Shown here in pieces: positions 1-64,000 of a stretch of DNA of 64,000 bases (positions within the stretch are counted from its first letter, which is position 1; every line of letters starts with the position of its first letter). The translations under genes were made by a program, and so were the position numbers. Below the pieces are notes generated by a model. That model was given only the letters and a program-made list of their open reading frames with translations. It did no database searches and had not been told where the DNA came from. Origin of the DNA: Amycolatopsis nigrescens CSC17Ta-90 (GTDB lineage Bacteria > Actinomycetota > Actinomycetes > Mycobacteriales > Pseudonocardiaceae); assembly GCF_000384315.1 (NCBI RefSeq), contig NZ_ARVW01000001.1, positions 248,001-312,000 of the forward strand, read 5' to 3'.

Positions 1-1
1 C

Positions 2-403
2 ACCTACGACCCTGCCACCGGCAACTGGAACCACCGCGTCCTCAAAGACGGCTGGGCCAAATACGATCTCATCGTCGCCGCCGGCGACGGCGTCCTCTAC
101 GCCCGCACCCCCAACGGCGAGCTGTTCCGGTTCGTCTACAACGCCACCTCCGGTGAATGGACCCAGTGGGCCAAGCCCTCGGGCACTGGCTGGAACACCT
201 TCAAAACCATCATGTCCGTCGGCGGAGACGTCCTCTACGGCTCCCACCCCGACGAAAACGGCGGCCTGCTCTGGTACCGCCACCTCCCCGCCAGCGACAC
301 CTGGGCACCCACCGGCCGCAACCAGGGCAAACTCATCGGCACCGGCTGGTACGACCTCTACGACATGACCGCGGCACCCGACACCTGCAGGCTCACCCCC
401 TGA
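2..403 (+). CDS. C-terminal part of a tachylectin-like beta-propeller protein (5' end outside window)
   Basis: Open from the left edge in the frame beginning at base 2; 133 residues remain before TGA. It shows short repeats of about 45–50 residues with the pattern W...Y..., GDGVLYA, ELFRFVYN, WTQWAKPSGTGWNTF and GGDVLYGSHPDENGGLLWY, matching the repeating blades of tachylectin-2-type sugar-binding propellers that often end secreted actinobacterial proteins. The family is known to bind N-acetyl sugars; binding here is inferred only. The N-terminus, any signal peptide and any catalytic domain lie outside the window. A GC-rich hairpin follows the stop. Confidence 0.7.
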   Translation, partial: TYDPATGNWNHRVLKDGWAKYDLIVAAGDGVLYARTPNGELFRFVYNATSGEWTQWAKPSGTGWNTFKTIMSVGGDVLYGSHPDENGGLLWYRHLPASDTWAPTGRNQGKLIGTGWYDLYDMTAAPDTCRLTP

Positions 404-409
404 CCCGTT

Positions 410-447
410 CGCGCCGGCCCCGGACGCCTTCGCCCGGGGCCGGCGCG
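410..447 (+). terminator. Strong GC hairpin after the propeller gene
   Basis: A perfect 14-bp inverted repeat (410–423 with 434–447, arm CGCGCCGGCCCCGG) has a 10-base loop and starts 7 bases after the stop at 403. There is no T-run, as is common for actinobacterial terminators. Confidence 0.7.
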
Positions 448-591
448 AATAGCCCGGCATACGGCAGACGTTTCCCGGAATTGTCCAGCAGTCAACACTG
501 GCCTCCGGCGCCGCGCTGCGGGAACAGTAGAACGCAGATGCGGGCACAACGCGGACTTCCCGCCACACATCGTCAGCAAGAGGAGCGAATC

Positions 592-3228
592 GTGACGGGA
601 TCCGCCGTTTCCGGCCACCGGCATGCGCAACTGCACCGGCTTCACACGGCGGTGCTCGACCGGGCCTGCGCCACGCTGTGCCTCGACGTCTTCGACACCG
701 TGCTGTGGCGACGAGTGCCGCGGCCGACCGACCTGTTCGGCCTTCTTGGTGCCCGGCTCCGCGATGACGGCCGGTGCCCGTCGTGGGTCACCGACGCCAC
801 CTTCCGCCAGCTGAGGATCGACGCGGAACGCGCGGCACGCGCACAAGGCGATGCCCTTGGCGGCGAGGTATCGCTCACCGAGATCTGGCGTGCCATGCCG
901 CTGTCCCTGTTCCGCGACACCACGCTGGACGAACTGATCCGGGCGGAGGTCGACCTCGAACGCGCGATGACCGAGGTCGACCTCGACATCGCGGCGGTGG
1001 CCCGCCTAGCCCGGCGCGGCGGGATCCCGCTGGCCTTGGTGTCGGACACCTATTTCAGCCGGGAACAGCTCGCTCAGCTGCTCGACCGTCCCGAACTCGA
1101 CGCTTTGCGCGGTGCCCGAATTTTTCGCTCGCAGGAGTACGGAGCAGACAAGTCCAGCGGACTGTGGGACATCGTCGCCCGGGAACTCGGTCACAGCCCG
1201 GAGCGGATTCTGCACGTCGGTGATCACGAGACCGCCGATCACGAGATCCCTGGCAAACTCGGCATCCGCACGGTGCACTACCGGCGGCTGGACGAGGACT
1301 TCAGCCGAATGCTCGAGCGTGAACAAGAACCCGTGAACGCCCTCGGGCCAACCGTCACCGGCCTCGACCAGGAGCATGGTGACTTCGGACTGACCAGCAT
1401 GCGGGCGAAGGTCCTCCAGACCGGCGGCCGGACGACGTCTTCGGCCACCGGGACCGCCTGGCGGTTCGGTGCCGCCGTGCTCGGACCCGTGCTGACCGGG
1501 TTCGCCGAATGGGTAGCCCTGCGCGCGCACGCGGCGGGTCTGCGCACCGTCTGGTGTCCGATGCGTGAGGGTGAATTGCTCTCCGAACTGGTGAACAACG
1601 CCGCCGACGCGCGCGGGCTGGCGGTCGTGGCCAAACCGGTGTGGTTGTCCCGCCACGTGGCCTCACTGGCCGCGCTCGACTGCACGAGCCGGAGGGCGGT
1701 CCAGGAGTTCATCCGAGGGCGCCACTTGCTGACGGTTCGGCAGTTGCTGGAGGTACTGCACCTGCGCGCCGGCGAGATCCCCCACCTGGCGGCGGAACTC
1801 GACACGCTGCTCGACAACCGGCAAGTCGCCGCCCAGCTCGGTGTCGCACTCACCGAAACCCCTCATCTGCTGAACCGGCTACGGGTCACCACCACCGCAG
1901 CCCGCGAGCGGCTGCTCAAAGCGCTTCGGGACGCCGGTGCCCTGGCCGGCTCCGAACTCCCGCTGGTCGATCTCGGCTGGGGCGGCACCATCCAGCTGCA
2001 CCTGGCACGCGTGCTCCGGATCGCCGGGACTGGGACCACCACGACGGGGTTCTACCTGGCCACGGACGCTCGATCGGCCCGCTTGTACAGCGCCGGGCTG
2101 CGGGCCGAGGGCTACCTCGGCCAGGCCGGACACCCCAGGGAGATCGTCGGTGTCCTCGCACGGAGCCCGGAAGTGGTGGAGCAGTCGGTGAACGCGCTCT
2201 GCGGATCCCTCGTCGATTTCACCGACGACGGCTCCCCCGTCCTGGCTCCCGTCACGGCCACCACGTCCCAGAACCGCGAACGCAGGTCGGTGCAGGAGGG
2301 CGTACTGACCTTCCAGCGGTACTGGAACCGGCAGGTGCGCACCGCCACCGACTGGCCGACGCTGACCGGCGCAGCCCGCCCACGGCTGGCCAACATCCTC
2401 ACCGCGGCGCTGAAGACCCCGACCACCGACGAGGCCACGCTCTTCGGCAACTGGCGGCACGAAGACAACTTCGGCTCCACCGTGGTCACGCGCATCCTGC
2501 CCGACGATCTCGCACCGGCGATCCCGTACCTTTCCCCGGCCGACCTCGGCGACCTGGGCATGCGCGATTCGTTCTGGCCCGGCCTGCTCGCGGCCTCCGA
2601 CCCGCATCTCGCGGCGGCGGCCCGCGCGATCTCCGCCGGGGCGATCGAGCCCGCCGCGTTCGAACCAGCCGGGGAACCCTCGGCCACTACCTTGCGCTAC
2701 CGCACCGCGGACGGTGAATGGCACGACGGCTCGAGCCGCCGCGTCCGGATCAACCACAACGGCCTTTCCTTCGCTCGCATGGACCTCCAGACCTCCGGTG
2801 CCACGCACGTCTCGCTGGCCGTTCCCGGCCGGCCCGCGCTGGTCAGGGTGGACTGGATCGAAGCCGCAACCGTCACCGGCGGACGACACGAGGTGTTGCG
2901 GTGGCAGACACCCGCCGATTTCGCCGGACTGACCTTTGTGGACTGCGCCTGGCTGGGTGCCAACCTCATCGAGTTCCACTCCCCACTCGCCGCCGTCTGG
3001 CTCCCGTTGTCCGCCGAGCACGGGGCACCGGCCACCTCGGTGCGGATCACCGCGGGGTTCGCGATGCTGCCGCGATCGAGATCCGGGCTCGGGTACCGTT
3101 TTACCCCCGCCGGTCCCATCACCCGACTGGGAGCCATAGCTGAGCACGTTCACCGGTCCCGCGGAATTGCAGGGCTGCTGCGCTTCGCGGCGCGGGCCCT
3201 GCTCCGGCGGATTGCGCGTGTCCGATGA
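592..3228 (+). CDS. Large HAD-like protein (COG5610-type), probable surface-glycan locus
   Basis: 878 residues from a GTG preceded by AAGAGGAG; the frame is open further upstream, but no ribosome site or similarity supports that part. HAD motif I is LDVFDTVLWRR near residue 25, and motif IV is HVGDHETADHE near residue 205. The central part has VWCPMREGELLSEL and LVDLGWGGTIQ, signatures shared by long HAD-like proteins of polysaccharide and glycosyltransferase loci. The C-terminal ~200 residues look like a beta-rich domain that I do not recognise. The stop overlaps the next gene by 4 bases (ATGA), so the two are translationally coupled. Phosphatase activity is inferred from the family; the substrate is unknown. 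Confidence 0.75.
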   Translation: MTGSAVSGHRHAQLHRLHTAVLDRACATLCLDVFDTVLWRRVPRPTDLFGLLGARLRDDGRCPSWVTDATFRQLRIDAERAARAQGDALGGEVSLTEIWRAMPLSLFRDTTLDELIRAEVDLERAMTEVDLDIAAVARLARRGGIPLALVSDTYFSREQLAQLLDRPELDALRGARIFRSQEYGADKSSGLWDIVARELGHSPERILHVGDHETADHEIPGKLGIRTVHYRRLDEDFSRMLEREQEPVNALGPTVTGLDQEHGDFGLTSMRAKVLQTGGRTTSSATGTAWRFGAAVLGPVLTGFAEWVALRAHAAGLRTVWCPMREGELLSELVNNAADARGLAVVAKPVWLSRHVASLAALDCTSRRAVQEFIRGRHLLTVRQLLEVLHLRAGEIPHLAAELDTLLDNRQVAAQLGVALTETPHLLNRLRVTTTAARERLLKALRDAGALAGSELPLVDLGWGGTIQLHLARVLRIAGTGTTTTGFYLATDARSARLYSAGLRAEGYLGQAGHPREIVGVLARSPEVVEQSVNALCGSLVDFTDDGSPVLAPVTATTSQNRERRSVQEGVLTFQRYWNRQVRTATDWPTLTGAARPRLANILTAALKTPTTDEATLFGNWRHEDNFGSTVVTRILPDDLAPAIPYLSPADLGDLGMRDSFWPGLLAASDPHLAAAARAISAGAIEPAAFEPAGEPSATTLRYRTADGEWHDGSSRRVRINHNGLSFARMDLQTSGATHVSLAVPGRPALVRVDWIEAATVTGGRHEVLRWQTPADFAGLTFVDCAWLGANLIEFHSPLAAVWLPLSAEHGAPATSVRITAGFAMLPRSRSGLGYRFTPAGPITRLGAIAEHVHRSRGIAGLLRFAARALLRRIARVR

Positions 3229-4157
3229 CTGCCGAGTGCACCGGACCCGGCAGCCGGCACGATCCGCACGCCCAAGCGCGGCACGCCCGGCAGTCCCCGC
3301 TGCTGCTGCACTCGCTGTCGGTGTTCCGTGAGATCTTCGAACTCCTCTTTGAACACCGCGAGATCGGGACCGTCGTAGAAGTCGGCGTGGAATCGGGGGA
3401 AGTCAGCGCGCTCTACCTCGAACTTGGCGCCACGACCGTGCACTGTGTCGAGCCGTCACCGTCCCCCGACCTCCGCACTGCCATCGCCGAGCGCGAGGGA
3501 CTGCATCTGGTCGAAACGCCGTCACCCGCCGCCCTGACCGCACTGCCCGCGGCCGAGCTGTACATCCTGGACGGCGACCACAACTACGCAACCGTCAAGC
3601 ACGAGCTCGACTGGATCCTGCGACACGCACCGAACACCCTCGTCGTGCTGCACGACCTGCTCTGGCCCTGTTCCCGGCGTGACCTCTACTACCAGCCCTC
3701 ACCGCTCCCGCCACCGCACCGGCACCCGGCCAGCACCGACGGACCCACCGTCTGGCACGACGAACTCACCCCGGCCGGATTCACCGGGCTCGGCTCCTTC
3801 ACCTCCGCACGCCACGCCGGCGGCGAACGCAACGGCGTCCTCACCGCCGTCGAAGACGCCCTGGACGACGCAACCAACCCCTCCTGGCGGCTCCTGCTCA
3901 TACCAGCGATTTTCGGCGCGGGAGTACTCTTCCGGCCCCAGAACCCCGCCGACGAACAGCTTCTGCGAAAACTCGAGCTTTACCAGAACTCACACCTGCT
4001 CGCAGCCATGGAAAACAACCGTATCGCGCTCTACACCCGCGTCCTCCAACTACAGTACGAGGCCGCCGCGCGCGACAGTCACCTCGACGCCCTCGCCGAC
4101 CAGGTCGCCCACTACCGAGCCGAACTCGAGCGTCTCAAAACCGGGCCGGTTTCATAG
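3225..4157 (+). CDS. Class I SAM-dependent methyltransferase-like protein
   Basis: 310 residues; ATG overlaps the upstream stop. VVEVGVESGEVSALYLELGA (about residues 47–66) is the glycine motif I and acidic strand 2 region of a Rossmann methyltransferase; YILDGDHNYATVKHEL and LVVLHDLLWP resemble the Methyltransf_24/CmcI-like group found in glycan and antibiotic clusters. The last ~55 residues are predicted coiled coil (YTRVLQLQYEAAARDSHLDALADQ, hyphen-free heptads of L/A). Coupling to the HAD-like gene suggests both modify the same glycan. Substrate unknown. Confidence 0.7.
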   Translation: MTAECTGPGSRHDPHAQARHARQSPLLLHSLSVFREIFELLFEHREIGTVVEVGVESGEVSALYLELGATTVHCVEPSPSPDLRTAIAEREGLHLVETPSPAALTALPAAELYILDGDHNYATVKHELDWILRHAPNTLVVLHDLLWPCSRRDLYYQPSPLPPPHRHPASTDGPTVWHDELTPAGFTGLGSFTSARHAGGERNGVLTAVEDALDDATNPSWRLLLIPAIFGAGVLFRPQNPADEQLLRKLELYQNSHLLAAMENNRIALYTRVLQLQYEAAARDSHLDALADQVAHYRAELERLKTGPVS

Positions 4158-4181
4158 CCGAATTCAGCCACCGACCGAACT

Positions 4182-4652
4182 TCACCGCGGGACGAGCCGG
4201 ATCACCGGGTACTCCCGGTCGGACTTGCGCTGGTACTTCGCGTAGCGCGGCTGCGCGGCGGTGATGCGCTGCCATGCCTGTTCGCGGTCCGCGCCGTCGA
4301 GCCGCTGGGGCGTCACCGGCACGGTGCCCTGACCGGGCAGTTCGATCGACGCCCCGCCGGGGTGCGCCATCAGGTTGGCGTACCAGTCCGGGTGCCGGCG
4401 CCCACCGCCCGACGCGACGATCAGCCTGGCGTCCTCATCGTCGGCGAACCATGTCACCGGCGACTCCCGCGGCAGCCCGCTGCGGCGGCCCACCGTGTGC
4501 AGGATCAGCAGGTCCATGCCCATGAGCCGGCCGCCTTTGCGCCGGATGCGGGTGTTCGTGCGGACGTTCATCCGCCGCTGGAACCACAGCGACACCGCTG
4601 ACACCGCCCCGGGCGAACCGCTCCTGGCCGTCTCCGCGTTCCCTGTCATCAC
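4182..4652 (-). CDS. Deazaflavin (F420)-dependent nitroreductase-family protein (DUF385/DDN)
   Basis: 156 residues, the usual length of the family. Visible signatures are GRRSGLPRESPVTWFADDE, VASGGGRRHPDWYANLMAHPG, the two central blocks of the DDN-type split-barrel fold, and a C-terminal Y.KYQRKSDREYPVIRL. The N-terminus has a basic stretch (RIRRKGGRLMGMDLLILHT), as in membrane-associated DDN relatives. Members reduce quinones or nitroaromatics using F420H2; the actual substrate is not shown. It converges with the plus-strand methyltransferase and stands alone. Confidence 0.8.
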   Translation of the reverse strand: MMTGNAETARSGSPGAVSAVSLWFQRRMNVRTNTRIRRKGGRLMGMDLLILHTVGRRSGLPRESPVTWFADDEDARLIVASGGGRRHPDWYANLMAHPGGASIELPGQGTVPVTPQRLDGADREQAWQRITAAQPRYAKYQRKSDREYPVIRLVPR

Positions 4653-4740
4653 TACCTCCGGTCAGTTTGTCCGTCGCTGGCAGTCACGCTAGCTACGGCT
4701 TGCTGACCGGTGCTTCTCGATTCCTGACCGGTGCTGGCGG

Positions 4741-5997
4741 CTACTCCCGGCCGTTGGGGTAGAGCCGATGCCACTTGAGGATCTCGACGAGCTTGTCCAG
4801 GGGCAGCGCTTCACGGGTGCCCCAGTTGCCGGTCATGCGCTCGGCCTTGGTGGCGGAGTTGAGCAGCGCTTCCTGGGTGGCCTCCACCACGGCGTGGAAG
4901 AACGGGTCGATCTCGTCGTTGTCGACGGCCTTGGCATCGCGCAGCGGCGCGGTTTCGCCGGCGCGGACGTCGTTGCCGGTGGAGAAGGCGAGGTAGATGT
5001 CCCCGTCACCGTTGGACGCGACGCCACCGACCAGGCCGAGGCCGATACCCGCGCGTTCGGCGAGCCTGCGGCATTGGCCGGGCAGCATGGGCGCGTCCGT
5101 CGCGACGATGATGATGCACGAACCCTGGGACTTGTCCGCGCCAGGACCCAGTGGCGGCGGCGGAGGCAGTTCCGCCCCGACCGGCGCGCCGTTGACCCGG
5201 AGATCACGTGGCCGGCCGAAGTTCGACTGCACGAAGACCCCGACGGTGTATCCGGTGCCGCGGTAGGGAACCACGCGCGAGGACGTACCGCTGCCGCCCT
5301 TGTAGCCGAAGAAGGACATCCCGGTGCCACCGCCGACGTTGCCCTCCGCGGGCAGGCCGCCCTTGGCGTCGGCCACCGCTCGCCGGACGTGCTCTTCGGT
5401 GATCCAGAACCCGTTCAGTTGGTTCAGCGGGCCGTCCCAGGTCTCGGCCACCACCGGCAGCCGCCACAGCAGGTCCTCGTTCTGCTCGGCCTCCAGCTTG
5501 ACCAGGGTGTCCCGGACGATGCCGACCTGGTGGGTGTTGGTGATCCCGATGTTCGAGGTCAGCCAGCCGGACTCGGTGATCCAGTGCGCGCCGGTCAGCT
5601 CGCCGTTGCCGTTGTGCGAGTGGACCCCCGCGTAGCAGTAGTTGCGCCACAGGGGTTCGTCTCGGGGCACGATGATCGTGACACCGGTCCTGGCCATGTT
5701 CGGCGGCGGGCCGGGCCGGTCGAAGATCAAGGTCTGGTAGCCGACCTTGACCCCTGGCACGTCGGTGATCGCGTTGTGCCTGCCGGGCGGCAGCTCGCCG
5801 AGCACGATGCCGAGCTCCCGCAGCCGGTAACGCCTACCGCGCGGAATCCCCTCCCGCACCTCCGGCGGTACCTCGCTCGCTTCGGCGGCGCCGAACGGAA
5901 CCGCCGCCGCCGCACCTGCGGTGACCGCGGTGGCGGCCTTGAGCACCTTCCGCCGGCCCACCGTTCCGAACGTGCCTTCGGAAGCTGACTGGTTCAC
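4741..5997 (-). CDS. P1/DmpA-type peptidase (MEROPS S58), Tat-exported
   Basis: I choose the GTG at 5997 (418 residues) because GGAGGTGCTC lies directly in front of it; a GTG 18 bases upstream is also open. The N-terminus has a Tat-type signal (GRRKVLKAATAV followed by Ala-rich core and AEA). The mature part carries IGITNTHQVGIVRD, GNVGGGTGMSFFGYKGG and GTSSRVV; in this family the Ser after GGxGT is the N-terminal nucleophile freed by autoproteolytic cleavage into two subunits. Members are aminopeptidases acting on D-amino acids, beta-peptides or esters. It is divergent from an Rrf2 regulator, with a 25-bp palindrome between them, so Rrf2 control is likely. Confidence 0.85.
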   Translation of the reverse strand: MNQSASEGTFGTVGRRKVLKAATAVTAGAAAAVPFGAAEASEVPPEVREGIPRGRRYRLRELGIVLGELPPGRHNAITDVPGVKVGYQTLIFDRPGPPPNMARTGVTIIVPRDEPLWRNYCYAGVHSHNGNGELTGAHWITESGWLTSNIGITNTHQVGIVRDTLVKLEAEQNEDLLWRLPVVAETWDGPLNQLNGFWITEEHVRRAVADAKGGLPAEGNVGGGTGMSFFGYKGGSGTSSRVVPYRGTGYTVGVFVQSNFGRPRDLRVNGAPVGAELPPPPPLGPGADKSQGSCIIIVATDAPMLPGQCRRLAERAGIGLGLVGGVASNGDGDIYLAFSTGNDVRAGETAPLRDAKAVDNDEIDPFFHAVVEATQEALLNSATKAERMTGNWGTREALPLDKLVEILKWHRLYPNGRE

Positions 5998-6109
5998 GAG
6001 CACCTCCGAACCCACCAGGGAGATATCCGGGCACGAACCACGGTAGTGAGCGGAGAACGCCCCAGCTACGGTCGTTCGGCTTGTCGTGTCCCGGATTGAC
6101 GCCAGACAG

Positions 6110-6134
6110 AACTGGAACTAGCCTAGTTGCAGTT
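6110..6134. promoter_or_regulatory. Operator palindrome 1, upstream of the Rrf2 gene
   Basis: Arms AACTGGAACTA (6110–6120) and TAGTTGCAGTT (6124–6134) flank a 3-base centre; ten of eleven arm positions pair. It sits 35 bases before the Rrf2 start and 113 bases before the peptidase start on the other strand. A near-identical palindrome precedes the MFS gene at 6657. Confidence 0.75.
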
Positions 6135-6168
6135 CGGCTGGCGCAACGGTGATCACGAAGGGGGCAAG

Positions 6169-6612
6169 GTGGGTCTCAGCAGCAGGAGCGCGGTCGCGAT
6201 GCACGCGCTCACCATGCTGGCGCGCTGGGACCATTCGCTGACCTCCGCGGAGATCGCGGACAGCCTGGCGAGCAACCCGGTGCTCGTGCGGCGCATCCTC
6301 GGCAGCCTGCGGGACGCCGGACTGGTGTGCTCCACCGAGGGACGTGGCGGCGGCTGGTCGCTCGCCCGCGCCCCACGTGAGATCACGCTCTACGACGCGT
6401 ACACCGCCGTCGAAGCGGGACCGGTCCTGTCGCGGCACGCCCATCCACCCAGCGACGCGTGCGAAGTCGGGCGCCATATGCAGAACGTGCTCGACGCGGA
6501 GTTCCGGGACGCGGAACAGGCCATGCAGGAACGGCTCGGCCGGACGACCATCGCACACCTGCTGCGGCAGATCCTCGCCGCCGAACGAGCATTCGCAGCA
6601 CAGACCAGCTGA
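6169..6612 (+). CDS. Rrf2-family transcriptional regulator
   Basis: 147 residues from a GTG behind GAAGGGGGCAAG; an ATG 42 bases upstream overlaps the operator and is less likely. The N-terminal winged helix (SAVAMHALTMLARW, TSAEIADSLASNPVLVRRILGSLRDAGLV, GRGGGWSLAR) matches Rrf2/YwnA proteins. The three-cysteine Fe–S cluster region of IscR/NsrR is absent: only one Cys occurs in the region after the wing, plus one in LVCST. So it is probably not an Fe–S sensor, and its signal may be a thiol-reactive or other small molecule. It likely represses itself, the divergent peptidase and the downstream MFS pump. Confidence 0.85.
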   Translation: MGLSSRSAVAMHALTMLARWDHSLTSAEIADSLASNPVLVRRILGSLRDAGLVCSTEGRGGGWSLARAPREITLYDAYTAVEAGPVLSRHAHPPSDACEVGRHMQNVLDAEFRDAEQAMQERLGRTTIAHLLRQILAAERAFAAQTS

Positions 6613-6620
6613 CCGGACAC

Positions 6621-6651
6621 CGGCGGAGGCGGGCCCTCCGCCGCTCTTTTT
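6621..6651 (+). terminator. Rho-independent terminator of the Rrf2 gene
   Basis: Stem CGGCGGAGG (6621–6629) and CCTCCGCCG (6635–6643) with a 5-base loop, followed by CTCTTTTT. It is 9 bases past the Rrf2 stop and directly before operator 2, so the MFS gene must have its own promoter. Confidence 0.8.
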
Positions 6652-6656
6652 ACCCT

Positions 6657-6681
6657 AACTGTAACTAAAGTAGTTGCAGTA
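6657..6681. promoter_or_regulatory. Operator palindrome 2, upstream of the MFS gene
   Basis: Arms AACTGTAACTA (6657–6667) and TAGTTGCAGTA (6671–6681) around AAG, the same core as operator 1: CTGNAACTA, three bases, TAGTTNCAG. It lies 23 bases before the MFS start codon. Confidence 0.75.
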
Positions 6682-6704
6682 AAGTCGGGAACGGAGACCC
6701 CCGA

Positions 6705-8138
6705 ATGACACGCAGCTCGACCGCCGAACGAACCGGCTCGGACCTGGCCCTGCTGGCGGTGCTGATGCCGGCGGTGCTCGTCACCGTCATCGCCAGCGAC
6801 ATGGTCAACCTCATGCTCCCGTCGATCGGAGCGGAGTTCGGGGCCTCCGAGGCAGAGCTCGCCTGGGTCGTCACCGGCTTCCTGCTGGTGTTCGCGGTCG
6901 GCATCCCCTTCTACGGCCGCCTTTCCGACCGGGTGAGCCTGCGGCGGCTGTTCGGTTTCGCGCTGCTGGTCTACGCCGCCGGCAGCCTGGTCTGCGCGCT
7001 CGCCCCGGATCTACTGGTGCTCGTGCTCGGCCGGATCGTGATGGGGGTTGGCGCGGCCGCGCTGCCGGTGCTCTCGATCATCGCCGTCACCAGGTTGATG
7101 CCGCTGGGCAAACGCGGCACGGGAATCGGTGTCGTCTCCGCGGCCGCGGGCATCGGCACCGCCGTCGGGCCCGCACTCGGCGGCGGGATCGGCCAGTTCC
7201 TCGGCTGGCCAGCGCTGTTCTGGCTGATGCTGGTGGTCGCGCTGGTACTGCTGCCCGCGGCGCTGCGCGTGCTGCCTGGCGAACCCCCGGCGGGCGCGGG
7301 ACGGTTCGACCTTCCCGGCGGCATTCTCCTCGGCCTCGGCGCCGGGCTGGTCCTGTTCGGCATCACCCAGGCACAGGTCGCCGGGTTCACCGCGGCCACG
7401 TCCTGGGCCAGTCTCGTGGTGGCGGTGGTGGCACTGGCGCTGTTCGGATGGCGCACCGTCCAGGTCGCGCAGCCGTTCGTCCCGCCCGCGCTGTTCACCA
7501 ACCGGGTCTACCGGGCCGCTGTCGCCACCGCGTTCCTGGCCATGATCGTCAACCTCGGCGGCCTGGTGCTCGTCCCGCTGCTGGTGGTCGACGTCAACGG
7601 TCTCGGCCCGGGGGCGGGTGCGCTGGTGATGATCCCGGCCGGGGCCGCCGTCGCCGTCCTCTCGCCGTTGATCGGCCGTCTCGCCGACCGCGTCGGCACC
7701 CGACCCCTGGTGCTGGCCGGCCTCGCGACGATGGGACTGTTCGCCCTGTTCCTCTCGACTTTCACCGGAACCACGTCGGTGATTCCCGCCGGCGCCGGGA
7801 TTCTCGGGCTCAGCGTCGGCTTCATCTTCGTGATCACCCCGATCATCAGCGCCGCGGCCGGCGCACTGCCCGCCGATCAGGTCGGTGTCGGCCTCGGCAT
7901 CCTCCAGGGAGCCCAGTTCCTCGGCGCCGGCACCGGCCCGGCCCTGCTCGGTGTCCTGCTGACCGCACGGCGGCAAAGCGACGACGGCGCCGTCAACCCC
8001 CTGTACGCCGGGCACGAAGGCACCGCCTTCTCCGACGCCTTCCTGGCCATGGCCGTGCTCGTCATCCCGACCCTGATCATCGCGTTCCGCATGCGCCCCG
8101 CGGCACCTTCTCGCGACACAGCCGGACAAGACGCTTAA
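6705..8138 (+). CDS. MFS drug-efflux-type transporter (DHA2-like)
   Basis: 477 residues with about 14 hydrophobic spans, the DHA2 topology. Motif A is YGRLSDRVSLRRLFG after the second span, and the antiporter motif C is GIGTAVGPALGGGIG in the fifth. A second loop motif is IGRLADRVGTRPLV. Members export drugs and secondary metabolites by proton antiport. The shared operator in front of it and the adjacent Rrf2 gene suggest inducible efflux of a toxic compound. It may work with the divergent peptidase, but that is inference. Confidence 0.85.
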   Translation: MTRSSTAERTGSDLALLAVLMPAVLVTVIASDMVNLMLPSIGAEFGASEAELAWVVTGFLLVFAVGIPFYGRLSDRVSLRRLFGFALLVYAAGSLVCALAPDLLVLVLGRIVMGVGAAALPVLSIIAVTRLMPLGKRGTGIGVVSAAAGIGTAVGPALGGGIGQFLGWPALFWLMLVVALVLLPAALRVLPGEPPAGAGRFDLPGGILLGLGAGLVLFGITQAQVAGFTAATSWASLVVAVVALALFGWRTVQVAQPFVPPALFTNRVYRAAVATAFLAMIVNLGGLVLVPLLVVDVNGLGPGAGALVMIPAGAAVAVLSPLIGRLADRVGTRPLVLAGLATMGLFALFLSTFTGTTSVIPAGAGILGLSVGFIFVITPIISAAAGALPADQVGVGLGILQGAQFLGAGTGPALLGVLLTARRQSDDGAVNPLYAGHEGTAFSDAFLAMAVLVIPTLIIAFRMRPAAPSRDTAGQDA

Positions 8139-8218
8139 CTCTGCCTGAACAGCCTGGACACCGGCGCACCCCCGCGAGTAAGAAGATGTGAAGAATTTTC
8201 CATATTCGAAGGAGTGCC

Positions 8219-9091
8219 ATGAAGCCCGCGGTTCGCAGAATCCTGTGCGCACTGGCCACCGTCCTCCTCGCGACGACAGTCCTCAGCGGAACGGCGTCCG
8301 CGGCATCGGCGTCGGCCACCAACCTCACGGTGCTGAGCTTCAACATCTGGCAGCAGGGCTCGCACGGCGGGATCGACGCGGTGGTGAGGGAAATCCGCGC
8401 CTCGGGCGCCAACGTGGTCGCCCTGTCGGAGACCGGCGGGGGCGCCACCGAGGCCATCGCCGGCGCGCTCGGCTGGCAGCACACCGAGCCCGGCTGGGAC
8501 GTCGACGTGATCAGCGCCCTGCCCATCGAGGAAACCGACTGGGAGTCGTGGAACGACACCGGCGCGAGGGCGATCGCGGCGAAGATCGCCGGCGTGTGGG
8601 TGTACTCGATCCACCTCGACTACACCAAATACGGGCCGTACAACGCGTGTTTCGACAAGGACAGCGTCGCCACGATCCTGGCCGACGAGACCAACCGGCG
8701 CCGGCAGGCCGAGCAGATCGCGGCCTGGACCGGCTCCAGCGCCGCCATCCTCGCCGGCGACCTCAACAGCCCCTCGCACCAGGACTGGACCGCCGCCACG
8801 GCCGCTACGCACTGCGGCTACACCGTTTCCTGGCCCACCACCACGGCGTTCACCGACAAGGGCTTCACCGACTCCTACCGCCGGCTGCTCCCCGACCCGG
8901 CCGCCAACCCCGGCAACACCTGGTCGCCGGTGGTGAAGGACAACAACGGCAGGCCCGAACCCCAGGACCGGATCGACTACGTCTTCTACCGGGGCGGCTC
9001 GATCACCCCGACCAGCACGCGCACCGTCGGCGGCGGCAGCGGCTGGCCCTCCGACCACCTCGCCGTCGTCACCAGCTTCACCGTCTCCTGA
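8219..9091 (+). CDS. Secreted endonuclease/exonuclease/phosphatase (EEP) family protein
   Basis: 290 residues; ATG follows GAAGGAG. A Sec signal peptide is visible (MKPAVRR, hydrophobic core, TASAASA). EEP signature residues: SFNIW (Asn), ALSET (metal-binding Glu), AGDLNSPSHQDW (Asp/Asn), DRIDYVF and the terminal SDHLAVV (catalytic His). The spacing is typical of DNase I/sphingomyelinase-like extracellular phosphodiesterases. Whether it cleaves nucleic acid, lipid or another phosphodiester cannot be read. The gene is monocistronic, with a strong terminator 23 bases past the stop. Confidence 0.85.
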   Translation: MKPAVRRILCALATVLLATTVLSGTASAASASATNLTVLSFNIWQQGSHGGIDAVVREIRASGANVVALSETGGGATEAIAGALGWQHTEPGWDVDVISALPIEETDWESWNDTGARAIAAKIAGVWVYSIHLDYTKYGPYNACFDKDSVATILADETNRRRQAEQIAAWTGSSAAILAGDLNSPSHQDWTAATAATHCGYTVSWPTTTAFTDKGFTDSYRRLLPDPAANPGNTWSPVVKDNNGRPEPQDRIDYVFYRGGSITPTSTRTVGGGSGWPSDHLAVVTSFTVS

Positions 9092-9113
9092 CCCAGCGCC
9101 CCACCGGTGCTGA

Positions 9114-9143
9114 ACAGGTTCGGCGCCACGGCGCCGAACCTGT
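9114..9143 (+). terminator. Perfect 14-bp hairpin after the EEP gene
   Basis: ACAGGTTCGGCGCC (9114–9127) pairs perfectly with 9130–9143 around a 2-base loop. There is no clear T-run. It may act in both directions, since the next gene on the minus strand ends at 9176. Confidence 0.75.
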
Positions 9144-9175
9144 CGTCGTGCGATGGTCCCTGATCCGGTACGAGG

Positions 9176-9355
9176 TCAGCGCGCAACAAGGCCCGGAGGA
9201 ATAGACCACATACAATCAGGCCACGTACAATCAATCCCCACCTGCACCTCGGCGGGCTGGCCGGCCGCGCTCGGCGGTCCGGCGAGCAGCACGGCACCGA
9301 ATGCGATCACGAAGCCCAGCGTGGCCCCGAATCTTGATGTTTTCGACTTCAGCAT
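9176..9355 (-). CDS. Small secreted two-cysteine peptide precursor
   Basis: 59 residues from the ATG at 9355, with GAGGGGAA upstream; the frame runs further upstream, but the signal peptide starts here. MLKSKTSRFG plus a hydrophobic core and PPSAAGQPA gives a predicted mature peptide of about 25 residues containing CTWPDC, a possible disulfide loop. I do not recognise a family. It is monocistronic and faces away from the lipoprotein gene upstream. It could be a secreted signal or small structural peptide; no function is claimed. Confidence 0.55.
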   Translation of the reverse strand: MLKSKTSRFGATLGFVIAFGAVLLAGPPSAAGQPAEVQVGIDCTWPDCMWSIPPGLVAR

Positions 9356-9469
9356 GATCGAATTCCCCTCTATTGACCCACAACCTGCCTTATTCCGCTG
9401 TGCCGGAATCGAAGTGGGGACCCGAGGATAGTTTTTTGATGTTGTGAACACCAGAGACCTTGCGGAGAA

Positions 9470-10024
9470 TCAGAAAGAAATGTCGCGGCACGGCATCGCG
9501 TTCCATCGCACGGTGTCGATGTTGCTTTCGCTGTCGATCTGCTCGATCGCGGCGGCCCTGGCATCGACGGCCCGCTGGACGGCGTCGGCGAACTGGCGCG
9601 CCGCATGCAGGAGGACATCCACGTCGTCACCGTGGTCCCGGGTCACGTCCGCGATGGTGATGTAGGCGAGCCGGACCGCCCGGTACTGGTCGAGAACAGC
9701 GGCACGTACCTGGTCGGCCTCATGGCGCACCGGGGCCTCCAGCGCGGACAGCTCGGCGACCGCCCGGTCGTAGGTCGTGATGGTCCTGGTGTAGAAGTCC
9801 ACCATCGCCTGCCGGGCGGCCGGGCTGGTGAGATCGCTGGCCGGCATCTGGTCCGAATCCAGCGTCGCGCGAGTGTCGTTCATCGTCGAGCACAGATCTT
9901 CGAACCACGCCCTGGTCTTCTGGTTCGCCGCCGTCGAAGAACAGCCGGCCAGCACTACGGCGAGAACGCATCCCGCGGCTATCCGGGCAGCACGCACCCG
10001 ACCTGAAGTCCTGATCCTCCGCAC
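9470..10024 (-). CDS. Predicted lipoprotein, helical, unknown function
   Basis: 184 residues. A lipobox (VVLAGCSST) near residue 28 follows a basic start and hydrophobic core, so the protein is predicted to be lipidated. The rest is almost entirely helical (YTRTITTYDRAVAELSALEAPVRHEADQ in segments), consistent with a small helical bundle. Two further Cys (LCSTMND and PCRDISF near the end) could pair. No enzyme motif is seen. It is transcribed alone, with a 465-base intergenic region behind its start. Confidence 0.65.
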   Translation of the reverse strand: MRRIRTSGRVRAARIAAGCVLAVVLAGCSSTAANQKTRAWFEDLCSTMNDTRATLDSDQMPASDLTSPAARQAMVDFYTRTITTYDRAVAELSALEAPVRHEADQVRAAVLDQYRAVRLAYITIADVTRDHGDDVDVLLHAARQFADAVQRAVDARAAAIEQIDSESNIDTVRWNAMPCRDISF

Positions 10025-10489
10025 CCGCAGATCGTCCCAGAAACCCCGCCGGCCGACAGTGTGGGTGGCGACAGGCCGATCGTCAAAGTAGGGATTTCCC
10101 CGGGGACGGCGGGCCCGGTCCGGGCTACCACCCCCGGAACCGGTTCCCGCCTGCAGTTTTGGTCAAGGCCCACCACGAGCCACCAGGAAAACCGCTGTCT
10201 AGAGTTTGTGGCCATTGAGCCGGTATCGCTACCTAATTTTAGGGAATCCGACCGTAAAAGAGACCAGCTAACTCACACGTTCGGCCTAATCGGTAGTGCT
10301 GTGCTGGCAGGACGCCGGCCTTCTTCCGGGACAGGTTCCCTGGTCAAGTATGCCTTGTAGTCCTAGTATCGGCTCTGCTCGGTCCCGCCCGCACGGTCGC
10401 GTCCCCTACCAGGACGCGCGCGGGCGAAAGCCGTGCCGACGTATGAAGGCCCACCACGGAAAACACCCACAGCCTAAAAGGAAACCACC
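10025..10489. other. 465-base intergenic region, divergent promoters
   Basis: No coding frame with actinobacterial codon bias is seen. GC content is noticeably lower around 10200–10370. It contains a 12-bp near-palindrome CCTAATTTTAGG (10232–10243) and a promoter-like pair at 10341–10369. Its length suggests regulation of the small membrane protein/Crp-Fnr pair, or a small RNA, but neither is demonstrated. Confidence 0.5.
10341..10369 (+). promoter_or_regulatory. Candidate sigma70-like promoter
   Basis: TGGTCA (10341–10346) and TAGTAT (10364–10369) are separated by exactly 17 bases, about 120 bases before the GTG at 10490. Matches to the consensus hexamers are partial. Confidence 0.35.
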
Positions 10490-10684
10490 GTGAATTCGAC
10501 GGAACTTCTTGTTCTTGTCGCGGGAGTGTCCATTCTCGCGTGCTGCCTGCTCGCCGGTTACACCGTCCGGTCGCTCAAGTCGGCCGATCCGGCGAAGATC
10601 GCCAGGGTCCTGGTCGCGCTCACCGGTTTGATCGTGGCCATCCCGGCCGTGGTGTACGCGCTGGCCAGCCTCGTGAGCGCGTGA
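10490..10684 (+). CDS. Small two-span membrane protein
   Basis: 64 residues from GTG behind AAAAGGAAACC. Two hydrophobic helices (LLVLVAGVSILACCLLAGY and VALTGLIVAIPAVVYALA) are joined by a short basic/polar linker (TVRSLKSADPAKIARV). I do not recognise the family. Its stop overlaps the Crp/Fnr start by one base (TGATG), so it may pass a membrane signal to, or be controlled with, that regulator. Confidence 0.6.
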   Translation: MNSTELLVLVAGVSILACCLLAGYTVRSLKSADPAKIARVLVALTGLIVAIPAVVYALASLVSA

Positions 10685-11430
10685 TGAGCACCCAGGGCAA
10701 CTCGCCGGTGGTCCGCTCCGCGCTCGCGCTCAACGTGCTCGCCGACAAGATGGGGTGGCTGCCGGGAAGTTTCATGAAGTTGATGAGCCCGCTCGGCCAG
10801 CAGTGGATCATCAACCGCAGCACCATCCTGCCGGTCGCGCAGGATCAGGTGTACCCGCTGGCCGACGAGCGCCACGCCCTGGTCATCCTGCACGGGGTCG
10901 CGGTGGCCGAGCACATCCACGCCGAACCGAACCTGCCCGGCCTGGACACCGTCATCGGCGCCGGCGACGTGGTCGGCGCCGACCGGCTGGTGATCGGGTC
11001 CACCCGCCTCGGCTCGGTACTCCAGGTGCGGTTCAAGACCTCCGGCACGGTGCTGCGACTGCCGCCGACCGCGTTCGAGCCGATGCACGGCGAACTCCGC
11101 CCCGACGAGAACGTCGTCGCGTTGCTGCAGGCCACCATGTGCACCTGCCAGCAGGAGGTCATCCAGCGCTCCTGGTTCGCCCTGCCGGTCGCCGACCGGG
11201 TCGCGCGGCTGCTGGCCCACCTCGCGGACAGGTTCGGCACCCCGGTCGCCGACAGCGACGACCGGGTGCTCGACTTCCGGCTGACCCAACAGGAACTCGC
11301 CTCCGCGGTCGCGGCCTCCCCCGCCTCGATCGACAAGGCGCTCGGGCGCCTCCGCGGCCGCGGCCGCATCACCACCGGCTACCGCCGCATCGTCGTGCAC
11401 CGGCCCCGCAACGGCGCTCGCCGGCTGTAG
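10684..11430 (+). CDS. Crp/Fnr-family transcriptional regulator
   Basis: 248 residues. The N-terminal half (about 20–140) is a divergent cyclic-nucleotide-type beta-roll (VILHGVAVAEHIH, VIGAGDVVGADRL), without the canonical cAMP-contacting Arg-Ser pair that I can see. A long dimer helix leads to a C-terminal winged helix: LTQQELASAVAASPASIDKALGRLRGRGRI. A CTC motif sits near residue 157 (TMCTC), but there is no N-terminal four-Cys Fnr cluster. Ligand unknown. It is translationally coupled to the small membrane protein. Confidence 0.8.
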   Translation: MSTQGNSPVVRSALALNVLADKMGWLPGSFMKLMSPLGQQWIINRSTILPVAQDQVYPLADERHALVILHGVAVAEHIHAEPNLPGLDTVIGAGDVVGADRLVIGSTRLGSVLQVRFKTSGTVLRLPPTAFEPMHGELRPDENVVALLQATMCTCQQEVIQRSWFALPVADRVARLLAHLADRFGTPVADSDDRVLDFRLTQQELASAVAASPASIDKALGRLRGRGRITTGYRRIVVHRPRNGARRL

Positions 11431-11484
11431 CGCGACGGAACGCCCGGCTAGAGATCCGCCTCCGCCACAAGACGGCCCTGCCAG

Positions 11485-12291
11485 TCAGTCGAAGCAAGAC
11501 AGGCTGCGGGGTTCGAGGATTTCCAACAGGGAGAGGTCGGTCGGCACCAGGGAGGTCGTCGACAGCAGTTCGATGATCAGATTGTGGTTGAGGGAATTGC
11601 CCACCGGTTCACCTACTTCGTCCCGGGTCAGGCCGGTCACTCCGGCGCGAGCCAACCGGGTACGCACTCGGACGACGACGTGCTCGACCTGCTTCTCGCT
11701 CCAGGGTTTGCCTTTCGGCGACAGCGCCCCAAGTTTCCGTTGGGTGGCCTCATGCAGTTCGGTGAGTTGCCGGGAGACCTGTTTCCGTGCCATGGGCTGC
11801 GGCTGCGGCTGCTGGAGCAAGTAACGTTGTGCCAGTGCGACCAGTACGAGCCGTTCCTCGGGGGTCAACGTCCATACCCTGCGCGGGGAGGTGATGTCAT
11901 CCGGCTGGGCCGCTGGGAGCTGTCCGCATTCCCCGGCGACGTAGACCTCCAGCAGGTGCTGGCGGTCGCGGGCCCCTGGCACGAACAGCGCGGTGTATCC
12001 CTCGGGGAGGGGAACTGGTTCGTCCGTTGCGCACAACAGCCGGTCTTTCGGCAATCTCATCGACACTTTCCCGGTGTTGCGCACCCACCAGCGCTGTTCC
12101 CGGAAGACCAGCATGCCCTGGCGCCGGCTGACCGTGCGGTCGTCCGCGCCAACACAGATATGCACCTCATCGCTTTGCCGACCGAAAAGCAGGGTACGGC
12201 CGTCACTCGGCTTAACGGTGATACGCCCGGTGAGGGCCTGCGCGAAGATCGTGCCGGGCACGGAAGGCGGTACCCCGTAGGCAAGTGACAT
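11485..12291 (-). CDS. FHA-domain protein with C-terminal winged-helix-like region
   Basis: 268 residues. The FHA core is LFGRQSDEVHICVG, TVSRRQGMLVF and WWVRNTGKVS, with the FGR, SRR and N phosphothreonine-pocket residues in place (about 33–75). Residues 140–235 have TPEERLVLVALAQRYL and SEKQVEHVVVRVRTRLARAG, a helical region like a DNA-binding or effector-response domain. It is 13 bases downstream of the Ser/Thr kinase gene, so it is the likely phospho-target or reader of that kinase. Actinobacterial kinase/FHA pairs commonly work this way. Confidence 0.75.
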   Translation of the reverse strand: MSLAYGVPPSVPGTIFAQALTGRITVKPSDGRTLLFGRQSDEVHICVGADDRTVSRRQGMLVFREQRWWVRNTGKVSMRLPKDRLLCATDEPVPLPEGYTALFVPGARDRQHLLEVYVAGECGQLPAAQPDDITSPRRVWTLTPEERLVLVALAQRYLLQQPQPQPMARKQVSRQLTELHEATQRKLGALSPKGKPWSEKQVEHVVVRVRTRLARAGVTGLTRDEVGEPVGNSLNHNLIIELLSTTSLVPTDLSLLEILEPRSLSCFD

Positions 12292-12304
12292 GCTCTGGCT
12301 CCCG

Positions 12305-14269
12305 TCAGGCTTTCGGAATTTTCTTGACGACCGCGTCGGCCAAGGTGGTGACCGGTGCGCAGTACTGGTCCGATGGCAACGGTCCGGACATCAGCACCAG
12401 TACCGTCTCGGCCGAGCGGGAACCGCGCGGGTCGGTGTAGAAGCGGTGCACCATCTTGACCTGGCAACTGTCCGACTCGTATTCGTTGACGCCGACATAC
12501 GCTTCGCGATCGCCGATCCTGACCTGCTTTCCGTCCCGGCCATCCGGGGGCGACGCGTGGTCGAACCGCACGCGGACGGTCGTACTCGAAGCCGAGTCCT
12601 CCCATTCGCAGTCCCAGTTGGCGAATGCGGGGTCGACCTGTGGCGTGTCCAGCTTGGCGACCGTGGCCAGCGCCCCGGCATCGAGCAGGGTGCAGGCGTC
12701 GAGTCTGGCCAGTGACGCGGAGTTGGCTCGCGTGGTCCGCCGCGGCATCCCGGACGCGGACAACACCCCGACCGCAACCTGGGTCGCGGTATCGGCGATC
12801 GCGCAGAGATCGGACTGGTCCGGGTCGGATTCCCAGCGCGCCACGACATCCACCCGGTAGCCGTCATGCAGGTGGATGAGCCTGCCGCACTCACCACCCT
12901 TGTACGAATCCCGCGACACCTCGAACGGCCCGACCCGCACCACGTCGCCCTCCGGGGGAAACCCGGATCCAGGCGGATCGAACAGCTCCACCTTGACGTC
13001 GATCTCCTTCCCACCGGGCCGTTCCACCACCACGTCGCACCGGCTGAAGCCGCCGTAGTCCGAATCCAGCGTCGCCTCCCCGTACTCCTTGAGCCGGGCA
13101 AGGTCGAGCAGTGGGCACGGATCGACCGCACGGACATCACCACCTACGCCCACCCGCGCGGACAATGCGCTCGCGGCGGGTGGCGAAGTGGAAACGCCGT
13201 CCACACCGTCGAAGTTGACCACGGAGACGACCACCGCGATCAGAACCACCACGGTCACGGCCGCACCCGCCTGCACCCGGCGCCGAGTGGTCCAGCGGAA
13301 TGAGTTCCACCGCGGGGTCCGGCCGGACCGCCGGGCCCCGGTGGGTGCCGGACGCGCCGGGAGGTCGTCGGTCGAAGTGCCGTTGCGGCACGCCGTCAGC
13401 AGTGGCCGCACCTCGGAAGCCTTCGGCCGCTCCTGCGGATCCATCCGCATCAGCGTGGCCAGCACCGGCTCCAACTCGCCCGCGCATTGAGGCGGGGTCA
13501 CCGCACCGGCCACGGTCTTACGGAGCACCGCATACGGATTCGCACCGGCAAACGGCGGCTTACCCTCCACCGCCGCGTAGAGCGTCGCACCGAGCGCGAA
13601 GACATCCGCGGCCCTGGTTGGCTCCACCCCGTCGGCCACCTCGGGCGCGATGTAGCCCGGCACACCGCCGACCACCGGGGCCTGGGTGATCGTCTCATCG
13701 GTCAGCACCGAGCGGGAAATCCCGAAGTCGGTCAGCTTGACCGCGCCCAGCGCGGTGATGAGCACATTGCCCGGTTTGATGTCGCGATGCACGATCCCTT
13801 GCCGGTGTACCGCTTCCAGCGCGTCGGCGAGCTGCCGGCCGATCTCGATGACGGTCGGCACCGGCAAGGATCCGTGCACCAGCATTTCGGCGAGGCTGAA
13901 TGCGGGCACCCATTCCATGACCAGCCACAACCCGTCACCTTCGACGAAGGCGTCGTGGACCGTTACCACGTTCGGATGTTGCAGCCCGGCGGCCAGCTTC
14001 GCCTCGCGCAACAGTTTCTGGCTACTCGCCGAATCCGGCAGTTTCGCCTGTTTGAGGGCGACCATCCGGGAAAGACGGTGGTCAAAGGAGCGCCAGACCA
14101 CTCCCATCCCGCCGGAGCCGATCTCTTCGAGGAGCTGGTAGCGATCCGCGATCAGCTGATTGGTCTCGGCTGCCGCACCCTCTCGAGCCCGGCTGAACTG
14201 TGCCGCGTATTGCGATTGGCGCATTTCCGGAGGTTTCATCGCACGGACCAGTTCAGCGACCTGCGCCAT
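12305..14269 (-). CDS. Transmembrane Ser/Thr protein kinase with two DUF3558-like sensor domains
   Basis: 654 residues. Kinase domain about 44–300: IGSGGMGVVW (G-loop), VALKQAK (Lys), HRDIKPGNVL (catalytic loop), TDFGISR (DFG). One membrane span near 332–354 (VTVVVLIAVVVSV). The extracytoplasmic part is two similar units of about 140 residues, beginning DPCPLLD and DACTLLD, each ending with paired Cys; they resemble DUF3558 lipoprotein domains rather than PASTA. So the kinase probably senses an envelope ligand or state different from muropeptides. It is followed closely by an FHA protein and sits downstream of the two-component operon. Confidence 0.85.
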   Translation of the reverse strand: MAQVAELVRAMKPPEMRQSQYAAQFSRAREGAAAETNQLIADRYQLLEEIGSGGMGVVWRSFDHRLSRMVALKQAKLPDSASSQKLLREAKLAAGLQHPNVVTVHDAFVEGDGLWLVMEWVPAFSLAEMLVHGSLPVPTVIEIGRQLADALEAVHRQGIVHRDIKPGNVLITALGAVKLTDFGISRSVLTDETITQAPVVGGVPGYIAPEVADGVEPTRAADVFALGATLYAAVEGKPPFAGANPYAVLRKTVAGAVTPPQCAGELEPVLATLMRMDPQERPKASEVRPLLTACRNGTSTDDLPARPAPTGARRSGRTPRWNSFRWTTRRRVQAGAAVTVVVLIAVVVSVVNFDGVDGVSTSPPAASALSARVGVGGDVRAVDPCPLLDLARLKEYGEATLDSDYGGFSRCDVVVERPGGKEIDVKVELFDPPGSGFPPEGDVVRVGPFEVSRDSYKGGECGRLIHLHDGYRVDVVARWESDPDQSDLCAIADTATQVAVGVLSASGMPRRTTRANSASLARLDACTLLDAGALATVAKLDTPQVDPAFANWDCEWEDSASSTTVRVRFDHASPPDGRDGKQVRIGDREAYVGVNEYESDSCQVKMVHRFYTDPRGSRSAETVLVLMSGPLPSDQYCAPVTTLADAVVKKIPKA

Positions 14270-14446
14270 GTGGAGCCCGGCGGCCTGCGATGAACTCTGC
14301 TGCGCGCGGTGCGGTCATTTTCCTTCCCCGTTGATTCCGTTGGCGGCCCGCACTCCAGCGGACCGGGCGAGCACCTTTCGTCAAACCCTAGACCAGTGGA
14401 CCAGGTGGTGTGAGGGCTGTTCGGCCCCCACTGTCCGCTACTGGCG

Positions 14447-15085
14447 TTACAGGTCGTCGACCCGGACGATTCCGTCCTGAATCGCCCGTGCCACCAGTGC
14501 CGCCTTCGTCGGTGCGGGTCTGCCGGCATTGGCGTATTTGATCCGCACCCGATCCAGATATCCGTTGACCGTGCTGACCGATAATCCGAGCTTCTCCGCA
14601 ACCATATCCTTGGATTCACAGGTGAACCAGTTGATCAGTACATCTTCCTCGCGGGGAGACAACCGCGGGCGGCTACTGTTGGTGTCGGTGCCGAGCGCGC
14701 CAGCCATGGCCGGTGGGGTGTAGGGCCGATCCTGGGCGGCGGCATGGATCGCGGCGACCAGATGATCTTCTCCCTCGGCTTTGGCCAGGTAGACGGCGGC
14801 ACCGATTTCGAGGCAGTTCAGCGCGGTATCCCGGTCGTCGCGCATGGTGTACACGATCACCTTGCGGCCGTCGTCGACCAGACGTTTCAGGTCCGCGTAG
14901 GCGGGGGTGGCCGATCCCAGCAGGAGGTCGAAGATCACCACGCGCGCCGAGCGTCCGGGCTGCCGCCAGGCCACGGCCACGCCGGGCCCCGCATCGACCA
15001 CGTGGACGGGCGGCTCTGCTTCGGCGCACCACGCACGCACCCCGGCGAGCACGACCGGGTGGTCGTCGACCAGCACCGCCGTCAC
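14447..15085 (-). CDS. LuxR/NarL-type response regulator
   Basis: 212 residues from GTG (AAAGGAAC upstream). Receiver: VLVDDHP acidic pair, IFDLLLG phospho-Asp, VYTM Thr and LAKAEG Lys. HTH: LSPREEDVLINWF, SKDMVAEKLGLSVSTVNGYLDRVR, followed by an unusually long loop KYANAGRPAPTKAALV. Its start overlaps the stop of the degenerate kinase-like gene by 4 bases. Targets unknown; the Ser/Thr kinase gene 177 bases downstream is an obvious candidate. Confidence 0.85.
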   Translation of the reverse strand: MTAVLVDDHPVVLAGVRAWCAEAEPPVHVVDAGPGVAVAWRQPGRSARVVIFDLLLGSATPAYADLKRLVDDGRKVIVYTMRDDRDTALNCLEIGAAVYLAKAEGEDHLVAAIHAAAQDRPYTPPAMAGALGTDTNSSRPRLSPREEDVLINWFTCESKDMVAEKLGLSVSTVNGYLDRVRIKYANAGRPAPTKAALVARAIQDGIVRVDDL

Positions 15086-16194
15086 GGATTGTTCCTTTCC
15101 CACCTGGCCTCCACCCACACTCGCCCGGCCCGCTCCAGGCCGGACACGGTAACGCCGGCGTTGCCGCGTCCGGGGACGGCATCCGCTGGCGCGTTGGCGA
15201 TCACGCTCACTATCACCTTTTCCGGGGACCCGACGACGGTCACCCGCACCCCCGACCGGGCGGCGGCGAGTACCGCGATCACCGGTTCGGTCAATTCCCG
15301 GCGCACCGCCTTCGCCAGTTGCGGGCGCTGGCCGCGTACCGCCAGTGCGACCGCCAGCCCCTTGCGCTCGGCCGTGCCGAGGCAGGAGTTCAGCTCGTGC
15401 AGGAGCGGATCGGATACGTCGTCGCTTTCCGCGAAAAGGCGGCGCATTCTGGCCGCCTCGATCGCGCATTCGGTACGCACCCCTTCGTCGCCGGGATCCA
15501 GCCGGCCCGAGGCCAGCCCGTCGAGCAGCGGCACGACGCTCGTCGCGAGTTGGGCGTACCGTTCGCCGCGGTCCCGATGCAGTTGCTCGGCCACGGCATG
15601 GCCGGTCCGCACCTCTTCCTGCTCCTGCGCCGTGCGCGCCGCGGTCACCGATACTCGCCGCAGCCACAGGGCGCCCATGGCCACCGCGAGCTGGAAGGCC
15701 ACCGGAAGGATGCTGGCCAACAACAGTTCGGCAAGGACGAGCCGCCCTCCGTGACCGGTACCGATGACGTAGCCGAAGCTCAGCACGACATGGACGGCCA
15801 GGAACAGTCCCACCGCCTGTACCGAGTAATCGAGCAGCAGCAGGAGCAGTACCCATCCGACGGCGCGGATCGACCAGCCCGCGTCCCCGCTCAGCCGCGC
15901 GGGCGGCGCGCCGACCAGTGCGGCCACCGCCGCGGCCAACACCAGTCCGGTGAGGATCCAGCGCCACCGGCCCAGCGGCCATCTCCGCCACAGGAAAACG
16001 CCGACGACGAGGGTGATCGCGATCAACACCGAAAATGCCGCGAGCTCCACCGCGAACGACCGGTAGATCCCGGCGCGGGCGGGAAACCACGGCAGGATCA
16101 GGAAGAACAGCACGGCCAGCGTGATGCCCAGGGTGGCCAGCCGCAGCGCGCGAAGGAAACGGGCCGCGGTCAGTTCCTGCCAGCCGCTATCCAC
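15082..16194 (-). CDS. Degenerate sensor-kinase-like membrane protein
   Basis: 370 residues with about five or six hydrophobic spans in the first ~190, then a helical linker (EEVRTGHAVAEQLHRDRG) and an ATPase-like C-terminal domain. The H-box typical of HisKA_3 is not convincing, and the N-box region reads ELTEPVIAVLAAA, with no Asn where ATP/Mg binding needs it. A trace of the G-box remains (VPGRGNAGVTVSGLER). It therefore is probably a regulatory or heterodimer partner, not an independent kinase. It overlaps the intact kinase gene by 8 bases and the regulator by 4. Confidence 0.75.
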   Translation of the reverse strand: MDSGWQELTAARFLRALRLATLGITLAVLFFLILPWFPARAGIYRSFAVELAAFSVLIAITLVVGVFLWRRWPLGRWRWILTGLVLAAAVAALVGAPPARLSGDAGWSIRAVGWVLLLLLLDYSVQAVGLFLAVHVVLSFGYVIGTGHGGRLVLAELLLASILPVAFQLAVAMGALWLRRVSVTAARTAQEQEEVRTGHAVAEQLHRDRGERYAQLATSVVPLLDGLASGRLDPGDEGVRTECAIEAARMRRLFAESDDVSDPLLHELNSCLGTAERKGLAVALAVRGQRPQLAKAVRRELTEPVIAVLAAARSGVRVTVVGSPEKVIVSVIANAPADAVPGRGNAGVTVSGLERAGRVWVEARWERNNP

Positions 16195-17374
16195 CGGACC
16201 ACTCCACCCGCACCCGGGTGCCGTGGCCGGGCCTGCTGGTCACGGTGGCCGTGCCGCCGGCTCGATGCATCCGCTCGATGATGGACAGCGAGACGCCGCG
16301 ACGGTCGGGCGGCACCGCGTCCGGGGTGAAACCGCGGCCTTCGTCCACCACCTCGATGTGCACGCACCCGGCCACCGAGCCAACGGCCATGGACGCGGCC
16401 GGACAACCGGAATGGCGGAAGACATTGGTCAACGCCTCGGTCACGGCGCCGCACAGGGCCAGCCCGGGTGCCCGCGGGAGCACGAGTTCGGGCGGCAGGG
16501 ACGAGGCCACCTCAAGCCGGCTGCGCGCAGCCGCCGCCGCGAGCAACGGGACCAGGTCCACTTCGGCGGCACCGTCGCGCTCCTCGCGCAGGATCGCGGC
16601 ATCCCGGGTAGCCTGCTCGGCTAGCCAGGGCTGGCTTCCGTCAACGACCCCGGTGCCGACCATGAGCAGCGTGGCCGCCGCGGTGTCGTGCAGGGCACTG
16701 AGGTACTCGCGTTCATCGGCGCGCCGGGCAGCGGCGACCGCGGCGTCCCGGCGCGCCCGCTCCCGCTCGCCGATGATCTGGTCGGCGGTACGGCTGCCCC
16801 GACGCACCAGGCTCCACAGCCCGCGGGACAACGCGCCTTCGGCGACCAACCACACGTTGGTCACGGCACCGACCCAAGAGGTGGGATCGGCTCGTACGAG
16901 GCCGAGAATGTAAGCCAGGGTGAGCAGCCCGGTGATCGCCATTCCCACTCGCGGCCCGGTGTGCCACTGGCAGGCGACGATCACGATCGACACGACCATC
17001 AGCACCCAGCCGGTCCCGGCGTACAGGGAGTCCTTCGACAGCGCCGTCCACGCTTGGGTCAGGCACAAGGCGGCGACCATACCGGTGTCCGCGAGAATCA
17101 GCCACGAGCCGGCCCCGCGCCGCAGTGCGATCACGTACCCGGCGTTCCAGAGATTGATCGCCACCACGGCCCCGACGAGCGCTGCGTTACCGGGCCAGGC
17201 GGCAATGAGCGTGATCACGCCGGCACTCGCGATCACGGCTGTTCGCGAGATGGCCGCGGCCCGCCGGCCCAGCAGGTGAACTTCTCGTTCGACGGCGCCC
17301 GTGACCGACTCGCCCCGGAAGCGGCCTCGCCAGAGACCGGCGGACCGGTGCCCGGTTTCGGACGCGCTCGCCAT
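16187..17374 (-). CDS. NarL-type sensor histidine kinase
   Basis: 395 residues from the ATG at 17374, chosen for GAAGGGAACGCC upstream; the frame is open 210 bases further. About six N-terminal spans, then HisKA_3: YLSALHDTAAATLL (phospho-His in LHD). ATPase: N-box AVTEALTNVFRHSG, G1 DEGRGF, G2 RRGVSLSIIERM, GHGTRVRVEW. All catalytic boxes are present, in contrast to its downstream partner. It is the first gene of a three-gene operon with 8- and 4-base overlaps. Confidence 0.85.
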   Translation of the reverse strand: MASASETGHRSAGLWRGRFRGESVTGAVEREVHLLGRRAAAISRTAVIASAGVITLIAAWPGNAALVGAVVAINLWNAGYVIALRRGAGSWLILADTGMVAALCLTQAWTALSKDSLYAGTGWVLMVVSIVIVACQWHTGPRVGMAITGLLTLAYILGLVRADPTSWVGAVTNVWLVAEGALSRGLWSLVRRGSRTADQIIGERERARRDAAVAAARRADEREYLSALHDTAAATLLMVGTGVVDGSQPWLAEQATRDAAILREERDGAAEVDLVPLLAAAAARSRLEVASSLPPELVLPRAPGLALCGAVTEALTNVFRHSGCPAASMAVGSVAGCVHIEVVDEGRGFTPDAVPPDRRGVSLSIIERMHRAGGTATVTSRPGHGTRVRVEWSGG

Positions 17375-17593
17375 GGCGTTCCCTTCAGCACCCGTGTATT
17401 CACCGCTGGGGCAGAACTGAACCTTATCGGTGCGCATACAGAAGCACCGGAACAGGCTGGTCGACGACATCACGGCGCGTTCGAGACCATCAAGAAACGT
17501 GTCTCGGATCTGGTTTCCACCGGTCGCCCCGATACGGTCAAGTCGATACTGCTCAATCTCTGTGGAAACGTCGGGTCGCCGCACCTGGCCGAG

Positions 17594-18511
17594 TTATTCC
17601 GGTCGCAGAACGACAGTCACCGTCCGGTTCTGCGCCCGGCCGTCCGCGGCCGTGTTGGGGAATGGTGGGTCGGCCGCGCCTGCGCTGGACAGCGCGAACA
17701 TGGATAGTGGCAGTGCACTTGCCTGGGACATCCACTCCGCGGCAGTCTTGGCGCGGGCTTGGCCGAGGTCCACATTGTCGGTGAACTCGCCGGTGCCGGA
17801 CACCGGCGAGTCCGAGGTGTGGCCGACAACGGCGACCGACACCTTGGTGCTAAGTCCGCGCAGCCGTTGGGCGAGCCCGGCCAAGGCCGCACGCCCATCG
17901 TTCGACAATTGGACGCCGGTCGTGAACACGCCGACGGGGAACGAGACGACCAGCGTCCCCGATTCGACGTGCGCGCTCGCCGCGCGATTGCCGGCGAGGG
18001 CCGCGGTGAGTTCGTCAAGTACGCCCTGCCGCCGCTGCGCGGTCTGATCGAGCCGGTCGTTGATCGCGTCAAGCTGCCGGGCTTGTTCACGCTGACTGCC
18101 CTGGACGCCGTTCAGCCCGGCGAGGACGGCCGGATCGGGTCCGGGCTGCTGCCTGGTCAGCAAGGCGCCGACGACACCGGCCCCGGTCACCACCCCCGCC
18201 GCCAGCGCGACGACCAGCACCACCCGGCCAGTGCGCGGCCGCACGCCTCTGGCCTGCAGTGCGGCGATCCGCCGCCGGCCCTCGCGCGCCCCGGGCAGGT
18301 CGCCGTCCAGCCGCTGCGCCAGCACCCAGCACTCGTCGGCATCGAACAGTTCACCGCGCTGGGCGTGGATCCTGGCCTGGAGGTCCAGCACCGCCGGATC
18401 GTCGCTGTCCCTGCCACCCAGTTCGCGCAGCACGTCCCCGGCCGCACGGTACTGGCCGTTCCTGGCCAGCTGGGTGGCGCGGGCGAGCGGCGCGATCGTG
18501 CCGGCGCTCAT
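17594..18511 (-). CDS. TPR-like/transmembrane/OmpA-type peptidoglycan-associating protein
   Basis: 305 residues. N-terminal 1–90 are TPR-like helices (ATQLARNGQYRAAGDVLREL, LDLQARIHAQRGELFDADE). One span near 98–118 (VVLVVALAAGVVTGAGVV), then a coiled linker (NDRLDQTAQRRQGVLDELTA) and an OmpA/MotB-type domain (about 170–305): SVAVVGHTSDSP, FTDNVDLGQARAKTAAEWM, GRAQNRTVTVVL. The OmpA fold normally contacts peptidoglycan; it is uncommon in Actinobacteria. The start overlaps the Hsp70 stop (ATGA). It likely anchors or informs the chaperone module about the cell wall; that role is inferred. Confidence 0.75.
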   Translation of the reverse strand: MSAGTIAPLARATQLARNGQYRAAGDVLRELGGRDSDDPAVLDLQARIHAQRGELFDADECWVLAQRLDGDLPGAREGRRRIAALQARGVRPRTGRVVLVVALAAGVVTGAGVVGALLTRQQPGPDPAVLAGLNGVQGSQREQARQLDAINDRLDQTAQRRQGVLDELTAALAGNRAASAHVESGTLVVSFPVGVFTTGVQLSNDGRAALAGLAQRLRGLSTKVSVAVVGHTSDSPVSGTGEFTDNVDLGQARAKTAAEWMSQASALPLSMFALSSAGAADPPFPNTAADGRAQNRTVTVVLRPE

Positions 18512-21039
18512 CGGTCACCGACGGTGACAGTGCTGCCGAACGGGCCCGAGATGTCGGCGATCTCGACGTCATCGGGCGCGATCTTCTCCAGCTGATTGTT
18601 GATCGAGTTCAGCTGGGCGCCGTCACCGCGGTCCAGTGCCGTCCTGCCCTCCCGGAGCAACCGCTGCACGCGCGGATCGGGATTGCCGGTCAGCCCCCGC
18701 TCGCGCGCCATGAAGATCACCGTATCCAGCTGGCCGGTCTCCTGTAGAACCTCGCGAAAGATGTCCCGCAGCACCCCGATCTGGCGTTGCAGCACCGTCC
18801 GGTCTCCCGCGGTGATGGCGGATTCCATCGTCCGCTCGGCATTGCGCAAATCGTTCCTGCGTGCGGCGCTGCCCGACTCGTTGACCAGCCCGCGCACCCC
18901 GTCCAGGACCGTGTACGCCTCGTCGACCAGTTCGGGGAACAGCAGTGCCGCCTCGACCTCGTCGAGAGTCGTCTGCGCATCCCGCAGCTGACGCTCGCAG
19001 GTCGACGCGGCGTCCGGATCGACCTCGGCGGCGTCAGCCAACTGCCGGATGCCGGCCAGCACCTCGTCCGCGCGGAACCGGTCGATCAGCTCTACCGCCT
19101 CGACCGCACCGGAGCGCACCTGGTCGGTACGATCGGCAAGTTCGGCGAACCGGTCGGCCAGATCGTCAACGGCCGCACCGAGATCCGCGCCATCGGCCGG
19201 TCCGGTGCGGCCGAGTTCCACCTGGATGGGGAACTCCTCGTCGAGCAGCGGCACGTAGGCGTCGGCGCGCGGCGCGAAGCTGGTGTCGATCCGCAGGTGC
19301 ACCTCGACCTCACTGCCGGCCGGCACGTCCCGGCCGACCTCGGCGGGTGCGATGTCCAGCCGACCGATCAGCATGTTCCGGTCGGCCTTGGGCCGCTCGC
19401 CCTCGACGATGGGCACCCTGATCATGCCGGTCCGCTCGTTGCGCCGCACGTGCACCGTCGACCGGAGGATCAGCCGCTTCTTGGCCGGTAGCTCAGTTCC
19501 CTTGCGCACCAGCCATTCCACCTCGTTGTTGTCCAGGCCGACGCCGATCGAGTGACTGAGCGTCGGCGCCGTGCCGATGATCGGCGTATGCCGGTAAGGG
19601 ATGAGATCCGGTTCGGTGGGCAGCAGGGTTCCCTTGGCGTCGCGCAGTTCGATGGTGTAGTTGTTCGTCGTCCGCTCGTCGGCGTGCAGCCGGGCGGCGA
19701 AGGTCCCCTCCGCGGTCAGTGGGATCCGGCCGCTGCGCCACGCGGGTTTTCCGTCCGGATTCACGAACTCGATCGTCGCGCCGGTCCAGTCCTGCGGCTG
19801 CGCGGTGCGCGGTGGCAGGCCGCCGACCAGTGGCTCGACATCCGAGCCCGCCGTCTTGTACTGCAGGTCCAGTACGACCCGGCCCTGGCTCAGCGCCTGC
19901 TCGGTCCGCTCGACGCGGTGCGGCATGCGCTGGGTGCCGGCGAAGATCGCCGCGCCACGAGCGACCACGGTAACCGGGTCGAGACTGTGGTCCAGCGCGA
20001 TGCCAAGGCCTTCCGCCGGGTCTGCGAGCAGCTCGCGCAGGGCCGGCGCGATCGTGGTGCCGCCGACCAGCAGCACGCGCTCGATGTCGGCGGGGCCGAG
20101 ACCGGAATCCGCGAGAGCCTTGTGGCACAGCGAGATCGACCGGCGGTAGAGCGGCAGCGCGGCCCTCTCGACGTCCGCCCTGGTCAGCTCGTACTCGAAG
20201 TCGAACTCCGGCTTGCCATCGGCGCAGTCGTTGAGCGTGAGCTGGATATCTACACTGTCCACTCGCGACAGCTGGATCTTGGCGCTCTCCGCCGCCGCCT
20301 TGAGTTTCGCCAGGTTGCCGGCCGACCTCCGGTGACCGCGGGCCAGTTCGGGCAGGTTGAACTCCTTCCGCGCGGCGGGAACGAGAACGTCCTCCACCAA
20401 CGCCCAGTCGATCAGCTTGCCGCCGAGGAAGTTGTCCCCCGCATGGTTGACCGTGCTGAACTCGCCGTCGGCCACCTTCACGACGGCGGCGTCGAAGGTG
20501 CCGCCACCGAAGTCGTACACCAGCCAGAAGCCGCGGTCGTGCCCGAGTCGCGTGCTGTAGGCCCACGCCGCCGCGCTCGGCTCCTGGATCAGCGGCGCGA
20601 AGTCGAGGCCGGCCAGCACGGCCGCCTTGCGGGTGGCGTCGCACTGGTCGAGCTCGAAGGCCGCCGGCACGGTGATCACCGCGGCATGAATGCTTTCCCC
20701 GGAAGCCTGCTGCACGTCACCACGCAGCGACTTGAGCACTTCGGCGGACAGCTCCTCCGGGGTCATGCTCCGTCCGGCCACCTCGAACAGCTTGTGCTCG
20801 CCCACCACACCCATCTGGAGCTTGAATTCCGCGCAGGCGTTGTCCGGGTCCTCCTCGACCCGATCCTTGGCCGGCGCGCCAACGAGAATCTTCTGCGAGC
20901 GGCTGATGTAGACCGCGGAAGGCGTGTACTCGGCTTGCAGGTTGTTGCGGATCACCGTCGCGTCATCGGCCGTGGCCATTGCGATGGCACTGTTGGTAGT
21001 GCCGAGGTCGATACCGAAGTCAGTCGTCTCGCGAACCAT
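18508..21039 (-). CDS. Divergent Hsp70 (DnaK-like) chaperone
   Basis: 843 residues, about 200 longer than DnaK. ATPase motifs: FGIDLGTTNSAIAM at the N-terminus, YDFGGGTFDAAVV (phosphate 2) and LLVGGTTIAPALREL (adenosine). EPSAAAWAYS matches the conserved EPTAAALAYG strand. The substrate-binding part is divergent, followed by about 200 residues of helices/coiled coil (DDLADRFAELADRTDQVRSG, RDAQTTLDEVEAALL). It is not housekeeping dnaK: there is no EEVD-like or DnaK-type tail, and it sits with dedicated J-like and GrpE-like partners. Start overlaps the GrpE-like gene by 20 bases. Confidence 0.85.
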   Translation of the reverse strand: MVRETTDFGIDLGTTNSAIAMATADDATVIRNNLQAEYTPSAVYISRSQKILVGAPAKDRVEEDPDNACAEFKLQMGVVGEHKLFEVAGRSMTPEELSAEVLKSLRGDVQQASGESIHAAVITVPAAFELDQCDATRKAAVLAGLDFAPLIQEPSAAAWAYSTRLGHDRGFWLVYDFGGGTFDAAVVKVADGEFSTVNHAGDNFLGGKLIDWALVEDVLVPAARKEFNLPELARGHRRSAGNLAKLKAAAESAKIQLSRVDSVDIQLTLNDCADGKPEFDFEYELTRADVERAALPLYRRSISLCHKALADSGLGPADIERVLLVGGTTIAPALRELLADPAEGLGIALDHSLDPVTVVARGAAIFAGTQRMPHRVERTEQALSQGRVVLDLQYKTAGSDVEPLVGGLPPRTAQPQDWTGATIEFVNPDGKPAWRSGRIPLTAEGTFAARLHADERTTNNYTIELRDAKGTLLPTEPDLIPYRHTPIIGTAPTLSHSIGVGLDNNEVEWLVRKGTELPAKKRLILRSTVHVRRNERTGMIRVPIVEGERPKADRNMLIGRLDIAPAEVGRDVPAGSEVEVHLRIDTSFAPRADAYVPLLDEEFPIQVELGRTGPADGADLGAAVDDLADRFAELADRTDQVRSGAVEAVELIDRFRADEVLAGIRQLADAAEVDPDAASTCERQLRDAQTTLDEVEAALLFPELVDEAYTVLDGVRGLVNESGSAARRNDLRNAERTMESAITAGDRTVLQRQIGVLRDIFREVLQETGQLDTVIFMARERGLTGNPDPRVQRLLREGRTALDRGDGAQLNSINNQLEKIAPDDVEIADISGPFGSTVTVGDR

Positions 21040-21523
21040 CGTCCTGTCCTTTCTCGGGCACGCCCACGATTACGTGGCCGAGCTGGATGCATTGCCCGCC
21101 GCGATAGATCGACGGTCGCACGGTGTCCACAACTGTTTCCCTGTCCAGGTTCGACCGCGGCTCGTAGGCCAGTGCCTTCAACGACATACCGGGATCCCAC
21201 ACGAGGTCGTCATGGTCCTGCACGCGCACGCCCGCCTCGGCCAGCCGGTCGGACATGGACGTGAGATTCCTGGCCGCCAGTCGTTGTGCCTTCGGAACTT
21301 CGTCGTCTCCGGTGAACCTCTTCCGCACGCGCCACAGGTTGGTGACGATGTCCGCCACCGTCGCATCGTCCATATCGGACGGAGCGGCCGGCAACCGGTC
21401 GATCACCGGCTCCGGCTCAGGCTCATCCTGAGCCGGTCCCGGCGACGCCGGCTCCGATATGCGGAACTCCCGCGGAAACCTCAGCTGCCGGGCCCGCCGG
21501 CGAAAGTCAGTCAACCAGGCCAT
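21020..21523 (-). CDS. GrpE-like nucleotide exchange factor (divergent)
   Basis: 167 residues. After an acidic/proline linker comes a helical section (ATVADIVTNLWRVRKRF, LAARNLTSMSDRLAEAGVRV) and a terminal beta section RETVVDTVRPSIYRGGQCIQ followed by LGHVIVGVP, closely resembling the C-terminal beta domain of GrpE, which opens the Hsp70 nucleotide cleft. Position immediately before the Hsp70 gene supports this. The long paired helix of DnaK-type GrpE is shortened. Similarity is by eye only, so the family call is moderate. Confidence 0.65.
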   Translation of the reverse strand: MAWLTDFRRRARQLRFPREFRISEPASPGPAQDEPEPEPVIDRLPAAPSDMDDATVADIVTNLWRVRKRFTGDDEVPKAQRLAARNLTSMSDRLAEAGVRVQDHDDLVWDPGMSLKALAYEPRSNLDRETVVDTVRPSIYRGGQCIQLGHVIVGVPEKGQDDGSRDD

Positions 21524-21529
21524 CCCTTC

Positions 21530-23125
21530 TCAGCCTCCCGCCACGGCGGCGGCCCACTTGTCCAGCCGCTGCCTGCGCCAGGCCAGCACACCCGCCGTCG
21601 CGAGGATCATCGCCAGGAACGTCAGCAGCCTGGCCGGATCTCCGAACGGCCCGATGACAAAGAACGCCAACAGCAACAACGCCACCAGCCGCCACCACCG
21701 GGTCAGCCTGCTCATCGGCACCTTGCCGTAGAAGTACAGGTCGTCCCGCAAATGGGCGGCGACTGGGATCACCGGCACGAAGAACACGGTGATGAAATGG
21801 GTGGTGACGAACTTTCCGCCGTCGCCCGTCCACCGCTTGCCCATCAGGTACATGCCCCAGCCGAACCACGAACCCCGGAACGGCAGCGAGCCGGTCAACG
21901 GCGCCCGAAGCGCCATCGGGTCGGCGAGCACCTTGTCGATCCCGTCGCGAAGCCGCTCATCGGTGGTGTGCCTGCGCAACGCGCGGAGCCGGTCGGCCGC
22001 CTTGTCGACCCTGCTCTTGACGCGAAGGTCCTCGACCTTGCCGGTCACGAGCTGGTCATTGATCACTGCCAGGTTCTTGTCGATCAGCTCGATCGTGGTG
22101 CGCTCCCTTGCCATGCTCCGCGCCTTGGGCAGCAAGGTCAGCGCCGGGCCACCGGCCGAGGTCAGATTGTCGTGCGACACCGCGCACAGGTTGAGCGACC
22201 TCGCGGACAGATCGTGCGCCGCGGCGGTGACCGGATCATCGGCACCTAGCAGTCCGGCGATCACCCGTAACGGCGACCGGACCTGTGTCAGCAGCGCGTG
22301 ACCGGCGGTGATCGCGTCCTGAGGAGAGGTCAGCGAAACCCGGTCGGCCGTTTCGCAGGCGGTGTGCACCCGTGCTTCCGCCGGCCGTACCGCGTCCCGC
22401 AGGACCAGGTCGACCATGTCCTCATCGAACGGCGACTCGTCGAGCAGCCACAGATGCCGGTCCGCAGCCTCGACGCCGATCTCCTCGGCCGCTTTCACCG
22501 CGAGCGCGATACTGACCCCGGCGATGTGCGCCGGCAGGCGGTCGCGCAGCCGCCGGACCGTGCCGGTCGTCAACCGCGGGTCGCCGATCTCCTTCACCCG
22601 TCTTCTTGCCCAGTCCCAGGTTTCCTCCGACGACAGCACGTCGGCCCACGCCTGCAGTGCCACCAGCCACTCGTATCCCAGCGGATCTTCGTCCACCTCC
22701 GGCCGGCCGGGCGCACTGAACGACGGCCCTTCGAGCACGCCGCAGTGCCGGCGCACCGCGTAGTCGTGGTCGTCCTCGGTGCCCCGCAGCCACAGCAGTT
22801 CGTGCACCAGCCGCAGCACCGGGTTGCGCAACGACTCGAACGCGGCGTTCACCGCATCCCTGTCCGGAGCCGGGGCGAGCGGCAGCTCACCGGATGCCGC
22901 GGCCGGTGGCATCCCCAGTTGAGCGGCCAGCGCGGCTTCCTCGCGGCGACGGCGGATCTGCTGCGGCGACGCGCTGGTCGGCAGGCCGGTCATCCGGAAC
23001 ACGTTGTTGCGATACATGCCGGCGCCGGTGAGCTCGCGCAGCACGTCGTCCAGTTCGGTATCCGTCGGTCGCATCCGGCCCAGTCTCCCCGCCGGGTGCC
23101 TGTCCTCGGCCGCTGATGTCACCAT
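21530..23125 (-). CDS. J-domain-like membrane co-chaperone
   Basis: 531 residues from the ATG at 23125, which overlaps the kinase stop by one base (TGATG); an upstream in-frame start would run into the kinase gene. Near residues 35–70, YRNNVFRMTGLPTSASPQQI with RRRREEAALAAQLG resembles the first part of a J domain (NxFxxLGL...ATPxxIRRR), but no canonical HPD triad is evident. The middle is helical. Two or three membrane segments occupy the C-terminus (FVTTHFITVFFVPVIPV, LVALLLLAFFVIGPF, LTFLAMILATAGVLAW). It would place the Hsp70 at the membrane. The co-chaperone role rests on context plus weak motif similarity. Confidence 0.6.
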   Translation of the reverse strand: MVTSAAEDRHPAGRLGRMRPTDTELDDVLRELTGAGMYRNNVFRMTGLPTSASPQQIRRRREEAALAAQLGMPPAAASGELPLAPAPDRDAVNAAFESLRNPVLRLVHELLWLRGTEDDHDYAVRRHCGVLEGPSFSAPGRPEVDEDPLGYEWLVALQAWADVLSSEETWDWARRRVKEIGDPRLTTGTVRRLRDRLPAHIAGVSIALAVKAAEEIGVEAADRHLWLLDESPFDEDMVDLVLRDAVRPAEARVHTACETADRVSLTSPQDAITAGHALLTQVRSPLRVIAGLLGADDPVTAAAHDLSARSLNLCAVSHDNLTSAGGPALTLLPKARSMARERTTIELIDKNLAVINDQLVTGKVEDLRVKSRVDKAADRLRALRRHTTDERLRDGIDKVLADPMALRAPLTGSLPFRGSWFGWGMYLMGKRWTGDGGKFVTTHFITVFFVPVIPVAAHLRDDLYFYGKVPMSRLTRWWRLVALLLLAFFVIGPFGDPARLLTFLAMILATAGVLAWRRQRLDKWAAAVAGG

Positions 23126-24225
23126 CAGGCCAGCACTCCCTTCCGCCACAGCCGCAGTCGTTGCTCGTACTCGGTACGCAGCTCTGGAGACTTGTTGAAT
23201 GCCTCCTCCATGAGATCGGCCGCCTCCGGCAAACTCGTGGCTTGGCGCGCCAAGGACTTCGCTTGCTCAGCCAACCGGTCCGCCTCGGTTTCGTTGGCCG
23301 GCGAAGGGGCACCCAGCACGCTCTTGGAAGTCTGAAGCGTTGGGTTGACGGCCTGCTTGGCCCGTTGCCTGTCCCAACCGGCTAGCCAGTCCGCCAACTC
23401 GCCGGCGAGCGCGCCCGCGTCCCGTGTGCGGGTGGCCGGGTCCGGGTCGAGAGCGCGCAGCACCATCCGGTCGAGTTCATCGTCGACATCGGCGTTGAAC
23501 TCGTGCGGCGGACGCGGCGGGACCCTGCGCTGGGTACCGAAGTACGACATGGGCCCGCGGTCCTCGTAGGGCAGGGTGTCGGTGAGCAACAAGTAGGCGA
23601 TGGCCCCGATCGCCCACACGTCACCGGCTCGCGAGTCTCCCCGCTTGTTGAGCAGCGACTCCGGTGCTTTGAACGCCAGCGTGCCCTTGGTGCTGGCCAG
23701 CATGGTCATCGGGTTGACCCGTTTGGCCAGCCCGAAGTCGCTGATCCTGGCGCGCAGACCGTCATGGTCATAGCCGACCAGGACGTTCTGTGGTGTGAGG
23801 TCGCGGTGGATGACGGCCGGGCGCGCCGAGTGCGCGACCCCGAGGCCCTCGGAGATCTGGTGCAGAATCCGCACCGAGTCGTCGATCGGCACGAACCTGT
23901 TCCGGTGCGAGGCCCAAAAGCTCTGCAGGTTTCCCCCGGCGACGTACTCCATGGTGAAGTAGCCCCTGGTGCCGTGTGCGGTTGACACGGTGTTCGCATC
24001 GAACACCCGGACGATGTTCGGGTGGCCGATCTGCGTGAGCAGGATGGCCTCACCGAGCATCGCCTTGGTTTCCTCGGCAGTGCCAGCGCGTTTGAAGACC
24101 TTTATCGCCTGACGGCCGAGAATGTGGTGGTGCACGCGGTAGACCTCGGCGAACGCGCCCTCTCCCAGGAACCGTTCAACCTCATAGGTGTCTCCTATCC
24201 GCTGGCCGTCCTCGAGCAGCCTCAT
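23125..24225 (-). CDS. Cytosolic Ser/Thr protein kinase of the Hsp70 operon
   Basis: 366 residues. Intact catalytic motifs: LGEGAFAEVYRV, QAIKVFK, VIHRDLTPQNVLV (Thr in place of the usual Lys two after Asp), ISDFGLAKR, KAPESLL. Kinase domain about 12–275. No membrane span; the C-terminal 60 residues are helical, including SLPEAADLMEEAFNKSPELR, which may dock a partner. First gene of the operon kinase/J-like/GrpE-like/Hsp70/OmpA-like, where every junction is an overlap or at most 6 bases apart. Likely phosphorylates the chaperone components. Confidence 0.85.
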   Translation of the reverse strand: MRLLEDGQRIGDTYEVERFLGEGAFAEVYRVHHHILGRQAIKVFKRAGTAEETKAMLGEAILLTQIGHPNIVRVFDANTVSTAHGTRGYFTMEYVAGGNLQSFWASHRNRFVPIDDSVRILHQISEGLGVAHSARPAVIHRDLTPQNVLVGYDHDGLRARISDFGLAKRVNPMTMLASTKGTLAFKAPESLLNKRGDSRAGDVWAIGAIAYLLLTDTLPYEDRGPMSYFGTQRRVPPRPPHEFNADVDDELDRMVLRALDPDPATRTRDAGALAGELADWLAGWDRQRAKQAVNPTLQTSKSVLGAPSPANETEADRLAEQAKSLARQATSLPEAADLMEEAFNKSPELRTEYEQRLRLWRKGVLA

Positions 24226-24375
24226 GCCGCCTCGGTGCGGAACGGGTCAGCACTGGTCGTTTTCGCCCTGGCTCTGATCATTGCCATCGGCCTCGCGCCA
24301 TTCCATCGTGGCCACCTACCGTCCACGTCATTGTCACGATGAACATGGGGACCGGTCCCGAATGCACCTGGCGTG

Positions 24376-24401
24376 CTAAGTTAGCCGTGTGACTAACTTA
24401 G
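24376..24401. promoter_or_regulatory. TetR-type operator covering the start codon
   Basis: CTAAGTTAG (24376–24384) and CTAACTTAG (24393–24401) form a perfect 9-bp inverted repeat with an 8-base spacer. The GTG start of the next gene (24389–24391) lies inside the spacer, so the transcript is probably leaderless and repression would block initiation directly. Confidence 0.75.
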
Positions 24402-25009
24402 TCGGATGGCTAAACTACTGGCAGCCGCTGCCGGCCGGCACGGAGGGACGGCTGCAGCGCCCCAACTGGCTGCTGGGCCACGCGCCGGCCAGGAACGAAC
24501 GCCTGTTGGTCGGCGCTACGGCCGTCGGCGGGACGGTCGCCGTCTGCCTGCTGGCCGCGCGCAGCGGCGTGTCGTGGGCATGGTGGCAGTGGCTGATCGT
24601 CGCGGTGATCGCCGTGGACATGGTCGGCGGACCGGTCGCGAACGCGCTGCGCGGGGCCAAGCGGCTTTATCACTCGCCGTTGCCCGCCTCGGCCACCCCG
24701 CTGCAACGGCTGCTGCACAACCGGCTCGCGTTCACGATCATGCACGTGCAGCCGTTCATCGTGGCCGCGTTCCTGCCGGGACACGCCTGGCTGTGGGCGA
24801 CCGCGATCTACGGCATCGCGGTGCTCGGTGTCCTCGCGGTCGCGCTCGCGCCGGCCCAGCTCGCCGAGCCGGTGGCCTTCGCCGCGGCCACGGTGGCCCT
24901 CGTGGTCGTGCCCACGCTCACCGCACCCGCCGGAATGGCCTGGCTCGGGTACGTGCACGTGGTGAAGCTCGTGCTCGCGCACGCCGTCCCGGATCACCGC
25001 CGGTCATGA
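24389..25009 (+). CDS. Integral membrane protein, TetR-linked
   Basis: 206 residues from GTG within the palindrome. About five hydrophobic spans (VGGTVAVCLLAA, LIVAVIAVDMVGGPVANAL, IVAAFLPGHAWLWATAIYGI, VAFAAATVALVVVPTL and the final GYVHVVKLVLAHAV). There is no ribosome site before the GTG because the palindrome fills that space, which fits a leaderless message. No transporter signature is recognised. It overlaps the TetR gene by 4 bases and is presumably the target of that repressor. Confidence 0.65.
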   Translation: MTNLVGWLNYWQPLPAGTEGRLQRPNWLLGHAPARNERLLVGATAVGGTVAVCLLAARSGVSWAWWQWLIVAVIAVDMVGGPVANALRGAKRLYHSPLPASATPLQRLLHNRLAFTIMHVQPFIVAAFLPGHAWLWATAIYGIAVLGVLAVALAPAQLAEPVAFAAATVALVVVPTLTAPAGMAWLGYVHVVKLVLAHAVPDHRRS

Positions 25010-25566
25010 CCGGGCGCGCTGATGCGCGGAAGGACGCGATGGAGCAGGCAGGCGTGCAGATCCTCGCCGAATCCGGCTGGCCCGCGGTCACCGCCCGCGC
25101 GATCGCCGACCGGTCCGGCGCGAATCCCGGCCTGATCCACTACTACTACGGCGGCCTGCCCGGACTGCACCGCGCGATCGCCGCCCGCGCGATCGCCATG
25201 ACCGTCCGCCCCGCCGTCGAGACGGTCCTGGCCGCCGACGACGTCGCGGGCGGAATGCTCGACGTGCTCACCGCGCCGGGCGAAAGCACCTCGACGGCCG
25301 GACGGCTGACCACCGAACTGGCCGGCGCCGCGTTTCGCGATGACACCATCCGGCAACTACTTCGCGATGAGTTCCGCGCCGCCCGCGACGAACTCGCCCG
25401 CAAGATCGTCGCCGAACGACCGCACTGGCCAAGCCCGCGAGCAACGGGCGCGGCCACGCTGGTCACCGCACTGCTCGACGGGTTGCTCCTGCACCGGCTG
25501 CTCGACGACGAGCTCGATCTCGACACCGCGACCGAAGCCCTGCGCACGATCCTGTCCGGTGCATGA
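25006..25566 (+). CDS. TetR-family repressor
   Basis: 186 residues from ATG overlapping the upstream stop. N-terminal HTH: RKDAMEQAGVQILAESGW, VTARAIADRSGANPGLIHYY. In most relatives the helix ends LYYHF; here it is IHYYYGG, a mild variant. The C-terminal ligand domain is helical (LVTALLDGLLLHRLLDDELD). It probably binds the palindrome at 24376 and controls its own operon. The stop codon region overlaps the next frame's upstream extension. Confidence 0.85.
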   Translation: MTGRADARKDAMEQAGVQILAESGWPAVTARAIADRSGANPGLIHYYYGGLPGLHRAIAARAIAMTVRPAVETVLAADDVAGGMLDVLTAPGESTSTAGRLTTELAGAAFRDDTIRQLLRDEFRAARDELARKIVAERPHWPSPRATGAATLVTALLDGLLLHRLLDDELDLDTATEALRTILSGA

Positions 25567-25598
25567 TGGAGCGCAATTCCGGAGAAGGTGGAGGATCC

Positions 25599-26363
25599 AT
25601 GGGTACCGAATGGATGAACGAGCTCAAGAGCATCACGCTGCACGTCGAGGGCGGGGACCCTCCGATGTGGCCGGATGGCGCCAGCGAGGAATACCGCACG
25701 GCCCGGCGCGCCCTGGTCGAGGCCGAGGCCGCGGTGCGCGACCAGCTCGAGGCGGTGGCCGCCCAGCGCCGCGCATTGCCGCCCGGCCCGGTGCTACCCG
25801 ATTATCGGTTCACCGAGGGGCCGGCCGACCTGGCCGCCGACGAACCCGCCGGGCCGGTAAGCCTGGCCGGGCTGTTCGGCGACCACGACGAACTGGTCGT
25901 GTACCACCTGATGTTCCATCCGGACGACGACGCCGCCTGTCCGATGTGCTCGATGTGGGTGGACGGCCTGCACGGCGTTTCGCACCACCTCACCCGCCGC
26001 GCGGCACTGGCCGTGGTCGCCAAGGCCCCGATCGGCAAACTGCGGGCCTGGGGCCGGCACCGGGGCTGGCAGGGCCTGCGCCTGGTTTCCGCCTACGACA
26101 CGTCGTTCACCACCGATCTCGGGGTCGAAGGCCCGCGCGGCGGCCAGTTCCCCGCCGTCAGCGTGTTCACTCGCCGAGGAGACCAGGTGCGCCACTCCTA
26201 CACCCAGAGCGCCGACTTCCCCGACCGTGCGCAGCGGGGCATCGACCTGCTGTCGCCGGTGTGGAACGTATGGGATCTGCTGCCCTCCGGCCGCGGGGAA
26301 TGGCTTCCGGACAACACCTACCCCGGTGCCGGACGCGGTGGCTCCGCCTCCGCCGGAGGCTGA
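25599..26363 (+). CDS. DUF899-family thioredoxin-like protein
   Basis: 254 residues from the ATG at 25599, preceded by GGTGGAGG; an earlier ATG at 25563 lacks such a site. Typical DUF899 blocks are PPGPVLPDYRFTEG, LVVYHLMFHPDDDAACPMCS, SAYDTSFTTDLGVEGPRGGQ, and the ending W.VWDLLPSGRG.W.P. The CPMC motif (near residue 115) is a CxxC that could be redox-active. The biochemical role of the family is not established. It follows the TetR gene by 32 bases and may be part of that operon. Confidence 0.8.
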   Translation: MGTEWMNELKSITLHVEGGDPPMWPDGASEEYRTARRALVEAEAAVRDQLEAVAAQRRALPPGPVLPDYRFTEGPADLAADEPAGPVSLAGLFGDHDELVVYHLMFHPDDDAACPMCSMWVDGLHGVSHHLTRRAALAVVAKAPIGKLRAWGRHRGWQGLRLVSAYDTSFTTDLGVEGPRGGQFPAVSVFTRRGDQVRHSYTQSADFPDRAQRGIDLLSPVWNVWDLLPSGRGEWLPDNTYPGAGRGGSASAGG

Positions 26364-26379
26364 CCGGAGTCCCGGGCGG

Positions 26380-29300
26380 TCAGGACGGTGCGCATTCGGG
26401 GATGGGTGCTGCCTCGCTGAGGATCTGGCAGAGCTGTTGTGCGACCGCTTCGGGCTTGATGTTCCAGATGCCGACGGTGCTGTCGGTGCTGGCCGTGGCG
26501 AGCAGTTGTCCGTCCGGGGAGAACTCCACTTCGTTGGGGGCGCCGGTATGCCCGTCGAGGCGGGCCAGCAGGGTGCCTGTTCTCGAGTCCCAGAGCCGGA
26601 TGGTGCTGTCACCGGTCGTTCCGGTCGCGAGGGTGCCGTCGTCGGCGAACGCGAGGGTGCGGATCTTTGCCGGGTGTTCGCCGAACTCGCCGACGGCACG
26701 GCCGGTGTCGAGGTCCCAAAGCCGAACACGGCCGTCATCGTGGCCCGTGGCGAGGGTGGCGCCGTCCGGGCTCAGCGTGATGCCGGTAAAAGGCAGGTCG
26801 GTGCGAACGATGGCCGATGATTCCGCGAGATTCGACGTTTTCCAGGATCGCACGACAAAGGAGCCGGCTGTTCTGAACGACCCTTCGTGCACCACGGCCA
26901 GAAAGCGCGTTCCGTCCGCGGTGAAGAGGATCTGACCCGCGGAAATGACCGCTTTCCGGTCTTCGGCGGGGTGAAATTCGGCGACCAGCGCACGCGTTCG
27001 CGCATCCCAGATGTGGATCTTGCTCTGGCCCCCGGCTGTTGTCTTGCCGGCCTCACTCGTTGCCGCGAGCAGGTTTCCGTCTGGGGATATCTCGACGGCA
27101 TCGAGCCGTCTGCCGGCGGCGGTGATGATCTCGGGTTGGGCCGAACCGGGTCGCCACAGCTTGACGGCATCCTCGGCGACGCTCGCCACGGTACCGTCGG
27201 GGCCGAAGGCGACTTCGGTAACCGTAGTCACCGGATTCGGGTTGCCAAGAGCGAGAACTGTGGCGGCTCTCCCCGGCACATCCCAGCGGAGAACGGACCC
27301 GCCGCTGTTGCCCGACGCCAGCGCTTCTCCCGACCGATCGAAGGTGGCGCTCGTCGCGGCGTTCCGACCGGGGGTCAGGTCGCCCTTGGCGGAGAACGCT
27401 CCCGTTCGCCAGACAGTCCCCAGGCCCGTGCCGGAGACGGTGACCACGGTCTTGCCGTCCCGGGACAGGGCGAGGTCCCCGGTCTCGCCGGCGACCGAGC
27501 TGAACTTGTCGATGACCTTTCGCTCCGACACGCCCCAGAAATCGACCTCACCCCGCACCGAGGACAACGCGAGGTAGTCGCCACCGGGCAGGAACATCCC
27601 CCGCCGCTGATTCTGTTCCGAGCTTATGCCCAGCTCGGTTTCCCTGACGCCGGTGATGGGGTCCCACAGGAAGACGTTCGTCTGCGTGCTGAAAACGGCC
27701 AGCACGTTGTGGTCGGAGAACGTGACGCCCTCGGCTGCCGCGGCCGGATTCCCGAGCGAGAATTCGGTGACCTTCGCGTTGTCAGCCGTCCGGTAGATTT
27801 CCACCTTGTCACGAAGGTGGCCTGTCGCGATGAGGGTGCCGTCTGGGCTGTAGGCGAGGGAATGCGCCGAATTGTCCACCGGTGTCGCGATCTGGCGGAG
27901 CACCTGACCCGAGTTGACGTCCCATTCGACCACGTCCGGGGTCAAGACCTTGCTTACCCCGAGGAGTGCCTTACCGTCGGATCGCCAGGCCGCTCTTATC
28001 CCACCCGGAAGTTCGGTCAGCAGCTCACCGCTGGGGACTTTCCAGATTCTGAGGTGGCTTTCACCCTCTGCGATCGGCGCGCTGAGGGACGCGGTCGCCA
28101 GCATTGTGCCGTCCGGTGAGAACGCGACCGACGTGATATCGCCGTGCTGGCCCTTGAACTCCGCGGGTAACCGCCGATGAGTCGCGGTGTCCCAAAGCTG
28201 AATGCTGCCGCCGGCACCGCCGAAGGCAGCGAAAGAACCATTGGGGCTGACCGCTATCACCGGATCGAGCAAGCCGGTGTCGAGCCGGCCGTGGTAGTTG
28301 AGTGCTTGTGCGGACAGGAGTGCGCTGCGTGCCTCCGTGGTAGGTGCGGCACGCCAGGCCCGCAACGCGAAGCTCATCGCCTCGCGCGGGTTTGACTTGA
28401 CGGCAAGCTGGGACTCGGCGGCGAACTGCCGTGACAGGGCCAGGGCTTGCTCGTGCTCCACCGCCGAGCGTTGCACGAATGCCACGACCCCCGCGGTCAG
28501 AGCGAGGACCAGCATGACGGCCACCGCGATCAGCAGCCGGCGCAGCCGGCGGCTCGTGCGACGCTCGGCGATCAGCGTGGCATGGGTCGCTTCCGTGCTG
28601 GCGGAAAGGAAACTCCACTCGGTCGCGGACAGGTCGGTCCGGCCTCCGGCCCATTCCTGAGCCGCGGAGAGCCGGGAACCCCGATAGAGCGCTCCGGGGT
28701 CACGACCCGAGGCCTCCCAGTAGTGGGCGGCATCGTTGAGCTGCTGGCGGATCGCGATTCCTTCGCGGTCGGCGTCGATCCACTGACGCAGGCGAGGCCA
28801 GTTGCGCAGCAGCGCCTCATGGGTGATTTCGACCGTGTTCTGGGTCTGGGTGAGCAGTCGTGCGTTGGTGAACGCGTCGATGATCGCGGTGCTGCGCTGG
28901 GGTTCCAGGCCGAGCAGGTGGGTGTGCGGGACGCGCCGCCGGGTTTCCTCGGCACCGTCCACAATGGCCACCAGCCGCAGGAACAGGGAGCGGGCGAGTT
29001 GCTGATCCGGATAGCTGAGCCGCCGGAACACTTCCTCGGCGGTGGTGGCGACGGCATTGGCGATACCGCCGGTGTTCTGGTATCCCTGCACCGTGAGGGT
29101 GGAGCCGTGGCGTTGCTGCCAGGTCGCGCGCAGCGCGTGGGCCAGCAGGGGCAGCCGTCCCGCCTGGCCATCAGCGGCGCCGGCGGCATGGGTTCCGAGG
29201 TCGCGGAGGAGGAGTTCGACCAGGCCGGGCTCGACGTCCAGCCCCGTGCGTTGCGCGGGGAACAGGATCGCCGCACGCAGTTCGGTCTCGTTCATCGGCC

Positions 29301-30123
29301 CGATGAGGACCTGGCCGTCGAGCGCGGCGGCGCGCAGGGGCGGGTAGTCGGCGCACCGGGGATAGAAGTCCGCCCGCAGCCCGTACACCACCAGCGCCGC
29401 CGGCCGGTCGCCTGGCGTGGCGAGGGACGCGAGCAGGTTGAGCACCGCGTGGCGTTGGCGCTCGTCCGCGCAGACGGTGAACAGCTCCTCGAGCTGGTCC
29501 ACGATGATGACAAGGCGAACGTCGGGATCGGCCGAGTGCAGCGAGTTCCGCACCCGGTCGGCGACCGCGTCCGGGTCGGTGAGCAGGGTATGGGCCAGCT
29601 GTTCCGCGGGGATACCGGCGATGCCTGCCAGGTACCGGGCCAGCACCGCGGCCGGCCGCTCGGTCGGCGTGATCAACAGCGACAGCCAGCCCCGCGACCC
29701 CGGCAGCGCGCCGCGGGCCAGCGCCGGCAGCAGCCCGGCGCGGAGCAGCGACGATTTCCCGGCACCGGATGGGGCGACCACCAGCAGCGGTCCGCCCTCA
29801 TGCGTCCGGCGGTCCAATCGCTGCAGGAGCGCCGCGGTGAGTTGATCGCGGCCGAAGAACCAGTCCGCCTGCTGCGGGCCGAACACGGCCAGTCCCGGAT
29901 AGGGGCAGTCGTCGTTCGTTGTCCCCGGAATGACCGCCCTTGCCCCGTGCACACCGTCCCGGAAATGGAGGTGGACGTCCCGGCCGGCAATGAATTGATC
30001 GACATCCACCCGGTGAACAGCGATCGCACCGGCCTGCACCACATCGCCGGACACGGCACCGGAAATGATATTGCGGACCGCCGGACCGTCCGGCTCGCTA
30101 CCGGATTCCTGTCGACCATCCAC
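26380..30123 (-). CDS. STAND NTPase with WD40 propeller and RHIM-like amyloid motif (NLR-like)
   Basis: 1247 residues from the GTG at 30123, preceded by AGGGGG; an ATG 30 bases upstream has no such site. Residues about 16–45 read NIISGAVSGDVVQAGAI then HVDVDQF-like sequence, the G.VVQAG.I pattern of bacterial RHIM-like amyloid signalling motifs. NTPase core: CPYPGLAVFGPQQADWFFGR, Walker A APSGAGKSSLLRAG, Walker B LVIIVDQLEELF. A hydrophobic span (LLIAVAVMLVLALTAGVVAF) near 530 precedes about 13–14 WD40 repeats (SVAFSPDGTMLATAS, LWDLDTGRAVGEFG). Family knowledge: such proteins oligomerise and nucleate an effector carrying the same motif, often in phage defence. No effector is adjacent. Confidence 0.85.
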   Translation of the reverse strand: MDGRQESGSEPDGPAVRNIISGAVSGDVVQAGAIAVHRVDVDQFIAGRDVHLHFRDGVHGARAVIPGTTNDDCPYPGLAVFGPQQADWFFGRDQLTAALLQRLDRRTHEGGPLLVVAPSGAGKSSLLRAGLLPALARGALPGSRGWLSLLITPTERPAAVLARYLAGIAGIPAEQLAHTLLTDPDAVADRVRNSLHSADPDVRLVIIVDQLEELFTVCADERQRHAVLNLLASLATPGDRPAALVVYGLRADFYPRCADYPPLRAAALDGQVLIGPMNETELRAAILFPAQRTGLDVEPGLVELLLRDLGTHAAGAADGQAGRLPLLAHALRATWQQRHGSTLTVQGYQNTGGIANAVATTAEEVFRRLSYPDQQLARSLFLRLVAIVDGAEETRRRVPHTHLLGLEPQRSTAIIDAFTNARLLTQTQNTVEITHEALLRNWPRLRQWIDADREGIAIRQQLNDAAHYWEASGRDPGALYRGSRLSAAQEWAGGRTDLSATEWSFLSASTEATHATLIAERRTSRRLRRLLIAVAVMLVLALTAGVVAFVQRSAVEHEQALALSRQFAAESQLAVKSNPREAMSFALRAWRAAPTTEARSALLSAQALNYHGRLDTGLLDPVIAVSPNGSFAAFGGAGGSIQLWDTATHRRLPAEFKGQHGDITSVAFSPDGTMLATASLSAPIAEGESHLRIWKVPSGELLTELPGGIRAAWRSDGKALLGVSKVLTPDVVEWDVNSGQVLRQIATPVDNSAHSLAYSPDGTLIATGHLRDKVEIYRTADNAKVTEFSLGNPAAAAEGVTFSDHNVLAVFSTQTNVFLWDPITGVRETELGISSEQNQRRGMFLPGGDYLALSSVRGEVDFWGVSERKVIDKFSSVAGETGDLALSRDGKTVVTVSGTGLGTVWRTGAFSAKGDLTPGRNAATSATFDRSGEALASGNSGGSVLRWDVPGRAATVLALGNPNPVTTVTEVAFGPDGTVASVAEDAVKLWRPGSAQPEIITAAGRRLDAVEISPDGNLLAATSEAGKTTAGGQSKIHIWDARTRALVAEFHPAEDRKAVISAGQILFTADGTRFLAVVHEGSFRTAGSFVVRSWKTSNLAESSAIVRTDLPFTGITLSPDGATLATGHDDGRVRLWDLDTGRAVGEFGEHPAKIRTLAFADDGTLATGTTGDSTIRLWDSRTGTLLARLDGHTGAPNEVEFSPDGQLLATASTDSTVGIWNIKPEAVAQQLCQILSEAAPIPECAPS

Positions 30124-30189
30124 GGGAGAACCCCCTGAACACTCCGGCGCCATCGTACCAATGAGAGCAAGCGCGCCCGGCGTGTCGAA

Positions 30190-30198
30190 CTAGTTGTC
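30190..30198. promoter_or_regulatory. Single GntR-like half-site upstream of the STAND gene
   Basis: CTAGTTGTC is the exact reverse complement of GACAACTAG, which occurs in the presumed GntR operator at 30919–30927. It lies 67 bases before the chosen STAND start. Confidence 0.3.
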
Positions 30199-30201
30199 GA
30201 A

Positions 30202-30855
30202 CTACTCGGGGAGTATCCGGAGAAGCCGCTCCATCGCGACATCCATCCGTTGCTTGAGCTGATCGCAGGCGGCGTCGATTTCTCCTGCTCGGAGCAGGTC
30301 GATGAACTGCCGGTGATTGGCTATCACGATCTCGCCGTCGGGGCGGCCCGCCGCCAGCGTGGCCAGCCGAGCCTCCACCAGCAGTTGTTTGTGCAGCACG
30401 ACTAATTTTCGAGAACCGGTCAAAGCGACGACAGCGGTGTGGCACGCCGAGTCCAAACGGCTCTGCGAACGAGCGTCGGCGGCTGCGACCCCGGATTCGA
30501 GCGCCTCGACGCTCTGCTCAAGAGCTTCGCGGTCCTGAGGCGCCGCGGTGCTGAATGCTCGGGCTCCGGCCGTTTCGAGATGGAACCGGGCCGTGTAGAT
30601 CTCCACCACGTCCGCCCGGTCGATGCGGGTGACCGCCAGCGCCACTCCGCGGCCCTGCCGCTGGACGAGACCTTCGTTCTCCAGCCGGAGCAGCACCTCG
30701 CGGACGGTCGGCCTGGCGATGCCCAGCCATTCACTGACCTGCCCCTCGGGCAGGGAGGTGCCGGGGGCGAGCGACCCGTCGATGATCTCACCGCGGAGTT
30801 GCTCGACGGCCTGGTCCACCAGGCTCGTCTGCTTGAGTTTGTTCGCTGGGCGCAT
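30202..30855 (-). CDS. GntR-family (FadR/FCD) transcriptional regulator
   Basis: 217 residues. Winged helix: VEQLRGEIIDGSLAPGTSLP, EGQVSEWLGIARPTVREVLL, RLENEGLVQR. FCD ligand domain: VVEIYTARFHLETAGARAF, then metal-binding-type His/Asp positions (DSACHTAVVAL, NHRQFIDLLRAG). FCD regulators usually sense organic or amino acids. It is divergent from a fumarase/aspartase-family lyase and AbgT transporter, so it most likely represses their operon. Confidence 0.85.
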   Translation of the reverse strand: MRPANKLKQTSLVDQAVEQLRGEIIDGSLAPGTSLPEGQVSEWLGIARPTVREVLLRLENEGLVQRQGRGVALAVTRIDRADVVEIYTARFHLETAGARAFSTAAPQDREALEQSVEALESGVAAADARSQSRLDSACHTAVVALTGSRKLVVLHKQLLVEARLATLAAGRPDGEIVIANHRQFIDLLRAGEIDAACDQLKQRMDVAMERLLRILPE

Positions 30856-30915
30856 CGGTCCCGATCCTAGACTCGCCCTCCGGCCAAGCCCGGCTCAGCT
30901 CGACCTAGCAAGTAA

Positions 30916-30943
30916 CTAGACAACTAGACAACCTGGCTAGTTG
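30916..30943. promoter_or_regulatory. Candidate GntR operator between divergent genes
   Basis: Two direct copies of CTAGACAA (30916–30923 and 30924–30931) precede CTAGTTG (30937–30943), which is inverted relative to CAACTAG (30921–30927). Position: 60 bp from the regulator start and 65 bp from the lyase start. Confidence 0.5.
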
Positions 30944-31008
30944 GCCGTATGGTCTCGCTGTCGTCAGAGCTGCCGGCAGGCAGCCCGCTTCCCGTCGAAA
31001 GGCACAAC

Positions 31009-32259
31009 GTGAGTGATTCGACCGACGCGGCCCTGACCCCGCTATGGGGCCCAGTGACCTCGCTTGCGCTCCAGAACTCGCCTAGCTCGGGGCTACGTCT
31101 GCGCGACCTGCCCGCTTTCCTCCGGACGCTCGCCGAGGTCAAGCTCGCTGCCGTCCGGGCCAACCAGGAGCTGGGCGTCCTCGACGAAGCGCGGGCCGGG
31201 GCCATAGCCCGAGCCGCGCGCGAGGTCGCCGACGGCGAGTTCATCGATCAGTTCCCACTGCGGGTGGTCGCCACCGGGGGCAGCACGTCGACGAATATGA
31301 ACGTCAACGAAGTCCTCGCGTCGCGCGCGTCCCAGCTGCTTCCGGACACCGCCGGTCTCGCGGTTCATCCGAACGACCACGTGAATCGATCACAATCTTC
31401 GAATGACGTGTACCCCACCGCGGCGAAGGTGCTCCTCGTGCGGCAGGCGCTCGAAGTCGCCTCCGTCCTGCGCCGGCTCGCTCGCAGCTTCATGCGGCAG
31501 GCAGAGCAGCACGATGGCGTCCAGCGCCTTGGTCGCACCGCTTGGCAAGATGCCGTCCTCGTTCCGGTTTCGGAGACCCACCGGGCGCACGCTCTGGTGG
31601 CGGAACGGTTCGCCGATCAGTTCGCAGCCGCCGCCGAAACCCTGCAGGCGGTTCAGCTGGGCGGGACGGCGCTCGGCACTGGAGTCGGCGCTCCGGCCGG
31701 GTTCGCGCGCCTGGCCGTGAGCAACCTCGCCGAGATCACGGGCCTGCCGATGCGCCCGAGCGTGAGCCGTGTCGACGCCTTCGCGCACGCCGACGGTTAC
31801 GGCCTCCTCGCCGACACGGCGGCTCGATGCGCGGGCACCCTGTTCAAGCAGAGCCAAGATCTCCGGATTCTGAGCTCGGGCCCGACGGGCGGCCTGGGAG
31901 AACTGGTGCTGCCGAAGCTCCAGCCGGGTTCCTCGATCATGCCCGGCAAGGTGAACCCCGTCGTCCCCAGCATGGTCGGTCAAGCCAGCTTCTCGATCCG
32001 CGCGGCCGCCACTGCCGTGGGCATGGCCATCGCCGCGGGGGAACCGGACTACAACCCGAACAGCCCGGCCGTCGTCGCGACCCTCTCCCCTGCGCTCAGC
32101 GAGCTGGCCGCCGTGGTGCTGGTCTTCGCCGACAAGTGCATCGACAGCCTGCACTGGAACCGGTCCAGGCTCGCCGAGCTCACCGCACGGCCCTTCGACT
32201 CCCTGATCGAACAGGCCGAAAAGGACGGTTACGACGCGGTAGCCGGCCGCTCTGCCTAG
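31009..32259 (+). CDS. Fumarase/aspartase-superfamily C–X lyase
   Basis: 416 residues from GTG (GTCGAAAGG upstream); an ATG at 30949 is possible. Superfamily motifs are intact: GGSTSTNMNVNEVLASRAS, HPNDHVNRSQSSNDVYPTA, GGTALGTGVGAP and the catalytic-loop signature GSSIMPGKVNP. The C2-type substrate motif, GRTHxxDA in fumarase and GRTQLQDA in aspartase, is here GRTAWQDA, so the substrate is probably not fumarate/malate or plain aspartate. Members add or remove ammonia, water or amines across a fumarate-like double bond. Cotranscription with an AbgT transporter suggests an N-substituted amino acid; inferred. Confidence 0.8.
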   Translation: MSDSTDAALTPLWGPVTSLALQNSPSSGLRLRDLPAFLRTLAEVKLAAVRANQELGVLDEARAGAIARAAREVADGEFIDQFPLRVVATGGSTSTNMNVNEVLASRASQLLPDTAGLAVHPNDHVNRSQSSNDVYPTAAKVLLVRQALEVASVLRRLARSFMRQAEQHDGVQRLGRTAWQDAVLVPVSETHRAHALVAERFADQFAAAAETLQAVQLGGTALGTGVGAPAGFARLAVSNLAEITGLPMRPSVSRVDAFAHADGYGLLADTAARCAGTLFKQSQDLRILSSGPTGGLGELVLPKLQPGSSIMPGKVNPVVPSMVGQASFSIRAAATAVGMAIAAGEPDYNPNSPAVVATLSPALSELAAVVLVFADKCIDSLHWNRSRLAELTARPFDSLIEQAEKDGYDAVAGRSA

Positions 32260-32310
32260 TTTCTTCCGAAACGCTCGATCGCGTTTCGTCACCAGCCCCT
32301 AGGGACAAAG

Positions 32311-33858
32311 ATGACAGAGTCGCAACGGCGCGCTGCTGCCACCAAGCCCAACCTCCTGTTCCGATCCATCAGCGCGATCGAGCGGGTGGGAAACAAGCTT
32401 CCGAACCCCTTCTGGCTCTTCTGGATCATGGCCGGAATGCTGGGCGTGGCCAGCTTCGTTCTGGCCAAGCTCGACGTTTCCGTCACCTTGCCGAACTCCG
32501 GCAAGGTGGTGGAGGTCAAGAACCTGCTCTCCCTCGAAGGTCTCAACCACGCCGCCGAATCGGCTTTCGACAACTTCGCGGAGTTTCCTCCGGTCCCCCT
32601 GGTGGTCACGATGATCCTCGGCGTGAGCATCGCCGAGGCGAGCGGCCTGATGACAGCGCTGCTCAGAGCCACCGTGATCCGGCTGCCTGCTCGATGGGTG
32701 ACGTTCTCGATCACCTTCGCCTCCATGGTGTCCCACGTCATGGGCGACTCGGCGTACATGGTGATGATCCCGCTCGGCGCACTGGCTTTCCGTGCCGTCG
32801 GCAGGAGTCCCGTGCTGGGCGTGCTGGTCGCTTTCGTCTCGGTCTCCGCGGCGTTCAACGCCAGCCCGCTGGTCACGCCGTCCGCGGCCATCCGGGCGTC
32901 CCTGACGACCGCGGCCGCGCAGACGGTCGATCCGAACGTGGTTGTCACCCCGCTCGCCACCTACTTCTACGCCGCCGTCGGATCGCTGGTCCTGTCGATC
33001 GTCATCACGCTCACGGTGGAACTGGTACTGGCCAAGCGACCTGCGTTCAGCCAGTTGCCTTCGGTGCAAGACGACGACCTCGCCGGGGCGGATGCCAGGC
33101 TCACCGCACGGGAGCGACGTGGCCTGCGGTGGGCCGGCGTCGTCTTCGTCGGCTACGTAGCGGTAGTCGCAACGCTCTTGCTGCTCCCGGGCTCTCCGCT
33201 GCTCGGGAAAGGTGGCAGCGTCGTCCAGTCGACCGTGGTACTGGACGTGGCCGTATTCGTCGCACTGCTTCTCGGCCTGATGGGATTCGTCTACGGCAAG
33301 GTGACCGGGAGCATCCGGTCGCTGGCCGCCTTGCCCAAGATCATGGCCGACGGAATGATCCCGGTGGCTCCGGTTCTCGTGCTCTTCTTCGCCGCCGCGC
33401 AATTCCTCGCCTATTTCGAATGGACCGGCCTCGGCTCGGTGATCACGGTCGAGGGCGCCGAGCTGCTGCACAAGCTGAACGCACCCGACCTGGTCGTGCT
33501 GCTGGTCATCATCTTCGGGATCGCCTTGCTCAATCTGGTGATCTCGAGCGGCACCGCCATGTGGTCGATCCTCGCGCCGATCCTGGTGCCGATGATGATG
33601 TACGTCGGCCTGCGGCCCGAGGCGACGCTTTCAGCCTTCATGATCGGAGACTCGGCAACCGGTCCGGTGACCCCGATGAACGCCTTCTTCGTACTTGCTT
33701 TGAGCTACGTCCAGAAATACAAGAAGGATGCGGGAATCGGAACGGTGATGTCGTTCGCGATACCCCTGTCGTTCGTCATCCTGCTGGCCTGGACCGCGCT
33801 GTTCGTCGCCTGGTACCTGCTGGGCGTGCCACTGGGGCCGGGAGGGTACCTCTACTGA
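32311..33858 (+). CDS. AbgT-family transporter
   Basis: 515 residues, the family's usual length, with about 11 hydrophobic segments. Signatures: ERVGNKLPNPFWLFWIMAG at the start, ASMVSHVMGDSAYMVMIPLG, the re-entrant loop region FNASPLVTPSAAI, SSGTAMWSILAPILVPMMM and IGDSATGPVTPMNAFF. AbgT of E. coli takes up p-aminobenzoyl-glutamate; relatives have been reported as antimetabolite exporters. It is 51 bases after the lyase and under the same GntR regulator, so import of the lyase substrate is the simplest reading. Its end overlaps the convergent methyltransferase by 7 bases. Confidence 0.85.
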   Translation: MTESQRRAAATKPNLLFRSISAIERVGNKLPNPFWLFWIMAGMLGVASFVLAKLDVSVTLPNSGKVVEVKNLLSLEGLNHAAESAFDNFAEFPPVPLVVTMILGVSIAEASGLMTALLRATVIRLPARWVTFSITFASMVSHVMGDSAYMVMIPLGALAFRAVGRSPVLGVLVAFVSVSAAFNASPLVTPSAAIRASLTTAAAQTVDPNVVVTPLATYFYAAVGSLVLSIVITLTVELVLAKRPAFSQLPSVQDDDLAGADARLTARERRGLRWAGVVFVGYVAVVATLLLLPGSPLLGKGGSVVQSTVVLDVAVFVALLLGLMGFVYGKVTGSIRSLAALPKIMADGMIPVAPVLVLFFAAAQFLAYFEWTGLGSVITVEGAELLHKLNAPDLVVLLVIIFGIALLNLVISSGTAMWSILAPILVPMMMYVGLRPEATLSAFMIGDSATGPVTPMNAFFVLALSYVQKYKKDAGIGTVMSFAIPLSFVILLAWTALFVAWYLLGVPLGPGGYLY

Positions 33859-34541
33859 TCCGCATCGGGAGCAGGCCCGAGCAGCCCCGATTGGGGCTTG
33901 CGGACCAGCAGTTGGCCCTGTTGGAACTGCCGCTCGTTTTCGTGCGGCTCGCGCTGCATCCGGGCGACCTCGACGAACCCGGCCTGGCGCAACAGTTCCA
34001 TCAGACTGTCCGGCGACCACCGATAGGCGAGCGTGACCTTGTGGTCGAATTCCTGCGGCAGCGGGTCGTCGCCGGCGAAGAATCCGAGCAGCAGGTGACC
34101 ACCCGGCGCCAGCACTCGCTGGAACTCGGTGAACACGGCCGGCAGCTGCCGCGGCGGTGTGTGGATGATGGAGTAGTGCGCGAGAATGCCGCCGAGGGCT
34201 CCGTCGGCGACGTCCAGCGCGGTCATCGAACCCTCGTCGAACCGCAGGTCCGGACGGGCTTGGCGGGCCAGTGCGACCATCTCGGCGGACAGGTCGATGC
34301 CGAAGGCGGTCAGCCCGAGCGCGTGCAGGTGTGCGGTCACATGCCCGGGACCACAGCCGATGTCCGCGACCGGTCCGGAGTCGTGGGCCTGCACGAGTTC
34401 GGCGAACGCGGCCAGCATCGCACGTTCCAGCGGCAAGATCTCAAGCACGTTGCTGAAAAGCTCGGCGTACAGGGAGGCAACGGCGTCGTAGGCAGCCCTG
34501 GTTTCGTGCAGGACGGAGGGTTCGGTCACGGCGGAAACCAT
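33852..34541 (-). CDS. Class I SAM-dependent methyltransferase
   Basis: 229 residues from ATG at 34541. Motif I VADIGCGPGHVTAHLHALG, acidic AFGIDLSAEMVALAR, motif III region LDVADGALGGILAHYSIIHT, and LAPGGHLLLGFFAGD are those of Methyltransf_11/25 proteins. HKVTLAYRWSPDSLMELLRQ is typical of the small-molecule group. Substrate unknown. No operon partner; it converges with the AbgT gene. The frame extends 225 bases upstream, but that part has no similarity that I can see. Confidence 0.8.
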   Translation of the reverse strand: MVSAVTEPSVLHETRAAYDAVASLYAELFSNVLEILPLERAMLAAFAELVQAHDSGPVADIGCGPGHVTAHLHALGLTAFGIDLSAEMVALARQARPDLRFDEGSMTALDVADGALGGILAHYSIIHTPPRQLPAVFTEFQRVLAPGGHLLLGFFAGDDPLPQEFDHKVTLAYRWSPDSLMELLRQAGFVEVARMQREPHENERQFQQGQLLVRKPQSGLLGPAPDADQ

Positions 34542-34806
34542 AGTCCACTGCCGAGGCCGGTCGCCGTGGTTTTCGCGCGAAACGTGGTCTCCGCGGACCC
34601 AGGCGGCGAGGTGGAGAGGTAGACGAGATGGTTCTGCGACCCGAGCAGGTGAGCAACTCCTCACCCGCGCCCCAGAAGTCACCAATTCCCCCAACCCCTC
34701 CGCGCACTCACCCGCCTCATGAGTCTGAACACCGGCCTGTCCCGCCAAGGAGCCCGCACGCTCCACTACCGATTCTGACCAACCAGCAACAGGCCGGTCC
34801 GCGTCG

Positions 34807-35331
34807 TCACGGTTCGGCGTGGTGCCGCTCGGCGAGCAGTTTCAGGTTGAGCAGCTGCCGTCGAGCCATGATCAGGTCGCCGACGGACAGCCCGCGCGCC
34901 ACCCAGCGGTTGGTTTGCATGACGAGTTTGAACAGCAGGCGCGTCGTGTCGTGGTCCTGTGCCACGAGGACGTAGGACATGAAGGCGCCCATGATGGTGC
35001 CGGTCAGCTGTTTCCCCGGGTCGACCGAGACGATCCGGCCCAGCCTGCGCCCGCCGGCGGCCGTGAACTTTTCACCGACGTGCGGCTCGGGAAGGTCTAC
35101 CAGCTCACGAGGTGAGCGACGACCCAGGTTGTCGATCCAGTCGTACGAGTAGGGCGCAAGCCGCACCTGGGCGACCCAGGGCCACACCGCTTCGGCAGGC
35201 GCCCGCACCTCCACGCCCCGCCATGCCTCCAGCGCGGGTGAGGTGACGAAGTCATCGCAGGGGTACGAGCGCATGATCTCGCTGTCGCTGACACCCCATC
35301 GGTCACCGATCATGCATCGATCTTCATCCAC
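34807..35331 (-). CDS. SRPBCC/START-like protein
   Basis: 174 residues from GTG, with a second plausible ATG at 35313 (MIGDRWG). GVEVRAPAEAVWPWVAQVRL at about 42–61 is the first strand and helix of the SRPBCC fold; YSYDWIDNLGRRSPRELVDL, GEKFTA and DTTRLLFKLVMQTN continue it. Proteins with this pattern are hydrophobic-ligand pockets of unknown role. It stands alone between the methyltransferase and a decaying region. I see no catalytic residues. Confidence 0.7.
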   Translation of the reverse strand: MDEDRCMIGDRWGVSDSEIMRSYPCDDFVTSPALEAWRGVEVRAPAEAVWPWVAQVRLAPYSYDWIDNLGRRSPRELVDLPEPHVGEKFTAAGGRRLGRIVSVDPGKQLTGTIMGAFMSYVLVAQDHDTTRLLFKLVMQTNRWVARGLSVGDLIMARRQLLNLKLLAERHHAEP

Positions 35332-35344
35332 GCCGGCCCGGTGT

Positions 35345-35707
35345 TCAAGCCAGCGGGGAGCATCTCAGATCGTGAATGTCCCGCTCTCCGGGATCAGCAC
35401 GGTGCCCGTGCGGCCGGCACTGGCCCAGTCCAACTCCAGGCGCCAACTCCGCAACCACCCGCGGCGATTCCGGTTCAAGGTCGATGCTGAAGTCGCGGAT
35501 CTCCATTGACCTATACATCACGTCAGTTGTTTTGGTGAAGTTGACCACCACTGGTCGAATCGCCAATAGTACGACCGCCTGAGCGCTACGGCCCTCAACA
35601 AGAACCATGATCCCGATATCGTGGGTGATCTTCGACCGCAGGCGCCCGAACGCGTCGATCGGCACCTCGTGTTGGGGTGCGGATTCCGAACTGGTGTAGA
35701 TGTTCAC
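35345..35707 (-). CDS. C-terminal half of a probable frameshifted protein; RHIM-like motif at its N-edge
   Basis: 120 residues from GTG, the only start available before an in-frame stop. The first residues read NIYTSSESAPQHEVPIDAF, and the codons just before the start, in the same frame (35737–35708), encode APQAGAIHGD. Joined, they give APQAGAIHGDVNIYT, a RHIM-like amyloid motif. The following ~70 residues (IGIMVLVEGRSAQAVVLLAI, VMYRSMEIRDFSIDLEPESP) look like a beta-rich domain I do not recognise. It overlaps the upstream frame by 113 bases, so one extra base near 35735–35741 probably split one gene. Confidence 0.5.
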   Translation of the reverse strand: MNIYTSSESAPQHEVPIDAFGRLRSKITHDIGIMVLVEGRSAQAVVLLAIRPVVVNFTKTTDVMYRSMEIRDFSIDLEPESPRVVAELAPGVGLGQCRPHGHRADPGERDIHDLRCSPLA

Positions 35708-36140
35708 ATCGCCGTGGATTGCCCCGGCCTGCGGTGCCGGCGTACAGGTCCCGCAGGTACGCCAGCCCGATCTTGTTGCGAAGGCTCTCCCGCCCCTCCT
35801 GCACCAGCTGGAGGATCAGGGCGGCAGGAGAGCTCGGACTGCTCGGGTAGCTCAGGTCAACGGACGTGGTCGCCACGGTTGCCCTCAGCACCACACCGCG
35901 ACGCTGGTCTCGCAACCAGCCCTGCACCGCCTCGGCCATGATCAGGACCTGGTCATCGGAACTCAGCACGACATCCAGCAGGAACCGCGCGTTTCCGAAC
36001 GGGCGGCTGAAGCCCGGCGGCTTCTCCCTGAGCACCCACGTGATGCCAACCAGCCCGTTGAAGCGCTGGCCCAGGTCTTCGAGCACGGTCCTGGCCAGGT
36101 CTGCCTCGCCGGGAGCGGTCAGCACGATCCGGATCTCCAC
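35595..36140 (-). CDS. N-terminal half of the frameshifted protein, EACC1-like
   Basis: 181 residues from GTG. Residues 1–~135 look real: MEIRIVLTAPGEADLARTVL, ARFLLDVVLSSDDQVLIMA, EAVQGWLRDQRRGVVLR, a beta–alpha pattern like the effector-associated constant component EACC1 that precedes variable effectors in actinobacterial conflict systems. After LRDLY the frame turns Arg/Pro-rich (GRGNPRRCEH...), as expected for out-of-frame translation, while sensible coding continues in the neighbouring frame. The EACC1 assignment is by pattern only and needs a profile search. Confidence 0.5.
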   Translation of the reverse strand: MEIRIVLTAPGEADLARTVLEDLGQRFNGLVGITWVLREKPPGFSRPFGNARFLLDVVLSSDDQVLIMAEAVQGWLRDQRRGVVLRATVATTSVDLSYPSSPSSPAALILQLVQEGRESLRNKIGLAYLRDLYAGTAGRGNPRRCEHLHQFGIRTPTRGADRRVRAPAVEDHPRYRDHGSC

Positions 36141-36173
36141 CAGATGATCACCGTCCTTCGAGTTCCTTGCGGA

Positions 36174-36440
36174 CTACCGGAACCTGGTCAGGGCGTCGGC
36201 CGAGGCGCTGCCGGGCTCCGGCTGGTAGACGATGATCACTAGGTCTTCGGCTCCGGCGACGGTGAGGGTCTGGCGGCGCAGGCTGAGGTGGCCGGCGTCT
36301 GGGTGGTTGAACCGCTTGATCTCGTCGCGGCGCAGCCCGGGCACTCGGCGCCGGCCGTAGCCCGCAAGCCCCGCCTCGCTCGGCCGCACGCGGGCCCGGC
36401 GCGCCTGGAGAAACTCTCCGAGAAGGTTGTCGCGTGTCAT
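36174..36440 (-). pseudogene. MmyB-type HTH regulator with internal deletion
   Basis: The ATG at 36440 begins LGEFLQARRARVRPSEAGLA followed by RRRVPGLRRDEI, the exact N-terminus of XRE/MmyB-like regulators. This is joined in frame, near 36317, to KRFNHPDAGHLSLRRQTLTV and VVYQPEPGSASADAL-like sequence, their exact C-terminus. About 200 residues, including most of the HTH and the MmyB ligand domain, are missing. The remaining 88-residue product should not bind DNA. It is a clean in-frame deletion relic. Confidence 0.8.
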
Positions 36441-36483
36441 CGCTTGTCGAGGGTATCCCTGCCAGGGTGCTGGCTGGCGGTTC

Positions 36484-36705
36484 ACCGCGTACGAGCCGAT
36501 CCGGCAGGCCCGCCGGGCCGGCGCCACCGCCCGCACACCGCGCGACCCGTCGGTCACCGCGGAGGCCATCCTCAAGCTGGTCGACCTGCCCGAACCGCCA
36601 CTGCGGCTGTTCCTCGGCAGCTACTCGTACCCGATCGCCGAGAAGGTCTACCAGCAGCGGCTCGCCACCTGGCAACAATGGCGCGAGCTGTCCGAGACGG
36701 CGTGA
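36484..36705 (+). pseudogene. C-terminal remnant of a short-chain dehydrogenase (SDR)
   Basis: Residues TAYEPIRQARRAGATART, DPSVTAEAILKLVDLPEPPL and RLFLGSYSYPIAEKVYQQRL match the last ~70 residues of classical SDRs of the type usually divergent from MmyB regulators. The Rossmann GxxxGxG and YxxxK parts are absent, and no proper start precedes it. The regulator relic directly abuts it, so both genes lost their facing or internal segments in this 0.5-kb stretch. Confidence 0.75.
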
Positions 36706-36730
36706 CCCATCCGACCGCATCCGGGCGTCC

Positions 36731-37513
36731 TCAGACCAGGATGGTGGCCGCGGCGTCGAAGAGGATGTTCAGTGCGGTGAGGGCGTCCTGGTGGCCGAGT
36801 CCCTCCGGCCGCCAGGTCTCCCCGGCCAGCGAGTCCATCACAGCGAACGCGGTGGCGAACGCCACGCCTCGATGCAGTGCCACAGCTGCCAGGGAGGCAG
36901 CCTCCATCTCCACCGTGAGCACACCTTCGGCGCGATAGTGCAGCACCTCTTCCCGGGTCTCCCGGTAAGGAGCATCCGTGGTCCACGTTCTGCCCACCAC
37001 AACGTGCTCGGCACGCTCTTCGACGGCCTCCAGCAACCGTGCGGTCAACTCCTCGTTCGGGTAGACATAGCGCTCGCCTGGCGGCAGGTAGTGGTAGGAG
37101 ACGCCCTCGTCTCGCACGGCGCCGTTGCAGACCACGAGGTCGCCGATGCCCTGCGCGGGATGCAAACCACCTGCTCCACCGATGCTGACGGCCCGTCGCA
37201 CACCGGCACCGATGAGCTCTTCCATGGTGGTGGCCGCCGCCGGTCCACCAATGCCGAACCCACCGACGACGGCGACTGCGCCACCGGGTACCTGCACCTC
37301 GTGCACCTTTATGGACCTGCGGCTGACACGGCGCTCTCTTACCTCGTGGCGATCCACAACCTGCCGCAACAACCTCGGGCTGTAGACGAACACGGCCCCT
37401 TCAGGAATCGGACGTCCGCCCGGAGTCGCCCCCTTCCACACGTGGCCGAGGTAGTCTCTCGGCTGGAACAGCGCGGTCAGCTCGTGCTTTCCGGGAAAGT
37501 TCGGTATCGGCAT
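36731..37513 (-). CDS. Nucleoside phosphorylase family protein
   Basis: 260 residues. Phosphorylase fold signatures: VAVVGGFGIGGPAAATTMEE (phosphate-binding GxGxxS-like site), GVRRAVSIGGAGGLHPAQGI, and VLTVEMEAASLAAVALHRGV, the MExxA motif that contacts the ribose of uridine/purine phosphorylases. So it should cleave a nucleoside with phosphate; the base preference is not clear. RRVSRRSIKVHEV-type N-terminal residues are unusual. It is transcribed alone toward the SDR relic. Confidence 0.8.
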   Translation of the reverse strand: MPIPNFPGKHELTALFQPRDYLGHVWKGATPGGRPIPEGAVFVYSPRLLRQVVDRHEVRERRVSRRSIKVHEVQVPGGAVAVVGGFGIGGPAAATTMEELIGAGVRRAVSIGGAGGLHPAQGIGDLVVCNGAVRDEGVSYHYLPPGERYVYPNEELTARLLEAVEERAEHVVVGRTWTTDAPYRETREEVLHYRAEGVLTVEMEAASLAAVALHRGVAFATAFAVMDSLAGETWRPEGLGHQDALTALNILFDAAATILV

Positions 37514-37619
37514 CCACCCAGTCTCCTGACCTTCAGCTGGATCTGTTGAAGGTTCCGATCAAACCGGCGTTGCAGCGTCGGCTGGGAAGGAGCGTGCTCT
37601 GTCCCGAACAGGACGCCGC

Positions 37620-38078
37620 GTGAGCGTCATCGCCCTGCGGCCGGCCGTGCCCGCCGACAGCGAGTTCTGCTTCGAGCTGCACAAGGCCGCCATGGGCGAC
37701 TACGTCACCGCGACCTGGGGGTGGGACGAGCATGCCCAGCGGGACTATCACACCCGCGGGTTCGACCCGGACCACTGGCAGATCATCACCGCCGACGGTG
37801 CTGATGTCGGCATGCTCAACGTCGAGTACCGCGCCACCGAGATCTACCTCGCCCGCATCGAGATCCATCCCGACCATCAAGGGCGCGGCATCGGCACCCA
37901 CCTCATCACCGCGCTGCTGAGCGAGGCCGACCAGCGACGCGGTGACCTGGTCCTGGACGTCCTCGCGGTCAACCGCCGCGCATACGCCCTCTACCAGCGA
38001 CTCGGCCTGCAAGAAATAGCACGGCACGGCGACGGCAACATCAAGATCACGATGCGCTACCCCCGGCCGCCCAGGTAG
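37620..38078 (+). CDS. GNAT N-acetyltransferase
   Basis: 152 residues from GTG. Acetyl-CoA pyrophosphate loop HPDHQGRGIGTHLITALLSE at about residues 84–103 is canonical (Q/RxxGxG/A). N-terminal LRPAVPADSEFCFELHKAAM and the C-terminal LVLDVLAVNRRAYALYQRLG complete the fold. Small-molecule or protein N-acetylation is expected; substrate not evident. A GTG immediately follows GGACGCCGC, so the ribosome site is weak and a slightly different start is possible. Confidence 0.85.
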   Translation: MSVIALRPAVPADSEFCFELHKAAMGDYVTATWGWDEHAQRDYHTRGFDPDHWQIITADGADVGMLNVEYRATEIYLARIEIHPDHQGRGIGTHLITALLSEADQRRGDLVLDVLAVNRRAYALYQRLGLQEIARHGDGNIKITMRYPRPPR

Positions 38079-38122
38079 CCACCACACCCCACGCAAACCG
38101 TCCTGGACAGGCCGTTCGTCAC

Positions 38123-38572
38123 CTAGGTCTTGCTCAACCGCAACACACCCCGGTCACCCTCGACGGCAACCGGCAGAATCGTCTGGTTGTTGAACTGATG
38201 AGCGTCGCCGAGTTCACTGGTCGCGCTCAAGCCCCCCATCGTGATGCTGATCTTGCCGTCTTCGATGGTGATCCCGATCGGCCCGAGCCCGCTCACGTTC
38301 GGGACCGAGTCGCCGGTCTTGACAAAGACCTCGCACGTGCCGTCCCCGCACGCCTTGAGCTTGTTGCCATCAGCGGCGGTGAACGGAGCGCTTGTCGTAG
38401 CAGGCGTTGTCGAAGTGCTCGTGACGGGTGAGGATGTCGTGGTGGTCGGCGTCATCGAAGACGGAGACGGCACCGGAACCGCGGCGGGTGGTTCGGACTC
38501 CGCGCCACAAGCCGCTGTCAGCGGAAGAATCGTCAGCGCGGCGAGCGTCAGCCGTGCGGCTACCGGAAACAT
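38123..38572 (-). CDS. Predicted lipoprotein with Thr/Ser/Pro linker
   Basis: 149 residues. Lipobox LTAACGAE near residue 22 marks a lipid-anchored protein. Residues 28–65 are a Thr/Ser/Pro-rich, probably glycosylated spacer. The C-terminal domain has KACGDGTCEVFVKTGDSVPN and PIGITIEDGKISITMGGLSA, a small beta domain with a C..G.C pair that may form a disulfide. This C-terminal pattern is common in Pseudonocardiaceae lipoproteins; I know of no assigned function. Confidence 0.65.
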   Translation of the reverse strand: MFPVAARLTLAALTILPLTAACGAESEPPAAVPVPSPSSMTPTTTTSSPVTSTSTTPATTSAPFTAADGNKLKACGDGTCEVFVKTGDSVPNVSGLGPIGITIEDGKISITMGGLSATSELGDAHQFNNQTILPVAVEGDRGVLRLSKT

Positions 38573-38642
38573 GTGCTCAAGCTAGACCGGCCCCTCGGTC
38601 GCGCGGCGGCGCTAGCAGCTAGCGGCCACGCGGCACGGCCGC

Positions 38643-39749
38643 TTACGACCAGAACTTCACTTCGGGGTTGGCCGGGGTCGGGCCGTCGAGCAGCGGCTGG
38701 TCATGTCCTCGCAGGTGCTCGTCGAAGAACGCGGAGACATAAGCCCTGGTCAGCTCCATGCCGCGGGCGCCGCCCAGCAGCCCGGGCTGGGTGAGGCCGA
38801 GTTGTTCCCCCAAGACGCCGACGTCGGTGAAGGACGCGTGCCCGGCCCGCGCGACGCTGATCCAGCGCTTCGGACCGGTGAGGTTCGGCCAGCTGAGGGC
38901 CCAGGTCGTGTCCGGGCCGGCCGGGGTGTACTCGCTTTCCCGGCCCAGCAGCAGGAACGGCCGGTCGATGCCGGGCGCGGGGATCGGCGACCACAGCCTG
39001 CCGTCCATGTCCACGCCCGCCCGGATCCGCCGGTCGGTCACCATGGCCGTCGGTGTGCTGTAGCCGCCGATGGAATGCCCTGCCATCCCGATCCGCGTCC
39101 GGTCGATCATCCAGGAGCCCGACCACGGCGAGGACGGCCCGGTCAGCCGGTTGAGGACGAAGGAGACGTCGGCGGCGCGGACCGGCGGGATCAACGTGGA
39201 ATCGGAACCGCAGGCGGCGCATTCGGTGACCCGCCCGTCCGGAAACGCGGTGCCGTGGGATTCGTAGTTGTGCCCGATCACCGCTACCAGAAAACCCTGG
39301 CCGGCCAGCTCTTCCGCCAGCCCGGTGAGCGTGCTGCGCGGTTTGCCGAATCCGGGCGACAAGACGACCAGTGCGCGCTTGCCGGGCAGGGCCGGGGCGT
39401 CGACACGAGCGCTGGTCCGGACCTCGGCGATCCGCTCGGGGGCGACGTCGGGAACCCCCGATTCCGTCAAGAATGCCTTGGCTTCGGCCAGGCTCAGGTA
39501 CGGCCGCTGGGGGCCGACCGGGAACAGGGCCGGGTAGAACATCGACACCATCAGCTCACGCGGCCCGGTCGGCACCCAGGGATCCTGACGCGACGCGTCG
39601 ACAAGGTGCAGGTCGCTGGAGCCGACGAAGTGCGAGCCGGTCGGAGGCGGCAGGGTCAGCCGCTGCGTCGCCCCAGCCGGGCTCGCCAGGCTCAAGGCGG
39701 CGGCCGAGGCGAGTACGGTGGCGAGGGCCGCCTTGGGAAGCCTTCTCAT
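38643..39749 (-). CDS. Secreted alpha/beta-hydrolase (PAF-acetylhydrolase/lipase-like)
   Basis: 368 residues from the ATG at 39749 (GGAACGGAG upstream). Signal peptide with ASPAGA cleavage region. The catalytic serine is in GMAGHSIGGYST; an oxyanion block is VVLSPGFGKPRSTLT; the acidic residue is probably in GVDMDGRL, and the His in RAGHASFTDVG. The pattern resembles PAF-acetylhydrolase-like and lipase-type esterases of Actinobacteria. An internal CAACGSDS could form a disulfide in the secreted product. Divergent from a two-component operon. Confidence 0.8.
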   Translation of the reverse strand: MRRLPKAALATVLASAAALSLASPAGATQRLTLPPPTGSHFVGSSDLHLVDASRQDPWVPTGPRELMVSMFYPALFPVGPQRPYLSLAEAKAFLTESGVPDVAPERIAEVRTSARVDAPALPGKRALVVLSPGFGKPRSTLTGLAEELAGQGFLVAVIGHNYESHGTAFPDGRVTECAACGSDSTLIPPVRAADVSFVLNRLTGPSSPWSGSWMIDRTRIGMAGHSIGGYSTPTAMVTDRRIRAGVDMDGRLWSPIPAPGIDRPFLLLGRESEYTPAGPDTTWALSWPNLTGPKRWISVARAGHASFTDVGVLGEQLGLTQPGLLGGARGMELTRAYVSAFFDEHLRGHDQPLLDGPTPANPEVKFWS

Positions 39750-39921
39750 GGGGACTCCGTTCCTGTCCGGGAATTTACGCCGCCAAGTCTGTGCCGTGGC
39801 GACATCTTCGCGCATCGGCCGGGGAGCACGTCCTGCCCCTGGGTTGCTCTGCCGCAGGTCGTACTCCGGTGTCTGCCTCGAGGCAGATCCGGTGCGGGCG
39901 CTTCCGGGCTACGCTCGGCTG

Positions 39922-41124
39922 GTGTTGGCCTTGTTCAGGCGTTCCCCGTTGGCAGCGGACATCGGGCTCGCCGTGCTCATCGGACTATCCACTGTGGTCA
40001 CCGCCGTCGATGACGAGGGCTTCTCCTGGTGGGTCATGAGCATCACCGGTCTGGCGTCACTCCTGGTGCGACATCGCCTGCCCGTAGTCACTTTCGCGGC
40101 CGGAATGCTGGTCGCGTTCCTGCACCTGGTGATGGGCAACGACCTTCGCCCGGTCGACGTCGTCGCGTTGATCGGCCTGTTCTCCGTCACGGCGTGGGGG
40201 CCGCGACGGTTTTCCCTTGCCTTGCTGGCGTCGGGTCTGCTCGCCGCCGGGACGTGGTCGTACTACGCGGCCGAGGCCAACTCGCACTCGGTCGGCCCGG
40301 CCCCGGTGCCGTCGGTGATCATCATCGATCCGTTCAGCCCGCCCGAGGACGTCGGCCGCGACCAGGTCCAGGACTGGGGCGGTTTCCCCGCGCTGGGGTT
40401 GTCCCTCGCGGTAGCGTGGTTGGCCGGGCTCAACACGCGGCAGCGCCGGATCCGGCTGGCCGTGCTCGAACAACGCAACGCGGACCTCGAACACGAGCGG
40501 GACATCCAGGCCGCGCTGGCGGTGGCCGCCGAACGCGGGCGGATCAGCCGCGAACTCCACGACGTCGTCGCACACGCGCTTTCGGTCGTGGTGCTGCAGG
40601 CCCAAGGCGCGCAGGCCGAACTGGACCGGCGGCCCGAACGGTCGAGGGAGGCGCTGGGCGCGATCGTGGAGACCGGGCGCACCGCGCTGAGCGAAATCCG
40701 GCGGCTGCTCGGCTCGCTCGGCCAGGACGCGCCGGACTGGGAACCGCGGCCGGGCGCGGAACGCCTGCCGCGGCTGGTCGCCGACGTGCGAGCGGCGGGT
40801 ACGCCCGTCGAGTTCCACGTCGAAGGCGAACCTCGGCCACTTCCGGCCACTGTGGACCTCGCGGCCTACCGCATCGTCCAGGAAGCACTGACGAACGTGC
40901 TCAAACACGCCGGCCGCGACGCTTCGGCGGCTATCGTGATGCGTTATGCGCCGGAGGCATTGGAGGTCGAGGTGACCGACGACGGCGTCGCGGCGAAGCC
41001 TCCGTCCGAAACCGGGAATGGGCTCGAGGGAATGCGAGAACGAGTGCACGTGCTGGGCGGCACCTTCGAAGCGGGTCCGCGCGAGGAACGCGGCTTCGCC
41101 GTGCGCGCGACCCTGCCGTCATGA
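39922..41124 (+). CDS. NarL-type sensor histidine kinase
   Basis: 400 residues from GTG at 39922; the upstream 204 open bases overlap the divergent hydrolase start and are unlikely to be coding. About four to five membrane spans, then HisKA_3: RGRISRELHDVVAHALSVVV (phospho-His). ATPase: VQEALTNVLKHAG (N-box), VTDDGVAA (G1), GLEGMRERVHVLGG (G2), GFAVRATLP. All boxes intact. No periplasmic domain of size, so it may sense within the membrane. Overlaps its regulator by 4 bases. Confidence 0.85.
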   Translation: MLALFRRSPLAADIGLAVLIGLSTVVTAVDDEGFSWWVMSITGLASLLVRHRLPVVTFAAGMLVAFLHLVMGNDLRPVDVVALIGLFSVTAWGPRRFSLALLASGLLAAGTWSYYAAEANSHSVGPAPVPSVIIIDPFSPPEDVGRDQVQDWGGFPALGLSLAVAWLAGLNTRQRRIRLAVLEQRNADLEHERDIQAALAVAAERGRISRELHDVVAHALSVVVLQAQGAQAELDRRPERSREALGAIVETGRTALSEIRRLLGSLGQDAPDWEPRPGAERLPRLVADVRAAGTPVEFHVEGEPRPLPATVDLAAYRIVQEALTNVLKHAGRDASAAIVMRYAPEALEVEVTDDGVAAKPPSETGNGLEGMRERVHVLGGTFEAGPREERGFAVRATLPS

Positions 41125-41777
41125 CGATCCAGGTGGTGATCGCCGACGACCAGGCACTGGTGCGCACCGGCCTGCGGATGATCCTGGACAACGCGCCGGA
41201 CATCGAGGTCGTCGGCGAAGCGGGAAACGGGCTGGAGGCGGTCGACCTGGTCGCGAGTACTGACCCCGACGTCGTCCTGATGGACATCCGGATGCCCGAA
41301 ATGGACGGCGTCCAGGCCACCACCGCGATCGCCGCCGCGCACCGCGCACGCGTCCTCGTCCTGACCACCTTCGACCTCGACGAGTACGTCTACGCCGCAC
41401 TTCGAGCTGGCGCCAGCGGCTTCCTGCTCAAAGACGCGCTCGCCCCGGACCTGCTCTCCGCCGTCCGCGTCGTCGCAGCCGGCGAAGCCACCCTCGCCCC
41501 CACCGTCACCCGCCGTCTCCTCGACCGCGTCGTCACCGGCCTTCCCGCACCGGCACCCGACGACAAGCTCGCGCTCCTCACCGGCCGCGAACGCGAAGTC
41601 CTGCACCAACTCGCCCGCGGGCTCTCCAACGCGGAGATCGCCGAACTCCTGTTCCTGTCCCCCGGCACGGTGAAGACGCACGTCGGCCGCATCCTCACGA
41701 AACTCGACCTCCGCGACCGGGTCCAAGCCGTAGTCTTCGCCTACGAATCCGGCATCACCGGCCCGCCGCGCAGGTAG
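41121..41777 (+). CDS. NarL/LuxR-type response regulator
   Basis: 218 residues. Receiver: VVIADDQALVRTGLR, VVLMDIRMPEMDGVQ (phospho-Asp), LTTFD (Thr), FLLKDA (Lys). HTH: LTGREREVLHQLARGLSNAE, LFLSPGTVKTHVGRILTKLD. It forms an overlapping pair with the kinase. It is followed on the other strand by the two I36 inhibitor genes, whose regulation cannot be inferred from sequence. Confidence 0.9.
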   Translation: MTIQVVIADDQALVRTGLRMILDNAPDIEVVGEAGNGLEAVDLVASTDPDVVLMDIRMPEMDGVQATTAIAAAHRARVLVLTTFDLDEYVYAALRAGASGFLLKDALAPDLLSAVRVVAAGEATLAPTVTRRLLDRVVTGLPAPAPDDKLALLTGREREVLHQLARGLSNAEIAELLFLSPGTVKTHVGRILTKLDLRDRVQAVVFAYESGITGPPRR

Positions 41778-41795
41778 CCGTCGACGGGGCGCACC

Positions 41796-41849
41796 GGCCG
41801 GAGTTCGATCAGTTCGTCCGGCTAGCAGCCCGAACTCGACAGCGCCGAA
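41796..41849. repeat. 54-bp direct repeat, copy 1 (3' end of first I36 gene)
   Basis: Identical to 42437–42490 except two positions (TT.. versus CT/CC changes in AGTTCGTCCGG). It spans the last codons, stop and 3' flank, and holds an inverted pair GAGTTCG/CGAACTC that could act as a terminator. It is a by-product of tandem gene duplication. Confidence 0.8.
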
Positions 41850-42319
41850 CCCCAGTCATTCCAGCTGTCGTCGATGTAGGCACTCCCCGTTCTCGGCGGC
41901 ATGTTGATTGTCGGGGAGCCCGGTCGCGGGTCCGAATCGACGCAGTAGAAGATGTCGGTGTTGTTCCGCCAGGAGGACATCTCGTCGTCGAATCCCGGAC
42001 CCCCGTTGTTGCAGGGGACTCCGGCCGGACACGGGATCAACCCGAAGTCGGGATGGTAGTTCCCGGCAGGCCAGCGGACCTGCATCTCCCGCCATGCCGA
42101 CTCGGTGTAGAGACAGATCCATCCACTGGGACAGGGAATGCCCTCCGGTGCGGTGGTTATGCAGTACGCCGTCGGTCCCGAGCCGTGACACGTCGTCGAC
42201 GCCGACGAGGCCATGGTGGCCTCGGTCAACGAGGACTCGTCGACTGACGCGGTCGCCGGTGTCGCCCCCATCGTGAACGCGAGCGCGGTGGCGGCCAAGA
42301 AGATCTTGAAGGCTCGCAT
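41822..42319 (-). CDS. Peptidase inhibitor I36-like secreted protein, copy A
   Basis: 165 residues; GAAAGGGGG precedes ATG. Signal peptide MRAFKIFLAATALAFTMGAT with TASA cleavage. Mature part has six or more Cys: CPSGWICLYTESAW and MSSWRNNTD.FYC are the beta/gamma-crystallin-type I36 motif of Streptomyces metalloproteinase inhibitors (WICLY...G......SSW.N). Inhibition of extracellular proteases is the family role; here inferred. Compared with copy B it has an extra ~13 residues with CPAGVPCNN, adding a Cys pair. Tandem duplicate of the next gene. Confidence 0.8.
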   Translation of the reverse strand: MRAFKIFLAATALAFTMGATPATASVDESSLTEATMASSASTTCHGSGPTAYCITTAPEGIPCPSGWICLYTESAWREMQVRWPAGNYHPDFGLIPCPAGVPCNNGGPGFDDEMSSWRNNTDIFYCVDSDPRPGSPTINMPPRTGSAYIDDSWNDWGSALSSSGC

Positions 42320-42436
42320 AGATACCCCCTTTCACGGACTCGATGCACTTTCCATGTCGACCTCGTTTTACTGCCTAGAATTGACCATCAGGCCGCGCGG
42401 GGCTCCCCGGTCATGACAGACCAACCGGGGAGCACT

Positions 42437-42490
42437 GGCCGGAGTTCGATCAGCTCGCCCGGCTAGCAGCCCGAACTCGACAGCGCCGAA
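42437..42490. repeat. 54-bp direct repeat, copy 2 (3' end of second I36 gene)
   Basis: Partner of 41796–41849, 52 of 54 bases identical, in the same position relative to the second gene's stop codon. Confidence 0.8.
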
Positions 42491-42921
42491 GCCTGGTCGT
42501 TCCACACGTCGCCGAGGTAGCCACCCTTTGTCATCGGCGGCATATCGTTGTTCAGACCTGGCGCCGCATCCCAGTTAATGCAGTAGAGAATACTGGTATT
42601 GTTCACCCAGGAAGTCGCCGCATCGTTTAATCCCGGAATCCTGGCGAAGTTGGGGTGGTGGTTCCCGGCGGGCCAGCTGAACATCACCCCTCGGTAGTCC
42701 GCGTCGGTGAAGAGACATATCCATCCACCGGAACAGGGAATCTGCCCGCTCTGGACGGTTTTGCAGTACCGGGTCAGCCCGGATTCATGACACGTCGTCG
42801 ACGCCGGCGAGGACATGGTGGCCTCGGTCAACGAGGACTCGTCGGCTGACGCGGTCCCCGGCATCGCCCCCATCGTGAACGCGAGTGCGGCAACGGCTAA
42901 GACGATCTTGAATGCTCGCAT
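42463..42921 (-). CDS. Peptidase inhibitor I36-like secreted protein, copy B
   Basis: 152 residues from ATG at 42921 (AAAAAAGGGGTA upstream). Signal peptide and the following 25 residues are almost identical to copy A (MRAFKI.LA..ALAFTMGA, DESSLTEATM), while the crystallin-like core differs more: CSGGWICLFTDADYRGVM, TSWVNNTSILYC. This copy lacks the CPAGVPC insertion and so has fewer Cys. The conserved ends and variable core suggest duplication followed by diversification of target specificity. Confidence 0.8.
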   Translation of the reverse strand: MRAFKIVLAVAALAFTMGAMPGTASADESSLTEATMSSPASTTCHESGLTRYCKTVQSGQIPCSGGWICLFTDADYRGVMFSWPAGNHHPNFARIPGLNDAATSWVNNTSILYCINWDAAPGLNNDMPPMTKGGYLGDVWNDQASALSSSGC

Positions 42922-43061
42922 GGATACCCCTTTTTTGAGGAATTGAGCAGGTGCATCCGAAGGGTAACCGTCCGATCTCGCGGAATTCTTGCGGTGCTCT
43001 TGAAGTTGTTCTTGAAACCCGCTAGACACCAGTGCAGTCGCTACTTTCGGGGGGAGAGCTG

Positions 43062-46055
43062 GTGACAGCGGAGTTCGTGACCTTCGGGAACGTCGAGATG
43101 TGGCTTAACGGCCGATTGGTCGACATCGGCTACCCGCGGCAGCGATACGTGCTGGCCGCCCTTCTGTTCGACGTCAATCGCACGGTTCGGGCGGAGGAAC
43201 TGATCGTCCGGGTGTGGGGTGAAAATCCGCCACACCGCGCTCGGGGCACACTGCACACCTACCTGTCCCACCTCCGAAAAGCCCTGAGCTGCGCACGGGA
43301 CATCCGGATCATCCGGCAGGTCGGCGGCTACACGCTCACCACCGACCCGCTGGCCGTGGATCTGCACCGCTTTCGCCGGCTGATCGGCCAAGCGCGCGCA
43401 GCCGACGACCAGGATGACGCGGTGCGACTGCTGGAAGCGGCGCTCGACCTGGTGCGAGGGGATTTCTGCACCGGGGTGGACACACCGTGGATGTCCTTCG
43501 TGCGCGAGTCCCTGGACCAGGAACGCATCGCGGCCGAACTCGACCTCGCCGATCTCAAACTGCGCGGCGGCTCGCACACCGAACTGGTGCCCGAGCTGGC
43601 CGCCCGCACCGCGCAGCGACCACTGGACGAACGGCTGGCCGGGCAGTTCATGCTCGCGCTGGCCCGCAGCGGCCGACCGGCGGACGCCCTTGCCCACTAC
43701 CAGAAGACCCGTGGCCTGCTGGCTGAGGAACTCGGCATTGATCCCGACACCGCCCTGCGGGAATTGCACCAGCGGATACTGGTCGCCGATTCCGTGATCA
43801 CCCACTCGGCGCCGGCGACCGAGCCGCCGACCCCGCGCCAGCTGCCCGCGACCACCGGCCTGTTCACCGGGCGCGCCACCGAGCTGGCACGACTCACCGA
43901 ACTGCGACACCACGCAACCAAGGCGAGCGACCCGGCGGTGATCGGGGTGATCGGGGGTGGCGGGGTCGGCAAGACCTGGTTGGCGTTGCGCTGGGCGCAC
44001 GAGCACGTCCACGAGTTCCCGGACGGGCAGCTGTTCGTGGAGCTGCACGGTTTCGCTCCGTCCAGCCCGCCCCTGCCGGTGGCCGAGGCGATGCGGGGAT
44101 TGCTTCAGGCCCTCGGAGTGGCGCCCGGGGCGATCCCCGCCGAATCGCACGCCCAGACCGGGTTGTACCGCAGCCTGGTCGCCGGTAAACGGCTACTGGT
44201 CGTGCTGGACAACGCGCGGGATACCAGCCAGGTCGTGCCGCTGCTGCCGGGCAGCCCGACCTGCGTGGTCGTGGTCACCAGCCGCCACCAGCTCACCGGA
44301 CTGGCCGTTGAGCACGGCGCGGACATCGTGCCACTGGACGTGTTCAACACCGCCGACGCGACCGCGCTGCTCGCGCGTTGCGCCGGGGCCGGCAGGGTGA
44401 CGGCCGAGCCGGATGCCCTCGCCGCGTTGGTCGACCGGTGCGGGCGGCTGCCGCTGGCAGTGGGCATCGTCGCCGCCAGAGCCACCGCCCACCCCGGTTT
44501 CCCACTGACGGCCCTGGCGGCCGAACTCGAAGGGGCCGACCGGTTGGACGCCCTGACCAGCGGCGAGCTGACCGCCAATGTGCGAGCGGTGCTGACCAGT
44601 TCGCGGCACGCCCTGGACAGCCAGGCCGCCCTGCTGCTCGGGCTGGTCGGTCTGGCACCCGGTCCGGACATCGGTGTGCCCGCCGCCGCCAGCCTGCTCG
44701 AGCTGCCGACCAATCGCGCCCGCGCGTTGCTGCAGGAGTTGGTTGCCGTGCACCTGGTGCACGAGCACCACCCCAACCGGTACCGCATGCACGACCTCGT
44801 TCGCCTGTACGCCGCCGAACGCGCCCTCGCCGACCACCCCGCGGCGGTCCGCGCCGCGGCCCTGCGGCGCCTGACCGACTACTACCTGCGTACGGCCTCG
44901 ACGGCCACCGACATCCTCCTCGCCCGCGCACACCGCCCCCGGCCGCTCAGCCAGCACCCGCCCACCTCGGCTCCGGTGCCCAGCACCTACGACGAGGCGT
45001 TGACCTGGCTGGAATCCGAACGCCCCAACCTGCTCGCCCTCGCCGCCCGCAGCGACGAGCCGACGGTCCTCGGTGAGCTGTCCCGCACCCTGCGGCACTA
45101 TCTCGACCTCCGCGGCTACCACGAGGACGCCCGCACCCTGCACACGGCCGCCCTCGCCGCCGCCCGCAGAACCGGCGACCGCGGCCTGGAAGCCCACACG
45201 CTGGTTGCGCTCAGCCTGGTCCAATGGCGCTGGGGCCGCTACACCCATGCGGCACTCCAGCAGTGCCATGCGGTCGCCGTCGCCCGCCGGCACGACCACC
45301 CGGACATCGAGGGCTACGCACTGCACTACCTTGGCTCGACCGCCGCACGCCTGGGAAACTACGAACTGGCCCTCCGGTTCCACTGGCAAAGCCTGGCGCT
45401 CAGCCGCGCGATCGGCGACCACGACATCGAAGGCTGCAACCTCGACGCCATCGGCATCGTCCACTGGTACCTCGGCGACTACGAGCAGGCGCTCGAATAC
45501 TCACAGCAGGGCCTCGCACTGGCCCGCCGCACGGGCAACCTGTACGTCGAAGCACACGCGCTGAACAACCTCGGCCTCATTCACCACCGCACCGAACGCT
45601 ACGCCGAAGCGCGAAGACGGTTCGAACAAGCATTGGCGCTCGCCCGCAGCAGCGGCAGCCGCTATGTGGAAAGCAACGCCCTCAACGGTCTCGGCCTCGT
45701 GCACCGCGAGCTAGGCGATGTCCAGCAGGCACGCGCCTACCTCCAGCAAGCCATCGAAGCCGCCCGCGAAACCGGCAACCGCAGCCACGAAGCCGAAATA
45801 CACAACAACCTTGGCGAGCTCGCCCAGCACACCGGAGACCCAGCCACCGCACTGAAACACCACCAGCAAGCCCTCACCATCACCCAGGCCACCAGCGAAC
45901 CCCTCGGCCAAGCCACCGCCCACAACCACCTCGCCACCTGCTACCGCGACCTTGACCAGCCCCATCGCGCCCGCCAGCACCGAGAAACAGCCCGCACCCT
46001 CCACCGCGACCTCGGCACACCCCCGCACGGAACGGCCAACGGTGCGTGCTGCTAG
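43062..46055 (+). CDS. AfsR/SARP-type regulator with NB-ARC and TPR domains
   Basis: 997 residues from GTG behind GGGGGGAGAG; another GTG 30 bases upstream is less well placed. Domains: OmpR-like DNA-binding (1–95; RGTLHTYLSHLRKALS), bacterial transcriptional activator BTAD (100–250; LDLADLKLRGG, AHYQKTRGLLAEELGIDP), NB-ARC with Walker A GVIGGGGVGKTWLALRWAHE and LLVVLDNARDTSQVVPLLPG, then about seven TPRs (GNYELALRFHWQSLALSRA, ARAYLQQAIEAARETGN). AfsR-type proteins activate secondary-metabolism genes; the target is not in this window in any obvious form. It converges with the aldehyde dehydrogenase gene, overlapping it by 4 bases. Confidence 0.9.
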   Translation: MTAEFVTFGNVEMWLNGRLVDIGYPRQRYVLAALLFDVNRTVRAEELIVRVWGENPPHRARGTLHTYLSHLRKALSCARDIRIIRQVGGYTLTTDPLAVDLHRFRRLIGQARAADDQDDAVRLLEAALDLVRGDFCTGVDTPWMSFVRESLDQERIAAELDLADLKLRGGSHTELVPELAARTAQRPLDERLAGQFMLALARSGRPADALAHYQKTRGLLAEELGIDPDTALRELHQRILVADSVITHSAPATEPPTPRQLPATTGLFTGRATELARLTELRHHATKASDPAVIGVIGGGGVGKTWLALRWAHEHVHEFPDGQLFVELHGFAPSSPPLPVAEAMRGLLQALGVAPGAIPAESHAQTGLYRSLVAGKRLLVVLDNARDTSQVVPLLPGSPTCVVVVTSRHQLTGLAVEHGADIVPLDVFNTADATALLARCAGAGRVTAEPDALAALVDRCGRLPLAVGIVAARATAHPGFPLTALAAELEGADRLDALTSGELTANVRAVLTSSRHALDSQAALLLGLVGLAPGPDIGVPAAASLLELPTNRARALLQELVAVHLVHEHHPNRYRMHDLVRLYAAERALADHPAAVRAAALRRLTDYYLRTASTATDILLARAHRPRPLSQHPPTSAPVPSTYDEALTWLESERPNLLALAARSDEPTVLGELSRTLRHYLDLRGYHEDARTLHTAALAAARRTGDRGLEAHTLVALSLVQWRWGRYTHAALQQCHAVAVARRHDHPDIEGYALHYLGSTAARLGNYELALRFHWQSLALSRAIGDHDIEGCNLDAIGIVHWYLGDYEQALEYSQQGLALARRTGNLYVEAHALNNLGLIHHRTERYAEARRRFEQALALARSSGSRYVESNALNGLGLVHRELGDVQQARAYLQQAIEAARETGNRSHEAEIHNNLGELAQHTGDPATALKHHQQALTITQATSEPLGQATAHNHLATCYRDLDQPHRARQHRETARTLHRDLGTPPHGTANGACC

Positions 46056-47626
46056 CGGATCCGGAACCGCCGCATCATCTTCAGCCCGGAAAGCATGCCT
46101 TCGACGTACTTTTCGTAGGCCTGGCCGGGCCGGGGCGCCATGACCTGCTTCTTGAGCACCGCCATGTTCTTGACGTCGGTGTACTTGAGCATGCCCTGGT
46201 CGCCGTGGCGGGCGCCGACTCCGGAGCTCTTGACGCCACCGGACGGGGTTCCCTTCGAGGCGTAGGCGGTGGCGAGGATGTCGTTGATGTTGACGTTGCC
46301 CGAATCGATGCGCGCGGCCACCGCTCTGGCGGCGTCGAGGTCGGTGCCCCAGACCGAGGCGTTGAGGCCGTAGTCGGTGTCGTTGGCGAGCGCCACGGCC
46401 TCGTCGACGGTGCGGTACCTGTGCAGTGCGACAACGGGTCCGAACGTTTCGGTGACGCCGCAGAGCATGTCCTTCGTGACGCCTTCGAGGATCGTCGGTT
46501 CGAAGAACGCGGGACCGAGGTCGGGCCGGGGCTTCCCACCACAAAGGACGGTGGCGCCCTTCTCGACGGCGTCGTCGACGTGCGATTTGACGCGGCGCAT
46601 GTGGTCGACGGAGACGAGCGACCCCATCTCGGGGCCGAAGTCGTAGGCGGCGCGGACGTCGAGCGCCTCGGCCTTGGCCACGTACGCCTTCTTGAACTCG
46701 TCGTAGCGGGACTCCGGCAGGTAGATCCGCTCGATGTGCATGCAGATCTGGCCGGTGTTGCCGAAGGCGCCGAAGATCGCGCCCTGCGCGGCCTCGGCCA
46801 GGTCCGCGTCCTCCAGCACGATCATCGGGTTCTTGCCGCCGAGTTCGAGGCAGCAGCCGATGAGATTCTTGCCCGCCCGTTCGCCGATCACCCGACCGGT
46901 GGCCGTGGAGCCGGTGAACATGACGTAGTCGGCCTGGTCGATCAGCGTGGGGCCGACGTCCGGGCCCTCACCGCAGACCACCTGGAACAGGCCCTTCGGC
47001 AGGCCGGCCGCTTCCAGCAGCTGAACGCCGTAGAGCGGCGAGAGCGCCGTCTTGTTGTCGGGTTTCAGCACGACCGCGTTGCCGGCCATCAGTGCCGGTA
47101 TGGCGTCGGAAATGCCGGTGGCGAAGGGAAAGTTCCACGGCGCGATGATGCCGACCACGCCCTTGGGCTGCCGGATCTCGGTCGACGTCGTCAGGAACGG
47201 CACCGGCCCGCCGCGTTTGGTCGGCGCCAGCAGTTTCGCGGCCCGCTTGAGATAGTGGCTCAGCACCATCGACGGGTCGCAGGTCTCCTCGATCGCCATC
47301 CGCCGGTTCTTACCGCTCTCGACCTGGATGAGATCGGTGACCGTCGAGGCGTTGCCGATGAAGAGCGCGTGCGCCCGCTTGAACACCTCCAGCCGCTGCT
47401 TGAGCGGCGTCGCGGCCCACTTTTCCTGGGCGGCGCGCGCGGTGGCGAACGCCTGCTCGATGTCGGACGGCGTCGATTGCGGCAGCTCGACGAGCAGGTC
47501 CCCGGTGTAGACCTCGGTGAGTTTCCAGGCCGCGCCGGACGAACCCGGCACTCTCTCGACGAGCCGTCGCAGGAACGCGTCGGTCGTCGACGCCGGGCGG
47601 GTGAGCGCGAGCGGGGCGACGGTCAT
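46052..47626 (-). CDS. Aldehyde dehydrogenase (succinate-semialdehyde-type)
   Basis: 524 residues. ALDH motifs: IAPWNFPFATGISDAIPALM (Asn), VVLKPDNKTALSP, FTGSTATGRVIGE, catalytic Glu in CLELGGKNPM, catalytic Cys in GNTGQICMHIERIY, and FGPVVALH. The sequence class is closest to actinobacterial succinic-semialdehyde dehydrogenases, but relatives oxidise many aldehydes. It starts 13 bases after the GMC oxidoreductase gene, so the pair would oxidise an alcohol to an acid in two steps. Confidence 0.85.
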   Translation of the reverse strand: MTVAPLALTRPASTTDAFLRRLVERVPGSSGAAWKLTEVYTGDLLVELPQSTPSDIEQAFATARAAQEKWAATPLKQRLEVFKRAHALFIGNASTVTDLIQVESGKNRRMAIEETCDPSMVLSHYLKRAAKLLAPTKRGGPVPFLTTSTEIRQPKGVVGIIAPWNFPFATGISDAIPALMAGNAVVLKPDNKTALSPLYGVQLLEAAGLPKGLFQVVCGEGPDVGPTLIDQADYVMFTGSTATGRVIGERAGKNLIGCCLELGGKNPMIVLEDADLAEAAQGAIFGAFGNTGQICMHIERIYLPESRYDEFKKAYVAKAEALDVRAAYDFGPEMGSLVSVDHMRRVKSHVDDAVEKGATVLCGGKPRPDLGPAFFEPTILEGVTKDMLCGVTETFGPVVALHRYRTVDEAVALANDTDYGLNASVWGTDLDAARAVAARIDSGNVNINDILATAYASKGTPSGGVKSSGVGARHGDQGMLKYTDVKNMAVLKKQVMAPRPGQAYEKYVEGMLSGLKMMRRFRIR

Positions 47627-47639
47627 GGCCCTCTTTCCG

Positions 47640-49268
47640 TCAGTTGTCCGAGAGGACGAGCTGCGCGCCCATCTCGCCGATCATGATGGCTGGCGCGTTG
47701 GTGTTGCCGCCGGTGATCGACGGCATGATCGAGGTGTCGCAGACCCGGAGCCCGTCGACGCCGCGGACCTTGAGGTCGGGGCCGACGACCGCGAGCTCGT
47801 CGACGCCCATCCGGCAGGTGCCGACGCCGTGGTAGACCGACGTCGCGCGATTCAGGATCGCGTCGCGCAGCTCCTGGCCCCGCAATCCCTTGCCGGGGTG
47901 GAGCTCTTCCTTGATCGAACCCCGGAACGCCTTCGAGGCGAGGATCTCGCGCGCCATCTCCGATCCCTCGCCGAGCACTTCGAGGTCGGCCGGGTCGGAC
48001 AGGTACTGGGGGTCGATCAGCGGCGCCACCTTGGGATCGGCCGACGCGAGCCGGAGCGTGCCGCGGCTCTTCGGGTAGATCAGGGTGGTCAGCACGGTGA
48101 GCGCCGGCCGCTTGTCGACGTCGTGCCGGATCGGCGCGTCCTGGTTGGGCGTGACGTACGCCCACGGCAGGAGGTGCAACTGGAGGTCCGGGACGTCGGC
48201 GGCCTGGGACGTCTTGAGGAACGCGACCGCCTCGAAGACCGAGTTCGCCAGGAACGTGGTGCCGGGCTTGAGGAGTTCCTTGACGAGACCGCGCGCGAAG
48301 TACGGCGGGGTGCCCTTGTTCTTGCTGGACGACGCGTGGAAGGTCAGCGCGTGGAACATGTGGTCGTGCAGGTTGTCGCCGACCGGCAGGTCCGCGAGCA
48401 CGTCGATGCCGTGCTCCTGCAGGTGCTCGGCGTGGCCGATGCCGGACAGCATGAGCAGTTGCGCGGAGCCGACGAACCCGGCCGAGAGGATGACCTCCTT
48501 GCCGGCGCGCAGGGTGCGCCGGGTTCCGTTCGCGTCGACGACCTCGACCCCGACGGCACGGCCGTTCTCGATGACGACCTTCTTCGCCAGTACCCCGGAC
48601 TGCACTTCCAGCGTCCGGGGCGCGAGATGGTGGACGTAACCGCGCGAGGCGCTGTAGCGCAGGCCGTCCGCGGCGTTCTGCTGCATGCGGCTGACGCCCT
48701 CTTGCGACTCGGCGTTGTAGTCGTCGAGGATCTGGCAGCCGACCGCGTCGGCGGTCGCCTCGAGGAACTGCAGCGTCCCCTCCTGCGGGGTCTTGTTGCG
48801 GGTGACCCGGATCGGCCCGCCCGCGCCCCGGAACGCGTTCTCGCCGTCCTCGAAGTCCTCCATCCGCTTGTAGGCGGCGTTGACGCTGTCGGCGTCCCAG
48901 CCCTTGTTGCCCTCGGCGGCCCACGAGTCGAAGTTGGCGCGGTTGCCGCGGACGTAGACCATGCCGTTGATGGAGCTGGAGCCGCCGACCACCTTGCCGC
49001 GCGGCACCGGCATCCGGCGATCTAGAACATGTTTCTGCGGCACCGAGTAGTAGCCCCAGTCGAACGGCTTCTTGAGCTGGGGCACCGCGTGCATCGGCCC
49101 GACCAGCCCCGGCTTCTTGACGAGCATCTTCTCGTCGCTCTTGCCCGCTTCGAGCACGATCACGCTGGCACCCGACTCCGCCAGCCGGCCCGCGATCGCG
49201 GCCCCCGAACTGCCCGATCCGACGACCACGTAATCGGCCTCGTCGCCCCGCGGCGCCCTTTTCGCCAT
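47640..49268 (-). CDS. GMC-family FAD-dependent alcohol oxidoreductase
   Basis: 542 residues from ATG behind GAGGAGCGG. FAD-binding DYVVVGSGSSGAAIAGRLAE and VIVLEAGKSD, GMC signature 1 GKVVGGSSSINGMVYVRGN, signature 2 GFVGSAQLLMLSGIG, and active-site His in SVYHGVGTCRMG with Asn in GGNTNAP. It belongs with choline-dehydrogenase-like and polyethylene-glycol/medium-chain alcohol dehydrogenases. First gene of a two-gene operon with the aldehyde dehydrogenase, under a 28-bp palindrome 25 bases upstream. Confidence 0.9.
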   Translation of the reverse strand: MAKRAPRGDEADYVVVGSGSSGAAIAGRLAESGASVIVLEAGKSDEKMLVKKPGLVGPMHAVPQLKKPFDWGYYSVPQKHVLDRRMPVPRGKVVGGSSSINGMVYVRGNRANFDSWAAEGNKGWDADSVNAAYKRMEDFEDGENAFRGAGGPIRVTRNKTPQEGTLQFLEATADAVGCQILDDYNAESQEGVSRMQQNAADGLRYSASRGYVHHLAPRTLEVQSGVLAKKVVIENGRAVGVEVVDANGTRRTLRAGKEVILSAGFVGSAQLLMLSGIGHAEHLQEHGIDVLADLPVGDNLHDHMFHALTFHASSSKNKGTPPYFARGLVKELLKPGTTFLANSVFEAVAFLKTSQAADVPDLQLHLLPWAYVTPNQDAPIRHDVDKRPALTVLTTLIYPKSRGTLRLASADPKVAPLIDPQYLSDPADLEVLGEGSEMAREILASKAFRGSIKEELHPGKGLRGQELRDAILNRATSVYHGVGTCRMGVDELAVVGPDLKVRGVDGLRVCDTSIMPSITGGNTNAPAIMIGEMGAQLVLSDN

Positions 49269-49293
49269 TTCCGCTCCTCGGTCCGCCCGCCAC

Positions 49294-49321
49294 CCAGAAC
49301 TGCAACTTGTTCTAGTTCTGG
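49294..49321. promoter_or_regulatory. 28-bp operator palindrome of the GMC/ALDH operon
   Basis: Outer arms CCAGAACT (49294–49301) and AGTTCTGG (49314–49321) are perfect; the 12-base centre read on the minus strand is AGAACAAGTTGC, which has a palindromic AACnnGTT core. The core fits the TnnAACnnGTTnnA shape of KstR-like TetR operators. No regulator gene is adjacent. Confidence 0.7.
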
Positions 49322-49370
49322 TCACCGTATAGCGGAACCACCCGGTTCCGCAATGGCGCCCTCGGACGAG

Positions 49371-49408
49371 ACCGGGGCGGCGCCTCCACTCGGAGGTGCC
49401 GCCCCGGT
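49371..49408 (-). terminator. 17-bp hairpin terminator after the LLM gene
   Basis: ACCGGGGCGGCGCCTCC (49371–49387) pairs with 49392–49408 around the loop ACTC, with one G·U pair. It lies 17 bases past the LLM stop at 49425. A smaller 8-bp stem (49332–49339/49344–49351) sits behind it. Confidence 0.8.
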
Positions 49409-49424
49409 TGTCCACCGCCCGACG

Positions 49425-50270
49425 TCAGCGCAGCGGTTCGAGCGCCTTCGCCAGCGGCTCCAGCACGGCCGGGGTGTGCGGCGGCGGTAGGTAGATGATC
49501 GCCAGGTCGAGGCCCACTTCGCCGAGGGCTTCGGCGTCCGCGGCGACCTTGGCGTAGTCGTTGTCCGCGCCGAGGCGGACGTGCGCGGACAACGTGATCT
49601 CGCTCGGGTCCCGGCCGATGTCCGCGCAATGACGGTGCAGCACGTCACGCTTGTGCGCGAACTCCTCGGGCGTGCCGCCCACGAAGTTCCAGTGCTGCGC
49701 GTACTTCGCGGTCGTGCGCAAAGTCCGCTTCTCGCCACTGCCACCGATGCAGATCGGCGGATGCGGCATCTGCACACCCTTCGGCTCACAGCGGGCGTCG
49801 GTCAGCTGGTAGTGCGCACCCTGGAAGGTGGTGCTCTGCTGGGTCAGCAGCCCGACGAGGACCTCGCAGCCCTCCTCGAACCGGTCGCTCCGATTCTTGA
49901 TCGAACCGAGTTCCATACCGTATGCGCCGGACTCCTCTTCGTTCCAGCCCGCGCCGATCCCGATTTCCAGCCGGCCGCCGGAAACGATGTCGAGCGTCGC
50001 GGCCATGTTCGCGAGCAGCGCCGGGTGGCGGTAGTGGATCCCGCTGACCAGCGTGCCCAGCCGGAGCCGCTTCGTGGCCTGGGCGAGGGCGGTGAGCGTG
50101 ACCCACCCTTCCAGGCAAGGACCGGTCGAATCCGAGAAAATGGGATAGAAGTGATCGAAGGTCCAGCCGGATTCGAAGGGCTCGATCTCGTCTGCGGCCT
50201 GCCATACGGCGAGCATGTCGGCCCAAACGGTGTCCTGGGGCGAGGTCTTGATGGCGAATCGCATGATCAT
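49425..50270 (-). CDS. LLM-class F420-dependent oxidoreductase
   Basis: 281 residues from ATG at 50270; a second ATG at 50264 is equally possible. Luciferase-like blocks: ESGWTFDHFYPIF, ATKRLRLGTLVSGIHYRHPA, LDIVSGGRLEIGIGAGWNEE, PICIGGSGEKRTLR. These match F420-dependent members that use a TIM barrel to bind the deazaflavin. Substrate unknown. A short perfect stem CCTGGAG/CTCCAGG with a 3-base loop occurs just upstream (50280–50296) and includes the ribosome-site GGAGG, so translation could be modulated. Confidence 0.85.
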   Translation of the reverse strand: MIMRFAIKTSPQDTVWADMLAVWQAADEIEPFESGWTFDHFYPIFSDSTGPCLEGWVTLTALAQATKRLRLGTLVSGIHYRHPALLANMAATLDIVSGGRLEIGIGAGWNEEESGAYGMELGSIKNRSDRFEEGCEVLVGLLTQQSTTFQGAHYQLTDARCEPKGVQMPHPPICIGGSGEKRTLRTTAKYAQHWNFVGGTPEEFAHKRDVLHRHCADIGRDPSEITLSAHVRLGADNDYAKVAADAEALGEVGLDLAIIYLPPPHTPAVLEPLAKALEPLR

Positions 50271-50369
50271 GATCGTAAACCTGGAGTTCCTCCAGGCGGG
50301 GGCGTCGCGGCGCCGGTAGCTACCCCGACCTGCTTGACGGTCTTGATCACCTGATCGCCTTCCCGCTCG

Positions 50370-51743
50370 CTAACCGGTACAGGTGGCGTTGCGGATCGGC
50401 TTGGCCTGGCTCTGCACGACGCCGGCCGCGGTGGCGCCCTGGATCTGGAAGCAGTACCGCAGCACCGGGTCGATCCGCACCCGGTGGGTGGTGGTCCGGC
50501 CGAGGACCTCGGTCGTGTTCTGCTGCCCCTCCGGCGCGACGACCACCGCGGACTCCAGCGGCATGCTGCTGCGCCAGGACAGCTCGACGAAGTCGCCCTT
50601 GTCCACCGGGTCGTCCAGTTCGAGGCGCAGGGGCGCACCACCGGGCTGGGTCGGCGCCGGAGCGGCGATCCGCACCGGGGAGCCGGGCACGTCGAGCTTC
50701 GCGGGCTGGTTCAGCAACAGCACCACCGCGGCGACCGACAGCACCGACAGCGCCCCGAGGGCGGTGCGGACGACCCCCGCCTTCGGTTTGCCCCGCATGG
50801 TGTCCTCGGGCCCGTACTGCACGAGCAGCTCGCCCCTCGGCGACGGGAGCAGGGCGGGCCCCGGCATCGGCGCGGCCGGCTGTGCCGGTTGTGGCCTGGC
50901 GACGTTGCTCGCGAACGTACCGCCGAAATCGTCGAACGCGGGTGCCCGCACCGGGCCGATCATGGCGCCGATCCGGGCGGCCACCGTCGCCGCGTCGAGG
51001 GGTCGGGCATCCGGATTCTTCGCCAGCAGTGCGGACACGAGGTGGCCGAGCCCGGGTGGCAGGTCGGTGCGCGCCAGCGCGGGCACCGGAACACTGAGCG
51101 TGCGCAGCAGCCGCTCGTCCGGCTGCTCGCCGACGCGCCCCTGGTGCGGTGATGCGCCCGACAGCGCGAAGTACAGCACGGCGCCGAGCTCGTACAGGTC
51201 CGTCCGCTCGTCGCAGATGCCGTCGCGCACGGTCTCCGGCGCCAGGAAGTCGACACCAGCGGTGACGCCACTGGGAAAGGTGCGGCGCAACGTGCAGCCG
51301 AAGTCGGTGAGCACCGGTTCCCCGGACGACCGGAACAGCACGTTGCCCGGCGTGACGCCGCCGTGCACGAGCCCCGCCGCGTGCGCGACGGCGAGGGCGC
51401 CGGCCAGCGCACTGCCCAGCACGAGGGCGTCGGAAACGGTCAGCGGGCCGAACGAGCCGACCAGTTCCGGCAGCGACTGGGAACACAGCTCCATCCGCAG
51501 CGCGCACCGCCCGTCGGGCAGTTCCTCGACCCGGTCGGCCACCAGCACCTGCGCCCGCGCGCGCAGCTCGGCCAGTTCGCGCAGTTCGGCCTCGAGCCGG
51601 CCGCGGGTGCGCCGGTCGACCGGCCCCGGGTAGACCTTGAGCGCGAACGTCGCATTGCCCTGCCGCTCGACTCCGGCGAACACGGTGGCGACCGGACCCG
51701 CACCCAGTGGGACCAGCTCGTCGTGTCCGGGAAGTGCCGTCAT
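50370..51743 (-). CDS. Pseudokinase with C-terminal extracytoplasmic domain
   Basis: 457 residues. Ser/Thr-kinase fold (about 8–265): LGAGPVATVFAG, TFALKVY (Lys kept), TDFGCTLRR (DFG kept). The catalytic loop reads LVHGGVTPGNVLF where HRDxKPxN is expected, so the catalytic Asp is Gly and phosphotransfer should be lost. A Pro-rich linker leads to one span (LGALSVLSVAAVVLLLNQ) and a beta-type C-terminal domain of ~110 residues. It likely binds a partner or ATP as a scaffold. Last gene of the WXG100/MoxR cluster. Confidence 0.75.
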   Translation of the reverse strand: MTALPGHDELVPLGAGPVATVFAGVERQGNATFALKVYPGPVDRRTRGRLEAELRELAELRARAQVLVADRVEELPDGRCALRMELCSQSLPELVGSFGPLTVSDALVLGSALAGALAVAHAAGLVHGGVTPGNVLFRSSGEPVLTDFGCTLRRTFPSGVTAGVDFLAPETVRDGICDERTDLYELGAVLYFALSGASPHQGRVGEQPDERLLRTLSVPVPALARTDLPPGLGHLVSALLAKNPDARPLDAATVAARIGAMIGPVRAPAFDDFGGTFASNVARPQPAQPAAPMPGPALLPSPRGELLVQYGPEDTMRGKPKAGVVRTALGALSVLSVAAVVLLLNQPAKLDVPGSPVRIAAPAPTQPGGAPLRLELDDPVDKGDFVELSWRSSMPLESAVVVAPEGQQNTTEVLGRTTTHRVRIDPVLRYCFQIQGATAAGVVQSQAKPIRNATCTG

Positions 51744-51760
51744 CGCGGTAGTCGCGGTGG

Positions 51761-52099
51761 CTAAGCGGGGGATTCCCGGCCGTCCGCGCCGGTGAGTCGG
51801 TTGACCGCGCCGGTCCCCTGTGCGTCCGCCGAACGGTAGTCGGCGACGCAGCCCATCGCGTCGTCGCACAACGTGCCGTAGGAGTTGGGGATGCCATCGG
51901 CCTTCGCCGTGAGCTGCTCGGCCAGCGGCCCGTACTTCTCCAGGAACGCCTGCGCGAGCAGGTCGCTGCCGATTCCCGCCTGGCCGGCCTGGAGCGCCTG
52001 CTTGTGCCTTTCCCACGCACTGCCGAAGGTTTCGCCCGCAGCCCGCAACTGGTTGATGCCCCGCGTCACGGCGTCCGGGTCCATGTCGTAGTCCGCCAT
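51761..52099 (-). CDS. ESX/WXG100-like small protein
   Basis: 112 residues; start overlaps the upstream stop by one base (TGATG) and follows GAGGGAGAC. Two long helices (PDAVTRGINQLRAAGETFGS and FLEKYGPLAEQLTAKADGI) surround a central GIGSDLLAQAF region in place of strict WXG. The size and helical hairpin fit the ESAT-6-like superfamily of type VII secretion substrates. It ends in a short disordered tail. Secretion is inferred from its neighbours. Confidence 0.65.
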   Translation of the reverse strand: MADYDMDPDAVTRGINQLRAAGETFGSAWERHKQALQAGQAGIGSDLLAQAFLEKYGPLAEQLTAKADGIPNSYGTLCDDAMGCVADYRSADAQGTGAVNRLTGADGRESPA

Positions 52100-52686
52100 C
52101 AGTCTCCCTCGATTTCCTTGTCGAGCTGGTGCAGCAACCTGTCCTCGGGCGTCCCCGACCGGGTATGCCGGGGGCGCGGACGCTCGTCCGCCGCCAGGTC
52201 GGCCGGGGTGTCCGGTGCGAGCGTGCGGACGAACGAGCGGAAGTCGTCGAGCACCGCGCCGACCTGGTCGCCGGTGCAGGTCAGCGCCGCCCGCACGACG
52301 GCGCCGCGGCTCTGGTCGGCCGAAGTCCCCAGTACCAGGTACACCTGGCATTGCAGCAACTCGTGTGCGATGCCGCCGATGTTCGCGGTGACCCGCAGGT
52401 CCTGCGTCAGGCCCGGCGCTCGCACCGAACCGACCTCCTGGCGGCTCACCACCGCGATGTCCTGCGCGGACTCGCCGAGCACGCGCACCGATTCCTCGGC
52501 CACGCCGGCGAGCCCGTCCTCCCTGACCTCACCGTCGACGGCGATGTTCGCGGTGAACCCCGAGCCCTGTGTCGCCGAGTTCAGCGCGACGAACGCCGCG
52601 CCCGGCGCGCCCACCTCGTCCGGAGGCGCCGGCCGCCAGCCGTCCGGCAGCTCGAACCGGACCGCCACGGGCAGTTGTGTGACCAT
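52099..52686 (-). CDS. LpqN/DUF1795-like protein of the T7SS-type cluster
   Basis: 195 residues; GAGGAAATC precedes ATG. VRFELPDGWRPAPPDEVGAP, AFVALNSATQGSGFTANIAV and CQVYLVLGTSADQSRGAVVR resemble the alpha/beta PsbP/LpqN-type fold associated with ESX loci. No signal peptide, unlike true LpqN lipoproteins, so it may act as a cytosolic chaperone for the adjacent substrates. The C-terminal 35 residues are charged and unstructured. Family assignment is tentative. Confidence 0.55.
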   Translation of the reverse strand: MVTQLPVAVRFELPDGWRPAPPDEVGAPGAAFVALNSATQGSGFTANIAVDGEVREDGLAGVAEESVRVLGESAQDIAVVSRQEVGSVRAPGLTQDLRVTANIGGIAHELLQCQVYLVLGTSADQSRGAVVRAALTCTGDQVGAVLDDFRSFVRTLAPDTPADLAADERPRPRHTRSGTPEDRLLHQLDKEIEGD

Positions 52687-52725
52687 GATTTCCTCACTCG
52701 TGCTGTCGTACTGATGGGCGGGCGG

Positions 52726-54480
52726 TCACCATTCGCCGGGGCCCCTCATCATTCGGTCTTTGAAGGCGTTCCAACCCGAGCCGACGGAATCCGCGGCTTT
52801 CCGCGCGGTCTCGGTGATCTTTTCGGTGTCGACTTGCAGGTCGACACCGGCCGAAGCGCCGAGGCCGAGAGAAAAGCCGGGCTTGGCGCGGAGGTGGAAC
52901 TTGCCGTCCTCGCCAATCCCCGCTTCGAAATCGGCATCCAGGCCGAAACCCTCCCGGAACTCGCCCGTGAGGCCCACCCCGATACCGCCGATGTCCCCGG
53001 CGACGCGACCGCTGTACGAGGTTCCCTCGAAGCCGCCGACGCTCCCCCCGAGCTTGCCGGGAGTAGCCGTCAGACCGGCCCCGACCTTGGCCCCGGTCGC
53101 CTGCTCGTACTTGCCTTCGAAACCGTACAGACCGTGGTCGAGGCGACCGTAGTACGAGTCCTTCATCCCTTTGAAGGTTTCCGTTGTGTGCGAAAGCCCC
53201 CCGTTGGTAGCGGAGCCGAAGTAGGTGTTCTCGGTCCCGACCAGGTGCTCCTCTTCCGTCTTCGCATCGAACGGGCCGAGGGTGCCGTTCCACTCGTCCT
53301 TGCGGTGATTCCCGGTGATCACCTTCTGCTCGCCGAGCTTGCCCTGCTTCGGGAGGTCGCTTTCGGACTTGTCGACGACATACGGCCCAGGAGCGCCCAG
53401 CTCCCGCACGGCCTCGCCCAGCTTGTCGGTCGCCTGCCGCGTGGTGTCCTGCACGCCCTCCCATGCCTTGCCGGCTTCGTCGGTGGCGCGTGCCACGCCG
53501 TCCGACACGTCACGACCGACCTGCTGGGCACGATCCAACGTGTCGCGGCCGAATTGTTTCGCGCCGTCCCATAGGTCGCGACCGATCTCTCCCGCACCGT
53601 CCAAAACCTTGCCGGCACCGTCTTTCGCGCCGTCCACCACGTCCGAGAACCCGTCCCGGATGTCCTGGATCGCCCGTTCGGTCGCCTGCCGACCGCGGTT
53701 CACGGCGTCACTGACCATGCGGTCCCGCACGAGGCCTCCCTCGTCCGGAGGCAGGGTGCCCGCCATTTCGTAGATGTGGCCGTCCTGCTTCAGGTCATCC
53801 GCCCTCTCCTGCTTGAGCCCGTCGGTGATGTCGGCGGTGCGGACGAGGTCACTCGCGCGCCGGTCCATGTCCTCGCCGATCCTTCTGGTCTCATCGGCCT
53901 TGGCGGTAAGGTCGGCGCTGAACGTCTGCGCCGCCGGATCTCGCCAGTCCGCATCGGTGGCGTTGCGTGCGCCGATGGCGCCATCGGCAAGTTGCCGTGC
54001 ACCGTCGGCTCCTTTGTTCAGCTCGCCGCCCGCGTCGCGCATCGCCCCGGTGTCCGCCGTGGGCATCGGCTCCTCGGCGAGCACGCGCTGCTCGTACCCA
54101 TCGTCACCGACCTTTTCACCGACCTTGTCGCGGCCATCTTGCCCAGTGGACGGTTTCTCCGCCGACGGGTTGCCCTGAACCTGCGACTCGGCCGACGTGT
54201 GCTGCTGGTCGCCCGCGTTGGGCTGCCCGGTGGCGTCCTTGTCGGCCTTTTCCTTTTCGGTACTGCCTTTGTCGGTACTGCCTTTGTCGGTACCGCCATT
54301 TTCGGTACCGCCGTTGTTGGCCGTGGGCTCGCCCTTCGAGCCGCCGTTCTCGGCAGGCTTTCCGGACCCGGAATCAGCAGCGGCCTGCTGGTCGCTGCCG
54401 CCGCTGTTCGCGGGTGCGTTGCCACCGCCCCCACCGCCGCTGGGTGCGTTGCCGGCGCCTTCCGCTGATGACTCGGCCAT
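52726..54480 (-). CDS. Large candidate T7SS substrate with amphipathic-helix and Gly-rich domains
   Basis: 584 residues. 1–140: low-complexity Gly/Ser/Asn/Lys tail-like region. 140–240: WXG100-like helices (MRDAGGELNKGADGARQLAD, NATDADWRDPAAQTFSADLT: a W..P motif). 240–370: long amphipathic repeats with an 11-residue feel (DGAKDGAGKVLDGAGEIGRD, RDTLDRAQQVGRDVSDGV), like apolipoprotein or perilipin-type helices. 370–584: a Gly-rich beta domain (SYSGRVAGDIGGIGVGLTGE) with no enzyme motif. It could be a secreted membrane-active or structural effector. I do not recognise a named family. Confidence 0.65.
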   Translation of the reverse strand: MAESSAEGAGNAPSGGGGGGNAPANSGGSDQQAAADSGSGKPAENGGSKGEPTANNGGTENGGTDKGSTDKGSTEKEKADKDATGQPNAGDQQHTSAESQVQGNPSAEKPSTGQDGRDKVGEKVGDDGYEQRVLAEEPMPTADTGAMRDAGGELNKGADGARQLADGAIGARNATDADWRDPAAQTFSADLTAKADETRRIGEDMDRRASDLVRTADITDGLKQERADDLKQDGHIYEMAGTLPPDEGGLVRDRMVSDAVNRGRQATERAIQDIRDGFSDVVDGAKDGAGKVLDGAGEIGRDLWDGAKQFGRDTLDRAQQVGRDVSDGVARATDEAGKAWEGVQDTTRQATDKLGEAVRELGAPGPYVVDKSESDLPKQGKLGEQKVITGNHRKDEWNGTLGPFDAKTEEEHLVGTENTYFGSATNGGLSHTTETFKGMKDSYYGRLDHGLYGFEGKYEQATGAKVGAGLTATPGKLGGSVGGFEGTSYSGRVAGDIGGIGVGLTGEFREGFGLDADFEAGIGEDGKFHLRAKPGFSLGLGASAGVDLQVDTEKITETARKAADSVGSGWNAFKDRMMRGPGEW

Positions 54481-54582
54481 CTCAGTACTCCCTGAACCGT
54501 GAACCCGATGAAGCAGAACCCCAGTGTCGATTTAGGACCATGCACGTGGTGGCCGGTGGCCTGATCCGGCCACCGGTGAACA

Positions 54583-54628
54583 GCACGAAAATGTCCCGGC
54601 GCGCGTACACGCCGGAACATTTTCGTGC
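54583..54628 (-). terminator. Long hairpin after the small ESX pair (possible attenuator)
   Basis: A 12-bp outer stem GCACGAAAATGT with its exact complement (54583–54594/54617–54628), one mismatch, a 6-bp inner stem CCGGCG/CGCCGG (54596–54601/54610–54615) and an 8-base loop. It begins 6 bases beyond the stop of the WXG100 gene, inside the operon. Confidence 0.75.
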
Positions 54629-54633
54629 ACGGG

Positions 54634-54927
54634 TCACATACCGGAGCCCAGCCTCCCGGACGACCGCTGCACCGCGGCCATGTTCTCCTGGTTGCAGGTC
54701 TGGACACCCTGATTCATGGCCTGCATCAGTTCCTGCCCGGCGGCCATCACCTGCTGGCACGCCTTGCTGATGTCCGCGAACTGCGTGCCTGCCTGGTCCT
54801 GCCAGTCGGCCTGGGTCATTCCCGAGGCCTGGCCCCAGGAATCGATCGATTGCTGGACGCCCTGGAGGGCGCCGTTCATATTGGACGACAGCCCATCCAG
54901 GGCGCCGAAAACCGCAAGCTTACGCAC
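54634..54927 (-). CDS. WXG100-family protein (ESX-like, 97 aa)
   Basis: 97 residues from GTG. The helical hairpin characteristic is clear: GLSSNMNGALQGVQQSIDSW, then the turn ADWQDQAGTQF in place of WXG, then FADISKACQQVMAAGQELMQ. This is the standard size for EsxA/B-type type VII secretion substrates. Internal Cys pairs (KACQQ, QTCNQ) are unusual for the family and could form a disulfide after export. Pairs with the upstream ESX-like gene, 41 bases away. Confidence 0.8.
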   Translation of the reverse strand: MRKLAVFGALDGLSSNMNGALQGVQQSIDSWGQASGMTQADWQDQAGTQFADISKACQQVMAAGQELMQAMNQGVQTCNQENMAAVQRSSGRLGSGM

Positions 54928-54968
54928 GTTTCAACTCCTATCCCTTGTCATCATGCGTTGTGCGCTAC

Positions 54969-55466
54969 TCACACCGCGCGGAGCAACCCGGCGAACGCGT
55001 AGGTCTGGCCGGACGGCGTGCCTGCGCCAGCATCGGGCGCGCTGCCGAGGCCGCCACCGGCCCCGCCACCGAAACCGAAGCCGCCACCGAAACCGCCACC
55101 ACCGCCGAATCCGCCACCGCCACCGCCACCGAATCCGCCGCCACCGCCGCCACCACTGCCGCCACCGCCGTTGAAGCAGGTGGCACCCTGCTGGTCCACA
55201 TCGAGGTAGTCGTTCATGGCGAACCTGGTGTCACCTCCCAGCTTCTCCAGCTTCTGGCACAGGTCGCGGATCGCCATGTCCCACTTCTTGTGCGCCCCGA
55301 GCAGCGCCTGCGACTGCTCCATGTTCCACTGCGCGGGAATCACGGAGCTCACCTCGCCCTGGAGCTTGTTGCGGTGCCCTTCGATCTCCTGCACGATCGT
55401 TGTCGCTATTTGCACCACCCGAGCGAGTGTGTCTGTGTTGGCATCCATCATGCCGCCACCAGTCAC
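54969..55466 (-). CDS. ESX-like protein with polyglycine tail
   Basis: 165 residues from GTG behind GGAAGGAGAAT; ATGs 15 bases later are alternatives. The first ~95 residues form a WXG100-type hairpin: LARVVQIATTIVQEIEGHRN, VIPAQWNMEQSQALLGAHKK (QWN at the turn), DMAIRDLCQKLEKLGG. Residues ~95–150 are an extreme Gly/Phe-rich repeat (GGGFGGG units) encoded by GGT/GGC runs, then AFAGLLRAV. The tail may be a linker or self-assembling segment. Probably dimerises with the 97-residue partner. Confidence 0.75.
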   Translation of the reverse strand: MTGGGMMDANTDTLARVVQIATTIVQEIEGHRNKLQGEVSSVIPAQWNMEQSQALLGAHKKWDMAIRDLCQKLEKLGGDTRFAMNDYLDVDQQGATCFNGGGGSGGGGGGGFGGGGGGGFGGGGGFGGGFGFGGGAGGGLGSAPDAGAGTPSGQTYAFAGLLRAV

Positions 55467-55622
55467 AGCATTCTCCTTCCATCCATACGGCTCACGCCGT
55501 TCTTTGCCCCTGCGCCGCCAAATCGAAATCCAGTCGACGGCAGGGCCGTCAAAGAACGCTATTCCGGTCACGGCCGCCAGCGGGGCGCGCGGCACGTTCC
55601 TGCCAGGCTCTCAGCTGATTTC

Positions 55623-57731
55623 TCAGCGGAACCAGCGTGGGTCGAACAGGGCCCGCACGCGCGCGCCGATCGGGCGAGCGGCGAGGCCGCGGCGGATGAC
55701 CAGCACCGAACGCCACGCCTGACCGGCCGTGTCGCCGTCCGCGCCGGCCCCCGACCAGAGCGCGGTGTCCAACTGGCCGGCCAGCTGCCCCAGACCGTCC
55801 ACAACGGACTTGTCGAAGGCCGGCTCGGCGACGCGGGCCAGGTCCCGCGCGGTCATCCCGCGGGTGACTCGCGCCCCGTGCACGCGAAGCAGATCCCTGG
55901 CTTCTTGCCAGGCCGCCACGACACCGGGCGCGCCCTGCCGGCGCTTCCTGCGCTGGGTTCGGACCACCCTGACCATCGGGATCGTGACCGTGGCCAGCAC
56001 GATCAAGGCGAGCAGCACGAACGCGGCCGGCAGCACCGGCACGCCACCGCCGAGCCCCGCGTTCGACTGGGCCCCCGGCTGGGAATCGGGCAGCGGCGGG
56101 TCGTGCAGTTCCTGCGCGGGCGGGAGTTCGGCCCGCGCCTTCGCGGTGACCTCGGCCAGTCCGGCCATGGCCGCAGCGGAGTCCCCCGCCCCGCCGGTCG
56201 GATCGAGCGGGACCCAGCCGACCCCGGTCACCGCGACTTCCGGCCAGGCGAGCACGTTCCCGTTGCGCACCACCGCGCGGCCGTCCACCCCCGGCTCCGG
56301 TGCGCGGAAGCCGACCACGAGCCGGGCCTGGATGCCCACCAGCTTCGCCATGGCCACATAGGACGCGGCGAACTGCTCACTGGTGCCCCGCTTGTTCACC
56401 AGCAGGAACTCGCTCAGCTGCGGCCATCCGTTTCCGGTCGGCAGGTCGGCGCCGGTGGCCACCCGGTAGTTCTGGCTCAGGAACCGCTCCAGCGCCAATG
56501 CGGTCTGGAAGGACGGACGCAACCCGCCAGTGGCCGCGCGCGCCAGTTCGGTGATCCCGGCCGGGATCACCCCGAGGTCGCCACCCCCGCTCGTGGCCGG
56601 ATCGAGTGCGGCACCGGCCAGTCCGGCCGGGTCGATGACCGGTTCCCACCACCGCAGGCCGTAACTCACCGGCTCGGACCGGCCGGGCAGCAGCAGCATG
56701 CCCGAGCCGGGGCTGACCAACGGCGCCGCCCCGTCGACCGAGGCTGGCATCGACTGGCTCGGCACCCACGGCTGGTCGGGCGAACCCGGCCCGACGGTGA
56801 TCTGCGCCGAGTGCGCCGTGGTCGGCACGGTGACCGAAGGCGGCGAACCCAACTCGGTCCCGAGCCGCCGGTACTCGCCCCCTTTCGACCAGGTGACACC
56901 GTTGAACTCGGTCAGCACGACCAGCCGCCACCTGTCCACCTCGTCGGCGCTCGCATAGCTGAAGACCGGCACGTCCGGTCGCTCCAAGCGGGTGGCCACC
57001 TCGTCGAGCGGGTTGACCGACCTGGTCCTCGCCGCCGGGACCGGCGCGTTCTGGTACAGCGAGTACGCCGGTTGCCTGCCCTGGTCGGCAACCGTGACGA
57101 CAACGGCCCCGAGCACGCCGAGCAGCGTCGTCGGCACCAGCAGCAGTGCCGCCGTGCCACGCCACGCCGGTCGCACCGCGCCCGGCCTCGACGTCGTGAA
57201 CAGCGCGGCCACGACCGCCGCATAACCGAGGGCGACGACCGTCGCGACCGTCCCGGACAGCGCGACATAAGCCTGGCTCAACCCGAGCACCGCCAGCGCC
57301 GGCAGCACCGCCACCGCGGGCCAGCGCAGCGATTCGATCCCCAGCACGGCCGCCAGCAACACGGCAAGCGGCACGAACAGCAGTAGTTCGGCGTCGGGCC
57401 GCACCGGCCAGGTCGACTGCAGGGTGAGCTGCCAGGACTCGGTCACCCCACCGAGCAGTGCCCGCACCGTGCCGGCCGTCGGCAGGCCGGCCGGCATGGT
57501 GTCGCCGAGTTCGACCTCGGCCAGCCCGAGCAGACCCGCGACGAGCGCGAGCACCGGGCGCCACGGCCCGAGCGAGGGGAACCGCGCGCACAGTTCGGCC
57601 ACCGCGTAGCAGGCCACCAGCACGACCGCGATCGGCGGCACGAGCGGCCACAACCCGAACACCGGGGCGAAGAGCAGACCGGATCCGGCTCCGGCAAGCA
57701 GCACGCAGGCGACGGCGACCCGGGAGGTCAT
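55623..57731 (-). CDS. TgpA-like DUF3488 membrane protein with degenerate transglutaminase domain
   Basis: 702 residues from ATG overlapping the DUF58 stop. Six N-terminal spans, a large extracytoplasmic domain, a C-terminal span (VPVLPAAFVLLALIVLATVT) and a DUF4129-like cytoplasmic tail. The transglutaminase core is RGTSEQFAASYVAMAKLVGI ... RLVVGFRAPEPG ... LAWPEVAVTGVGWVPLDPT. In active relatives these read RGxCExFA and HAWxEV; here Cys is Ser and His is Leu, so catalysis is probably lost. The MoxR–DUF58–TgpA order is a well-known operon type. Confidence 0.8.
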   Translation of the reverse strand: MTSRVAVACVLLAGAGSGLLFAPVFGLWPLVPPIAVVLVACYAVAELCARFPSLGPWRPVLALVAGLLGLAEVELGDTMPAGLPTAGTVRALLGGVTESWQLTLQSTWPVRPDAELLLFVPLAVLLAAVLGIESLRWPAVAVLPALAVLGLSQAYVALSGTVATVVALGYAAVVAALFTTSRPGAVRPAWRGTAALLLVPTTLLGVLGAVVVTVADQGRQPAYSLYQNAPVPAARTRSVNPLDEVATRLERPDVPVFSYASADEVDRWRLVVLTEFNGVTWSKGGEYRRLGTELGSPPSVTVPTTAHSAQITVGPGSPDQPWVPSQSMPASVDGAAPLVSPGSGMLLLPGRSEPVSYGLRWWEPVIDPAGLAGAALDPATSGGGDLGVIPAGITELARAATGGLRPSFQTALALERFLSQNYRVATGADLPTGNGWPQLSEFLLVNKRGTSEQFAASYVAMAKLVGIQARLVVGFRAPEPGVDGRAVVRNGNVLAWPEVAVTGVGWVPLDPTGGAGDSAAAMAGLAEVTAKARAELPPAQELHDPPLPDSQPGAQSNAGLGGGVPVLPAAFVLLALIVLATVTIPMVRVVRTQRRKRRQGAPGVVAAWQEARDLLRVHGARVTRGMTARDLARVAEPAFDKSVVDGLGQLAGQLDTALWSGAGADGDTAGQAWRSVLVIRRGLAARPIGARVRALFDPRWFR

Positions 57732-58867
57732 CGGGCGACCACCGCGTTCCACCTCCGCGCGGCGTCCGCCGCGTCCGCGGCGGAAAGCACGCTGACACCG
57801 GGCACCGCCGGGGATTCGCCGATGCCGAGCGCGACCACGAGCACGTTCGAGTAGTGCGGTTTCGCGGCCACGAGCGCCAAGCGGTCGGCCGGCGAGACGG
57901 CCGAGGTGATCACCACCAGGCTGCCGCCACCGGACCTGGGCAGGGTGCCCGGCCACAGCGGCAGCCCCGCGTCCCGCGCCCGGTCCAACACGCTCAACTG
58001 ATCGAGCAACTGCCGGACCGCGGGCGCACCGCCGGCCGTGGCGACGTCGACGCCGCACGAGGTGACCAAGCGGCACCGGCGGTCCGCCTTCGCCGCGGCG
58101 ACGACGAGCGAAGCAGCGAGGTCAACGGCCTCCTCGAAGGCCGCACCGGCCGGGGCCTCCCGCCGGTTGTCGAGCAAGGCGGTGAAGCGTGGCTGGTTCG
58201 GATCGGCGTAGTCGCGGACCATCAGCCGGCCGGTGCGCGCAGTCGCCTTCCAATGCAGGTGACGCACCTCGTCCCCGACGATGTACTCACGTACCTCGCG
58301 CAGGTCGAGCGAGCCGAGCAGGGACCGGTCCGTGCTGGTCCCCTCATGGTGATGCCGCGGATGGCCGCCGTCGATCGCACCGATCGGATGGGTTCGCGGA
58401 TGCACCCACAGCGTTGCGATGTCCCCTGTGGACAGTCGGCTGCGGCCGAGGCGGAGTGCGTCGAGCCGATCGAGCGTGAGCGGGCCGACCTGGTAGCGCC
58501 CGCGGTCGCGGGTCGGCAGTTCGTAGTGGTAGACCGCTTCACTTCCCGGCGTGAGCCGCCGCACGGACACCGACCGGAAACCGGTGTCCACCCGATCGCC
58601 CGCGGTGAAACCGGCCTGGGCGCGCGTGCCGGGGTTGGCCACCCGCAACCGGGCGAACGCCGGGCGCCCCCGCTCGACCCGATCCGGGTAGACCCCCCTG
58701 GTTACCACCACCCCAGGGCGGCGGGTGGTGACCGCCACGGCGGCCAATACCGCGCCGGCCGAGGCACCGGCCAGCGCGAGCAGCACCGGGTACCCCGCCA
58801 AGTGGCCGGCTCCGAAAAGGATCACCGCGGCCACGAGCGTCGCAACCCCGCGCCTGGTCAGCCGCAT
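57728..58867 (-). CDS. DUF58/vWA-like membrane-associated protein
   Basis: 379 residues. Two N-terminal spans (ATLVAAVILFGAGHLAG, VLLALAGASAGAVLAAVAV). DUF58 block: LDLREVREYIVGDEVRHLHW then KATARTGRLMVRDY is the family signature, followed by a vWA-like fold (FTALLDNRREAP, AASLVVAAAKADRRC). The usual MIDAS DxSxS is LDNRR, so metal binding is doubtful. Two bases after the MoxR stop and overlapping the TgpA start by 4. Acts with MoxR in assembly or protein maturation; inferred from the conserved operon. Confidence 0.85.
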   Translation of the reverse strand: MRLTRRGVATLVAAVILFGAGHLAGYPVLLALAGASAGAVLAAVAVTTRRPGVVVTRGVYPDRVERGRPAFARLRVANPGTRAQAGFTAGDRVDTGFRSVSVRRLTPGSEAVYHYELPTRDRGRYQVGPLTLDRLDALRLGRSRLSTGDIATLWVHPRTHPIGAIDGGHPRHHHEGTSTDRSLLGSLDLREVREYIVGDEVRHLHWKATARTGRLMVRDYADPNQPRFTALLDNRREAPAGAAFEEAVDLAASLVVAAAKADRRCRLVTSCGVDVATAGGAPAVRQLLDQLSVLDRARDAGLPLWPGTLPRSGGGSLVVITSAVSPADRLALVAAKPHYSNVLVVALGIGESPAVPGVSVLSAADAADAARRWNAVVAR

Positions 58868-58869
58868 CG

Positions 58870-59838
58870 TCAGACTCCCGCCGCGCTCATCTCCGGCACC
58901 GGGGTCGCGGCGAGCACCTCATCGACGACGGCGGCGGGTGAGCGTCCGCTCAGCTGGGCTTCGGCGGTACGGATCAACCGGTGCTCCAGCACCGGGTGCG
59001 CCACGGCCTTGATGTCGTCGGGGGTGACGAACCCGCGGCCGTGCGTGGCCGCCACCGCCTGTGCCGCCCGGACGAGTGCGATGCTGCCGCGCGGGCTGAC
59101 CCCGTAGGTGAGCGCCACGTGCTCGCGGGTGGCGGCGGCGAGCCTCGCGGCGTACTCGCAGACGGCCCGGTCGACGTGGGTCGCGCGCACCTGCGCCACC
59201 GCGGCCCGCACGTCCGCGATGTCCACGACCGGTGGCAGGTCGTCGGGATGGACCCCGGCGCAGTCGCTCATGATCACCATGACCTCGGAGGCGAGATCCG
59301 GGTAGCCGATCCGCAGCCGCATCAGGAACCTGTCGAGCTGCGCCTCGGGCAGCCGGTAGGTGCCCTCCATTTCGATGGGGTTCTGGGTGGCGATCACCAG
59401 GAAGGGCTTGGGCACCTCGTGCCGCACCGAGTCGACGGTGACGGTCGCCTCGGCCATCACCTCGAGCAGTGCCGACTGCGTTTTCGGGGTACCGCGGTTG
59501 ATCTCGTCGGCGAGCACGATGTTGGCGAAAACGCCACCGGGATGGAACGCGAACCGCTCCTCGTGCTGGTGGTAGACCTGCACGCCGGTGATGTCACCCG
59601 GCATCAGGTCCGGGGTGAACTGGATCCGGTGCCAGCGGCCACCGATACTCCGCGCGAGGCACCGGGCCAGTGTCGTCTTGCCGAGCCCGGGGACGTCCTC
59701 GATCAGCAGGTGCCCCTCGGCGAGCAGTGCGGCTATCGCCAGGCGCACGACCTGCGGCTTGCCGCGGATCACGGCCTGCACGTTGGCCGCGATCCGTTCG
59801 TAGACCTCGCCGGCCGCTGCCGGTGTCACCTGACTCAT
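58870..59838 (-). CDS. MoxR-family AAA+ ATPase
   Basis: 322 residues from ATG overlapping the upstream stop by 4. Walker A EDVPGLGKTTLARCLAR, Walker B ANIVLADEINRGTPKTQ, sensor 1 VIATQNPIEMEGTYRLPEAQ and DRFLMRL (Arg finger), C-terminal lid VSPRGSIALVRAAQAVA. MoxR proteins act as chaperones for vWA-containing partners; the adjacent DUF58 protein is the expected partner. Confidence 0.9.
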   Translation of the reverse strand: MSQVTPAAAGEVYERIAANVQAVIRGKPQVVRLAIAALLAEGHLLIEDVPGLGKTTLARCLARSIGGRWHRIQFTPDLMPGDITGVQVYHQHEERFAFHPGGVFANIVLADEINRGTPKTQSALLEVMAEATVTVDSVRHEVPKPFLVIATQNPIEMEGTYRLPEAQLDRFLMRLRIGYPDLASEVMVIMSDCAGVHPDDLPPVVDIADVRAAVAQVRATHVDRAVCEYAARLAAATREHVALTYGVSPRGSIALVRAAQAVAATHGRGFVTPDDIKAVAHPVLEHRLIRTAEAQLSGRSPAAVVDEVLAATPVPEMSAAGV

Positions 59839-62015
59839 CGGGGCTCCCAGTAGAGCTTGTTGGAACTGATCTTGCCGTTCGGCGTGGAAACCGAGATCCA
59901 CACCGTTTCGCCGGGCACGTCGTAGGCGAGCTCGTTGTAGGTCCCGTCACCGCTCGCGTTGGTGCTGAACTCCTCGGTCCGAACGTTGCCGTTGCTGGTC
60001 GAGCTCAACGTGATGTCGTAGGTGGTGCTCGGCTCGAAGCCCCGCATCGTCGCGTTCACGTAGGAGCAGTCCGGTTTCTCGCACGAGTCGAACGAGCCGT
60101 CCCTGCCGCGGACGATGTTGATCCCCCGCTCCGGCACGGTGATCGACGCGCTCCCCACGGCACCCTGCAGGGTCTGCCCGGTCGCGGTACGAGTGACCGC
60201 CCGGACTTCGAACGTGACGGTCTGACCGGGTTTGAGTCCTGTGTAGACGGTGTTCGTCCCCTGCACCGTTTTCGTGCCGAGCCCGGTCGCACCGACCGCG
60301 TAGTGCACGAGTGTCCCGCCGCGCAGATCAGGGGCGCTCCAGCTCACGTTCGCGTCGCCGTTCTGGTAGCGCGCGGTCACGGCGGGCGCCTTCGCCGCGG
60401 CGAACGGAGCCACCGGCTCGGCGGACGCGCCGGGACCGGTACCCACCTGGTTGATCGCGGTCACGGTCAGCACGTACTGCGTACCGTTGGTGAGGCCGTT
60501 GACGGTCGCCTCGCGGGCGCCGCCGCTCACGGTCACCGAACCGGTCTGGCCCGAGTTCGTCCGCCAGGACACCCGGTAGGACGTGATCGCCGAGCGATTG
60601 TCCGCGGCCGCGCCCCAGTTGACTTTCGCCGTCCCGTCCCCTGCCGAGGCTCGCACCGAAGCCGGGGCGCCCGGCGGGCCGGCCGGGATCGCCGGCTGCC
60701 GCTGCTCGACCGGCTTGGCCGGTGGTGGCACCTTCGGCGTTTTCGGGCCCGGTGACTGCTTCGGCGGCTCCCCTGCCTGCCTCGGCTCACTCTGCTGGCG
60801 CGGATCGGGTGGCCCACTGGCCGGCTGGTTCGCCGGCGGACCGGCGTCCGGGACCGGCACCGGCGCGGGAAGGGCCGGTTTACCGACCACCGGGACGTCC
60901 TGGATCTTCCCATCCGTGCCGACGATCAACACCCGGCTGCCCGCGCCGTCCTCGATGTAGGCCCGGTTGTCCTCGCCGCGGCTGAGCCGTGGCTCGCCGG
61001 AGTCGCGCGGGAGCGGTTTGGTGTCCCGGTGCGCGCCGTCGGCGCCGTAGGTGAGCACCGTGCCGCTCGCGCGGTCGAGCACGGCGACCGCCGGGCCTGC
61101 CGCGACCGGCCCAAGGTAGTCGCCGGGTGGCAGCGGTACCGTGACCGGCGTCGCTGGCGGGTTCATCGGGTCAGCGAGGAGCAGGCGGTGCGCGGACCTG
61201 TCGAGGATCGCCACCTTGCCACCGACCTCGGTGGGCGCCAGCCCCGAGTCGGGCGAGACAGGAACACCGATCGGTACTCCGGCGCCGAGCACGCCGTCCT
61301 CGATGCGGTGCAACGTGGCCGAGGTCAGGTCGACGAACTCGGGCCGGTCGCCGACCACGGTCAGCGCGCCGGCGTGGTCCTTCGGCACGGTCACCGGGCA
61401 CGACGAAATGCGCTCGGCGCCCTTCGGCAGGGTGCACACCAGCCCGGCACCGGTGCGGTGCAACCACAACGTGCCGTCCCCGGTAACCACCGGGTCGCCG
61501 ACCGCACCGCCCGTGGACAGGGTCGTGGGGTTCCCGCCGAGCCGAACGATCTTGCCCGCGTTGCGGTACACGAGGTACGGCCCGCCCTCGGTCTCGATAC
61601 CCACCGGGACCTCGTCCACCGGCGGGACGATCGTCTGCTCCACCATCAGGGTCGACTTGCCGAAGGCGGTGATCCGGGAGCTACCGACGACATAGCTGCT
61701 GGTCTCGCCCTGCACCACCTGGCTGCCGGGGGTGCCGGGAACCGTGGCCTGCGCGTCGATGTTCGCGGTGGCGCCGTCGACGTGAAACGCCTTCTGCAGC
61801 ACCGAGTTGAAGACCCAGTGCCCGGTCAGCGCGAACCGGGTGTCCGGCGCGGGCTGCGCGGCCCCGCTGAGCACGGCGACCAGTGCCGTCACGCATACGA
61901 TCGCGGACAACGCGAACGGCGCGCGCCTGCGCCAGACCGCACCATTCCGCTTCGCCGTCGCGCCGGCCGTGGCCGCCAGCCATCCGTCACTGGCCTGCGA
62001 AGGGCCTTTTGCCAT
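59835..62015 (-). CDS. Membrane-anchored propeller-like protein with two FN3 domains
   Basis: 726 residues. One N-terminal anchor (ALSAIVCVTALVAVLSGAA) near 35–55. 60–390: repeating beta segments (DGTLWLHRTGAGLVCTLPKG, PAVAVLDRASGTVLTYGADG) like a six- or seven-blade propeller. 390–455: Pro-rich wall-spanning region. 455–640: two FN3 domains (AKVNWGAAADNRSAITSYRV, ANVSWSAPDLRGGTLVHYAV). The end (CEKPDC, STTYDITLSSTSNG) is an additional beta domain. First gene of the MoxR/DUF58/TgpA operon; likely its envelope-facing receptor or scaffold. Confidence 0.75.
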   Translation of the reverse strand: MAKGPSQASDGWLAATAGATAKRNGAVWRRRAPFALSAIVCVTALVAVLSGAAQPAPDTRFALTGHWVFNSVLQKAFHVDGATANIDAQATVPGTPGSQVVQGETSSYVVGSSRITAFGKSTLMVEQTIVPPVDEVPVGIETEGGPYLVYRNAGKIVRLGGNPTTLSTGGAVGDPVVTGDGTLWLHRTGAGLVCTLPKGAERISSCPVTVPKDHAGALTVVGDRPEFVDLTSATLHRIEDGVLGAGVPIGVPVSPDSGLAPTEVGGKVAILDRSAHRLLLADPMNPPATPVTVPLPPGDYLGPVAAGPAVAVLDRASGTVLTYGADGAHRDTKPLPRDSGEPRLSRGEDNRAYIEDGAGSRVLIVGTDGKIQDVPVVGKPALPAPVPVPDAGPPANQPASGPPDPRQQSEPRQAGEPPKQSPGPKTPKVPPPAKPVEQRQPAIPAGPPGAPASVRASAGDGTAKVNWGAAADNRSAITSYRVSWRTNSGQTGSVTVSGGAREATVNGLTNGTQYVLTVTAINQVGTGPGASAEPVAPFAAAKAPAVTARYQNGDANVSWSAPDLRGGTLVHYAVGATGLGTKTVQGTNTVYTGLKPGQTVTFEVRAVTRTATGQTLQGAVGSASITVPERGINIVRGRDGSFDSCEKPDCSYVNATMRGFEPSTTYDITLSSTSNGNVRTEEFSTNASGDGTYNELAYDVPGETVWISVSTPNGKISSNKLYWEPR

Positions 62016-62069
62016 GGCGAGGAACGTAACAGCGCGGCTCGGGAGGGGTCCCGGAGTGACCGAAAGAGG

Positions 62070-62528
62070 TCAGCAGCCGAGATCACCGACTTGCTCGGCG
62101 TACCACGGTTCGCCGACGTGCTCGCAGATGAACCGAAGCGTCCAATGCGGATCGCGGTGCTTGTCCCACTCGTCAGGACCGGCAGCGGCGAGCCGGTGCA
62201 CGTACACGTCCGCCAGCCGGCGCAGGCACTGCTCGGCCTCGTTCAGGTCAGGCTCGGTGAACGGCGCCCAGTCGCCGGCCAGGGTGACGAAGCTGCCCCG
62301 CCACTCGTCCGGCCGGCTGGGGCGGTCGTCCAGCAGCGCTTCGATTTCGGCCAGGTGATCGACCAGGTGGTGGGTATGGCGACGGATCGCCTTGTGCGGG
62401 GTGTACAGCCGCGCACCGTCCTCGGCCAGCCGTGGCCGCCCGTCCCAGACCAGCCAAGTCCGCGCCAGGGCCAGGATTCGCTCGACACCGGCCACCACAA
62501 CCTCACCAGGATTGCTGTTCTCAGGCAT
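62070..62528 (-). CDS. DinB-like/DUF664-type protein
   Basis: 152 residues from ATG at 62528; an upstream GTG at 62576 would begin inside the ArsR palindrome. A four-helix pattern is evident: GEVVVAGVERILALARTWL, AIRRHTHHLVDHLAEIEALL (His-rich, as in metal-binding DinB proteins), FTEPDLNEAEQCLRRLADVY, DKHRDPHWTLRFICEHVGEP. DinB-type proteins include thiol-dependent transferases and many uncharacterised metalloproteins. Divergent from the ArsR regulator and likely its target. Confidence 0.65.
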   Translation of the reverse strand: MPENSNPGEVVVAGVERILALARTWLVWDGRPRLAEDGARLYTPHKAIRRHTHHLVDHLAEIEALLDDRPSRPDEWRGSFVTLAGDWAPFTEPDLNEAEQCLRRLADVYVHRLAAAGPDEWDKHRDPHWTLRFICEHVGEPWYAEQVGDLGC

Positions 62529-62570
62529 GCCGTCACCGTAGAAGCCGAACACTTCGGGAAACTCCGAACT

Positions 62571-62592
62571 GTGCACGCTCTAGAGTGCGCAC
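62571..62592. promoter_or_regulatory. ArsR-type operator palindrome
   Basis: A 22-bp inverted repeat: arms GTGCACGCTCT and AGAGTGCGCAC; 9 of 11 positions pair, with a perfect CTCTAGAG centre. It ends one base before the ArsR ATG at 62594, so bound repressor would cover the start. Confidence 0.7.
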
Positions 62593-62593
62593 C

Positions 62594-63301
62594 ATGGGGA
62601 CCGATTTCGCCGCGGTCGCGCGGCTGCTGGCCAACCCAGCACGCTCGGCCGTGGTCGATGCGCTGCAGGCCGGGCGTCCCCTCGCCGCCGGGGAACTCGC
62701 GCAGTTGGCCGGAGTCCGACCCTCCACGACCAGCGAGCACCTGACGATGCTCGTCCAGGGCGGCCTGCTCACGGTCGTCCACGCCGGGCGGCACCGCTAC
62801 TACCAGCTGGCCGGCACGGCCGTGTCCGACGCGCTGGAGGCCTTGTCGCACATCTGCCCGGCAACCCCGGTGCGATCCCTGCGCCAAGCCAGCGCCGCCC
62901 GCACCTACCAGTACGCCCGCACCTGCTACGACCATCTGGCCGGCGCCCTTGGCGTGGCCTTGCTCGACGCCATGCTCGACCGGGAATGGCTCGCCCCTGG
63001 CGACCCCGACTACACGCTCACCCCAAGCGGTGCGACCGAACTCGGCCGACTCGGGGTCGACCTCGCAGCCTGCCGACGCTCACGCCGACAGTTCGCCCGG
63101 CCCTGCCTGGACTGGACACAACGCCGCCCGCACCTCGCCGGCGCCCTCGGCGCCGCCATCACGGCCACGCTGAACACGCACGGCTGGCTCCGCCCCGGCT
63201 CCCCAAACCGCGGAGTGCGGATCACCACCACCGGCCAGACCAGGCTGCACACCACCTTCGGCATCGACACCACAGCACTCACCACGAGCAACGACAGCTG
63301 A
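62594..63301 (+). CDS. ArsR-family transcriptional regulator
   Basis: 235 residues from ATG. Winged helix: VARLLANPARSAVVDALQAG, TTSEHLTMLVQGGLLTVVHA, GRHRYYQLA. The helix with ELxQxxGV-type sequence is complete (ELAQLAGVRPSTTSEHL). No CxCxxC metal motif is seen; Cys occur later (HICPAT, RTCYDH, LAACRRSRRQFARPCLDW), so a metal or thiol signal is possible but not shown. The C-terminal 130 residues form the larger domain of the 'ArsR with extra winged helix' group. Likely self-regulated through the palindrome at 62571. Confidence 0.85.
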   Translation: MGTDFAAVARLLANPARSAVVDALQAGRPLAAGELAQLAGVRPSTTSEHLTMLVQGGLLTVVHAGRHRYYQLAGTAVSDALEALSHICPATPVRSLRQASAARTYQYARTCYDHLAGALGVALLDAMLDREWLAPGDPDYTLTPSGATELGRLGVDLAACRRSRRQFARPCLDWTQRRPHLAGALGAAITATLNTHGWLRPGSPNRGVRITTTGQTRLHTTFGIDTTALTTSNDS

Positions 63302-63337
63302 AAGTCCGCCTGGCCGGCACGGCGAGGTGGTCGCCGA

Positions 63338-64000
63338 TCAACCTAGGACTGTGCCCGCGTTCTTTGTGCCGTGGGGACGCTTGCGGGAGAACGCCGAAAG
63401 GTCTATGTCCTGGCCGGTGTGCTCGCCGACGAATCGCACTGGCCGTTCGTCGTGGTCTACGCCGTTCTCCGTCTGTTCGATGATCGAGGCGAGGAACTTG
63501 CCGACGACCGGCGCGTTCTTGAACTGGTTGCCGCTGGTCCCCATGGCGACGTAGAACCCGTCCAGCTCCGTGCGGTCGTAGATCGGCGTCCAGTCGTCAG
63601 CGACGTCGTAGACTCCCACGACCCCGCGAGCCCGATTGGGTATCTCCAACGCCGGTAGCCGTCGCGCAGCCCTCGTTACCTGAGCTTCGAACACCGCCAT
63701 CGTCGGGTGCGCGGTGACGGCATCCGGGTCGTCCACCCACTGCAGCGGATCGCATTTCGGTTCCGTACCACCGACCAGCAATCCCCCACCGACCTCGCCT
63801 CGCAGGTAGGTACCCAGGTCCATGTCCGCGACGCAGATCCCGACGCGGTTGTCGGCGCGAAAACTCACCGGGGCCGCGACGTGCGCAACCTCCTGCCGCA
63901 ACGGCCGGCATCCCACGGTGAAGTCGGATCCGACCGAGGCCAGCTCATTGATGCGCGTCGACCATGGACCCGCGGCGTTGACCACTACGCCACAGGGGAT
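63338..64000 (-). CDS. FAD-dependent oxidoreductase (DAO family), 3' part only
   Basis: 220 residues to the window edge; the N-terminal FAD-binding GxGxxG lies outside. Visible DAO features: VVVNAAGPWSTRINELA (the typical NAAGPWS strand), CRPLRQEVAHVAAP, LRGEVGGGLLVGGTEP, and GVYDVADDWTPIYDRTELDG leading to YVAMGTSGNQFKNAPVVGKF, the C-terminal FAD loop (G.SG.G...AP..G). Family members are amino-acid or sarcosine/dimethylglycine-type oxidases. It converges with the ArsR gene, 36 bases apart. Confidence 0.85.
   Translation of the reverse strand: MPCGVVVNAAGPWSTRINELASVGSDFTVGCRPLRQEVAHVAAPVSFRADNRVGICVADMDLGTYLRGEVGGGLLVGGTEPKCDPLQWVDDPDAVTAHPTMAVFEAQVTRAARRLPALEIPNRARGVVGVYDVADDWTPIYDRTELDGFYVAMGTSGNQFKNAPVVGKFLASIIEQTENGVDHDERPVRFVGEHTGQDIDLSAFSRKRPHGTKNAGTVLG

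Follow-up and report, generated by a model that had tools for sequence, protein, structure and literature searches.

Specialised Hsp70s with membrane J partners, second DnaKs with their own GrpE and neighbourhoods encoding HSP70, GrpE and DnaJ are already known, as far as the relevant passages of the literature tell. Pam16-type J-like proteins have the J fold without the HPD motif, reside at the membrane and act beside the HPD-bearing Pam18. In the classical cycle, the HPD motif and its target arginine are taken as the trigger of Hsp70 (PMC7289447); the HPD aspartate is described in the same passages as perturbing the ion pairs that R167 makes with the linker and the substrate-binding domain (SBD), and R167H is cited there as a suppressor of D35N. 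The specialised Hsp70 HscC is presented in the relevant part of a review (PMC8215388) as having no GrpE signature and as probably GrpE-independent. Here we describe an operon of Amycolatopsis nigrescens CSC17Ta-90 that encodes a divergent Hsp70 together with its own GrpE-like and J-like proteins, and in which the classical trigger appears to be missing on both sides.

The operon lies in the window, by which we mean the whole stretch of 64,000 nucleotides analysed (positions 248001-312000 of a 9.1-Mb single-contig genome). Its features, together with two neighbours that do not belong to the core, are as follows.

23125..24225, minus strand: Ser/Thr protein kinase, 366 aa (Pfam Pkinase, E 4.7e-41; HRDLTPQN and DFG)
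21530..23125, minus strand: J-like membrane protein, start at ATG 23125 or ATG 23074
22790..23014, minus strand: predicted J-like fold without HPD, comprising helices I-IV at residues 21-95 of the 514-aa form (hhalign and model)
22862..22918, minus strand: loop between helices II and III, the expected HPD site (LGMPPAAASGELPLAPAPD), with HPD in 0 of 64 aligned rows
21536..21709, minus strand: two long C-terminal helices of the AlphaFold2 model (456-474 and 480-513), probably in the membrane
21020..21523, minus strand: GrpE-like protein, 167 aa
18508..21039, minus strand: divergent Hsp70, 843 aa (Pfam HSP70, E 1.7e-72)
20593..20595, minus strand: Pro149 of the Hsp70, at the DnaK R167 position by alignment
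19546..19935, minus strand: 130-residue segment between the nucleotide-binding domain (NBD) and the SBD, beta-rich by eye only
17594..18511, minus strand: protein with a TPR-like part, a single span (97-115) and an OmpA C-terminal domain, 305 aa (Pfam OmpA, E 8.8e-9)
12305..14269, minus strand: second Ser/Thr kinase with a span (335-353) and an outer part, neighbour (Pfam Pkinase, E 2.2e-48)
11485..12291, minus strand: FHA-like protein, neighbour (Pfam FHA, E 0.018, below the cut-off)

All five predicted reading frames are present on the minus strand and tightly spaced, and direct reading of the junctions bore out the original prediction of a five-gene block joined by overlaps of 1-20 bases or a 6-base gap. 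The stop codon of the kinase shares one base with the J-like ATG at 23125 (TGATG), and GGAAGGGAG lies upstream; the J-like and GrpE-like genes are separated by 6 bases, the GrpE-like and Hsp70 genes overlap by 20 bases, and the Hsp70 and OmpA genes by 4 (ATGA). Which ATG starts the J-like gene is uncertain: the one at 23125 would give 531 aa, while that at 23074 gives 514 aa, the length of the database entry P0008, and leaves a gap of 50 bases to the kinase. A promoter scan of window positions 11000-25000 found no sigma-70-like promoter, and terminator-like sites were barely above shuffled sequence (8 versus 5.1, sd 2.1). A possible sixth gene of uncertain start (16187-17584), 9 bases past the OmpA stop, encodes a membrane protein resembling histidine kinases. 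It belongs to a pair of adjacent membrane proteins just behind the OmpA gene (15082-17584), of which the first is histidine-kinase-like (MacS model, E 2.8e-15, below its cut-off) and the second has no Pfam match. Upstream of the kinase, a 1257-aa nSTAND1 NTPase with a WD40 repeat array is encoded on the minus strand (26380-30153); it clusters with no gene from the other loci.

To see how widely this arrangement recurs, a single scan of GTDB species genomes was made with the GrpE-like alignment, which gave 70 loci; going by the titles, 69 belong to Actinomycetota, and the remaining one is from Edaphobacter. The 70 neighbourhoods counted are 69 found via the GrpE-like protein plus the window, one locus with a sub-threshold GrpE piece (L088) having been dropped; neighbours were counted on the same strand within 6.5 kb, using profiles built from the proteins of these loci. 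The GrpE-like gene is thus present in all 70 by construction. J-like and Hsp70 genes each accompany it in 69, the exceptions being a locus that begins inside GrpE (L080) and one that ends after GrpE (L070), and an OmpA gene is found in 61; of the nine loci without it, three (L043, L051 and L070) are cut off by the end of the contig. The commonest order is J-GrpE-Hsp70-OmpA (20 loci), followed by kinase-J-GrpE-Hsp70-OmpA (13, window included), J-FHA-kinase-GrpE-Hsp70-OmpA (11) and FHA-kinase-J-GrpE-Hsp70-OmpA (9), so that the conservation of gene order proposed as a check of the original prediction was found. Across 65 loci the distance matrices of the three proteins were correlated (J-Hsp70 0.906, GrpE-Hsp70 0.875, J-GrpE 0.907), and none of 2000 permutations reached the observed correlation, although shared ancestry alone also gives high values; these correlations are as expected if the genes are inherited as a unit. 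Because the same block recurs across loci and the distance matrices correlate, the gene set is beyond chance.

Within the genus, the J-like protein occurs in 17 of 80 genomes, its own included, and the block is therefore accessory rather than core there. When 396 genomes of the phylum were searched with the GrpE-like alignment, 10 matched, the own genome included, a figure that is no measure of prevalence since only the best 8 candidates per genome were considered; the other nine matches are weak (E 6.9e-7 to 2.9e-4) and perhaps represent housekeeping GrpE. Plasmids gave no match to the GrpE-like or J-like protein, and phages none to the GrpE-like protein. A housekeeping DnaK-GrpE-DnaJ cluster lies elsewhere in the genome, near C1:3692292-3695122.

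We then examined the two partner proteins encoded in the window, J-like and GrpE-like, neither of which has a Pfam or NCBIfam match (E up to 1) or a PADLOC match (E up to 0.1). A protein search in which the best 7994 candidates were scored gave at least 38 relatives of the J-like protein, the protein itself not counted; where source names are given, the relatives of both proteins are mostly called 'hypothetical protein'. The AlphaFold2 model of the J-like protein (mean pLDDT 93.6) begins with four short helices in the order of a J domain; an extended array of helices follows, then a small beta part and, at the C terminus, two long helices. The helices of the J block span residues 25-29, 37-52, 72-81 and 85-93, with pLDDT values of 85-96. 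When aligned by hhalign with 30 canonical J domains, residues 8-112 gave a probability of 84.6 over 58 columns and residues 1-105 one of 85.1, compared with at most 0.98 in 60 runs on shuffled controls, some of whose values repeat the preceding one. Windows starting at residue 101 or later gave 0.4 or less, and the window 51-155, which retains helix III, gave 36.5. Phe26, Arg41, Ala78 and Arg88 are invariant across 64 aligned J-like rows and coincide, by eye, with conserved places of the J domain.

Other searches detected this relation faintly. A single canonical J profile reached a best E of 0.039 against the 64 rows, which is weak, and 0.0051 against an Edaphobacter piece, and a regular expression for the helix III-IV signature fits only 47 of the 64. 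In the PDB profile search, DnaJ entries (2ctr, 1bqz, 1bq0, 1xbl, 5nro and 5vso) appeared at E 0.25-1.2, not significant alone, all covering one stretch of the profile (28-89); unrelated designed helical proteins outscored them (E 0.0023). DnaJ was not among the best 25 of 32 Pfam families for the J-like set A4, nor among the 5 NCBIfam families matched, and no J domain was found among the best 50 matches listed for the whole model by either Foldseek or VIA. Those matches are helical-bundle and repeat proteins, and the long helical middle of the model fills the lists. The assignment of the N terminus to the J fold, which is weak by single-profile search, thus rests on profile-profile alignment and predicted helices.

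The J-like proteins differ from canonical J domains in one defining respect. The model contains helices I-IV, as judged by profile-profile alignment and helix prediction, and HPD is absent between helices II and III. This motif is present in 30/30 canonical J domains and in 0/64 aligned J-like rows. In a set of 87 J-like sequences or pieces, which contains duplicates, the J region never has it; the sole HPD in that set is at residue 475 of one protein (L084), far outside that region. Because HPD is not present, the protein was classed only as J-like. Hydropathy places the membrane spans of the window copy at 422-440 and 463-481, so that their exact positions are uncertain relative to the model helices. 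Of the 86 J-like sequences scanned in this way, a set that contains duplicates and pieces, 82 have one predicted span or more. A Septum_form domain (Pfam) was found in nine of ten long J-like proteins, of which eight exceed the curated cut-off and one falls slightly short of it; these ten were picked from the 86 mainly for length. In one of them (L063), the domain is located behind a span at 440-458. The window copy has no Septum_form match. The J-like frame of the Edaphobacter locus (L060, 5670-7998), which is split into two frames, bears an N-terminal response-regulator receiver domain (E 4.2e-8).

The monomer model of the GrpE-like protein, with helices at residues 2-13, 53-70 and 78-96, combines a beta-wing with a helical core, and its 12 best PDB matches are all GrpE. 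With Pfam GrpE, 34 of 70 members give a match at an E of 1 or below, the best being 4.6e-4, and the window protein is not one of them; two of the 49 relatives from the protein search are named 'Nucleotide exchange factor GrpE'. A GrpE-Hsp70 fusion in two loci (L038 and L088) was considered and set aside, as it may be a frame or contig effect. Elsewhere in the same genome, a 178-aa protein (L090, C1:3587293) carries only the C-terminal part of GrpE and lies between two ORFs that look like GTPases by eye; a similar weak GrpE match is present in all 15 genus genomes examined, the own genome included.

The Hsp70 of the window shares 125 of 352 aligned NBD residues with the DnaK of its own genome and has the phosphate and catalytic motifs of the superfamily. 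The comparison set comprised 111 Hsp70s of the family, 110 of them distinct; the loci supplied 67 and the protein search 44. They were aligned with 10 housekeeping DnaKs, taken from this genome and related ones. E. coli residue numbers are assigned by alignment, except for R167, D35, D393 and D481, which are given in PMC7289447. K70, P143, E171, T199 and D201 are conserved in all 111 family members. R167, which is Arg in 10/10 DnaKs, is absent in 111/111: its position holds Pro in 109, with His and Glu in the other two; when the set is thinned at 90% identity, 89 sequences are left, 87 of them with Pro. Arg is kept at R151 in only 2 of the 111, and the N170 position is Gln in 110. The segment between the NBD and the SBD, 19 residues in DnaK, measures 119-142 residues in the family (median 126), the DnaK-type linker (VLLLD) being replaced by about 107 extra residues; the C-terminal part is also longer, with a family median of 256 residues versus 162-177 in DnaK. 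D393 and D481, which are linked to R167, stand outside these counts, since the alignment is disrupted there by the inserted segment and the DIDANG stretch of the reference DnaK contains Asn. The loss of R167 is not unique to this family, as the position is also non-Arg, by eye, in two Hsp70-like proteins of the same genome (L003, C1:6113652; L004, C1:2733237). In both of these, an Hsp70 NBD runs, by eye, into a membrane span and an outer part, apparently without an SBD.

Taken together, HPD is gone from the J-like proteins and R167 from the Hsp70s, which leaves neither side of the classical trigger in place. The original prediction had related the two partner proteins to J and GrpE, had noted that the J-like protein seemed to lack HPD and had suggested that Hsp70 stimulation may work differently. 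The relation to both folds was recovered, for the J part by profiles and predicted helices only; the absence of HPD proved general in the family; and the suggestion of altered stimulation gains weight from the parallel loss of R167 in the aligned Hsp70 sequences.

The remaining operon members may link the system to the envelope and to signalling. NCBIfam as well as Pfam matches the kinase, the Hsp70 and the OmpA domain. The OmpA domain scores 36 bits against a curated Pfam cut-off of 27.2, and its core residues are largely kept (Arg253 in 39, Asn295 in 38 and Arg296 in 35 of 40 proteins). A membrane span is predicted by hydropathy in 39 of these 40; the TPR match is weak (TPR_14, 0.038, below the cut-off). 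The window kinase has no span by hydropathy and has the catalytic loop HRDLTPQN and DFG of Ser/Thr kinases. Among 36 kinases, the window included, 35 have HRD and one HLD, and 35 have DFG and one DYG. The Lys of the HRDLK loop is replaced by Thr or Ser in 34 of the 36, again including the window. In the kinase cluster, which holds both kinase types, 36 of 50 proteins lack a span by hydropathy. PADLOC matches of the kinase (PD-T4-6, MAD6) and the OmpA protein (ZorB) were taken to reflect a general resemblance to kinases and to MotB/OmpA proteins. The second kinase starts about 3.3 kb beyond the OmpA gene, and relatives of the FHA-like protein encoded beyond it occur near the block in 10 other loci. 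Of 27 FHA-group proteins scanned with Pfam, 26 match FHA and 15 match Trans_reg_C.

Some soil actinobacteria, then, carry a second Hsp70 machine whose genes are often accompanied by those of a signalling kinase and a protein anchor of wall type. From sequence comparison and models, we suggest with moderate confidence that this is a dedicated machine at the cell envelope, separate from housekeeping DnaK, DnaJ and GrpE, with rewired J coupling and optional kinase/FHA signalling. Two parts of the original prediction fit this reading: 'self-contained', as the block has its own J-like, GrpE-like and Hsp70 genes beside a separate housekeeping cluster, and 'membrane-tethered', given the spans of the J-like and OmpA proteins. 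A third, gating by phosphorylation, stays conjectural: a kinase is present in 43 of the 70 loci, and as the core has none in range in the other 27, phospho-gating would not be a core property.

In the envelope machine proposed here, the J-like protein would keep the Hsp70 on the inner side of the membrane, either activating it through a rewired contact or acting mainly as a receptor and scaffold. The GrpE-like protein would reset its nucleotide. The TPR/OmpA protein would tie the complex to the wall, the J-like and TPR/OmpA proteins together keeping the ATP-driven Hsp70 at the membrane. Since the HPD-R167 pair is missing, another contact, possibly involving the inserted segment, may trigger hydrolysis, or the J-like protein may be a tether and another partner may be the trigger. 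The kinase could adjust the complex or relay its state, in some loci to FHA/winged-helix regulators. The clients would most likely be membrane or wall-synthesis proteins; the OmpA and Septum_form domains suggest a role in wall or envelope stress.

The presence of kinases and regulators raises the question of whether the system serves signalling rather than folding, with the Hsp70 as a sensor that keeps the kinase or an FHA/winged-helix regulator inactive and frees it when misfolded envelope clients build up. BiP in the eukaryotic unfolded protein response is an analogous sensor. Such a role would draw on the kinases, on the FHA genes (26 of 70 loci), on the Trans_reg_C matches in the FHA group and on the Septum_form domains of the long J-like proteins; however, the 27 loci with no kinase in range, the 44 with no FHA gene and the lack of any Pfam match in the window J-like protein make it fairly unlikely. 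A speculative version that joins both ideas, which we rate as unlikely, is that an Hsp70 running on coupling other than HPD-R167, with the transmembrane J-like receptor as its on-switch, might report envelope damage via the kinase to an FHA-winged-helix transcription factor, as a bacterial counterpart of the unfolded protein response of the endoplasmic reticulum. A conflict or defence system seems very unlikely. Its model would be the GAP1-N2 neighbourhoods with HSP70, GrpE and DnaJ-FNIII, for which the passages concerned propose a role of the chaperone as threshold setter (Kaur et al. 2020, PMC7159879). The genome has no GAP1-N2 (PF20013) match, the searches of plasmids (GrpE-like, J-like) and phages (GrpE-like) gave nothing, and the J-like, GrpE-like and Hsp70 proteins have no PADLOC match at E 0.1, against which stand the patchy occurrence in the genus, the chaperone/co-chaperone theme and the PADLOC kinase and ZorB profiles. 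Most improbable is that housekeeping DnaK has spare partners in the J-like and GrpE-like proteins and that these merely adjoin the divergent Hsp70: although the GrpE fold is general, J-like and Hsp70 genes each lie beside GrpE-like in 69 of 70 loci, the proteins co-diverge (0.88-0.91), and HPD is absent while the 10 DnaKs read retain R167.

If the proposed envelope machine is real, it would be a chaperone tied to the membrane, perhaps the wall, of Gram-positive bacteria, beside signalling kinases. The joint loss of HPD and its arginine, with the J-like fold, the GrpE fold and the catalytic residues retained, bears on whether an Hsp70 can be run in another way; as the trigger is lost on both sides while folds and catalytic residues are kept, such an alternative drive could be tested directly with three purified proteins.

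Compared with known systems, the operon resembles DnaK-DnaJ-GrpE in that three partners are encoded together, with conserved Hsp70 catalytic residues and a GrpE fold. It differs in having neither HPD nor R167, in almost always having lost R151, in the extra residues that replace the linker, in the longer C-terminal part and in a J-like protein that is mostly membrane-bound. As in Pam16, the J-like protein is at the membrane without HPD, but no HPD-bearing Pam18-like protein was seen among the five operon proteins. HscC with the tail-anchored DjlB/DjlC of E. coli likewise pairs a specialised Hsp70 with membrane-anchored J partners, as far as the review passage goes (PMC8215388), whereas here a GrpE-like gene adjoins the Hsp70 (in loci found via GrpE-like) and the loop region is 28 residues long in the window protein, compared with 27-28 residues in DnaK and 21-30 across the family. 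In Myxococcus, too, a second Hsp70, MxDnaK2, shares an operon with a GrpE of its own, but in the passages concerned the linker of MxDnaK2 is reported as nearly identical to that of MxDnaK1 and the operon is called bicistronic (PMC11019930). GAP1-N2 systems share an actinobacterial HSP70, GrpE and J neighbourhood with a membrane/wall flavour, but the passages describing them define them by GTPase, GAP1 and FNIII components (PMC7159879), and the GAP1-N2 domain is absent from this genome. We recognised no description of such an operon in the open-access literature, the scope of our search, subscription papers lying outside it. As far as these passages tell, HscC with DjlB/DjlC, MxDnaK2-GrpE and the GAP1-N2 systems are each partly alike and none has the full gene set; what our comparison adds to the original prediction is the absence of HPD across the aligned J-like family, matched by the loss of R167 in the Hsp70s.
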